This document shows positions 1 to 39,945 of a stretch of DNA of 39,945 bases, piece by piece. Position numbers and translations under genes: made by a program. The stretch is from Propionibacteriales bacterium (GTDB lineage Bacteria > Actinomycetota > Actinomycetes > Propionibacteriales > Nocardioidaceae), in NCBI GenBank assembly GCA_009379735.1, contig WHTB01000004.1, positions 1 through 39,945 of the forward strand, in the 5' to 3' direction. Below the pieces are notes generated by a model, which saw nothing but the letters and a program-made list of their open reading frames with translations, had not been told where the DNA came from and did no database searches. Position 1 is the first letter of the stretch, and each line of letters opens with the position of its first letter.

Positions 1-2976
1 GACGCGGAGCTGGGCCGCGACGCGGGCACGCAGCTCGGGGACATGGCTGACCAGGCCCACGACGCGGCCGCCGCTGCGCAGGTCGTCGAGCACATCGAGC
101 ACCTCGTCGAGGGTCTCGGCGTCGAGCGAACCGAAGCCCTCGTCGACGAACAGCGTCCCGAGCTCGACGCCACCAGTCTCGTACGCGACGACGTCCGCGA
201 GACCGAGGGCCAGCGCGAGCGACGCGACGAACGTCTCGCCGCCAGAAAGCGTGACCGGGTCACGGGCCTCTCCGGTCCAGCCGTCGTGCACCCGGATCCC
301 CAGCCCGCCGCGGCGGTCGCCGACCCCGCGGGTGTCGGTGTGCTCGAGCAGGTAGCGGCCACCGGTCATCCGGTCGATCCGCTCGTTCGCCGCGTCGACG
401 ACCTGGGCCAGCCGAGCGGCCAGCACGTACGACGAGAGCCGGATGCGGTGCGGGTTGTCGGCCGAGGTGCCCGCACAGAGCGCGGCGAGCTGGCGGGCGG
501 TGTCGAGAGCCCGCCGGGTCGGTGACCACGCGGCGATCGCTGCGTCGAGGTCGGAGTGCAGCATCTCCAGCCGATCGGCCTGCCCACCCAGCCGGGACTG
601 CCGGGTGACGGCCTCGTCGCGGTCGGCCTCGAGCCGCTGCAGCTGCTGCTCCAGCGAGTCGAGGTCGGCTCGGGGGAGCGCCGCAGCCTCACGGACCGCG
701 TTGTCGTCGAGCACCGCCTGCACCGTCGCGACCTCGTGGGTACGGCTCTGCAGCAGCGTCTCGAGGTCGGCCAGTTCGGCGGTCGGTACGACGGCGGCCC
801 GCGCTGCCGCCACCGTGGCGAAGCCCTGTCGGCGGGTGGTCTCGTCCAGCCGCCGGCGCAGCTCCCCGAGGCGCGTCACGGCGTCACGCCACGGCTGGAC
901 CGCCTCGACCATGGCCTGCAGCGATCGTTCGGCCGCCGACTCCTCGGCGACCCGCTCGGAGAGCGACTCGGCGGTGCCGACTGCCTCGACCAGCAGGGTG
1001 CGGAGGCTCTCCCGGCGCTGCCGGTAGGAACCGCACCGCTCCTGGAGTGCGGCGAGCTCATCGTGTGCCTCGGCCCGGGCCGCCAGCTGGACGCCGACCT
1101 GTCGGTCGAGCTCGTCCAGGTCGCGGGCGACCTGCTCGGCATGCTGGCCCGCCTCGACCGCGCGTGCCACCCGTCGGCGCAGGTCGGCGCGGGCCTGCTC
1201 GGCCGCGGCGAGAGTGAGGCCGCCGGCAGCGGCCTCGGCAGCGGCCAGCGCGGTCTCACAGCGACGCACGTCGGCGTCGGCCGCCGCCCGCACCTGCTCG
1301 GCGTGCTGCAGCAACTGTTCGGCGGCACGCTCGTCGCTCTCGGCCACCGCGTCGCCGGCCGGCTGCGCCTGGTCTGGATGCTCGGTCGACCCGCAGACCG
1401 GGCAAGGCTCGCCGACCTGCAGCCGGAGGGCGATCTCGGCGGCCATGCCCTCGAGGCGCGCCTGTCGGACGTCGAGCCAGGCTTCGCGGGCCGTGAGCGT
1501 GGTCTGCGTCACGGCGGCGAGCCGCTTGGCGAGGTCCGCGTGTCGATCGCGCTCCTGCTCGGCACGCTGCGCGCCGTCGACCTGCTGACCGACCGCGTCG
1601 AGGCGTTGCTGCAGCGCGGTGGAGTCCGCGGCCACGTCGGTCGCCTGCCGCGCCTGCTCGACCAGGCTGTCCCGCTGGTCACCGAGCCGGGCCAGGGTGT
1701 CGTCGACCTGCTGCAGCCGCGATCGGGTCGCCGTCACCTGGAGGTCGGTGCGGGTGAGTGCTGCCTCGGCTTGGTCCAGCTCGGCCTGGGTGGGCAGCAG
1801 CGCGGTCAGCCGGGCCGCCTCCTGCCGACGGAGGCGTACGCACTCCGCTACGGCGGCCTCGTCGCAGGCGTCCGGGTCAGAGTCCTCGAGGGCGGCGGCG
1901 GTGGACTCGGCCAGCGCGGTCGGGAGCCACGGCGCGGCGCCGACCGCATGCCGTGCGGCCGCCGTGCGGGTCTGCTCGGTCCCGGCGGCGCTCTCGTCGA
2001 ACAGCGATGCCACCGGCGCGACGACCTCCGCCCGACGGGCCGCGTCGACCCGCCGCTGGGTGGACGCGGTGGACTCGGCAAGGGCGTCGAGGCGCTCGCG
2101 CCGACGGCGTGCGTCGGCGTGGCGTGCCTGCAGGACGGACACCGCCCGCGCCTCGTCTCGCTGCACGCGGGCCAGCTTGACCGCGCGGTCGGACTCGGTG
2201 CGGGCGAGCCGTGCCTCGGCGCACGCGGTCACCGCTCGGTCGCGGACCCCGGCCGACCAGGGGAGCGGGTCGTCGAGGTCGGCGTCGCCAGTGGTGTCGC
2301 CAGGGGTGGCGCCGCTGACCTCGGTGATCCGGGCGAGGGTGGCGGTGGTCGCGGCCTCGTGCTCGGCCGACCGCTGGCCAAGCGCCTTGCGGTGCTCGGT
2401 CAGCCAGTCCTCGATCGCGCGGTAGTGCTGGGCGTCGAACAGCCGCTCGAGCAGGCCGTGCCGCTCCTGCGAGCCGGCCTTCAGGAACGTCTCGAACTGG
2501 CCCTGCGGCAGCAGCGCCACCTGGCAGAACTGGCCGATGGTGACGCCGACCAGGTCGCCGAGCAGGTCGGCGGACTCGTCGATCCGGTTGCTGCGCTGCG
2601 TCCAGATGCCGTCGACCTGCTCCTCGAGCAGCACCTTGGCCGGCTCGCGGGTGGTGCCGGTGCCCCGCAGCTTGGGGCGCACCCACTCGGGCGACCGGGT
2701 GATCCGGACCCGGCGCCCGCGCAGCGTCGCCTCCAGCACCACCTGCGGCCCCGAGCCCCGCGGCGCGTGGTCGCTGTGCAGCCGCTTGGCCTTGTCACGG
2801 TCACCGGGGACCTGGCCGAACAGACCGAAGCAGACCGCGTCGAGAACGCTCGTCTTGCCGCCACCGGTCGGACCGCCGAGCAGGAAGAGCCCGGCGTCGC
2901 TGAGCGCGTCGAAGTCGACCTGCTCGGTGCCGGCGAACGGCCCGAACGCCGTGACCGCGAGGTGGTGCAACCGCAT
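1..2976 (-). CDS. sbcC: Exonuclease SbcC, ATPase subunit of SbcCD (3'-end partial)
   Basis: SMC/Rad50-type ATPase that works with the SbcD nuclease on DNA ends and hairpins. The reading frame starts at the ATG at 2976 and runs off the left edge after 992 codons. Seen: N-terminal MRLHHLAVTAFGPF and Walker A GPTGGGKT near residue 40; a long Ala/Arg/Glu-rich coiled-coil region; a zinc-hook CPVC at residues 525-528 (bases 1393-1404); then near the edge the ABC signature LSGGE, Walker B LGTLFVDEGFGSLD and an H-loop GLVSHV. Only a short C-terminal tail should be missing. The start overlaps the sbcD stop by one base (TGATG), so the two are translationally coupled. Family assignment is secure. Confidence 0.95.
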   Translation of the reverse strand, partial: MRLHHLAVTAFGPFAGTEQVDFDALSDAGLFLLGGPTGGGKTSVLDAVCFGLFGQVPGDRDKAKRLHSDHAPRGSGPQVVLEATLRGRRVRITRSPEWVRPKLRGTGTTREPAKVLLEEQVDGIWTQRSNRIDESADLLGDLVGVTIGQFCQVALLPQGQFETFLKAGSQERHGLLERLFDAQHYRAIEDWLTEHRKALGQRSAEHEAATTATLARITEVSGATPGDTTGDADLDDPLPWSAGVRDRAVTACAEARLARTESDRAVKLARVQRDEARAVSVLQARHADARRRRERLDALAESTASTQRRVDAARRAEVVAPVASLFDESAAGTEQTRTAAARHAVGAAPWLPTALAESTAAALEDSDPDACDEAAVAECVRLRRQEAARLTALLPTQAELDQAEAALTRTDLQVTATRSRLQQVDDTLARLGDQRDSLVEQARQATDVAADSTALQQRLDAVGQQVDGAQRAEQERDRHADLAKRLAAVTQTTLTAREAWLDVRQARLEGMAAEIALRLQVGEPCPVCGSTEHPDQAQPAGDAVAESDERAAEQLLQHAEQVRAAADADVRRCETALAAAEAAAGGLTLAAAEQARADLRRRVARAVEAGQHAEQVARDLDELDRQVGVQLAARAEAHDELAALQERCGSYRQRRESLRTLLVEAVGTAESLSERVAEESAAERSLQAMVEAVQPWRDAVTRLGELRRRLDETTRRQGFATVAAARAAVVPTAELADLETLLQSRTHEVATVQAVLDDNAVREAAALPRADLDSLEQQLQRLEADRDEAVTRQSRLGGQADRLEMLHSDLDAAIAAWSPTRRALDTARQLAALCAGTSADNPHRIRLSSYVLAARLAQVVDAANERIDRMTGGRYLLEHTDTRGVGDRRGGLGIRVHDGWTGEARDPVTLSGGETFVASLALALGLADVVAYETGGVELGTLFVDEGFGSLDAETLDEVLDVLDDLRSGGRVVGLVSHVPELRARVAAQLRV

Positions 2977-4151
2977 CAGGCCACCCCCGCCGACCGGGGT
3001 GCGTCGGACCGCGCCACCTCGGGCCGGCACGCGTCACAGGCCTGCGCCAGCAGCCGGAGCTCCGCAGCCTCCGCCGGCGCACCGCGTACGTCGGCGACGA
3101 ACGCCTCGGCGATCTGCAGGTCGCTGCGTCCACGTACCCGCTCGACCACGGAGACCTCGTCGCCCGCCAACCGGTCGGGCTCGAACGCCAGCACCAGGGT
3201 GTGTGGGAAGCGGTCGCGAAGGCGGCGCATCGCCTCGGCCGGCCGACGTGGGTCGGTCAACGTCGCATGGAGCCAGCTGTCCTCCAGCCCGGCCAGCGAC
3301 GGGTCTCGCAGCAGCGCGTCGAGGCGACCGCGCACGCTGCCGAGCGGTCGCGGGACCGGGGCCGGGACGAACGACACTTCCGTCAGGCCGGCCGGCCCGA
3401 CGTCGAGCAGCCAGCAGCCCTTCCGCTGGCGTGCCTCGGAGAACGAGTAGGCCAGCGGCGAGCCGGAGTAGCGGACCCCGTCGGCGAGCTGCTGGCGGCC
3501 GTGGAGGTGCCCGAGGGCGACGTAGTCGACGCCGTCGAACACGGACGCGGACACCTGGGAGACACCGCCCACGCTGATGTCCCGTTCGCTCTCGCTGGCC
3601 TGGCCACCGGTGACGAACGCATGCGCCATCACCAGCGACCGGGTGCCGGCCGGCCGGGTGTCGAGGTCGGCGCGGATGCGCTGCATCGCCGCTCCGAGGG
3701 CGGCCGCATGGGTGCGCTCGGCCAGCTGCCAGGGCTCGCGTACGGCGTCGGGCTCGAGGTAGGGGATGCCGTAGATGGCGAGGCTGGTGTCATCTGTCTC
3801 GACCAGGACTGGGGTGCCGACGGCGGAGAACTGGGTGCGGAGGTGGACGCCGGCGGCGTCGATCAGGTCGGACGCGAACCCGAGCCGGTGCACGGAGTCG
3901 TGGTTGCCGCTGGTGACGACGACCCGGACCCGGTCGGCCGCCAGCCGGCGCAGCGCGTCCGACGCCAGCGTGACCGCGTCGACCGGAGGCAGGGCGCGGT
4001 CGAAGACGTCACCAGCGAGGACCACCAGGTCGACCGACTCGGAGCGGACCGTCTCGACCAGATGGTCGACGAACGCGCCCTGCGCGTGCAGCAGGTCCTC
4101 GCGGTGGAATGACCGGCCGAGATGCCAGTCAGAAGTATGGAGGACGCGCAC
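2976..4151 (-). CDS. sbcD: Exonuclease SbcD, nuclease subunit of SbcCD
   Basis: Calcineurin-like metallophosphoesterase of 391 residues, normal for SbcD. Seen: the metal-binding motifs DWHLGRS near the N terminus, GDVFDR, GNHDS and GHLHG in the usual order, followed by the SbcD C-terminal domain. The frame is open further upstream, but the GTG at 4151 gives the canonical SbcD start (VRVLHTSDWHLG), with the DxH motif about eight residues in. Mn-dependent nuclease activity and partnership with SbcC are family knowledge. Directly followed by sbcC with a one-base overlap. Confidence 0.95.
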   Translation of the reverse strand: MRVLHTSDWHLGRSFHREDLLHAQGAFVDHLVETVRSESVDLVVLAGDVFDRALPPVDAVTLASDALRRLAADRVRVVVTSGNHDSVHRLGFASDLIDAAGVHLRTQFSAVGTPVLVETDDTSLAIYGIPYLEPDAVREPWQLAERTHAAALGAAMQRIRADLDTRPAGTRSLVMAHAFVTGGQASESERDISVGGVSQVSASVFDGVDYVALGHLHGRQQLADGVRYSGSPLAYSFSEARQRKGCWLLDVGPAGLTEVSFVPAPVPRPLGSVRGRLDALLRDPSLAGLEDSWLHATLTDPRRPAEAMRRLRDRFPHTLVLAFEPDRLAGDEVSVVERVRGRSDLQIAEAFVADVRGAPAEAAELRLLAQACDACRPEVARSDAPRSAGVA

Positions 4152-4189
4152 GGAACCGACGCTAGACGGCCAGGCCGACAGGCGGCGGC

Positions 4190-5041
4190 TCACACGCCGA
4201 GGCGGTCTCCTCCGGCGTACACGACGAACCGGTCCCCACGGGTGAAGCCGGCGAGGCTCACGTTGAACGTACGGGCGCAGTCGACCGCGAGGCTGGACGG
4301 CGCGCCGACCGCCACCACGACCGGGATCTGCGCGAGCACCGCCTTCTGGACGATCTCGAAGCCGGCCCGCCCGCTGGTGCACATCAACCGGTCGTGGGTC
4401 TGCTCGCCCCGCAGCGCGGCCGCGCCGACCATCTTGTCGACGGCGTTGTGCCGGCCGACGTCCTCGCGGACGAGCAGTGGCTGCCCGGTCGCGGTGAACA
4501 GCCCGGCGGCGTGCAGCCCGCCGGTGCGCTCGAACACCGCCTGCTTCTCGCGCAGCAGGTCGGGCAGGCTGGCCACGACCTCGTGCGTCACGCGTACGTC
4601 GCTGCTCACCTCCGTGCCTCCGAACTCGGTCACGGCGTCGAGGCTGTCCTTGCCACACACGCCACAGGCCGAGCTGACCGCGCCCTGCCGCTCGGGCAGC
4701 GGCCGCAGCGGGGGAGTGGACAGCTCGACGGTCACGACGTTGAAGTCCTGGTCCGGACGCAGCGTCTGGTCGGTGCAGTAGGCCACCGTCTGCAGGTCTG
4801 GCGGACGGGCCAGAGCCTCACCGAGTACGAAACCGGCAGCCAGCTCGAAGTCGTTGCCGGGCGTCCGCATCGTCACCGCCAGCCGGTCGGCCGGTCGGCC
4901 GGGCCAGGCCAGCCGGACCTCCAGCGGCTCCTCGGTGGCGAGCCGGTCCTCACGGCGCCGGGTCTGGTCGCCGTCGACCTCCACCACCCGGACCCGCCCG
5001 CTCGGCCCCGGTCGTGTCGGCTTCGTCACCTCGATACTCAC
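4190..5041 (-). CDS. fdhD: Formate dehydrogenase accessory sulfurtransferase FdhD
   Basis: FdhD carries sulfur from a cysteine desulfurase to the molybdenum cofactor of formate dehydrogenase. The 283-residue protein has the required CxxC at Cys126/Cys129 (CGVCGKDS) and the conserved stretches RTPGNDFELAAGF, VREDVGRHNAVDK and TSGRAGFE. It lies 38 bases upstream of sbcD on the same strand and is divergent from the cation exporter. No formate dehydrogenase gene is present here; the only molybdoenzyme in the window is the CoxL-type hydroxylase 24 kb away. That enzyme class normally uses XdhC, so a functional link is only speculation. Confidence 0.95.
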   Translation of the reverse strand: MSIEVTKPTRPGPSGRVRVVEVDGDQTRRREDRLATEEPLEVRLAWPGRPADRLAVTMRTPGNDFELAAGFVLGEALARPPDLQTVAYCTDQTLRPDQDFNVVTVELSTPPLRPLPERQGAVSSACGVCGKDSLDAVTEFGGTEVSSDVRVTHEVVASLPDLLREKQAVFERTGGLHAAGLFTATGQPLLVREDVGRHNAVDKMVGAAALRGEQTHDRLMCTSGRAGFEIVQKAVLAQIPVVVAVGAPSSLAVDCARTFNVSLAGFTRGDRFVVYAGGDRLGV

Positions 5042-5084
5042 ACCTCCACGGTAGCCCGGCCGGCCAGGACCTAGGCTCGGAGGC

Positions 5085-6002
5085 GTGGGTACTGGTCACG
5101 GGCACGGGTACGCGAGTGCGGCCTCCGTGCACCGGTCACGGCTGGTGCTCGTCCTGTGCCTGACGGCCGTGGTGCTGGTCGCCGAGGTGATCGGCGCGTG
5201 GTGGACCGGCAGCCTCGCCCTGCTCGCCGACGCCGGCCACATGTTCACCGACGTCGCCGGGCTGTCGCTGGCCCTTGCCGCGATGGTGCTGGCCGGGCGA
5301 ATGACCCATGCACGCCGGACGTACGGCTTCTACCGGCTGGAGATCTTCGCCGCCGCCGTCAACGCCGTGATCCTGCTCGCGGTCGCGGCCGGCGTGGTGG
5401 TGTCCGCGGTCCGCCGGCTGGACGCGCCGCCCGAGGTCGACGGCGGCCCGATGCTGTGGGTCGCACTGCTCGGCGGCGCCGTCAACCTCGTCGCCCTTCG
5501 GCTGCTGCAGGCCGGGGCCCAGCACAGCCTCAACCTGCGGGGGGCCTACCTCGAGGTGCTCGGCGACCTGCTCGGGTCGATCGCGGTGGTCGTGGCCGCG
5601 GTCGTGATCACCGTGACCGGCCGTGACATCGCCGACCCGATCGCGTCGCTGTTGATCGCAGCGCTGATCGTCCCGCGGACCTGGATGCTGCTGCGCGAGG
5701 CCGTGGACATCCTGCTGGAGGCGACGCCGCGCGGAGTGGACCTGGACCACGTCCGCGAACACATCAAAGGCACCGAGGGGGTCGTGGACGTTCACGACCT
5801 GCACGTCTGGACGATTACGTCCGGCATGCCGGTGATGTCGGCCCATGTCGTGGTGAGCGCGGACGCGTTGGCCGCCGGCGGTCCTGGCCCGGTCCTGGAC
5901 CGGTTGGGCGACTGCCTCGGTGCCCACTTCGACGTGGAGCACTGCACGTTCCAGGTCGAGCCGGTGGGCCACGCCGACCACGAGAGCGAGCTGCATCCCT
6001 GA
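5085..6002 (+). CDS. CzcD-type cation diffusion facilitator (Zn/Co/Cd efflux)
   Basis: Cytoplasmic-membrane metal/proton antiporter of 305 residues. Seen: a His/Gly N terminus (GTGHGHG), six hydrophobic segments, the TM2 metal site His52/Asp56 in DAGHMFTD, the TM5 site Glu157/Asp161 in LEVLGDLLGS (as in CzcD, where Glu also stands in the His position) and a C-terminal CDF cytoplasmic domain with VHDLHVWTITSG. The GTG start follows 43 bases of intergenic DNA shared with fdhD. Exact metal specificity cannot be read from the sequence. Confidence 0.93.
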   Translation: MGTGHGHGYASAASVHRSRLVLVLCLTAVVLVAEVIGAWWTGSLALLADAGHMFTDVAGLSLALAAMVLAGRMTHARRTYGFYRLEIFAAAVNAVILLAVAAGVVVSAVRRLDAPPEVDGGPMLWVALLGGAVNLVALRLLQAGAQHSLNLRGAYLEVLGDLLGSIAVVVAAVVITVTGRDIADPIASLLIAALIVPRTWMLLREAVDILLEATPRGVDLDHVREHIKGTEGVVDVHDLHVWTITSGMPVMSAHVVVSADALAAGGPGPVLDRLGDCLGAHFDVEHCTFQVEPVGHADHESELHP

Positions 6003-6100
6003 CGCCGTCGTCGTCTCGTGTTCACCCCCCGGTTCCGGACAATCCCGACACACGCGGTAGAAGTAGAGGGATACGCATCCGTCGACCTCGGGACCGACTC

Positions 6101-6760
6101 TTGCTGCGCGCCGTCCGTGATCTCGCCCCGCCCAGCCGGGGGGCGCGCGTCGCGCGTGGCCTGCTGGCCAGTGGCTGGCTGCTGCTCGCTCTCCTCGTCC
6201 TCACCATGCTCGCGGCCGGTCCGCTACGGCCGGTCGACATCGCCCTGAACTTCCAGCACGACAGGATGTCGTTCAATCCGACCCTGTTGACGATCGACCG
6301 GATCGGCCAGCGCGCGGTGTGCGTGCCCGTACTGGTGGTTGTCGCCGCATTGGCCGGTCGGCGGAGGCGGTCGTGGCGCCCGCTCGTGGTGGCCGGGCTG
6401 AGTGTGCTGGTCGTCAACGTGGCCGTCGGTGTCCTCAAGCTCGGACTCGAGCGGGGAGCGCCGTACGACCGGCAGCCAGCCTTCTTCGTCGACGGCGTGA
6501 TGTACCCGTCCGGGCACTCCGCGAACGTCGTCCTGGTGTACGGCCTCGCGGCATACCTGTGGTGGCGCTACGCCGGTGCCTCACGACGTACCCGGGTGTG
6601 GCTGGTCGCCGCGGTCGTGTTCCTCGCCCACGTGATGGTGCTGGTGTCGCTGGCGCTGGGCTTCCACTGGTTCACCGACCTGGTCGCCGGTGTGCTGGTG
6701 GGCGGTGCGGTCCTGCAAGCTGTCACCACGGTCGACCGGGCAATGCCGCTGCGCCGCTGA
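6101..6760 (+). CDS. PAP2-family membrane phosphatase
   Basis: Integral membrane protein of 219 residues, likely a lipid phosphate or polyprenyl-pyrophosphate phosphatase. Seen: several transmembrane helices, a central motif YPSGHSAN and a third motif LGFHWFTDLVAG carrying the catalytic His and Asp. The first motif is KLGLERGAPYD. Compared with the family pattern KX6RP...PSGH...SRX5HX3D, the final Arg of motif 1 reads Ala, and the Arg of motif 3 is not present in the expected place, so phosphate binding may be altered. The start is TTG at 6101; no better start is visible. Convergent with the following tetR. Confidence 0.85.
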   Translation: MLRAVRDLAPPSRGARVARGLLASGWLLLALLVLTMLAAGPLRPVDIALNFQHDRMSFNPTLLTIDRIGQRAVCVPVLVVVAALAGRRRRSWRPLVVAGLSVLVVNVAVGVLKLGLERGAPYDRQPAFFVDGVMYPSGHSANVVLVYGLAAYLWWRYAGASRRTRVWLVAAVVFLAHVMVLVSLALGFHWFTDLVAGVLVGGAVLQAVTTVDRAMPLRR

Positions 6761-6810
6761 CCTTCATTGCTTGGACCTCTGGCGATGGTCGATCTAGTCA
6801 GCCGGCCCGA

Positions 6811-7419
6811 CTACTGATGTAGAGATTGGAGCACGAGATCGGCGAGGGGCCCGGCTTGTCGCGCCGGCCCGTCGGCCCCGAGGGCGCCGGCGCTCGCGAG
6901 TGTGCCTTCGACGAGGAGCGCAAGGCTCTCCGCGGCTGGACGCTTCCGCTCCTCGGCAGTTTCCACAGGCGCCAGCAGGTCGAGGAAGCGGTCCACTACC
7001 CATTGCTTCGCGGTCGTCGAAAGGCGGTGCGCGGGAGTGGCGGGGTCCGGAAACTCCGCAAGGGCCAACTGACATGCGCAGCCGCGGAACTCGGCCTCCC
7101 GAGTGGTCTCGGACAGGGCGTCGAAGACAGCACGGATCGCGTCCTCGCCCGGAGCCGCGTCCGTCGCGGCCGCGTCGAACCACGTCCGCATGCGTTGGTC
7201 GGCGTGCTCGACGTACGCCGCGACGAGCCCGTCCTTGGAACCGAAGATGCGGTAGAGGGCGGTCGGCGCCACGCCGGCGTCCCGCGCGACCTGATCGATC
7301 CCCGTCGCGTGGATCCCGGCAGCGTAGAAGAGCCCGTCAGTGACCTCCAGGACGTGCCTGCGCGTCTCGGAGGCCGACCTGTGCCTGCGGGCCGGCTCGC
7401 TGGCTCTGGCGCCCATCAC
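6811..7419 (-). CDS. TetR-family repressor of the MFS/reductase operon
   Basis: 202-residue TetR regulator. The N-terminal HTH covers about residues 20-65 (GIDQVARDAGVAPTALYRIF), and the helical ligand-binding domain follows. It is the last gene of a three-gene operon (MFS pump, Rossmann reductase, tetR), with an ATGA overlap to the reductase. The 16-bp palindrome in the operon promoter at 9366-9381 is the likely site of autoregulation. Ligand unknown. Family certain, target inferred. Confidence 0.92.
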   Translation of the reverse strand: MMGARASEPARRHRSASETRRHVLEVTDGLFYAAGIHATGIDQVARDAGVAPTALYRIFGSKDGLVAAYVEHADQRMRTWFDAAATDAAPGEDAIRAVFDALSETTREAEFRGCACQLALAEFPDPATPAHRLSTTAKQWVVDRFLDLLAPVETAEERKRPAAESLALLVEGTLASAGALGADGPARQAGPLADLVLQSLHQ

Positions 7420-8093
7420 TCTTCCTTCCTGTCCCGCGACGCTGCCCCACGGTCGGTGGCCAGCAGCTCCTCCGCTCGAGCCGGTCCCACCGGTTGATTG
7501 AACACCAGGGAGCCGTACTCCTGCCGCGCGCTCTGGGCGAGTGTCCCACCGTCCACCGGCGCGAACCCCATCTCGTGGACCAGCGCCGAGATCCGCCTAC
7601 GTGCCGCCGGGTCGTCGCTGGCCACAGGCACGGCCAGCCGATCCTCGTGGGCCGCGTCCGGTCTGCTCTCCTCGAGAATGCGGCGATACCAGATCGTGTT
7701 GAACGCCTTGACCACGGTGGCACCGGGCAACTGGGCAGCTAGTACCTGGCCCGTCGTCATGGCGCCGGAGTCGAGTCGCGGATGGTGGCCGTCGCGGCCG
7801 ATGTCGTAGTTGCCCGCGTCCACGACCAGGGCTCCCTCGAACGGAGCCGATTCGAGCGTGTCGTATCTCCCGAAGGGAATGGCAAGGAACACGATTCGTC
7901 CCGGTGTGCCGTCGCCCGCGGCTACGTCGGCAGCGGTGCCAGCAAGCGCAAGAGGCCCGACGGACCTCGCGAGGGACTCAAGGGTGTCTGGTCCGCGGGA
8001 GTTGGCCACGTGCACCAGTCGTCCGAGCCCGGTGAGTCGCACGGCCAGGGCATGTCCCATGTCTCCCGTCCCGATCACGCCGATGCTCGTCAC
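7416..8093 (-). CDS. F420/NADP-type reductase, NAD(P)-binding (NADPH-dependent F420 reductase family)
   Basis: 225-residue Rossmann-fold protein. Seen: N-terminal dinucleotide motif GVIGTGDMGHAL, then SRGPDTL, a typical NADP-binding second-strand pattern, and the ProC/F420-oxidoreductase middle region (VVDAGNYDIGRDGHHP, VVKAFNTIWYR). The family moves hydride between NADP and F420 or acts on unknown substrates; many such small family members are uncharacterised. ATGA overlaps on both sides place it in one operon with the MFS pump and tetR, which suggests a role linked to the exported or sensed compound. Confidence 0.88.
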   Translation of the reverse strand: MTSIGVIGTGDMGHALAVRLTGLGRLVHVANSRGPDTLESLARSVGPLALAGTAADVAAGDGTPGRIVFLAIPFGRYDTLESAPFEGALVVDAGNYDIGRDGHHPRLDSGAMTTGQVLAAQLPGATVVKAFNTIWYRRILEESRPDAAHEDRLAVPVASDDPAARRRISALVHEMGFAPVDGGTLAQSARQEYGSLVFNQPVGPARAEELLATDRGAASRDRKEE

Positions 8094-9355
8094 GGCCGGG
8101 CCTCGACCGTCGCGATGGCATCGTCGTGGTCACCTTGCCCGGCCCGCTCAGGGCCGGGGTTCGCCAACCCGGACCGTTCCAGGTCGACGGGACGAAGCAT
8201 CGCCGTCGCGCCGGCACCGAGCACTCCCAGGGCGCAGATGATCGCGCCGGCGAGGACGGCGGCCTCCACGCCGTACGCGGCCACGGCGCGGCCACCGACG
8301 ACCGCACCGAGCGCGATACCGGCGGTGACTGCGGATGCAGGAAGGACGCCGGCCAGGTCGCGACCTGGGCCGGCGAGGCTCGTGACTCGGTACTGCAGGG
8401 ACGGGACCAGTCCGAAGCCCACCAGGCCCCACACGACGAGCACGAGCAGGGTGACCACAGGGTTGGCGCCGGCGACGAAGAGGACCACCAGCGCTGCTAC
8501 CAGTACCCCACTGGCGATGACGATGGTGCGGGATGCAGACCGGTCGGCCGCCCATCCGCCGGCGAATGTACCGATCGCATTGGCCGTGCCGTAAGCCAGC
8601 AGGAACCAGCTCACCGTGCCGCCGGAGACGTGGGTCACCTCGGACAAGTACACCGCGAGGTACGTGAGTGCGGCGAACTGACCGCCCATCACGAGGAGCC
8701 CGACGCCGAGGACCGCGAGCACCCTCGGCGTGAAGGCGTAGCGGGCTTGGGCCCGCAACCCACCCGTACCCGACTGCGGGACGGGAGGAACGACCGCGAC
8801 CGCGAGCGCGAGCGCGAGGGCGCCGGTGATCACGATGGCGACGAACCCGGCGCGCCAACCGCTAGCGTGGCCGATCGCGGTGCCGATCGGCACCCCGAGC
8901 GCGGTGGCTACGGCGATGCCGCCGAAGACAGCGGCGATGGCGCGCCCCGTCCGCTGGGCCGGTACGAGAGCCCCGACGACGCTGAACGCGACGCCGATGA
9001 AGAGTCCGTGCAGGGCGCCGGTGACCAGTCGGGCGCCGAGCAGCGAGCCGATGTCCGGGGACAGGGCTGCCCACAGGTTGCCGGCGACGTAGGTCGTCAG
9101 CGAGCCGACGAGGACCAGTCGCCTGCCCAGTCTGATGGTCAGTGCGGTCAGGGCAGGTCCACCCAGGGCGATACCCAGCGCGTACGCGGTCACCAGCCAG
9201 CCGGCGGTCTCCGTACTCACGGCGAGATCGACCGCCACCAGCTCGAGGATGCCCACGACCAGCAGTTCGGCGGATCCCAAGACGAAGGCCCCCAGGAAGA
9301 GTGCGAGAACGACCAGCCGCTCGCGATTTCCCGGAGTAGGAGAGGGAGAAGTCAT
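8090..9355 (-). CDS. MFS transporter, DHA1-type drug/metabolite efflux
   Basis: 421-residue, 12-helix major facilitator. Seen: early motif-A-like stretch LTIRLGRRLVLVGS after TM2, the TM5 motif C-like GVPIGTAIG and a C-terminal half of six more hydrophobic helices. First gene of the operon MFS-reductase-tetR. The ATG lies seven bases beyond a clear -10 box, so the mRNA is probably leaderless. Substrate unknown; similar actinobacterial pumps are called chloramphenicol or arabinose efflux pumps, but nothing here fixes that. Confidence 0.92.
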   Translation of the reverse strand: MTSPSPTPGNRERLVVLALFLGAFVLGSAELLVVGILELVAVDLAVSTETAGWLVTAYALGIALGGPALTALTIRLGRRLVLVGSLTTYVAGNLWAALSPDIGSLLGARLVTGALHGLFIGVAFSVVGALVPAQRTGRAIAAVFGGIAVATALGVPIGTAIGHASGWRAGFVAIVITGALALALAVAVVPPVPQSGTGGLRAQARYAFTPRVLAVLGVGLLVMGGQFAALTYLAVYLSEVTHVSGGTVSWFLLAYGTANAIGTFAGGWAADRSASRTIVIASGVLVAALVVLFVAGANPVVTLLVLVVWGLVGFGLVPSLQYRVTSLAGPGRDLAGVLPASAVTAGIALGAVVGGRAVAAYGVEAAVLAGAIICALGVLGAGATAMLRPVDLERSGLANPGPERAGQGDHDDAIATVEARP

Positions 9356-9361
9356 TCCGCA

Positions 9362-9390
9362 ATGTTAGGGAACGTTCCCTATCATGTCAA
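9362..9390 (-). promoter_or_regulatory. Promoter with embedded 16-bp TetR operator, leaderless MFS operon
   Basis: On the minus strand TTGACA (9390-9385) is followed after exactly 17 bases by TAACAT (9367-9362), and the MFS ATG begins seven bases later at 9355. The spacer is filled by a perfect palindrome TAGGGAACGTTCCCTA at 9366-9381, which also touches the -10. This is the layout of an autorepressed TetR operon. Binding by the TetR at 6811-7419 is inferred. Confidence 0.8.
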
Positions 9391-9704
9391 CGCTGCGGCC
9401 AGTGCGCTCAGATATCGTCGAGCTCCGCGGTGACGCACCGCAGGTGACCCACCTCGAGCTGGGGCACATCGACGTCACCGTCGAGCTCGGCGAGGCTGGT
9501 GCCTCTGTGAGCATGGGGCGGCCGGCTCACCCCGAGCAGGTGCTGCGCGTCGACGCCCAGACGCTGTTCGAGATCCTCAGCTCGCTGCCCGTCTCGGCGT
9601 CCGACCTGAGCGCACACCCGGGTCTCGAGATCGTGACCGGCGGACGCCGATCCGCGGCTCGCTGGCTGTCCTGCTTCTCCGGACCGAACTCGGCAGCAGC
9701 CTAG
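9384..9704 (+). CDS. Hypothetical protein
   Basis: Small soluble protein of up to 106 residues with no family I recognise. Third codon positions are strongly G/C-rich, as in neighbouring genes, and the opposite-strand frame looks less natural, so I take it as real. It is acidic in the middle (THLELGHIDVTVELGE) with a Gly/Ser/Ala tail. The ATG at 9384 lies on the -35 region of the divergent MFS promoter; the in-frame GTG at 9402 may be the true start. Confidence 0.5.
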   Translation: MSTLRPVRSDIVELRGDAPQVTHLELGHIDVTVELGEAGASVSMGRPAHPEQVLRVDAQTLFEILSSLPVSASDLSAHPGLEIVTGGRRSAARWLSCFSGPNSAAA

Positions 9705-9735
9705 AACCGACCGAATCGGGGCCCGCGGCGGGCAT

Positions 9736-10089
9736 TCATCCTTCGATGTCCATGCGCTGCACCAGCGTCGTGTCGAAGACGAACACGTGCCGGACGTCGT
9801 CCTCGGCGACGACGTCGCCGCGCTCGTCCCGCACGACCTGGTGGACGTCGACGACGATCTCGCCCGAGGGGCGCACCGTCATGCCGGTCGGTTCGACATG
9901 CGGATCGATGGCAGCCCACTGACGTTCCCAGTAGTCGCGCACGGACGCCCGACCGATGAGGCGACCACCCTTCCAGCCGTTCTCCCAGTCGACGTCGGGC
10001 TTCATCGCGGCGAGAACGGTCTCGATGTCGCGAGCGTTGAACGCTACGTACAGCGACCGTATGCGGTCCTCGTGAGTGTCCTGCATCAT
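9736..10089 (-). CDS. SnoaL/NTF2-like protein
   Basis: 117-residue cone-fold protein of the SnoaL-like/NTF2 superfamily: RIRSLYVAFNARDIETVLAAM at the N terminus, then DVDWENGWKGGRLIGRASVRDYW and alternating beta strands. Members are small cyclases, hydrolases or ligand binders; no catalytic residues can be assigned. The frame is open upstream, but the ATG at 10089 overlaps the stop of the membrane gene (ATGA) and gives the canonical start. Last gene of the minus-strand operon tetR-membrane protein-SnoaL. Confidence 0.85.
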   Translation of the reverse strand: MMQDTHEDRIRSLYVAFNARDIETVLAAMKPDVDWENGWKGGRLIGRASVRDYWERQWAAIDPHVEPTGMTVRPSGEIVVDVHQVVRDERGDVVAEDDVRHVFVFDTTLVQRMDIEG

Positions 10090-10493
10090 CGGAGCTCGCC
10101 ATTCCTGGCGTGGCTCACGTCCCGCCTGGTGTGGAGGACCGCCGCCGTGCCCGCGATCAGGGCCGTGGCCACGCCGATGAGCTGCAGCACCTGCCCGAGC
10201 AGTCGGGTGCCGCCCTCTTCGCCGGCCAGGTTGTCGATCCCGCCTCCACTGACGATGGCTTCGATCGCGAAGCCGACGATGACGAAAAGGCCGAGGAACG
10301 CGCCGACGCCGGGTGCCCACCGCCAGGGAACGAAGCTGACGAAGAGGGCGCCGACAGCGAGGATCACGATGCCCGGTGGCGGGTAGAAGGGGAAGTCCTG
10401 CCCGCTTGCCCACAGCAATGAGATGCCGATCGCACCGATGAGCAGCCCCACCACAGTGGTGGCCCGCCGCTGCTTTCGCAGAGTGTCGATCAT
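10086..10493 (-). CDS. Small four-helix membrane protein of unknown function (intact copy)
   Basis: 135-residue membrane protein with four hydrophobic segments: about residues 10-28, 34-52, 57-78 and 102-122. A conserved-looking loop FYPPPG lies between the first two. I do not recognise a named family. The ATG at 10493 has AAAGGA upstream and gives MIDTLRKQRR; the frame is open further but without a site. A second, frameshifted copy lies inverted at 12991-13373, about 85-90% identical at DNA level by eye. Located between tetR and the SnoaL-like gene. Confidence 0.8.
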   Translation of the reverse strand: MIDTLRKQRRATTVVGLLIGAIGISLLWASGQDFPFYPPPGIVILAVGALFVSFVPWRWAPGVGAFLGLFVIVGFAIEAIVSGGGIDNLAGEEGGTRLLGQVLQLIGVATALIAGTAAVLHTRRDVSHARNGELR

Positions 10494-10575
10494 GCTGATT
10501 CCTTTCGTAGAGTTCGGTTCCGAGGCCGACCGGTGGGCTGCTCGTCGCGCGGTCCGGCCACGGTCGTCGGCACAC

Positions 10576-11127
10576 TCACGGCTCGTCCTCAAGCACGGCA
10601 GCCAGGACGACCTCGTAGAGCTGGTCGATCTCGCTGGGCTCGAGCGGGGGGAGCAGGTGCTGGGCGCCGATCAACATCACGTAGAGGAGGCGCGCCATGG
10701 GCGTGGCGGCCTCGGCATCGCCGCTGATCGCCTCCCACAGGGCACGCAGATACTCGATCCGGGCCGCGTCGACTCGCTCCAGGGTGCGCTGGGCGTCGTC
10801 ATCGTGTGCCGCCCAGGTCCTGATGTTCGCTCCCCGCCGCGGTTCCTGGTCCTCGTTCGCCATCACCAGTCGGCGTAGGAGCCGCAAGCGGTCGGCGGGC
10901 GTCTGGTCCTCCGCCGCCACCGTGTCGAAGTGGCGCTGGGTGTGCTCCTGCTCGTAGTGCGCCAGCAGCTCCCGCCGGAAGCCGGGCATCCCGTCGCTGA
11001 AGTGGTGGTAGAAGGAACCCTTGCTGACCCCCAAGGCCCCGGCGAGGCGCTCGATGCGCAGCGCGCCGTAGCCCTCCTTCGCCAGCATTCGCAGGCCCGC
11101 CTCGAGCCATGCCTTCTTCGTCACCAT
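10576..11127 (-). CDS. TetR-family repressor of the hydrolase cluster
   Basis: 183-residue TetR protein with HTH LRIERLAGALGVSKGSFYHHF at about residues 19-42 and a TetR C-terminal domain of the type found in proteins of about 190 residues. The frame is open upstream, but the ATG at 11127 gives the normal TetR start (MVTKKAWLEAGLRML). Divergent from the hydrolase operon, with a 25-bp palindrome between, so it probably controls both directions. A short fragment of a related gene survives at 16920-17012. Confidence 0.93.
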   Translation of the reverse strand: MVTKKAWLEAGLRMLAKEGYGALRIERLAGALGVSKGSFYHHFSDGMPGFRRELLAHYEQEHTQRHFDTVAAEDQTPADRLRLLRRLVMANEDQEPRRGANIRTWAAHDDDAQRTLERVDAARIEYLRALWEAISGDAEAATPMARLLYVMLIGAQHLLPPLEPSEIDQLYEVVLAAVLEDEP

Positions 11128-11133
11128 CTGGCG

Positions 11134-11158
11134 ACCATACCATACAGTATGGTATGGT
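11134..11158. promoter_or_regulatory. 25-bp perfect palindromic operator for divergent TetR
   Basis: Arms ACCATACCATAC (11134-11145) and GTATGGTATGGT (11147-11158) are exact reverse complements around a single central A at 11146. Each arm is itself a doubled CCATAC unit. It starts seven bases from the tetR ATG and ends 26 bases before the hydrolase ATG. TATGGT boxes inside it fit -10 elements in both directions, so bound repressor would shut off both operons. Confidence 0.85.
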
Positions 11159-11184
11159 CTGGGCCTTCGCAGGAAGGCAACGGC

Positions 11185-12030
11185 ATGACCACCATCGATC
11201 TCCCTCAGGGCACCGTCAGCTATCGGATGAGCGGGCCCGAGGACTCCGCGTCTCCGCCGGTGGTGTTCGTCCACGCGTTCCTGGTCAACGGCGGAGTCTG
11301 GTCGGGCGTCGCTGACCTGCTCGCCGAGCGCGGGATCTGCTCCTATGCGCCCGACTGGCCGCTCGGCGCACACCGCATCCCGCTTCGTCGCGACGCGGAC
11401 CAGTCACCGCGCGGGATCGCCCGTCAGATCCTGGCGTTCCTGGCAGCGCTCGACCTGCGTGACGTCACCCTCGTGGGCAGCGACACCGGAGGGGCCTTGA
11501 TCCAGTACCTGCTCGACACCGACGCAGGCCGGGTCGGTCGGGTGGTGCTTGCCAACTGCGACGCCTTCGACTCGTTCCCGCCGTTCCCGTTCAGCGTGAT
11601 CTTCCGGCTGCTCAAGGGCCCGACCAGGATGCGCCTCAACCTGATGCCGATGCGAGCCCGCGCGTTTCGACATTCCCCCCTCGGGTTCGGCCTGCTGGCC
11701 AACGAACTGGATCCCGAGATGACTCGATCCTGGATCGAGCCGGCCCTGACGGACCGAGATGTCCGTCAGGACGCAGCGCGCTTCCTCCGGGCGGTCGACC
11801 CCCAGGACCTGTTGGCGGTGACCAATCGGATGAATGCCTTCGACGGGCCGGTCAAGATCGTCTGGGGCATGGCCGACCGCGCCTTCCGACCCGAGCTCGG
11901 GCGCCGCCTGCAACGGGCCTTCGGCGCTGCCGAGTTCGTCGCGGTCCCGGGAGCCCGGACGTTCGTCCAGCTCGACGAGCCCGCGCTCCTGGCCAGCCAG
12001 ATCGCAGCTACGAGATCGACAGATTGCTGA
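11185..12030 (+). CDS. Alpha/beta-fold hydrolase (haloalkane dehalogenase/epoxide hydrolase-like), copy 1
   Basis: 281-residue alpha/beta hydrolase. Seen: oxyanion-region VVFVHAFLVNGGVW, nucleophile elbow VGSDTGGA with Asp100 as in dehalogenase-like members, acid Asp231 in VWGMADRAF, and a conserved GAHR at about 61-64. The position normally taken by the catalytic His reads Thr259 (GARTFVQLDEP). The start at 11185 is preceded by AGGAAGG. First gene of the operon hydrolase-hydrolase-membrane protein-SRPBCC, under the TetR operator. Substrate unknown; hydrolytic activity uncertain because of the missing His. Confidence 0.88.
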   Translation: MTTIDLPQGTVSYRMSGPEDSASPPVVFVHAFLVNGGVWSGVADLLAERGICSYAPDWPLGAHRIPLRRDADQSPRGIARQILAFLAALDLRDVTLVGSDTGGALIQYLLDTDAGRVGRVVLANCDAFDSFPPFPFSVIFRLLKGPTRMRLNLMPMRARAFRHSPLGFGLLANELDPEMTRSWIEPALTDRDVRQDAARFLRAVDPQDLLAVTNRMNAFDGPVKIVWGMADRAFRPELGRRLQRAFGAAEFVAVPGARTFVQLDEPALLASQIAATRSTDC

Positions 12031-12043
12031 GAGGTGGGCACAC

Positions 12044-12994
12044 ATGGACCCGAGAGTGACGACAACGGTCAACGGGGCACCGCTCGAGTACGTCGACAAA
12101 GGCGGCGCCGGACCGGTGATCGTGCTGTTGCACGGCGCGTTGATGGACGAGTACCTGTGGCGAGACGTCGTCACACAGATCGCCCCCGAGCATCGCTGTG
12201 TGATCCCGGTGCTCCCGATGGGCGCACATCGGCTTCCGATGCCTGGGCTTGACGTCTCACCAGCCGCTCAGGCTGAGCTCGTCGCTGACCTCCTGGTCGA
12301 CCTGGAACTGGACGACGTGACCCTCGTCGGCAACGACACCGGCGGCGCGATCGCGCAGTTGCTCGCCGCCCACCGACCGGAGAGCGTCGGGCGACTGGTG
12401 CTCGTCTCCTGTGACGCCTTCGAGAACTTCCCACCCGGCCTGCCCGGCAAGCTGATGGCGCTGCTCTGCAAGATGCCGGGCGCGATGTACCTCTCGATGC
12501 TGTCGTTGCGCATCCCCCCGCTGCGTCGGCTGCCGGCCACCTTCGGTTGGATGGCCAAGCGGCCGATCCCGAACGACATCTTCACCAGGTGGCTGGACGC
12601 CTACCTGTCCAACCGCAGGGTCCGGGCCGACGTCCGCCGAATGATGAGCCACGTCGACAGTGACGACCTCCTCGCCGCGGCACCGAGCCTGAGGGCTTTT
12701 ACCGGGCCAGCCCTGATCGTCTGGGCAACCGAGGACCGCGTCATGCCCGTCGACCACGCCACGAGGCTCGCCGAGCACCTCCCCAACGCTCGAGTGTCCC
12801 TGGTGGAGGACTCCTACACGCTGATGCCACTCGACCAGCCGCAGCCGTTGGCCGGCCTCATCGCAGCGCACATCCGCGAGGCCGAGACGGCCGTGACCGG
12901 CACCCATCCACGCCCGCCTGCCACGACACAAGTCGGAGGCGACAACAACCGGCATCGAAGCTCGATGCCAGACCTTAGGAAGGAACCAACATGA
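12044..12994 (+). CDS. Alpha/beta-fold hydrolase, copy 2
   Basis: 316-residue paralogue of the preceding protein. Seen: VIVLLHGALMDEYLW, nucleophile elbow VGNDTGGA with Asp98, acid Asp231 in VWATEDRVM, GAHR at about 60-63, and again Thr259 (DSYTLMPLDQP) where the His is expected. The C-terminal 40 residues (TGTHPRPPATTQVGG onward) are an extra, probably disordered tail. GAGAGGTGGG precedes the ATG. It overlaps the next gene by ATGA, so the operon is co-translated. Confidence 0.88.
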   Translation: MDPRVTTTVNGAPLEYVDKGGAGPVIVLLHGALMDEYLWRDVVTQIAPEHRCVIPVLPMGAHRLPMPGLDVSPAAQAELVADLLVDLELDDVTLVGNDTGGAIAQLLAAHRPESVGRLVLVSCDAFENFPPGLPGKLMALLCKMPGAMYLSMLSLRIPPLRRLPATFGWMAKRPIPNDIFTRWLDAYLSNRRVRADVRRMMSHVDSDDLLAAAPSLRAFTGPALIVWATEDRVMPVDHATRLAEHLPNARVSLVEDSYTLMPLDQPQPLAGLIAAHIREAETAVTGTHPRPPATTQVGGDNNRHRSSMPDLRKEPT

Positions 12995-13373
12995 TCGACA
13001 CTCTGCTGGAGCCTCGGCGGACCACCACGGTGGCTGGCCTGATCATCGGTGCAATCGGCATCTCGTTGCTGTGGGCAGGCGGGCAGGATTTCCCCTTCTA
13101 CCCGCCACCGGGCATCGTGATCCTGGCGGTCGGCGCACTGTTTGTCATCGGCGCCCCCTGGCGGTGGGCACCTGGTGTCGGCGCGTTCCTGGGCCTCTTC
13201 GTGATCGTCGGCTTCGCGATCGAAGCCATCGTCGGCGGGGCGGGATCGACAACCTGGCCGGCGAAGAGGGCGGGACCCGGCTGATCGGGCAAGTACTGCA
13301 GCTCATCGGTGTGGCCACGGCCCTGATCGCCGGCACTGCGGCGGTGCGCCGCACGAATCGGGCAGCTCGATGA
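12991..13373 (+). pseudogene. Frameshifted copy of the small four-helix membrane protein
   Basis: Begins MIDTLLEPRRTTTVAGL, very like the intact gene at 10086-10493, and stays in frame for about 82 codons. After GCCATCGTCGGCGGGG one base is missing compared with the intact copy, which has GGAGGCGGGATCGAC. The original frame then ends at 13284 with an unrelated tail. The lost C-terminal part (IDNLAGEEGGTRLIGQVLQL) continues in another frame to the TGA at 13371-13373. Restoring the base would give an ATGA junction with the ATG at 13370, so the gene was intact until recently, or the base is a sequencing error. Confidence 0.75.
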
Positions 13374-13396
13374 TGGGACGTCGCCAGGAACGAGTT

Positions 13397-13843
13397 ATGG
13401 ACTACACGACGACCACCACGATCGCGGCGCCTACCCGCGACGTCTTCTACCTACTGATCGACATCGCGGCCTGGCCGCAATGGACGCCCACCATGGCTGC
13501 CATCGAGCCTCACGACCGAGGTCCGCTCGAGGTCGGCAGTACGGCCCTGGTCCGGCAACCCAAACTGCGGCCGGCGGTGTGGACCATCGACGCGATCGAG
13601 CCCGGCCAGCGCTTCAGCTGGCACACCTCCGGTCGGGGCTACCGGATCGATGCCGATCACCGACTGACACCAACCCGCGACGAGACCGGGGCAGAGCACG
13701 CCACCATGGAAGTCACGGTGACCATGACGGGTCCGCTCCGGCGGCTCATGTGGGCGTTCGCCGGACGACTCATCCGCGCGTACGTCGATACCGAGTCCGA
13801 AGGGCTCAGGCGGCACATCGAAACCGCACGCGAAGGCCAGTGA
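13397..13843 (+). CDS. SRPBCC-family (polyketide cyclase/START-like) protein
   Basis: 148-residue protein with the SRPBCC pattern: TTTIAAPTRDVFYLLIDIAAWPQW at the N terminus, then LEVGSTALVRQP, IDAIEPGQRFSWHTSG, and a C-terminal amphipathic helix. Such proteins bind hydrophobic ligands in a deep pocket. The ATG at 13397 has CAGGAACG upstream. An earlier in-frame ATG at 13370 would overlap the previous gene's stop and add nine residues. Last gene of the hydrolase operon. Confidence 0.85.
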   Translation: MDYTTTTTIAAPTRDVFYLLIDIAAWPQWTPTMAAIEPHDRGPLEVGSTALVRQPKLRPAVWTIDAIEPGQRFSWHTSGRGYRIDADHRLTPTRDETGAEHATMEVTVTMTGPLRRLMWAFAGRLIRAYVDTESEGLRRHIETAREGQ

Positions 13844-13929
13844 CCCGTCAAGCTGCCTGCTTGCCGTGACGAGGCGTTGCTGCTCCTGGCGTCCCGCCGG
13901 CCTTCGCAGTGCTCGGGAGACACCCTGCT

Positions 13930-14181
13930 GATTGACGGGGCTCAACGAAGCCGGGCGCTGGCTCTTAGGTACTCCGTGAAGCCTGTTCGGCGTCGTGCCG
14001 GTCTTGGACAGCAATGCGCCGTTCGGTGGTCCCTACCCAGTGTCCTGTCAGGTTGTTCCGTGAGCTTCTTCTGGGTTTCTGGAATTCGTAGGGCTGCCCC
14101 CAGCGACACCGCCTTGCTACGACAGGGAAGGCTGCGAAGGACTCTCACCTCCACTCAAATCGTCAGCGCCTCACGGCGCAC
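13930..14181 (-). mobile_element. Possible 5' fragment of a group II intron
   Basis: The 13844-14200 gap has no convincing gene. On the minus strand it starts at 14181 with GTGCGCC, matching the GUGYG 5' consensus of group II introns. It goes on with GAGTGGAGGTGAGAGTCC (14139-14156), AGCAAGGCGG and several stem-like segments, a style typical of intron domain I. No reverse transcriptase frame follows, so it would be a decayed remnant placed about 20 bases past the MFS stop. Recognition is by resemblance only; the 13930 end is arbitrary. Confidence 0.35.
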
Positions 14182-14200
14182 GTGGATCAGGCCTCAGGCG

Positions 14201-15679
14201 TCACCGACTCGAGGCGTCCACTAGGCCAGTTTCGGCAATGGCGGGATGCGCGATGGAGCGGAGGAGGCTTCCACAGACGACTGCACCGACGACGAATATT
14301 CCGGCCCCCCACCAGAATGCGGTGACGTATCCTTCGACGGCCGCTTGACGCAGCAACTCAGTGGCTTGCCCGCGTTCCGAGGCAAAGTTGGTTGAGGCGG
14401 CTACGGCCAGAGTGCTCAGCAACGCGGTTCCAATCGCGCCGCCGATCTGCTGTGAGGTATCGGCCATGGCAGAGGCGACACCGCTGTCGCGCTCACCAAC
14501 ACCGGCAGTCGCGGTAGCAAAGGCCGGTGCCACGATGAAGCCGAAGCCGAGGCCAACCAAGATCAACGATGGCAGGACGTGCGAGACGTATGCCGTATCA
14601 ACTCCGATCCGGGTGAGCAGGACCAGCCCCGTCGCGGTGCCGAGCATGCCGGTCGGTACAAGTGGTCGAGGTCCCGTCCGGACCAGCAGACGGGTGCTGG
14701 CGATGGTCGCGGACACGACGATCGCGAAGGTCATCGGCAGGAATGCGAGCCCTGTTTCCAACGCGCTAAGGCCCTTCGTCTGCTGCAGGTAGAACGTCAG
14801 GAACAGAAAGACCGCGAAAATCCCGGCGCCAGCAGTCCCGAGCGCCAGAAACGAGCCACCGCGGTCACGGTCGGCCACCACACGCAGCGGGAGCAGTGGA
14901 TGCTCGGTACGGCGTTGCAGCGCGACGAACGTCACCAGGAGCAGGGTGCTTGCCGCTAGGAAGCCCAGGGTCACCGGACTGCCCCACCCGTCGGACTCAG
15001 CGCGTGCCAGCCCGAGTACGAGCGAGAAGAGACCCGACGAGGCGACCAGTGTTCCGGGGATGTCGAGACGTGGCCGGGACGGGGCAGGAGCGTGCTGAAG
15101 AAGGCGAACCGATGCGACTGCGGCCGGGACCGCGAAGACTATCGAAACGTAGAGGCACCACCGCCAGTCAAGGACCTCGGTCAGCACACCCCCTAGCAGC
15201 AGACCGAAGGCGCCGCCCATCCCGGCGATCGCGCCGAAAACGCCAAATGCTTTGGCACGCTCCGCTGGTTGGGTAAACGTCGTGGTCAGTAGCGAAAGCG
15301 CCGCCGGTGCCAGCAGGGCGCCGAAGGTACCTTGCAGGGCACGCGCCCCTACGAGCAGCTCGAAACTTCCCGCAGCTCCGCCCAGCGCCGACGCACTGGC
15401 GAAGCCCAGCAGACCGACGACGAACGTCCACTTGCGGCCAAACAGGTCGGCGATGCGGCCACCGAGTAGCAGCAAGCTTCCGAACGCCAAAGCGTAGGCC
15501 GTTACCACCCACTGACGGTCTTCGTCGGAGAACCCCAGGTCCCGCTGGGCAGAGGGAAGGGCGATATTCACGATCGTCACATCGAGCACCACCAGCAACT
15601 GGGCGGTACCGATGAGGCCGAGGATGAGCCAGCGATGGTCGTGGTGGGGATCTTTGGAATGGTGGGGTATTGGCTGCAT
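14201..15679 (-). CDS. MFS transporter, DHA2 (EmrB/QacA) family, 14 TM
   Basis: 492-residue drug:H+ antiporter type. Seen: TM1 motif LDVTIVNIALPSAQRDLG, motif A GGRIADLFGRKWTF, motif C-like GAIAGMGGAFGLLLGG in TM5 and about 14 hydrophobic segments. The ATG at 15679 has AAGGAGAA upstream. It lies 85 bases downstream of the NTF2-like gene on the same strand and is probably co-controlled by MarR through the operators at 16239-16296. GC at third positions is visibly lower than in the catabolic locus, suggesting separate ancestry. Confidence 0.93.
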   Translation of the reverse strand: MQPIPHHSKDPHHDHRWLILGLIGTAQLLVVLDVTIVNIALPSAQRDLGFSDEDRQWVVTAYALAFGSLLLLGGRIADLFGRKWTFVVGLLGFASASALGGAAGSFELLVGARALQGTFGALLAPAALSLLTTTFTQPAERAKAFGVFGAIAGMGGAFGLLLGGVLTEVLDWRWCLYVSIVFAVPAAVASVRLLQHAPAPSRPRLDIPGTLVASSGLFSLVLGLARAESDGWGSPVTLGFLAASTLLLVTFVALQRRTEHPLLPLRVVADRDRGGSFLALGTAGAGIFAVFLFLTFYLQQTKGLSALETGLAFLPMTFAIVVSATIASTRLLVRTGPRPLVPTGMLGTATGLVLLTRIGVDTAYVSHVLPSLILVGLGFGFIVAPAFATATAGVGERDSGVASAMADTSQQIGGAIGTALLSTLAVAASTNFASERGQATELLRQAAVEGYVTAFWWGAGIFVVGAVVCGSLLRSIAHPAIAETGLVDASSR

Positions 15680-15764
15680 GGTCGTTCTCCTTGGTCAGCG
15701 GTCTAGATCCGGGCTGTCAGGTGAGGTTGCGTGCGTGGCGTACTGACGCAGGAACGATCGGTGC

Positions 15765-16217
15765 CTACGAGAGGGGGTCGTTCAAGTCGTGGGGGGCAGA
15801 GGATGCCCAGTGCCAGACGTGACTGACATCGACTCCGCAGAGCCGCCAAACGCAATGCGCGCGGACGGCACGGAAGCGGTACCGCTCGCCATGCGTAACG
15901 AGCGCCGCTGGATCGGCGGCGCTTGGCACGAAGGTGGCGATGAGGTTCGCCTGCGCCGTCGCATGGTCGCCCTCGACCTGTACCAGAACGTTCGTGATTA
16001 CGTGTTGCGTGCGGTCGGCCTCGTGGTTACGGCGCGCTTGTTCCGCTACGGCTGCAATGCCGCTGCTCGAGCCTCCCTGCGTCTGAATCCTCACGTCTTC
16101 CGTAAAGATCGACTGGAGCTCATCAAAATTCTTGTCGTCAAGCCACGTCCCCACTCGGCTAACGAGGTCGCTGATCTCTTGGCGGTCGATGAGGCCCTGG
16201 ACAGTCAGCTGCGGCAT
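15765..16217 (-). CDS. SnoaL/NTF2-like protein
   Basis: 150-residue protein of the SnoaL_4-like group: QGLIDRQEISDLVSRVGTWLDDKNFDELQSIF at the N terminus, FTEDVRIQTQGG, then QHVITNVLVQVEGDHATAQANL. Such proteins are small dehydratase/cyclase-fold proteins of unknown activity, often next to MarR or TetR regulators. AGGA lies seven bases before the ATG. Divergent from marR, with three operator-like repeats starting 22 bases upstream. Confidence 0.88.
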   Translation of the reverse strand: MPQLTVQGLIDRQEISDLVSRVGTWLDDKNFDELQSIFTEDVRIQTQGGSSSGIAAVAEQARRNHEADRTQHVITNVLVQVEGDHATAQANLIATFVPSAADPAALVTHGERYRFRAVRAHCVWRLCGVDVSHVWHWASSAPHDLNDPLS

Positions 16218-16238
16218 GTGGAGTCCTGAATGAAATTA

Positions 16239-16296
16239 GTTGGTAAGCCCAACGTTGGTGAATCCAACGTAACACGCAAATGTTGGAGCGACCAAC
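16239..16296. promoter_or_regulatory. Three GTTGG-N5-CCAAC operator repeats (likely MarR sites)
   Basis: Three 15-bp inverted repeats with identical arms and 5-base spacers: 16239-16253 (spacer TAAGC), 16254-16268 (TGAAT) and 16282-16296 (AGCGA). The first two abut head to tail, making a CCAACGTTGG palindrome at their junction. They sit between the divergent NTF2-like and MarR genes, as expected for MarR autoregulation. The third overlaps the upstream ATG candidate of marR. Confidence 0.85.
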
Positions 16297-16318
16297 GATT
16301 TCCCACTACCCTTGCCCG

Positions 16319-16786
16319 ATGGATCGAACAAGCGCAGAGTCCCCGCACTCTCCTACTCGACTTGCCGAGCTGCCGAGTTGGCTCGTGAGCCAGGTGGCTG
16401 GGCACGCTCACCGGCTTGTCAGCGAGGCCCTCGCGCAGTACGGCGTTCGCAAGCATCACTTCACCGTGCTCTTGGCCCTCGCCGAGCAAGGGCCTGGCAG
16501 CCAGGCGATGCTAGGGAGAAGTCTTTGCATCGATAGAAGTGACCTCCATGCCGTCCTCAATGACCTTGAGCGGGACGGCCTAGTCGCTCGGGCTCGCGAC
16601 GATGGCGACCGGCGCCGCAACGTGGTGGAAATGACCACTGCAGGAGGCAAGACACTGGCGCGCCTCGACGCTCGAGTCGCCGCGGCGCAAGAAGCGCTGC
16701 TCGAGCCGTTGTCGGACGACGAGCGCCGCGAACTTCGTCGAACCCTCACACGACTGGTCGAGCACCACCGTGGCCCGGCATCCTGA
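16319..16786 (+). CDS. MarR-family transcriptional regulator
   Basis: 155-residue winged-helix MarR protein: helical dimer region RLAELPSWLVSQVAGHAHRL, recognition region GRSLCIDRSDLHAVLNDLERDGLV, wing RARDDGDRRRNVVEMT and C-terminal helix. Neither start candidate has a good ribosome-binding site. I prefer the ATG at 16319 because the ATG at 16280 is covered by operator repeat 3; using it would add 13 residues. Likely senses a small aromatic or drug-like compound and controls the DHA2 pump and NTF2-like gene. Confidence 0.9.
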   Translation: MDRTSAESPHSPTRLAELPSWLVSQVAGHAHRLVSEALAQYGVRKHHFTVLLALAEQGPGSQAMLGRSLCIDRSDLHAVLNDLERDGLVARARDDGDRRRNVVEMTTAGGKTLARLDARVAAAQEALLEPLSDDERRELRRTLTRLVEHHRGPAS

Positions 16787-16919
16787 AGCGTTACGACGCT
16801 GCGGCAGCAAACGTGGTTTGGTGGGGTCCACGTGCGGACCACGGCTGGTCAACAAGTCGTGCATCCGCCTGAAGGTGCCATCCAGGTTCCCGTCGGAGAC
16901 TGTGATGGTCAGGTTGTCG

Positions 16920-17012
16920 CCATCGCGAAGGGGAGGCTGGCCATGGGCACGGCCTTGTCGGCGTCACCGCTGATCGCCTCCCACAGCGACCGCAGATACT
17001 CGATCCGGGTCA
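16920..17012 (-). pseudogene. Fragment of a tetR gene related to the one at 10576-11127
   Basis: The 16787-17218 gap has no intact gene, but its middle encodes IEYLRSLWEAISGDADKAV on the minus strand, nearly the same as IEYLRALWEAISGDAEAAT of the TetR at 10576-11127. DNA identity is high over about 80-90 bases and fades on both sides. No HTH remains. It is read as a truncated relic of a duplicated or related regulator. A 75-residue frame (16909-17136) spans it, but I do not consider it functional. Confidence 0.6.
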
Positions 17013-17218
17013 GCGGCGCGAACCCCAGCGCCGTCGCGCCTCGCCTGCCCTCCAAAAGGACACGGTCCTCATCGAGCACGGTCCAGAACTCGACCAACTC
17101 GCCCACGCCGTCTGACAGCTGCTCCAGAACCGGCAATCATCCCCAGCGAATTGGGGCTGGTGACAGCAGCGATACCAGCACCCCGTGTGGGCCGTGCACC
17201 ACACCCACGGTGGCCGGG

Positions 17219-18739
17219 TCAGATGTCGCGGAACGTCTCGATCTGCGCGCCGAGGGCGTTGAGCCGCTCGGCCAGATCCTGGTAGCCACGGTTGATGACG
17301 TACACGCTGCGCAGCACCGACGTGCCCTTCGCGGCCAGCATCGCCAGCAGGATGACCACGGCCGGCCGTAGCGCCGGCGGGCACATGATCTCGGCGCCAC
17401 GCCATCGGGTCGGGCCCTCGACCATCACCCGGTGCGGGTCGAGCAGCTTCACCTGGGCGCCTAGCTTGGTCAGGTCGGTGAGGTAGATGGCGCGGTTGTC
17501 GTAGACCCAGTCGTGGATCAACGTCTGACCGGTGGCCGTCGCCGCGATCACGGCGAAGAACGGCAAGTTGTCGATGTTGAGACCCGGGAACGGCATCGGG
17601 TGAATCTTGTCGAGCGGCGCGTGCAGCTGCGACGGCTTCGTGGTGAGGTCGACCAGGCGGGTGTGGCCGTTCTGGGCGAAGTACTCGGCGCTGCGCTCGT
17701 AGAGGAAGCCCATCTCCTCCAGCAGCGCCAGCTCGATCTCGAGGAACTCGATCGGTGCCCGCCGGATGGTGATCTCGGACTGGGTCACGATCGCGGCGGC
17801 GAGCAGACTCATCGCCTCGATCGGGTCCTCGGACGGCGCGTAGTCGACGTCGACGTTGATCTCGGACCGGCCCCGTACTCGCAACGTGGTCGTGCCGATG
17901 CCCTCGACCCGGACGCCGAGCTTGTCCAGGAAGAAGCAGAGGTCTTGCACCATGTAGTTGCTGCTGGCGTTGCGGATGACGGTCACCCCGTCGTGCAGAG
18001 CCGCCGCCATCAGGGCGTTCTCGGTGACCGTGTCCCCGCGCTCGGTGAGGACGATCGGACGCTCCGGCGAGACGTTCTCGTCGACGTACGCGTGGTAGCT
18101 CCCCTCGGTCGCCTTGACCTCCAGCCCGAACGGCCGCAGCGCCGACATGTGCGGCTCGACCGTGCGGGTGCCGAGGTCGCAGCCTCCCGCGTACGGCAGC
18201 TCGAACCGGCTCTCCCGGTGCATCAGCGGCCCGAGGAACATGATGATGGAGCGGGTACGGCGGGCCGCCTCCTCGTCCATCCGGTCGAGGTCGAAGCGGT
18301 CGGGCGGGGTCAGCTCGAGGTCGTCACCCACCCACTCGGTCTTGACGCCGATGCTGGTGAGCACCTCGAGCAGTCGGTTGACCTCCTCGATCCGGGCGAC
18401 CTTGCGGAGCACGGTGCGGCCGCGGTTGAGCAGCGACGCGCAGAGCAGGGCGACGCCGGCGTTCTTCGAGCTCTTCACGTCGATCGCGCCGGACAACGTC
18501 GTGCCGCCGGCGACCCGCAGGTGGGTCGGGCCACCGCCGAGCGACACGATCTCCGAGTCGAGCGCGTCGCCGATCCGGGCCAGCATCTCCAGCGAGAGGT
18601 TCTGGTGGCCACGCTCGATCCGGTTGACCGCGCTCTGGCTGGTGCCGAGCTGCTCGGCCAGCTGGCTCTGCGTCCAGCCCCGGTGCTTGCGGGCGTCGCG
18701 GATCAGCTTGCCGATACGGCTCAAGTAGTCTTCGGTCAT
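17219..18739 (-). CDS. XRE-HTH/MurA-like (UDP-GlcNAc enolpyruvyltransferase family) fusion protein
   Basis: 506 residues: an XRE helix-turn-helix at about 8-62 (GWTQSQLAEQLGTSQSAVNR) followed by a full EPSP-synthase/MurA domain from about 70 to the end. The MurA part keeps the substrate Lys92 (SSKNAGVAL) and the active-site Cys187 in GGCDLGTR, so it could be catalytic; MurA alone is about 420 residues. The frame is open upstream, but the ATG at 18739 begins the HTH and follows an operator-bearing promoter. It may be a cell-wall-precursor sensor/repressor or a second MurA; the role is inference. Confidence 0.9.
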   Translation of the reverse strand: MTEDYLSRIGKLIRDARKHRGWTQSQLAEQLGTSQSAVNRIERGHQNLSLEMLARIGDALDSEIVSLGGGPTHLRVAGGTTLSGAIDVKSSKNAGVALLCASLLNRGRTVLRKVARIEEVNRLLEVLTSIGVKTEWVGDDLELTPPDRFDLDRMDEEAARRTRSIIMFLGPLMHRESRFELPYAGGCDLGTRTVEPHMSALRPFGLEVKATEGSYHAYVDENVSPERPIVLTERGDTVTENALMAAALHDGVTVIRNASSNYMVQDLCFFLDKLGVRVEGIGTTTLRVRGRSEINVDVDYAPSEDPIEAMSLLAAAIVTQSEITIRRAPIEFLEIELALLEEMGFLYERSAEYFAQNGHTRLVDLTTKPSQLHAPLDKIHPMPFPGLNIDNLPFFAVIAATATGQTLIHDWVYDNRAIYLTDLTKLGAQVKLLDPHRVMVEGPTRWRGAEIMCPPALRPAVVILLAMLAAKGTSVLRSVYVINRGYQDLAERLNALGAQIETFRDI

Positions 18740-18747
18740 GGGGGACC

Positions 18748-18776
18748 AAGTTATCTCAGATATGAGATAACGCAAG
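18748..18776 (-). promoter_or_regulatory. Promoter and inverted-repeat operator of the HTH/MurA gene
   Basis: The 37-bp gap holds TTATCTCA and TGAGATAA arms (18751-18770, four-base centre), 12 bases before the HTH/MurA ATG. On the minus strand TTGCGT and TAACTT (18753-18748) are spaced 16 apart and fit a promoter whose spacer is the palindrome, with transcription starting at or next to the ATG. Autorepression by the gene's own HTH domain is the simplest reading. Confidence 0.7.
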
Positions 18777-19886
18777 TCAGGCGCGCCGGGGAGCTCCCAG
18801 ATAGGAGATCTCGGCGTCGGCCGAGCCGTCGGTGAGGAAGCCCAGCAACCGGCGGGCCTCGTCGTCGACGGCGGCCTCCTCGTCCGCGGACAGCGGGAGT
18901 ACGGCATGGAGCCGCATCGTCGACCGGCCGCCGGCCCGGTCGAGCCGCCAGAAGCCGGCGAGGAACCCGTCGACGAGGACGCTGCCGCGAGGCGGGAACT
19001 CCGGGTCGGCCGGCCACTGCGCCAACGTCTCCGGGATCACCCGGCTGCGGTCGGCATGGGAGAGGACCAGGTTGTCGTACTCCGGGAGCAGTCGCACCGG
19101 GGCAGGCGTGTCGGGGTCGGGCCGCGGTGCGTCGGGCAGGTCGAACAGCTCGCGGCCCTGCTCGTCGGTGAAGCAGACCAGCTGCGGCCGCAGTCGCTCG
19201 AACACCTCGGCCATCGCCGGCAGTCGTGACCAGGTCGCGGCGTCGGCGGGCGAGGCTGGGCCGAACGCGGCGAGGTAGCGCAGCATCAGGCCGTCCGGTG
19301 ACGCGTCGGTCCCGGCCGGCCGCCCCAGCCAGGACTCGTACGTCGTGCTGGCGGCTCGGGACGACTTCCGCCACATACCGCGCGGCGTGACCTGCACCAT
19401 CGGCAGCCAGTACTGCGCTGCCCAGCGAAGGGCCAGCCCGTCAATGTCAGGCCAGCGCTCCGACAGCAGCCGGCCGAGCTCCGCCGGTGTGCGCGGCTTC
19501 TCCTCGACCAGCTGACGCGTCACCGCCATTACCTGGTCGCGGTCGACGCCGTCGAGGAAGCGGCGGAACTGCGTCTGCGTGATGCCGTCGAGAACGCCCT
19601 GGATGACCGGTCTGATCGTCACCGCGTCGGACGCGCTCACCAGATGCAGCGTGCCGCGCATCACCGTGGTGCGGACGAGCCGGCGTTGCTCGAGCAGGGT
19701 CGACAGGGACTCGGGGTCGAACGCCTCCAGCCGCGACCACAGCGCGGTGTAGGGGTCGGTCGGCACCTGTGCCTGCAGTCCGACCAGCTGCTCGACTGCC
19801 TCCAGGACGGGCCGGTCGTGTCGCTCGAGCAGCAGCTGGCGAGCCAGGGTCGCGCGGCTCAGCGCACGCGTGCTCAGCGTCTCCAC
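18777..19886 (-). CDS. AlkZ-like winged-helix DNA glycosylase (HTH_42 family)
   Basis: 369-residue protein of the family first annotated as winged helix DNA-binding domain (PF06224). Seen: the N-terminal motif QLVGLQAQVPTDPYTALWSRL. Gln38-Ala-Gln40 matches the QxQ catalytic motif of AlkZ (azinomycin self-resistance glycosylase of Streptomyces) in type and position; YcaQ-type members carry QxD. RTTVMRGTLHLV and the C-terminal LPEYDNLVLSHADR and VLVDGFLAGFWRL are also family-typical. The known role is unhooking alkylated or cross-linked bases. It starts nine bases after the DUF1116 stop, so it could ride on that operon. Confidence 0.85.
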   Translation of the reverse strand: METLSTRALSRATLARQLLLERHDRPVLEAVEQLVGLQAQVPTDPYTALWSRLEAFDPESLSTLLEQRRLVRTTVMRGTLHLVSASDAVTIRPVIQGVLDGITQTQFRRFLDGVDRDQVMAVTRQLVEEKPRTPAELGRLLSERWPDIDGLALRWAAQYWLPMVQVTPRGMWRKSSRAASTTYESWLGRPAGTDASPDGLMLRYLAAFGPASPADAATWSRLPAMAEVFERLRPQLVCFTDEQGRELFDLPDAPRPDPDTPAPVRLLPEYDNLVLSHADRSRVIPETLAQWPADPEFPPRGSVLVDGFLAGFWRLDRAGGRSTMRLHAVLPLSADEEAAVDDEARRLLGFLTDGSADAEISYLGAPRRA

Positions 19887-19895
19887 GTGCTCACG

Positions 19896-21308
19896 CTAGT
19901 CGTCGTCACCGACGGCCGCGGCCAGCGCCGCGATCGCGCCGGTGAAGCACTCCATCGGCGGCTGGACGAGCCCCGCTCCGACCTGCCCCGTGCCGGCGAC
20001 GGCCCCGGCCATCCCGGTGTTGATCTGCGGGAGGATGCCGGTACGGAGGACGCGGGTGACGTCGATGCCCGTGGGCGCACCGCGGAACTCCAGGATCGGC
20101 ACCGCGTACGCGGGGTTCTCGCCGAGCGTGATCTCGTACATCAGCCGACTGGTGCGCAGGGCGTCGGGCACGCTGCCGCCCACGAACCGGACGATCGCGG
20201 GCGCGGCCGCCATCACGAACCCGCCGAGCCCCATCGTCTCGGTGATCGCGGAGTCGCCGATGTCGGGGTTCGCGTCGTCCGGTCCGTAGCCGCCGAGGAA
20301 CAGCCCTTCTGGCACCTGGGCCGGCCCGGTGAACCACTGGTCGCCGGTGCCCGACACCTGGATCCCGAAGTCGGTGCCGTTCCGGGCCATCGTCGTCACG
20401 ACCGTGCTCCCCGGCAGGCCGGCCGCCGCCGCTGTCTGCAGCTTGCCGGCCGGCATCACCAGGTTGAGGAAGAAGTGGTCGTTGCCGGAGACGAACCGGA
20501 CGGCCTCGGCCACCTCGCGGCTCGGCGACCCGCTCTCGATCAGGTCGGGCAACAGCTCGCGAAGCAGCAGCAGCGTCCCGGCCCGGTTGCGGTTGTGCCC
20601 CTCGTCGCCCATCTGCACCATCTGCGCGACGATGCCCTTGACGTCGATCGGCCCGTGTCGTCGCACGGCGACCTGCAGCAGCGGCCCGAGCACGTCGGTC
20701 ATCCAGCGCAGCCGGTCGATGACCTCGGCCGAGTACGCGCCGTACCGCAACACCTTGCCGAGACCCTCGTTGAGGGAGCACCAGGCGGTGCCGCCGTTGA
20801 CCTCGTCGCGTAGCTCGAACATCCACATCGACGGCGACACGACACCGGCCATCGGGCCGACTGCCCCACGCCGATGGCACGGCTCGAGGCCGATGCCGTC
20901 GCCGGCGACGAGCCGTGCCTCGGCCTCCTCCGCCGTCGAGGCGAGCCCCTCGAACAGCAGCGCGCCGACCAGCGCCCCACGCATCGGACCCGACGCGCGC
21001 TCCCAGGTGATCGGCGGCCCGGCGTGCAGGAACTGGCCGCGCTGCAGCCCGAGGACCTCGGCGGCCGGGCGTACGTCGACCAGCTCGGCCGTAGACCGCA
21101 GCATCCGCTCGAGCGCGGTCCGGTTCGAGGCGGCCCGGCGCGGATCACCCATCACCACGGCGAGGTCGGCCTCCGTACCCGCGACCGGTGGGCGCCAGTC
21201 GACCTGGGTGGTGGGTACGGCCTGGGCCGCGAGCGCGTCGGCGAACAGCTCGACGCCGGCCGTCACGACCCGCGGCTCCTCGCTGAGCAGGGGAGAGGTC
21301 GAGGTCAT
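19896..21308 (-). CDS. DUF1116 protein (YlbE/AllG-like oxamate carbamoyltransferase subunit)
   Basis: 470 residues matching DUF1116 along its length: VVMGDPRRAASNRTALERML, an EPCHRRGAVGPMAGVVSPSM centre, GDEGHNRNRAGT and FVSGNDHFFLNL. In E. coli the DUF1116 protein YlbE (AllG), with FdrA (AllF) and YlbF/DUF2877 (AllH), makes up oxamate carbamoyltransferase, which converts oxalurate and phosphate to oxamate and carbamoyl phosphate. All three families are adjacent here in the order DUF2877-fdrA-DUF1116. The frame is open upstream; the ATG at 21308 overlaps the fdrA stop (ATGA). The substrate may differ from oxalurate given the barbiturase-like gene in the same locus. Confidence 0.9.
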   Translation of the reverse strand: MTSTSPLLSEEPRVVTAGVELFADALAAQAVPTTQVDWRPPVAGTEADLAVVMGDPRRAASNRTALERMLRSTAELVDVRPAAEVLGLQRGQFLHAGPPITWERASGPMRGALVGALLFEGLASTAEEAEARLVAGDGIGLEPCHRRGAVGPMAGVVSPSMWMFELRDEVNGGTAWCSLNEGLGKVLRYGAYSAEVIDRLRWMTDVLGPLLQVAVRRHGPIDVKGIVAQMVQMGDEGHNRNRAGTLLLLRELLPDLIESGSPSREVAEAVRFVSGNDHFFLNLVMPAGKLQTAAAAGLPGSTVVTTMARNGTDFGIQVSGTGDQWFTGPAQVPEGLFLGGYGPDDANPDIGDSAITETMGLGGFVMAAAPAIVRFVGGSVPDALRTSRLMYEITLGENPAYAVPILEFRGAPTGIDVTRVLRTGILPQINTGMAGAVAGTGQVGAGLVQPPMECFTGAIAALAAAVGDDD

Positions 21309-22792
21309 CGTGGCGCTCCCACCAGCTCGACGGTCTTGCGGGTGGCGGCCGCGTTGGACAGGTGGACGGACGCACCCGCGTCGCGGATGGACGCGGCCTG
21401 CCGGTCGACGCCTTGCGGGTCGTCGGCGGTGCCGACCAGCGCCACGACGACTGCGACGTCGCGGCCGTCCTCGGCCGCCCGTCCACGAGCAGCGGTGATG
21501 GCTGGCGCCAGCTCGGCAGCCGGGTCGGGGTGGGCGCCGTGCCCGAGTACGACGTCGAGCAGCAGCACACCGCAGTCCGGGTCGGCGGCCTCGGCGAGCA
21601 TCCGCTCGGACCGCAGGGCGCCGTCGATCATCGGGTGCGGACGGCCCCGTGTCAGCCGGTCGTCGCCGAAGTCGATCATCAGGTGGCCGGGTGCGCGCAG
21701 GTCGTCGGGGAGCGCCCAGTCCGGCCGGAGCGGGATGTTGGAGCGGACCTCGCCGAGCGCATCCGCGACGATCAGCATCGCCTCGTCGCACAGCGTGCCG
21801 CCGGCGAACAACCCACGGACGGACCGATAGGTGCCGGTCCGCTCCTGCGGCGCCGGCCACCAGCGCGGCTCCTGCCAGGTCGCTCCGGCGGCGGTCGCGA
21901 TCTCCTTGGTGGCTGCGGTGAGGTCGGGTTGGCCGGGGCCGAGCAGCGCGAACAGCACGGGTTTGCCGAGCCGGTCGGCGTGCGCGCGGACGACCTCGGC
22001 GACCTCGGGCGCCGGCGGCTTGCTGATGACCGCGATCAGCTCGGTCGCGTCGTCGGCGGCCAGCAGGTCGAGGGCCGCCAGCGTCGACCGACCGCGCACC
22101 TGGCTCGACAGGTCACGGCCGCCGACACCGAGGCAGTGGCTGACGCCGACCCCGGCCCCGTCGAGCAGGCTCATCACCTGCTGGGCTCCGGTGCCCGAGG
22201 CCGCGACCAGACCGACCGGTCCCGGACGTACGACGTTGGCGAAGCCCAGACTCACCCCACCGACGGCCGCCGTCCCGCAGTCCGGGCCCATCACCAGCAG
22301 GCCGCGCCGGGCCGCCTCGTCCTTGAGCCGGACCTCGTGCTCGACCGACACGTTGTCGGAGAACACCACCACGGACAGGCCGGACTCCAGCGCGTCCATC
22401 GCGTCGGCGAACGCGTACGCGCCGGGCGTGGAGACGAAAGCCAGGGTCGCGTCTGAGCCCGCCGCCGCCGAGCCGATCGTGCGCGGCGCGGGTGCGTCAC
22501 CGAACCCGGCCGCCGACGGCGCGGATCTCTCGGTCAGCGCGGTCTCGAGCCGGGCCAGGGCGCCGGCCACGGCAGCGTCGTCCGCGGCGTCGACGGCGAC
22601 CAGCAGGTCGGCCGGCCCGGCGTCGTCGGGTGGGTCGAATCCCATGCCTGCAAGGAGATCGACGTTGAGGTCCGTCGCCATCGCGACGAGCGCAGCGGTC
22701 ACGCCGGGCTCACCGGCGACGCTGCGGCTCACCTGCATCAGGGTGACGGAGTCGTGGTAGGCGCCAGCCCGCAGCTCGACGTGCCGGGTCAC
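21305..22792 (-). CDS. fdrA: FdrA-family protein (AllF-like carbamoyltransferase subunit)
   Basis: 495 residues, acyl-CoA synthetase-like fold. Seen: N-terminal YHDSVTLMQVSRSVAGEPGV typical of FdrA, a Rossmann-like CoA-binding-type domain with LLVMGPDCGTA around Cys172, GLVAASGTGAQQV, and a C-terminal ligase-like domain (LLLDVVLGHGAHPDPA). The GTG at 22792 gives the conserved start and overlaps the DUF2877 stop by four bases (GTGA). In E. coli this subunit belongs to oxamate carbamoyltransferase. CoA use is not known and is not implied by the fold alone. Confidence 0.9.
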   Translation of the reverse strand: MTRHVELRAGAYHDSVTLMQVSRSVAGEPGVTAALVAMATDLNVDLLAGMGFDPPDDAGPADLLVAVDAADDAAVAGALARLETALTERSAPSAAGFGDAPAPRTIGSAAAGSDATLAFVSTPGAYAFADAMDALESGLSVVVFSDNVSVEHEVRLKDEAARRGLLVMGPDCGTAAVGGVSLGFANVVRPGPVGLVAASGTGAQQVMSLLDGAGVGVSHCLGVGGRDLSSQVRGRSTLAALDLLAADDATELIAVISKPPAPEVAEVVRAHADRLGKPVLFALLGPGQPDLTAATKEIATAAGATWQEPRWWPAPQERTGTYRSVRGLFAGGTLCDEAMLIVADALGEVRSNIPLRPDWALPDDLRAPGHLMIDFGDDRLTRGRPHPMIDGALRSERMLAEAADPDCGVLLLDVVLGHGAHPDPAAELAPAITAARGRAAEDGRDVAVVVALVGTADDPQGVDRQAASIRDAGASVHLSNAAATRKTVELVGAPR

Positions 22793-23604
22793 GGGGACGC
22801 CTCGCGGTCGGTGCGGGTCGCGGCCAGCCCGTAGTGGACGCCGAGCAGCAGCGCCCACCCGGAGGTGTGGCCGACGGCGAGCAGGTCGGCGCGCACCGCC
22901 TCGAGGTCGTCGGTGCCGCGGTCCAGCGCCCGCAGGTACGCCGCGACCGGCGGGATGCACTCGCCCCGGGCGGCGTGGACCAGCAACGCGGCCGACACCG
23001 TCGTCGTACGCGCGAACGGCCGGGCCGCGTCGACCGCCGCGGCGAGACGTCCGGCGGCTGGGTGCGCCGCTGCGGACAGCGCGACCAAGGCGCCGGCGAG
23101 TACGTCGTCGCCGGCCGGAGTGAGACCCGGCCCGAGCCCCAGCAACCGCGGTACGCGAGTGGGCAGATCCGCCGTCCCGGCGTCGGTGACGTCGGGCGGG
23201 ACATCTGGCGGGGGTGCCGGGACCGGGCGGGACGCGGCCCGGGCCGCGGCGGCACGCGGATCGGTCAGCACCGGTCGCGGGACGCGCCACCAGCGCGCCA
23301 CTGCGACGACCTCGCCCCCTACGCGGACGCGCCCGCGGCCGACCGCCGCGGGTGCGCCGACCTCGGCCCGCGGCGGAGGGGTCGTGAGCACGAGTGCACA
23401 CGGCAGTCGTACGGCGTCCGGGCCCGAAACACAGACCACGTCGGGGTCCTGCGCCGCGGACTCGACGGCGACGACGACCGCGTGCCGCGTCGCCGCCACC
23501 ACCCGGCCGGTCCACCGTGGACCGAGCAGCAGTGCCTCGACCGCAGTACTGGCCGCCGCAGGCAGGACGCCGCTCGCCCGGGCCGGTTCCGCAGCGCATT
23601 CCAC
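22789..23604 (-). CDS. DUF2877 protein (YlbF/AllH-like carbamoyltransferase subunit)
   Basis: 271 residues, the usual DUF2877 length, with the signature GLGPGLTPAGDD at about residues 156-167 and a C-terminal segment VGHTSGWALLLGVHYGL. First gene of the carbamoyltransferase operon, divergent from pucR with 35 bases between. The middle (residues 120-150) is Pro/Ala-rich. Assignment to the AllFGH-type complex rests on the strict adjacency of all three families. Confidence 0.88.
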   Translation of the reverse strand: MECAAEPARASGVLPAAASTAVEALLLGPRWTGRVVAATRHAVVVAVESAAQDPDVVCVSGPDAVRLPCALVLTTPPPRAEVGAPAAVGRGRVRVGGEVVAVARWWRVPRPVLTDPRAAAARAASRPVPAPPPDVPPDVTDAGTADLPTRVPRLLGLGPGLTPAGDDVLAGALVALSAAAHPAAGRLAAAVDAARPFARTTTVSAALLVHAARGECIPPVAAYLRALDRGTDDLEAVRADLLAVGHTSGWALLLGVHYGLAATRTDREASP

Positions 23605-23626
23605 GGCCCGAACGTAACCGGGACGC

Positions 23627-23640
23627 TAGCGTCATCCGCA
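23627..23640 (+). promoter_or_regulatory. Possible leaderless promoter of pucR
   Basis: TAGCGT at 23627-23632 lies seven bases before the first ATG (23640), the spacing of a leaderless actinobacterial start. No convincing -35 is seen. The 35-bp gap to the divergent DUF2877 gene leaves room for only one shared control region. Confidence 0.3.
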
Positions 23641-25367
23641 TGGGGAATGTTGCCAACGATCCACCCCGGACTTCGCCGGACTTGCCAGCACCCTCGTCGA
23701 CGACCGGTCCGCAGCAGTGGCCGGCCCGGGCGATGCCGGGTCTCACCGTGCGCGATGCGTTGACCGTCCCCGCGCTGACCGGCGCACGGGTGCTGGCCGG
23801 CGCGGAGGGTCTCGACCGCGTCGTGCACCGCGGCAACATCATGGAGGTCCCCGACATCCTGCCGTGGGTGAAGCCCCACGAGCTGCTGCTCACCACCGGC
23901 TACCCCCTGCGCAACACCCCGTACGGGCTGCCGGAGCTGGTCACCGAGCTCGACGCCCGGCAGCTGTCGGCACTCGGGGTCAAGCTGCACCGCTACATCG
24001 ACGAGCTCCCGGCGGCGATGCTCGCGGAGGCCGACCAGGTCGGCCTGCCGCTGCTCCTGCTCCCTGATGCGATCGGCTTCGACGACATCCTCAACCAGGT
24101 GCTGACCCGGGTGCTCAACCGGCAGGCGGCCGCGCTCGAACGTACCTGGGCCGTGCACGACGTACTCCTCTCGGTGGTGCTCGAGGGCGGTGGGCTGGAC
24201 GAGCTGGCCAGTGAGACGGCGCGGGTGCTGGGCACGCCGGTGCTGGTGACGACCGCAGACGGGCGGCCGCTGGCCGAGGGCGGTGATGCCGCGGAGCTGG
24301 GGGAGTGGCGGACGACCTCGTGTTTCGACGCGTCGGGCCGGTTCCGCACTGAGCACGAGCGGCGGGGCGTACGGGCCGATGACGGCGTGCCGGGTCAGCG
24401 GGCCGTGGTGTCGATCGTCGCCGGTCGGGTCGACCACGGCCGGCTCGTCGCATTCAGCCGAGACCGCGTCCTCGACGACGGCGACGTCAACGTGCTCGAG
24501 CGGGCGGCGACGGTGGCCGCGCTCGTGGTGACCAAGCAGCTCGCCGTCACGGCGGTGGAGGGTAAGTACCGCGGTGACTTCCTGCGCGATGTGCTGGCCG
24601 GGCGAGCCGGCGGCCGTGACCGGGTGGTCGCGCACTGCGTCTCCCTCGGCTGGGATATCGACCGGCCGCTGGTGGTCGTCGTTGCCGAGCTCGACCCGGA
24701 GGCGGACCCGCCGCTACGCCCAGAGCTGGAGCTGCGGCCGGCCCAGGAGCGGTTCGCGGCCGGCTGGCAGACGGCGGTGCGGCGCCGCGACCCGCAGGCG
24801 GCGGTCGTCGGGTTCACCCAGGAGGTGGTGGCGCTGCTCGGTGTTCCGGTGGGCGGCGACCCGGACGCCGCCGTCCGCGAGGTCGTGCGCCAGGTCGCGG
24901 GTGACGGCGGGGGCGGGCGGCGCTCGTTCTCGACCGGCGTCAGCCGGGTCGTCACGTCGGCCGACGCGCTGCCGGAGGCGTACGACCAGGCGGTCAAGGC
25001 GGTGCAGGTCGGTCGCCGAACCAACGGCCCTGGGTCGGTGGCGCACTTCGACGGCCTCGGGTCTTTCCGGCTGCTCAGCCAGATCACCGACGCGGAGGAG
25101 CTGCGGCGGTTCGTCCGCGAGACGCTCGGCGAGCTGGCCGCCGAGGACGACGCCGAGGTCGCGGACCTGCGGCACACCCTGCAGGTGCTGCTGGACACCA
25201 ACCTGAACGTGGCGGTGGCAGCCCGCGAGCTGCACTTCCACTACAACACGCTGCGCTACCGGATCGGCAAGCTGGAGCGGGTCGTCGGTCCGTTCACCAC
25301 CGACCCGGACGTCCGGCTCGACCTGGCGCTCGCGTTGAAGGTGCTGCAGATGCGCGGGCTGCCCTGA
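23640..25367 (+). CDS. pucR: PucR-family transcriptional regulator of purine/pyrimidine catabolism
   Basis: 575 residues. Seen: PucR N-terminal domain from about residue 32 (MPGLTVRDALTVPALTGARVL, GNIMEVPDILPWVKPHELLLTTGY), a central GGDEF-like/CdaR domain, and the C-terminal HTH_30 (LLDTNLNVAVAARELHFHYN). The ATG at 23640 is the first; 23733 (MPGLTV) would match the usual PucR start and drop a low-complexity leader. PucR proteins are activators or repressors responding to N-heterocycle metabolites such as allantoin. Position between the two catabolic arms points to control of both. Confidence 0.9.
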   Translation: MGNVANDPPRTSPDLPAPSSTTGPQQWPARAMPGLTVRDALTVPALTGARVLAGAEGLDRVVHRGNIMEVPDILPWVKPHELLLTTGYPLRNTPYGLPELVTELDARQLSALGVKLHRYIDELPAAMLAEADQVGLPLLLLPDAIGFDDILNQVLTRVLNRQAAALERTWAVHDVLLSVVLEGGGLDELASETARVLGTPVLVTTADGRPLAEGGDAAELGEWRTTSCFDASGRFRTEHERRGVRADDGVPGQRAVVSIVAGRVDHGRLVAFSRDRVLDDGDVNVLERAATVAALVVTKQLAVTAVEGKYRGDFLRDVLAGRAGGRDRVVAHCVSLGWDIDRPLVVVVAELDPEADPPLRPELELRPAQERFAAGWQTAVRRRDPQAAVVGFTQEVVALLGVPVGGDPDAAVREVVRQVAGDGGGGRRSFSTGVSRVVTSADALPEAYDQAVKAVQVGRRTNGPGSVAHFDGLGSFRLLSQITDAEELRRFVRETLGELAAEDDAEVADLRHTLQVLLDTNLNVAVAARELHFHYNTLRYRIGKLERVVGPFTTDPDVRLDLALALKVLQMRGLP

Positions 25368-25376
25368 CCCGCCCCG

Positions 25377-26165
25377 TCAGGCGGCGAAGAACTCCACCAG
25401 GGCCACCGCGAGGACGTTCATGTCGACGTTGTGCTGCTGACCCTCCAGCGTGCGGCGCTGTCCGTGGGGGAGTGCGTCGGTGAGCTGCTCGGCCGTCTGG
25501 GCCATGCCAGGGAAGCTCGCCCCGCCGTCGAGCACCAGCGTCGGCACCGTGACCGCGGCGGCACGCTCGACCGGCAGCGAGTAGTCGCCCATCACGGTGG
25601 CGTCGTAGGCCAGGGTGTGCGCGAGCGCCTCGCCGGCCGCCCAGAACGGCTGGCTGCGCGCGCCGGCGACGAACTCCGGCGGGAGGCCGACTACCTTCGC
25701 CATGAAGTACTCGACCGCGTCGCCTCGACGGCCGGCCGACACCAGGTCCGTGTAGGTCTTCGCGGTGTCGGCTGGCGGCTTCGGGCGTCCGCCGGTGAAG
25801 TACGGCGGCTCCCACAGGGCGAGCTTGGTGACCGGGAGCCCACTGGCCGCGGCCTCCAGGGCGAGCGCGGCGCCGGACGACGAGCCCCACAGGCAGGCCG
25901 ACCCGCCCGCCGCACCGATCACGGCGGCGATGTCCTCGACCTCGCGCGCCACGGCGTACGGCGGGGTGTCGCCGCTGTCGCCCCGGCCTCGACGGTGGAT
26001 GTTGTACACGGTGAAGTGCGGCGCCAACAGCTCGGGCAGCGGCAGGTTGGCGAGGTGGTCGACGGAGCCGCCGCAGACCAGCACCACCGGCGGCCCTTCG
26101 CCGGTCTGGTCGTAGGCGATCGAGGTGCCGTCGGCCGATGCGACGGTCTTCGTCTGGTCAGTCAT
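25377..26165 (-). CDS. Alpha/beta hydrolase
   Basis: 262-residue serine-type alpha/beta hydrolase. Seen: VVLVCGGSVDHLANLPL, NIHRRGRGDSGD, nucleophile elbow WGSSSGAAL, a late Asp in TLVLDGGASF and His in EGQQHNVD, so the triad is complete. The ATG at 26165 is preceded by GAGAGGA and is preferred over 26189. Convergent with pucR (nine bases apart). Similar proteins are common and unspecific; a part in the catabolic pathway cannot be shown. Confidence 0.85.
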   Translation of the reverse strand: MTDQTKTVASADGTSIAYDQTGEGPPVVLVCGGSVDHLANLPLPELLAPHFTVYNIHRRGRGDSGDTPPYAVAREVEDIAAVIGAAGGSACLWGSSSGAALALEAAASGLPVTKLALWEPPYFTGGRPKPPADTAKTYTDLVSAGRRGDAVEYFMAKVVGLPPEFVAGARSQPFWAAGEALAHTLAYDATVMGDYSLPVERAAAVTVPTLVLDGGASFPGMAQTAEQLTDALPHGQRRTLEGQQHNVDMNVLAVALVEFFAA

Positions 26166-26266
26166 GGTGCTGATCCTCTCGTGATTCACGCCGGTTCGGC
26201 GCGTTCAACTGTGCCGGACGTATCTCCGTCAACCGGGCCGCCCCGAAATCGACAGGCCCGGTCCGG

Positions 26267-26333
26267 CTTCACCCCCCAGACCGCCATTCTGACCGGACAT
26301 TCCGGGCGGAGAGTGTCGGTCTGGTGGGTGAAG
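26267..26333. promoter_or_regulatory. Long inverted repeat (17-bp arms) upstream of the catabolic operon
   Basis: Arms CTTCACCCCCCAGACCG (26267-26283) and CGGTCTGGTGGGTGAAG (26317-26333) pair with a single mismatch. The 33-base interval contains a second hairpin, CCGGA-CAT-TCCGG (26293-26305). It could be a regulator-binding site, a bidirectional transcription stop for the divergent genes, or a scattered intergenic repeat. No T-run follows. Confidence 0.6.
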
Positions 26334-26343
26334 TGGGCGGCCT

Positions 26344-26501
26344 TCCCGCCGAGGTTGCATATCTGGACGGAGGTGCGGGAGTTGTCAGCGGGCTGATGGA
26401 CGGTCGACGCGTGGGGCGTACTGACAACACAAATCGCCTCCCGTCGAGGTCGCACATCTGGCCGGCGCCGGGGCGGGGGGCGATGTGCAACGTCGGCGGG
26501 A
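26344..26501. repeat. Three imperfect 23-bp repeats in the permease upstream region
   Basis: TCCCGCCGAGGTTGCATATC plus TGG (26344-26366) recurs as TCCCGTCGAGGTCGCACATC plus TGG (26439-26461), and again inverted with a few changes at about 26480-26501. Between the first two copies an 8-bp inverted pair GTTGTCAG/CTGACAAC lies at 26381-26388 and 26421-26428. This 467-bp gap (26166-26632) holds no gene I can support, and the repeats make it the best candidate control region for the plus-strand catabolic operon. Confidence 0.65.
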
Positions 26502-26632
26502 GTGGTCGGGGGCGGCACAGAGATTGCCGAGAGACGGGCGGTTCGCTCGGCAGATAGTGCCCATGCCGGGCCCACGCCGTGATGTCATGGTTGCGATCAT
26601 CGCGTTCCCACCGTTGCGGGGAGGACACCGAA

Positions 26633-28048
26633 ATGGCTGCTGGCTGGAAGGTCGTCTACGGGGGCAAGACACCGCCGCCGGGCGAGGTCGTACGCCCGGA
26701 CGAACGGCTGTCGTGGACACGCACGGCGGGGCTGGGAGCCCAGCACGTCGTGGCGATGTTCGGTGCGACGTTCGTCTTCCCGCTGGTGATGGGCCTCAAC
26801 GCCCAGCTGGCGATCATGATGAGCGGCATCGCCACGATCTGCTTCCTGCTGATCGTGTCGGGCAAGGTGCCGAGCTACCTGGGCACCAGCGCGTCCTTCG
26901 TCGGAGGTGTGGCGGCCATCCGGGCCCAGGGAGGGGACTCCTCCGACGTCACCGGCGCGATCTTCGTCGCCGGTGCGGTGCTGGTCCTGGCCGGTGTGCT
27001 GATCCACTTCCTCGGGTCGGCCGTGCTGCACAAGGTGCTGCCACCGGTCGTGACCGGCGCCGTCGTCATGCTGATCGGCTTCAACCTCGCTCCGGTGGTC
27101 GCGGACATCTACTGGCCACAGGACCAGTGGATCGCGCTGATCGTGATGACCGCGGTGATCTTGATGGCGGTCGGGCTGCGCGGGTTCTTCGGCCGGATCG
27201 CGATCTTCCTCGGACTGATCTTCGGGTACGTGCTGTCCTGGGTGTTCGACCAGGTCTTCGGCCAGATCACGTCCTTCGACGCCGCCGCGGGCGAGGTGAC
27301 GACCCACTTCCGGGTCAACTTCGACAACCTCAAGGCGGCCGACTGGTTCGGCTTCCCCGCCGAGACCGTGCTCAGCGCGGACGGCGCCGAGGTCGCCGGC
27401 TGGCACCTGCCGAGCTTCGACGTCGTGTTCGTCCTGCTGGTGCTGCCGGCCGTGATCGCGCTGATCGCCGAGAACACCGGTCACGTCAAGGCGGTCGCCG
27501 GGATGACCGAGACCGACCTCGACCCGGTGATGGGCCGCGCCATCGCCGCCGACGGTGTGGGCACGATGATCGCCACGTCGGTCGGCGGCTCGCCGACCAC
27601 AACGTACGCCGAGAACATCGGTGTCATGGCGGCCACCCGGGTCTACTCAACGGCCGCCTACTACGTCGCGGCGGCCGTCGCGATCGTGTTCGGCCTGTCG
27701 CCGAAGTTCGGCGCACTCGTGTCCGCCGTCCCCGGCGGAGTGCTCGGCGGGATCACGGTCGTGCTGTACGGCATGATCGGGCTGCTCGGCGCGAAGATCT
27801 GGAACGAGAACCGGGTCGACTTCGCCAACCCGGTCAACCTCGTACCCGTCGCCGCCGGCATCATCATCGCGATCGGCGACACGTCGATGGAGATCACCGA
27901 TGACTTCGTGCTCTCCGGCATCGCCCTCGGCACCATCGTGACCGTGGTGGCGTACCACCTGGCGCACGCCGTCGCGCCGCCCCATCTGAAGGAGGGGGCG
28001 ATGTTGTCCATCGGCGGGAAGGGCACGCACCGCGTGGAGGACGCGTGA
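26633..28048 (+). CDS. NCS2-family uracil/xanthine permease, UraA/RutG-like
   Basis: 471-residue, 14-helix nucleobase:H+ symporter. The NAT signature reads AENIGVMAATRVYS, and the segment ahead of it, TTTYAENIG, closely follows E. coli UraA (TTYGENIGVMAITRVYS). AENTGHVKAV in TM8 carries the first substrate Glu and AENIG in TM10 the second. These UraA-type residues favour uracil or a related pyrimidine over xanthine. GGGGAGG precedes the ATG at 26633. First gene of the tight plus-strand operon; its stop overlaps the next GTG. Confidence 0.92.
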   Translation: MAAGWKVVYGGKTPPPGEVVRPDERLSWTRTAGLGAQHVVAMFGATFVFPLVMGLNAQLAIMMSGIATICFLLIVSGKVPSYLGTSASFVGGVAAIRAQGGDSSDVTGAIFVAGAVLVLAGVLIHFLGSAVLHKVLPPVVTGAVVMLIGFNLAPVVADIYWPQDQWIALIVMTAVILMAVGLRGFFGRIAIFLGLIFGYVLSWVFDQVFGQITSFDAAAGEVTTHFRVNFDNLKAADWFGFPAETVLSADGAEVAGWHLPSFDVVFVLLVLPAVIALIAENTGHVKAVAGMTETDLDPVMGRAIAADGVGTMIATSVGGSPTTTYAENIGVMAATRVYSTAAYYVAAAVAIVFGLSPKFGALVSAVPGGVLGGITVVLYGMIGLLGAKIWNENRVDFANPVNLVPVAAGIIIAIGDTSMEITDDFVLSGIALGTIVTVVAYHLAHAVAPPHLKEGAMLSIGGKGTHRVEDA

Positions 28049-28910
28049 AGCCTGCGCCGTTCGCGTACCACCGGCCGGACAGCGTCGACGAGGCGCTGCA
28101 GGTGCTGGCGGAGCTCGGCGCGGACGGCAAGGTGCTCGCCGGCGGCCAGAGCCTGGTGCCGCTGCTCAACATGCGGCTCGCCGCGCCGACCGCGCTGGTC
28201 GACATCAACCGGCTCGACCAGCTCGCGTACGTCCGCATCGAGGAGTCCGGGGTACGGGTGGGCGCAACCGCGCGCCATGCCGACGTCGAGCGCGACGAGG
28301 CGACGTACGACGCGCTGCCGTTGCTCCGGCAGGCACTCACCCATGTCGCCCACCCGACGATCCGCAACAGGGGCACGACGGTCGGCAGCCTGGTGCACGC
28401 CGACCCGTCGGGGGAGATGACCGCGGTGCTGGCGCTGCTCGGCGGGTCGGTCGAGATCCGCACCGCGGCGGCGACGCGCACCGTCGCGGCCGCCGACTTC
28501 TTCCTGGGACCGTTGGAGTCCGCCGTCGGTGCCGGAGAGCTGGCGGCCTCGGCCCACTTCCCGCTGCCGGAGGGGAACGCAGGCACGGCGTGGGTCGAGG
28601 TCGCCCGGCGGCACGGTGACTACGCGATCTGCGGCGTCGGCGCGCTGGTCACCCTCGACGACGACCTGCGGGTCGCGGCGGCCCGGGCGGCGTACATCTC
28701 GGTCGACGCGACCCCGGTTGTGCGCGACCTCACCGACGCCGTTGCGGGCCAGCCGCACGACGCCGCCGACTGGGCCGCGGCGGGCGCCTTGGCCGCGGGC
28801 GAGCTCGACCCGGAGGCCGACATCCACGCCACCGCCGCCTACCGGCGACATCTCGCGGCCGTCCTCACCGCCCGGGCGCAGCGGGCCGCCGCCACTCACG
28901 CGGAGCAGCG

Positions 28911-28914
<4 letters not shown>
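28045..28914 (+). CDS. Molybdenum hydroxylase, FAD subunit (CoxM/XdhB type)
   Basis: 289-residue FAD-binding subunit of a three-part Mo hydroxylase. Seen: KVLAGGQSLVPLLNMRLAAP and RNRGTTVGSLVHADPSGE for FAD pyrophosphate and flavin contacts, plus the C-terminal CO-dehydrogenase flavoprotein domain. The order FAD-FeS-Mo and overlaps of four bases (GTGA, ATGA) with the permease and FeS genes show one translational unit. Electrons would pass from Mo through the FeS centres to FAD. Confidence 0.93.
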
Positions 28915-29428
<514 letters not shown>

Positions 29429-29432
<4 letters not shown>

Positions 29433-31810
29433 GTACCCGCATCTTCGGCGAGCCGATCCCACGGCGCGAGGACCCGCGGCTGCTGTCCGGCCAGGGCCGC
29501 TATCTCGACGACCTGGGACACGGCGCGCTGGCGGCGGCGTTCGTCCGCAGCCCGCACGCCCACGCCCGGATCGTCGACATCGACGTCTCCGACGCACTCG
29601 AGGTCGAGGGCCTGGTCGCCATCTACACCCACGAGGACCTGCCGGGCCAGGTCGGCCATCCGCTGCCGCTGCTGATCCCGCACCCGACCCTGACCCAGGC
29701 ACGCACGCCGTACCCCTTGGCCAAGGACGAGGTCAACCACGTCGGCGAGGCGATCGTGATGGTGGTCGCCACTGACCGCTACCTGGCCGAGGATGCCTGC
29801 CAGCGGATCCGGGTCGACTACGACTTCCTCCCGCCGGTCGTCGGCATCGAGCAGTCTCGTGCCGCCGACCTGCTCGTCCACGACGACGTGCCCGACAACG
29901 TCTCCGCGCACATGCTTCAGGAGGTCGGCGACGCACCGGCCGCGATCGACGCCGCGCCGCACCGACTGCACCTCGACCTGGACATCGAGCGCAGCGCGTC
30001 GATGCCGATGGAGGGCAAGGGGGTATACGCCCGCTGGGATGCCGACGACCGGAGCCTGCGGGTCTACACCTCCACCCAGGCCTCGACGTCGGTGCGCGCA
30101 GCGATCGCCGCGCGGCTCGGGTTGCCGCTGGACCGGGTCGAGGTCGTCGCGCCTGACGTCGGCGGCGGCTTCGGCGTCAAGATCATGCACCCGTGGCCGG
30201 AGGAGGTGTTGGTGCCGTGGGCGTCGATCACCCTCGGCCGTGAGGTCACCTGGGCCGAGGACCGTCGCGAGCACTTCGTCTCCAGTGCGCACGAGCGCGC
30301 GCAGCAGCACCAGGTCGACGTCGGCTTCGACGACGACGGCCGGTTGCTCGGCCTCGACGTGACGTTCTGGCACGACAACGGCGCCTACACGCCGTACGGG
30401 ATCATCGTCCCGATCGTCACCTCGACCCAGCTGCTCGGGCCGTACAAGCCCGGCGCCTACCGGGTCGAGTTCTTCAGCCTCTACACCAACACCGTGCTCG
30501 TGACGCCCTACCGCGGGGCCGGCCGGCCGCAGGGCTGCTTCGTGATGGAGCGCACGATGGACGCGATCGCGGCCTACCTCGGCCTCGACCGCACCACGGT
30601 GCGCGAGCGCAACTTCATCCAGCCCGAGGAGATGCCGTACGACCACGGCCTGGTGTTCCAGGACGGCCGGCCGCTGGTCTACGACTCCGGTGACTACCCG
30701 GCAACGCTGGAGAAGCTGAAGAAGCTGGTCGGGTGGGACGAGTTCGAGGTCTTCCGCGAGCAGGCGCGAGCCGACGGCCGGCGGGTCGGGATCGGCATCG
30801 GGTGTTACGTCGAGGGCACCGGCCCCGGCCCGTACGAAGGCGGCTTCGTGAAGGTGGAGACCGACGGCACGGTGATCGTGGCGACCGGTCTGACCTCGCA
30901 GGGGCAAGGCCACCAGACCGCGTTCGCCCAGGTCGTGGCCGAGGAGCTGGGGGTGCCGGTCGACAAGGTCGTGGTGACGACCGGCGACACCCGGCGGTTC
31001 AAGTACGCCGTCGGCACGTTCGCCTCGCGGGCGGCGGTGATGAGTGGCAACGCCGTGGCGCTGGCCACCCGCAAGGTGCGGGAGAAGGCGCTGCGGATCG
31101 CCGGCGACGCACTCGAGGCAGACCCGGCCGACCTCGAGATCGTCGACGGTGTCGTCCAGGTCAAGGGCACGCCGGGTGCGACTATCCCGCTGTCCACGGT
31201 GGCCGTGCTGTCCAACCCGCTGCGGTACGCGTTCGACGAGGAGACCAAGCGGGCCACCCAGTTCGCGGCGCCCGCGGACGTCGACAAGCCACCGATCGAG
31301 GAGGGTGGGGAGCCGGGGCTGGAGGCGACCGCCTACTACTCGCCGCCCCGCTCGACCTTCGCCAACGGCATGCACGCAGCGATCGTGGAGACCGACCCGG
31401 AGACGGCCGAGATCAAGATCCTGCGCTACTGCGTCGTGCACGACTGCGGCACGCTGATCAACCCGCGGATCGTCGAGGGCCAGATCCACGGTGGGGTCGC
31501 GCAGGGCGTCGGCGGTGCGTTGTACGAGCGGATGGTGTACGACGAGTCGGGGCAGCTGCTGAACGCGTCGTACATGGACTTCCTGATGCCGTACGCCACC
31601 GAGGTGCCGAACATCGAGATCGACCATCTGGAGACACCGTCGCCGCTCAACCCGCTCGGGCTCAAGGGCGCGGGCGAGGCCGGCGTGATCCCGGGCTCGG
31701 CGGTGCTGTCGTCGGCGATCGAGGACGCCGAGGGCATCCGCATCACCCGGATGCCGATCTCGCCGTCCGAGCTCTACCACCTGCGGCAGAAGGAGAGCAC
31801 CACGCGATGA
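29429..31810 (+). CDS. Molybdenum hydroxylase, large Mo-cofactor subunit (CoxL/XdhA type; candidate uracil dehydrogenase)
   Basis: 793 residues. Seen: IPRREDPRLLSGQGRYLDD start, VGGGFGVK cofactor loop, PYRGAGRP instead of the AYRCSFR loop of true CO dehydrogenase, and the catalytic Glu750 in KGAGEAGV. It is therefore a hydroxylase of aldehydes or N-heterocycles, not CO oxidation. Uracil/thymine dehydrogenase of the oxidative pyrimidine route is described as a molybdenum flavoenzyme, and its neighbours here (UraA-like permease, barbiturase-family gene) fit that job. Xanthine or another heterocycle is possible. The frame is open upstream; the ATG at 29429 overlaps the FeS-subunit stop. Confidence 0.92.
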
Positions 31811-32424
31811 AGGTCCAGGGTTCCGCCGTCCTGCACGCCGCTCGCGAGGACGTCTGGCGGGCGCTCAACGACCCGGCCGTGCTGGTGCGGACGATCCCAG
31901 GGTGTGAGCAGCTGGTCGAGATCGGGACCGACCGCTACCGGATGACGGTGCAGGCCGGTGTCGCGTCGGTCAAGGGCACGTTCGCCGGCGAGGTGCGGCT
32001 GCACGACCAGCAGCGGCCGGGCTCGTTCGTGTTGACTGCGACCGGTGCGGGCGCACCGGGCACGGTGCACGCCGACGTGACGGTTAGTCTCACCGAGGAC
32101 GGCGACGCCACCAGGCTCGATTATGCCGCCGACGCGATCGTGGGCGGCATGATCGGCGGGGTCGGCCAGCGGATGCTCAGCAGCGCCACCAAGAAGACCG
32201 CCAACGAGTTCTTCGGCGCGGTGGAGGACGTGCTGACCGGCAAGGCGCCCGCCGTCGCGCCGACCGCCGGTGTCGAGCCGAGCGCGGCCGGTGTTTACGA
32301 GGCGCCGCAGCGCGCGGTCCCCGCACGGTCTGGCGACTTCGGGCGCGGCGTCGCCGTCGGTGCCGGGATCGCCCTGCTCGGCGCCCTGGTCGGCGGCTGG
32401 GTGTCCGGCCGGCGCCGGTCCTAG
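31807..32424 (+). CDS. CoxG-like SRPBCC protein with C-terminal membrane anchor
   Basis: 205 residues. A SRPBCC/CoxG domain (VQGSAVLHAAREDVWRALND, MTVQAGVASVKGTFAGEV, GMIGGVGQRMLSSATKK) is followed by a Pro/Ala linker and one C-terminal hydrophobic helix (VAVGAGIALLGALVGGWVSG). In carboxydotrophs CoxG helps anchor CO dehydrogenase to the membrane, so here it may tether the Mo hydroxylase. ATGA overlap with the large subunit. Confidence 0.9.
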   Translation: MKVQGSAVLHAAREDVWRALNDPAVLVRTIPGCEQLVEIGTDRYRMTVQAGVASVKGTFAGEVRLHDQQRPGSFVLTATGAGAPGTVHADVTVSLTEDGDATRLDYAADAIVGGMIGGVGQRMLSSATKKTANEFFGAVEDVLTGKAPAVAPTAGVEPSAAGVYEAPQRAVPARSGDFGRGVAVGAGIALLGALVGGWVSGRRRS

Positions 32425-32442
32425 AGATTCGGAGGAACACTG

Positions 32443-33345
32443 ATGCGCGCATTCACTGCAGCCGCGGTCCAAGTCCAGCCACGGTCCGAGCCGCTGAGCC
32501 CGGAGACCATCAAGGCCAACAGCGAGCACGCCGCCGACTACGTCGAGCGGTGCGTGGCGGACACCGGGGCCGAGCTGGTCGTACTCCCCGAGTCGGTGAC
32601 CACCGGCTTCACCCCGGGTTGCTCGCCGGAGGAGGTGTGGGACTTGGTCAGCGAGATCCCGGGGCCGATCACCGAGCCGCTACAAGACGTCGCCCGACGG
32701 CTCGGCGTGCACCTCGTCTGGGGCACCTACGAGCGCGGCCCGGAGCGAGGCACGGTGTTCAACTCGGCGGTGCTGGCCGGACCGGACGGCGCGATCGCCG
32801 GCGTCTACCGCAAGACCCACCCGTTCTACACCGAGCTCGCCCACCGCGGCTGGGTGACGCCCGGCAACGAGGTCTGCGTCGTCGAGACCGACCTCGGCAC
32901 GATCGGGATCATCATCTGCTTCGACGGCGACTACCCGGAGCTGTCGCGGATCAATGCCGTACGCGGAGCCGAGGTCATCGTGCGCCCGTCGGCGCTGCTG
33001 CGGTCCGCGGACATCTGGGAGCTCACCAACCGGGCCCGGGCCTACGACAACCATGTGTACGTCGTCGGGTCGAACTGCGTCGGCATCGACCCGGCCGGGG
33101 TCCTGTACTTCGGCAACTCGATGATCGTCACCCCGATCGCCGACGTCGTCGCTCGGGGGGCCAGCCACGAGTGCTGGGTGTCCGCCCGGCTCGACCCCGA
33201 GCAGGCGCTGCGCTCGCTCACGCCGGGGTCGAGCGTCGGGCAGGGCTTCGATCACCTGGCCGACCGCAACCTCGACCTGATCCGCCGCTACGCCGACGAC
33301 CTGACCCGCCCGGCGCAGTCGTCGTTCCCGCGCCTCCACCCTTAG
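32443..33345 (+). CDS. Carbon-nitrogen hydrolase (nitrilase superfamily amidase)
   Basis: 300 residues with the complete catalytic triad of the family: Glu50 (LPESVTTGF), Lys124 (YRKTHPFY) and Cys159 (IIICFDGDYPE). The family hydrolyses amides, nitriles and N-carbamoyl compounds, including beta-ureidopropionase. In this locus it could release ammonia from malonamate or cleave a ureido acid; neither can be told from sequence. GGAGGAACACTG precedes the ATG, 18 bases after coxG. Confidence 0.92.
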   Translation: MRAFTAAAVQVQPRSEPLSPETIKANSEHAADYVERCVADTGAELVVLPESVTTGFTPGCSPEEVWDLVSEIPGPITEPLQDVARRLGVHLVWGTYERGPERGTVFNSAVLAGPDGAIAGVYRKTHPFYTELAHRGWVTPGNEVCVVETDLGTIGIIICFDGDYPELSRINAVRGAEVIVRPSALLRSADIWELTNRARAYDNHVYVVGSNCVGIDPAGVLYFGNSMIVTPIADVVARGASHECWVSARLDPEQALRSLTPGSSVGQGFDHLADRNLDLIRRYADDLTRPAQSSFPRLHP

Positions 33346-33372
33346 CCGGCCCGCCCACCCCGTAGGAGGAGA

Positions 33373-35460
33373 ATGTCCCAGGTCCGGATCGGCATCGACA
33401 CCGGTGGCACGTTCACCGACGTCGTCGCGGTCGACGAGCAGACCGGCGAGCTGGTCACGACGAAGACGCCGTCGACGCCTGCCGACCCGGCCGACGGGTT
33501 CATGGCCGGGATCCACAAGGTGCTGGGCACGCTCGGCCTCGGCGGCGACGCCGTGACGGCGGTGAGCCACGGCACGACCGTCGCCACCAACAAGCTGCTC
33601 GAGGGCAAGGTCGAGAACCTCGGCTTCGTCACCACCGAGGGCTACCGCCACCTGCTGGAGATCGCCCGTCAGTCCGTCCCGGACGGCTACGGCAACAGCT
33701 ACTTCTGGGTGAAGCCGCCCCGCATCGTGCCGGCCGACCGGGTACGCACGGTCGGCGGGCGGCTGGCCGTCGACGGCAGTGAGATCCGTCCGTTCTCCGT
33801 CGGCGACGCGGTCGCGGCCGCCCGGTTCTTCCGCGAGCACGACATCTCCACGATCGGCGTGTGCTTCATCCATGCGTACGCCAACCCCGAGCACGAGCTA
33901 CTGATGCGTGAGGTGCTCATCGACGAGCATCCCGAGGCGACGGTGTCGATCTCGTCGGAGGTGCTCAGGGAGTACCGGGAGTACGAGCGGAGCGTCACGA
34001 CCCTTGTCGACGCGGCGGTGAAGCCCAACATCCGTCGCTACGTCGAGAACATCCAGCGTCGGCTGCAGGGGTTCACCGCCGCCGGCTCGGCCGAACGCGC
34101 CGTCCCGTTCTACGTGATGAAGTCCAACGGCGGCGTGCTGTCAGCCGACGAGGTCGTGCACCAGCCCATCAGCACCGTGCTCTCGGGTCCCGCCGCCGGG
34201 GCGCTCGGTGCGGCCGTGGTCGCCGAGGCGGCCGGCTTCCCGAGTGTGCTGACCTGCGACGGTGGCGGCACGTCGACCGACGTGACCGTGGTGGTCGACG
34301 GCCACCCGGCCCTCACCACGGAGGGCAGCGTCGGTGCGTACCCGAGCAAGATCCCGATGATCGACGTCGTCACGGTCGGTGCGGGCGGCGGCTCGATCGC
34401 CTGGGTCAGCCCGGAGGGCACGCTCAAGGTCGGGCCGCAGTCGGCCGGCGCCGACCCAGGCCCGCTCTGCTACCGCAACGGGGGGACGGAGCCGACCATC
34501 ACCGACGCGCACCTGCTGCTCGGCCGGATCCCGCCGCACCTGCTCGGAGGCGAGGTCCCGCTGGACCTGGCGGCGGCGACCGACGGCATCACCGCCTTGG
34601 CCGGCCGGCTCGGCTTCGACTCGCAGCAGTGTGCGGCCGGCATCCTGGAGATCTCCGCCTGGAACCAGGCCAACGCGCTCCGGCAGGTCACGGTCAAGCG
34701 TGGCCTCGACGTCCGCGACTTCCGGCTGGTGACGTTCGGCGGGTCGGGGTCGCTGCTGGCCTGCCGGCTGGTCGACATCCTCGGCCTCGGCGGCGTGCTG
34801 GTGCCACCGAACCCGGGCAACCTCTCGGCGTACGGCCTGCTCACCGTCGACGTCCGCAACGACTACGTCCGGACCGCGGTGTCGCGACACTCCATGCTCG
34901 ATCTGCACGCGGTCGAGAAGATCCTCGGCGATCTCCGGGCCGAGGCCGACCGCGCGCTCGCGCGGGAAGGGTTCGCCGAGTCGGCCCGCCGGTTCGTCCG
35001 CACCGCCGACCTGCGCTACTTCGGGCAGGCGTACGAGGTCCGCGTCGACGTACCCGACGGGGCGATGACCGCGGAGCTGGCTGAAGTGGTCGCCGACGCG
35101 TTCCACGCCGAGCACCGCAGCCTCTACGGCTATGACTTCCGCGGCGACGGCCGGCAGGAGGTGGAGTGGGTCAACCTTCGGGTCACCGGGGTCGGCCCGA
35201 TCCGCAAGCCGGGCGTGCGTGAGGTGTCGCCGGGCCAGGGCGCCGAGCAGGCGCGGACCGGCACCCGGCGGGTGCGGTTCGACGAATGGGCGGAGACCCC
35301 GATCTACGACCGGGCGCGGCTGGGCGCCGGCGACGCGCTGGACGGGCCGGCCGTCCTGGAGGAGTTCGGAGCCACGGTGCCCGTCCACCCGGGCTTCCGG
35401 GCCGAGGTCGACCGGTTCGGCAACCTGCTGCTGACGCGACACCGGGAGGTGGTGTCGTGA
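33373..35460 (+). CDS. hyuA: Hydantoinase/oxoprolinase subunit A (ATP-dependent)
   Basis: 695 residues, normal for HyuA. Seen: the actin-like ATPase phosphate motif GIDTGGTFTDVV at residues 7-18, SHGTTVATNKLLEGK, CDGGGTSTDVTVV and VTVGAGGGSIAWV, and the C-terminal HyuA domain. With HyuB it forms ATP-dependent cyclic-amide hydrolases (N-methylhydantoinase, 5-oxoprolinase, caprolactamase) or related carboxylases. Start with TAGGAGGAGA before ATG. Overlaps hyuB by GTGA. Confidence 0.95.
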   Translation: MSQVRIGIDTGGTFTDVVAVDEQTGELVTTKTPSTPADPADGFMAGIHKVLGTLGLGGDAVTAVSHGTTVATNKLLEGKVENLGFVTTEGYRHLLEIARQSVPDGYGNSYFWVKPPRIVPADRVRTVGGRLAVDGSEIRPFSVGDAVAAARFFREHDISTIGVCFIHAYANPEHELLMREVLIDEHPEATVSISSEVLREYREYERSVTTLVDAAVKPNIRRYVENIQRRLQGFTAAGSAERAVPFYVMKSNGGVLSADEVVHQPISTVLSGPAAGALGAAVVAEAAGFPSVLTCDGGGTSTDVTVVVDGHPALTTEGSVGAYPSKIPMIDVVTVGAGGGSIAWVSPEGTLKVGPQSAGADPGPLCYRNGGTEPTITDAHLLLGRIPPHLLGGEVPLDLAAATDGITALAGRLGFDSQQCAAGILEISAWNQANALRQVTVKRGLDVRDFRLVTFGGSGSLLACRLVDILGLGGVLVPPNPGNLSAYGLLTVDVRNDYVRTAVSRHSMLDLHAVEKILGDLRAEADRALAREGFAESARRFVRTADLRYFGQAYEVRVDVPDGAMTAELAEVVADAFHAEHRSLYGYDFRGDGRQEVEWVNLRVTGVGPIRKPGVREVSPGQGAEQARTGTRRVRFDEWAETPIYDRARLGAGDALDGPAVLEEFGATVPVHPGFRAEVDRFGNLLLTRHREVVS

Positions 35461-37349
35461 GCCGCGCTGCCACGCCGTACCGGCTGACCGAGGGGGTGTC
35501 GGCGGACCCGATCCTGGTCGAGATCGTCGAGGGCTACCTGGCGTCGGTCGAGCAGGAGGTCGAGACCGCGATCGGGCGCACCTCGCGCTCGCCGATGATC
35601 CGCGACGCGCACGACTACCGGGCCGGTATCCACGACCGGCACCTGCGCAAGCTGACCGGCCGCTCGTACTCCGCGCTGGTCCACCCGGTGGCCCGCGACT
35701 ACCCGCTCGAGACGATGCGGCCGGGCGACGTGTTCTTCCACAACGACGTCTACCTGTCCGAGGGCGGTATCGGGCATCTGCCGGACCTGTGCGTCACCGC
35801 GCCGGTGTTCCACGACGTCGGCGACGGCCCGGAGGTGGTGGCGTTCGTGCAGGCGTTCGGCCATCACGACGACATCGGCGGGTCCGTGCCGGGCTCGATG
35901 CCGAGCGGGGCGACGAGCGTCTTCGAGGAGGGGCTGATGGTCCCCCCGATCAGGCTGTGGGACAAGGGTGTGCCCAACGAGGCGGCGCTGAAGATCATGA
36001 CCCGCAACTCCCGGATGCCGGAGTCGCTGGCGGCCGACCTGGACGCCGAGTGCTCTGCGTGTCTGATGGGCGCGCGCCGGATGGCGGAGCTGTTCGACCG
36101 CTACGGCAGGACGACCGTCGAGGCCTGCTTCGACGCGATCCTCGACCAGACCACGGAGACGTTCCGCCGCGAGGTCCTGTCCAAGATCCCCACCGGCTCG
36201 TACACCTGGGAGGACTACGCCGAGCACGACGGCGTCGACGCGCCGCGGCTGCACGTCCAGCGCATCACCCTCACCAAGACCGACGACGAACGCCTGGTGA
36301 TCGACTTCACCGGCACCGGGCCGCAGGCCAAGGGCCCGATCAACCACTGCGGCGACTATGCCGACGGCGCGTTCCTGAAGAAGTGGCTGGCGCCGATCCT
36401 GCGCAACCTGGCCGACTCTCCTGAGCGGATGGCCGAGCTGGACGTCAACGAGGGCGTCGCGCCGCTGATCGAGATGCGGTTCCCGCCGCCCGGCACGCTG
36501 GTGACACCGATCTTCCCCGCGCCGACCAATGCCCGGACGTTCGTCATCTTGCGGATGCTCGGCGTGCTCGCGGGCGCGGTGGCGAAGGCGGTGGACGGCA
36601 AGATGCCGGCCGACCAGGAGACGATCCGCTACACCGGCGTGTACGGCGACGACGCCGACGGCAACCCGTACCTCATGCGGGAGGTACTCGGTGGCGGGTC
36701 GGGCGGTCGCTACTACGCCGACGGCGAGGACACCATCCACGTCGTGCCCGACTCGCGCAACCTGCCGACGGAGTTCAGCGAGTCGCGTTTTCCCTTTGTG
36801 GTCGAGCGTCTCGGGCTTGCGGTCGACTCCGGCGGGCCGGGGCTGCACCGCGGGGGACTGGGTTACGAGAAGCACATCCGGATGCTCAAGGACGCGCACT
36901 TCATGTCGATCGCGGACCGCTCGATCCTGGCCTGCTGGGGGGTCAAGGGTGGGCGTGCGGGCCGGCCGTTCTCGGTGACCATCGACCCGGGCGGGCCGGC
37001 CGAGCGGGAGGTGGATGCGCTCGCGGACGCCGAGCCGGTCGCCGCCGGAGAGGTGATCCGCATCCGCACCACGGGCGGCGGCGGGTGGGGCGACCCGCTG
37101 GACCGTCCGTACGACGACGTGCTGCAGGACGTGCGGTGGGGCAAGGTCTCGGTCGACGGCGCACGGGACGACTACGGCGTCGTGCTGACCGGGCCCGCCG
37201 ACGAGCCGGTGCTCGACGAGCCGGCCAGCGTGACGCTGCGCGAGCGGCTGCGAGCGCAGCGCAGTGGGGACCAGCCGTTCTTCGACCGCGGTCCCGGCTA
37301 TGCCCGGCTGTCCGGCGGCGCGTCGGCTGCAGCGGTGGACTGGCGATGA
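35457..37349 (+). CDS. hyuB: Hydantoinase/oxoprolinase subunit B
   Basis: 630-residue HyuB. Seen: DPILVEIVEGYLASVEQEVE start, PGDVFFHNDVYLSEGGIGHLPD, FGHHDDIGGSVPGSMPSGA and a C-terminal RTTGGGGWGDPLDRP. The GTG at 35457 is chosen because it overlaps the hyuA stop and gives the family start; the frame is open further upstream. Length is slightly above many HyuB, with a variable C-terminal tail. Substrate not deducible; see the findings on a second ring-opening activity. Confidence 0.95.
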   Translation: MSRAATPYRLTEGVSADPILVEIVEGYLASVEQEVETAIGRTSRSPMIRDAHDYRAGIHDRHLRKLTGRSYSALVHPVARDYPLETMRPGDVFFHNDVYLSEGGIGHLPDLCVTAPVFHDVGDGPEVVAFVQAFGHHDDIGGSVPGSMPSGATSVFEEGLMVPPIRLWDKGVPNEAALKIMTRNSRMPESLAADLDAECSACLMGARRMAELFDRYGRTTVEACFDAILDQTTETFRREVLSKIPTGSYTWEDYAEHDGVDAPRLHVQRITLTKTDDERLVIDFTGTGPQAKGPINHCGDYADGAFLKKWLAPILRNLADSPERMAELDVNEGVAPLIEMRFPPPGTLVTPIFPAPTNARTFVILRMLGVLAGAVAKAVDGKMPADQETIRYTGVYGDDADGNPYLMREVLGGGSGGRYYADGEDTIHVVPDSRNLPTEFSESRFPFVVERLGLAVDSGGPGLHRGGLGYEKHIRMLKDAHFMSIADRSILACWGVKGGRAGRPFSVTIDPGGPAEREVDALADAEPVAAGEVIRIRTTGGGGWGDPLDRPYDDVLQDVRWGKVSVDGARDDYGVVLTGPADEPVLDEPASVTLRERLRAQRSGDQPFFDRGPGYARLSGGASAAAVDWR

Positions 37350-37371
37350 CGGTGGGGGAGGGGAGTAGCCG

Positions 37372-38376
37372 ATGCGCGTACTGATCGCGCTGGGCGGTAA
37401 CGCGATGACGGCGCCGGACGGTCGGGCCCGGCCGGAGGACCAGATCGCCGCGGTCACGGCGGCCATGCAGCCGGTGGCTGACCTCGTCACCGCGGGCGTC
37501 GAGGTGGTGCTGACGCACGGCAACGGCCCGCAGGTCGGCAACCTGCTGGTGAAGAACGAGCTGGCGGCCGCGGTCGTCCCGCCGGTCCCGCTGGACTGGT
37601 GCGTCGCGCAGACCCAGGGCACGATCGGGCTGATCTTGATCGATGCGCTCGAGTACGCCCTGGCCGCGCGCGGCACCGCCCGGCAGGTCGCGACCCTGGT
37701 CACGCGGACCCGGGTCAGCGCCGACGACCCCGCGATGCTCCGCCCGACGAAGCCGATCGGCCGTTACCTGCCGCACGACGAGGCACTGCCCCTGATCGAG
37801 CACGGGCAGGTGTGGGAGGACCGCGGCAAGCGGGGCTGGAGGCGCGTGGTGGCGAGCCCCGAGCCGCTGGAGATCCTCGACGCCGCCGCGGTGTGCGCCC
37901 TCGTCGACGCGGGCCTGGTGGTGGTCGCGAACGGCGGTGGCGGCATCCCGGTCGTCCGAGAGGCCGACGGCAGTCTGCGCGGCGTCGAGGCGGTGATCGA
38001 CAAGGACCTCGGTGCCGCCGTACTCGCTCAGGCCGTCGGCGCGGAGATCCTCGTGATCGCTACTGACGTCCCGCAGGCGATGCTCGGCTACGACACCCCG
38101 GAGGCCCGGCCGGTCGGCCAGGTCGACGTCGCCACCATGCGCCGGTACGCCGAGGACGGCCACTTCGGCAGCGGAAGCATGGGCCCGAAGGTCGAGGCGG
38201 CCTGCCGGTTCGTCGAGGCCGGTGGCCACCGTGCCGTCATCACGTCCGTCAACCAGATCGCCGCGGCGGTCGACGACGCGATCGGCACCACGGTCGTGCC
38301 GACGCCCGCAGCCCCGAGCAGTCACGACCACGACATCCACGACGCCAACAGAGAGGTGGGGCCGACGCATGCCTGA
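37372..38376 (+). CDS. arcC: Carbamate kinase
   Basis: 334-residue amino-acid-kinase-fold enzyme making ATP from carbamoyl phosphate and ADP. Seen: [58 protein letters not shown] and [13 protein letters not shown], all characteristic. A C-terminal extension of about 25 residues ([15 protein letters not shown]) is unusual. It has no arginine-deiminase or ornithine-carbamoyltransferase neighbours; the only carbamoyl-phosphate source in the locus is the FdrA/DUF1116/DUF2877 set. GGAGGGGAGTAGCCG precedes the ATG. Overlaps the amidohydrolase start by eight bases. Confidence 0.95.
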
Positions 38377-39475
38377 GCCCATCGAAGTGCGCAAGGTAGC
38401 GATCAAGCACGTGAGCGACGCCTCGGGTCTGGCCGAGCTCATCGACGCCGGTGTCGTGGCGGCCGACCGCGTGGTGGCGGTGGTCGGCAAGACCGAGGGC
38501 AACGGCGGCGTCAACGACTACACCAGGATCATCGCCGACCGGGCCTTCCGCGAGGTGCTGGTCGACCGCGGGACCCGTACGCCTGAGGAAGCCAAGCAGG
38601 TGCCGATCGTGTGGTCGGGCGGCACCGACGGGGTGATCAGCCCTCACGCCACGATCTTCGCGACCGTGCCGGCCGACCAGGCGGCGCAGACCGACGAGCC
38701 GCGGCTCACCGTCGGCTTCGCGATGAGCGAGGCCATCCTGCCCGAGGAGATCGGCCGGCGGCCGATGATCGAGAAGGTGGCCGCTGCGGTGCAGGTGGCG
38801 ATGGAGCGAGCCGGCATCACCGACACCGCCGACGTCCACTACGTACAGACGAAAACGCCGCTGCTCACCATCCACACGATTCGGGACGCGAAGTCCCGCG
38901 GCCAGCACGTGTGGACCGAGGAGACGCACGAGTCGATGGACCTATCCAACGGCTGCACCGGCCTCGGCGTCGCGGTCGCGCTCGGCGAGATCGACCTGCC
39001 CGACGACGCCGACGTCATGCACAACCGTGCGCTCTACTCCGCGGTCGCCTCGTGCTCGTCGGGCGTGGAGCTCGACCAGGCACAGGTTGTCGTGGTGGGC
39101 AACGCGCGCGGAGTCGGCGGCCGCTACCGGATCGGGCACTCGGTGATGAAGGACGCGCTGGACGCGGACGGCATCTGGGCGGCGATCAGGAGCGCGGGGC
39201 TGGAGCTGCCCGAGCGGCCGCACTCCGACGACCTCGACGGTCGCCTGGTCAACGTCTTCCTCAAGTGCGAGGCGAGCCGCGACGGAGCCGTACGGGGGCG
39301 GCGAAACGCCATGCTCGACGACTCCGACGTGCACTGGCACCGGCAGATCAAGGCCTGCGTCGGGGGAGTGGCGTCCGTCGTGACCGGCGACCCGGCGGTG
39401 TTCGTCTCGGTCTCCGCCGCCCACCAGGGGCCGGAGGGCGGAGGACCCGTCGCCGCGATCGTCGACCTGGGCTGA
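38369..39475 (+). CDS. Ring-opening amidohydrolase (barbiturase/cyanuric acid hydrolase family)
   Basis: 368 residues, the length of barbiturase and AtzD/TrzD. The three-repeat fold is visible through its Lys/Ser pairs: Lys41 ([15 protein letters not shown]) with Ser83 (WSGGTDG), Lys162 (VQTKTPLL) with Ser231 (SCSSGVE), and Lys299 (FLKCEASRD) with Ser349 near [16 protein letters not shown]. The family opens barbiturate to ureidomalonate or cyanurate to carboxybiuret; sequence alone does not separate them here. The pyrimidine-type permease and Mo hydroxylase favour barbiturate. The ATG at 38369 is chosen over the open upstream frame because it starts the conserved domain. Confidence 0.93.
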
Positions 39476-39478
39476 CTC

Positions 39479-39907
39479 TCAGAGCTCGTCGAGCACCAGC
39501 GGTCTGACCCGACCGGTCGTCGCAAGGTACAGCGGCCGGACGTCGAGCTCGGCACGACGCGACGCTGCGTCCACGGCGGCGGCCCAGGCCCGGTCGCCGC
39601 CGGAGATCAGCCCGGGACCCGGTCGGCCGAGCGCGATCGCGACCCAACCACCCCCGAGCTGCGCGCGCTGGTCCTCGCAGATGACCATGAGGCGATCAAG
39701 CAGCTCGGGGTCAGGATCGAGGTCAAGCTCCTCGATCTTCAGCAGCCCGGGGGACATGTGGCCCAGCTGGTCGAACCAGAGGATCCAGAGCTGACGCAGG
39801 TCGAACCCCCACGGTCCCATCAGCAGCTGCCAGCGCTCGAGCAGGTCGTCGTCGGTGTGGACAGGGCCCATCTCGTCGGGCGGCACGATCTGGTGTTCAG
39901 CGGTCAT
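39479..39907 (-). CDS. Hypothetical protein
   Basis: 142-residue soluble protein, convergent with the amidohydrolase and three bases from it. No family recognised. It is acidic with a Trp-rich segment (ERWQLLMGPWGFDLRQLWILW) and a C-terminal RRAELDVRPLYLATTGRVRP that could be a small basic strand region. Codon use matches its neighbours and the start ATG at 39907 is plausible, so it is likely a real gene but of unknown role. Confidence 0.7.
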   Translation of the reverse strand: MTAEHQIVPPDEMGPVHTDDDLLERWQLLMGPWGFDLRQLWILWFDQLGHMSPGLLKIEELDLDPDPELLDRLMVICEDQRAQLGGGWVAIALGRPGPGLISGGDRAWAAAVDAASRRAELDVRPLYLATTGRVRPLVLDEL

Positions 39908-39945
39908 CGTCAGAGCATGGCCGATCGCGGCCCAACCCCGTCGCC

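Follow-up and report, generated by a model that had tools for sequence, protein, structure and literature searches.

An AllFGH-type carbamoyltransferase has probably moved from oxalurate to ureidomalonate within the oxidative pathway of uracil breakdown. We base this proposal on a 39,945-nucleotide stretch of a Propionibacteriales genome (the window) that carries the genes of such an enzyme together with those of a barbiturase and a carbamate kinase. From comparisons of gene sequence and gene order, a phosphorolytic, ATP-conserving branch of pyrimidine breakdown seems likely to be widespread in actinobacteria: AllFGH would act there as a ureidomalonate phosphorylase (malonamate carbamoyltransferase) that replaces the urea-releasing ureidomalonase, the specificity of AllG presumably being altered at two positions. 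All of the comparative tests run support ureidomalonate, and speak against oxalurate, as the putative substrate.

Results

Three genes with overlapping reading frames lie on the minus strand of the window (19896-23604) in the order AllH, AllF, AllG. AllH (22789-23604, 271 aa) is a DUF2877 protein (PF11392, E 3e-24), AllF (21305-22792, 495 aa) is an FdrA homologue resembling the succinyl-CoA synthetase alpha subunit (Ligase_CoA PF00549, E 2e-31), and AllG (19896-21308, 470 aa from an ATG start at 21308) is a DUF1116 protein (PF06545, E 5e-95). These Pfam matches to AllF, AllG and AllH confirm the FdrA/DUF1116/DUF2877 trio of the original prediction. AllF also matches the FdrA structure (PDB 3dmy, E 3e-68) and scores 409 bits against the NCBIfam FdrA model, slightly below its cut-off of 433. 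The core residues of E. coli AllF and AllG are invariant in the window homologues and across all clades. When AllH was modelled with AlphaFold2, from an alignment of the window protein with those of other loci compared here, the model reached a pLDDT of 94; it matched no PDB fold at E <= 0.001, and the fold gave no clue to mechanism.

The subunit genes expected of an AllFGH-type carbamoyltransferase (PF06545, FdrA-type PF00549 and PF11392) are thus adjacent, and the gene cluster also holds the expected partner, a catabolic carbamate kinase of the AllK/ArcC type (37372-38376, plus strand; TIGR00746 (arcC) 334 bits, NF009007 above cut-off), as had been predicted. It is followed on the same strand by an AtzD/TrzD-family protein of the Bar type (38372-39475; PF09663, E 8e-143), which matches a structurally solved barbiturase (PDB 5hwe) at E 5e-200 and shares 83% identity with its Rhodococcus erythropolis counterpart. 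At AtzD positions 195, 321, 325, 345 and 346 it carries Asn195, His321, Lys325, Val345 and Ser346, all five of them the published Bar-type residues. By its sequence, the ring opener is in the barbiturase branch and outside the cyanuric acid hydrolase branch; a cyanuric acid hydrolase identity was ruled out by the five specificity residues and the 5hwe match. The carbamate kinase gene abuts that of the barbiturase, with a gap within about 160 nt, in 73 of 80 named loci.

The remaining genes of the cluster lie on the plus strand. Divergent from allHFG is a PucR-type regulator (23640-25367, start at 23640 or 23733; PF07905, PF13556, PF17853), followed by a RutG-like NCS2 permease of the uracil/xanthine permease family (26579-28048; PF00860, with TIGR03616 at 339 bits, below cut-off). 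A xanthine-dehydrogenase-family hydroxylase, a candidate uracil dehydrogenase, comes next, made up of an FAD subunit (28045-28914; NCBIfam matches and cluster conservation), a 2Fe-2S subunit (28911-29432; NCBIfam matches) and a molybdopterin subunit (29429-31810; PF20256, PF02738). NCBIfam names this hydroxylase an aerobic CO dehydrogenase, an identity that we rejected since the molybdopterin subunit carries a PYRGAGR motif and does not match the CSFR pattern. A small CoxG-like protein (31807-32424) was recognized by its conserved position downstream of the hydroxylase and has no NCBIfam match. The predicted nitrilase-family amidase gene proved to encode a CN-hydrolase (32443-33345; PF00795, E 2e-45), a candidate malonamate amidase; in other species an amidase-signature amidase stands in its place. 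HyuA (33373-35460; PF01968, PF05378, PF19278), of the ATP-dependent hydantoinase/oxoprolinase/caprolactamase family, and its partner subunit HyuB (35457-37349, a candidate start; PF02538, E 4e-138) complete the run. HyuAB is conserved in the cluster yet has no place in the proposed ureidomalonate scheme, which counts against it.

We then compared the distribution of AllG with that of barbiturase. In a phylum sample of 396 genomes, AllG was found in all 22 with a Bar-type protein, in none of the 5 whose AtzD-family proteins are all of other types, and in 27 of the 369 with neither; in 17 of the 22 Bar-type genomes, AllG and barbiturase share a contig within 45 kb. Among named barbiturase genomes 44 of 49 carry AllG, 8-41 kb from barbiturase in 37 of the 38 same-contig cases. 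Two gene arrangements occur: that of the window, with AllFGH divergent from the PucR/permease/hydroxylase run, and a single-strand order found in other families (for example at locus L011), barbiturase-permease-kinase-AllH-AllF-AllG-hydroxylase. The AllFGH-barbiturase association is kept across both. CoA-transferase and carboxyltransferase-like genes lie near barbiturase with and without AllG, which would fit malonate as an end product common to both types. Two observations count against the scheme: Catenulispora rubra has the kinase, the CN-hydrolase and barbiturase and lacks AllF and AllG, and Haloechinothrix has neither AllG nor urease. In addition, many AllG-positive loci encode an amidase about 40% identical to that of Rhodococcus, so that a parallel hydrolytic route is possible.

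In a tree of AllG, the 36 copies from barbiturase genomes formed one clade (SH-aLRT 97), and the AllD-linked AllGs (those of E. coli and two sample genomes) fell outside it, as did the extra AllG paralogues of the window's own genome and of others. The two sample genomes are the only ones with a true AllD, in each about 4 kb from AllG. Two substitutions mark the barbiturase clade alone: Met-to-Ala in one conserved motif (35 Ala and 1 Cys, n=36) and His-to-Gly in a second (36/36). In the window AllG these residues are Ala109 and Gly439 in the 474-aa frame starting at base 21320, or 105 and 435 counted from the ATG at 21308.

Does the window's genome make oxalurate from purines? Consistent with the original prediction, a search of the window found no allantoinase or ureidoglycolate dehydrogenase, and no AllD orthologue above the curated cut-off was found in the whole genome. 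The linked, co-regulated allantoin-to-oxalurate genes that would favour an oxalurate enzyme were looked for as well; the allantoin genes form a uricase-allantoinase-allantoicase run on another contig (C443), unlinked to allFGH and representing the allantoicase route. An oxalurate-specific assignment (EC 2.1.3.5) thus failed on AllD and also on phylogeny, given that the window AllG does not group with the AllD-linked AllGs. Urease above cut-off was likewise not found in the window's genome; it was detected in 10 of 44 AllG-positive versus 4 of 5 AllG-negative barbiturase genomes (Fisher p 0.02), a comparison with only five AllG-negative genomes, three of them Rhodococcus-like. Urease-negative enterobacteria likewise retain allFGHK (PMC11326118).

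Discussion

Ureidomalonate is favoured by the near-obligate co-occurrence of AllFGH with barbiturase, their linkage in two arrangements and the adjacent carbamate kinase, and also by the separate AllG clade, the lack of AllD and the absence of AllF and AllG where a hydrolytic ureidomalonase is reported. From co-occurrence, linkage, clade and AllD absence we infer, in support of the original prediction, that ureidomalonate rather than oxalurate is the likely substrate of AllFGH.

How might the route proceed? Uracil would be imported by the NCS2 permease and oxidized to barbiturate by the hydroxylase, as predicted from gene family and linkage, and barbiturase would open the ring to ureidomalonate. 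AllFGH is predicted to split ureidomalonate with phosphate into malonamate and carbamoyl phosphate; carbamate kinase would then convert carbamoyl phosphate and ADP to ATP, CO2 and ammonia, and the CN-hydrolase, or the amidase-signature amidase in other species, is predicted to release malonate and ammonia from malonamate. Species without AllFG would instead use a hydrolytic ureidomalonase and release urea. Apart from barbiturate, we infer all of these substrates.

Alternatively, the cluster amidase may itself be the ureidomalonase, yielding malonate and urea, with AllFGH and carbamate kinase acting on another ureide produced by HyuAB or the hydroxylase. We consider this unlikely, even though HyuAB is conserved in the cluster, relatives about 40% identical to the Rhodococcus amidase occur in AllFGH-positive loci, and operons that combine hydroxylase, HyuAB and AllFG without barbiturase exist (L035, L037, L038): the AllG of these barbiturase-less HyuAB operons lies outside the barbiturase clade and keeps Met and His, Rhodococcus lacks AllF and AllG despite HyuA and hydroxylase at its locus, and neither the window's genome nor most AllG-positive genomes have urease. 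It appears quite improbable that the complex serves purine breakdown as a conventional oxalurate/oxamate carbamoyltransferase and lies near the barbiturase genes by chance. The window's genome does encode uricase and allantoinase, and both the Pfam families and the invariant core residues are shared with E. coli AllFGH; however, the genome lacks AllD above cut-off, the purine contig is not linked, AllD-linked AllGs belong to a different clade, and AllG occurs in 22/22 genomes with Bar-type barbiturase.

Thymine is accepted by the uracil/thymine dehydrogenase of the oxidative pyrimidine pathway, and the change to small residues in AllG could fit a larger substrate. The complex might then serve mainly the methylated, thymine-derived analogue, ureido-methylmalonate, or both analogues, a reading we hold to be very improbable considering that the partner ring opener is of the type described as barbituric acid hydrolase. 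If AllFGH does phosphorolyse ureidomalonate, each split would save one ATP and release no urea, the barbiturate route of uracil breakdown would be completed at the gene level, the recently assigned AllFGH family would be broader than oxalurate, and the carbamate kinase found next to barbiturase in dozens of species would be explained. A literature search, with most subscription journals outside its scope, returned no paper tying fdrA to barbiturase and none naming malonamate and carbamoyl phosphate together.

The oxidative pyrimidine pathway of R. erythropolis, reported to use a hydrolytic ureidomalonase that forms malonate and urea, shares with the window the hydroxylase subunits, permease, PucR, HyuA and the 83% identical barbiturase (locus L063). 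In contrast, neither AllF nor AllG was found in its genome and no kinase adjoins its barbiturase; an amidase gene directly adjoins it instead, a candidate for the ureidomalonase gene. The E. coli yahEFG-yahI-yahJ set resembles the window in its AllH/AllF/AllG-like and carbamate kinase-like genes, but has the amidohydrolase YahJ where the window has barbiturase, and its AllG is of another clade. A second, yah-like AllFGH-type set is present on a separate contig (C374) of the window's genome. E. coli AllFGH (FdrA-YlbE-YlbF) is the oxamic transcarbamylase (oxalurate/oxamate carbamoyltransferase), with AllK as its partner carbamate kinase (PMC11326118). The window set matches it in its three subunit families, neighbouring subunit genes, partner kinase and invariant core residues, but is linked to barbiturase and hydroxylase rather than to AllC/AllD, and its AllG, from a separate clade, has Ala and Gly in place of Met and His in the two motifs.

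Gene content and a barbiturase in the window

The window is the complete contig C80 of a draft genome (39,945 bases, G+C 70.7%). The genes described in the original prediction are present: overlapping AllH, AllF and AllG homologues, in that order, on the minus strand at 19896–23604, with a carbamate kinase and a CN-hydrolase. The divergent run encodes a PucR regulator, a RutG-like NCS2 permease, a three-subunit molybdopterin hydroxylase, a CoxG-like protein, the CN-hydrolase, HyuA, HyuB, the carbamate kinase and an AtzD/TrzD-family member. This last protein matches barbiturase (PDB 5hwe) at E 5e-200, is 83% identical to the Rhodococcus erythropolis protein of locus L063 and carries the barbiturase-type residue at all five positions that distinguish barbiturase from cyanuric acid hydrolase (PMC3758960). 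Judged by these residues, the ring opener is a barbiturase.

NCBIfam names the hydroxylase subunit at 29429–31810 aerobic CO dehydrogenase large subunit (group 5). We rejected this label because the protein contains PYRGAGR, gave no match to the CSFR pattern and has conserved neighbours; the name is likely a misannotation of what the neighbours suggest is a pyrimidine hydroxylase. HyuAB (33373–37349), of the ATP-dependent hydantoinase family, is strongly conserved across barbiturase clusters, and HyuA also has a match in Rhodococcus. The AllH model (22789–23604; pLDDT 94) matched no PDB fold at E ≤ 0.001 and may represent an unsolved fold. The gene at 17219–18907 fuses a Cro/C1 helix-turn-helix to an EPSP-synthase-family (MurA-like) domain behind it.

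AllG is associated with barbiturase and, separately, with AllD

What is the substrate of AllFGH? We searched a phylum sample of 396 genomes for AllG (found in 49), the AtzD/TrzD family (27; both in 22) and AllD. When the 27 were sorted by the five discriminating residues, AllG was present in all 22 barbiturase-type genomes and in none of the five with other AtzD/TrzD proteins. The two genes lie within 45 kb on one contig in 17 of the 22 and on separate draft contigs in the other five. The curated AllD model scored above cut-off in just two of the 396 genomes, both with AllG ~4 kb from AllD and no barbiturase. Thus, AllG has two distinct associations, one with AllD and one with barbiturase.

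In the window's genome, the best AllD-like protein reached 183 bits (cut-off 496); its gene adjoins a fumarylacetoacetate-hydrolase-type gene. Allantoinase lies on a separate contig with uricase, allantoicase, a pucD-type xanthine dehydrogenase and 8-oxoguanine deaminase; the purine route runs to ureidoglycolate via allantoicase.

A barbiturase alignment was also used as the query against ~85,000 species genomes. Carbamate kinase is next to barbiturase in 73 of the best 80 loci, a set skewed to near kin of the window's protein in which neighbouring species are not independent. AllG occurs in 44 of 49 genomes searched from this set, on the barbiturase contig in 38 (8–41 kb away in 37).

The AllG proteins of barbiturase genomes form one clade

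In a 72-protein tree, built by a quick method with approximate support values, all 36 AllGs from barbiturase genomes form a single clade (SH-aLRT 97), outside which fall AllD-linked, E. coli yah-type and other actinobacterial copies. This clade alone replaces Met 109 with Ala (one Cys) and His 439 with Gly (474-aa numbering), although a few more distant copies have Ala or Gly at one site. Both residues are retained in AllD-linked, yah-type and barbiturase-less HyuAB-linked AllG and in the solved protein 3clq. The clade's smaller residues would be in keeping with a substrate one CH2 longer; common ancestry could by itself account for the changes.

The barbiturase-less operons at three loci (L035, L037, L038) comprise hydroxylase subunits, HyuA, HyuB, AllF and an AllG with Met and His; their HyuAB possibly opens a hydantoin-type ring to oxalurate. 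A second AllFGH set in the window's genome (contig C374, L004:4126–14667) resembles E. coli yahEFGIJ and comes with its own carbamate kinase, a cytosine-deaminase-like amidohydrolase, a formamidase-like protein and an NCS1 permease; its AllG falls outside the barbiturase clade.

Our reading builds on gene identity, linkage and clade structure and agrees with the original prediction: AllFGH would most likely phosphorolyse ureidomalonate to malonamate and carbamoyl phosphate, the latter passing to carbamate kinase.

Comparison with Rhodococcus and enterobacteria

In species without AllF and AllG, ureidomalonate may be hydrolysed, and ureidomalonase has reportedly been measured in R. erythropolis itself. 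Barbiturase was characterised in this organism (strain identity per PMC3961730) by Soong et al., who also described a ureidomalonase that hydrolyses the barbiturase product to malonate and urea (as relayed in PMC3758960). R. erythropolis is one of five AllG-negative barbiturase genomes, with another Rhodococcus, Rhodococcoides fascians, Haloechinothrix halophila and Catenulispora rubra; none of the five yielded a full-length AllF match. Unlike the window, its barbiturase locus lacks carbamate kinase and has an amidase-signature amidase immediately downstream of barbiturase (L063:11230–12723), as in Haloechinothrix; an amidase of this kind also lies directly 3′ of barbiturase in the AllG-negative locus L070 (11256–12710). 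This amidase is a candidate ureidomalonase gene. The C. rubra genome (L118) has barbiturase, carbamate kinase, a CN-hydrolase and urease; searches of it found neither AllF nor AllG.

In AllFGH-positive species, the slot between the CoxG-like gene and HyuA holds a CN-hydrolase in 6 and an amidase in 10 of 21 readable cases, never both, and this amidase is ~40% identical to that of Rhodococcus. Both kinds of enzyme could cleave the malonyl–nitrogen bond, one acting on malonamate and the other on ureidomalonate.

No urease scored above cut-off in the window's genome. Among barbiturase genomes, urease did so in 10 of 44 with AllG versus four of five without (p 0.02), a trend with few lineages behind it. 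It fits the pattern remarked on by the E. coli authors, in which AllFGHK occurs in urease-negative enterobacteria and is absent from urease-positive Klebsiella (PMC11326118).
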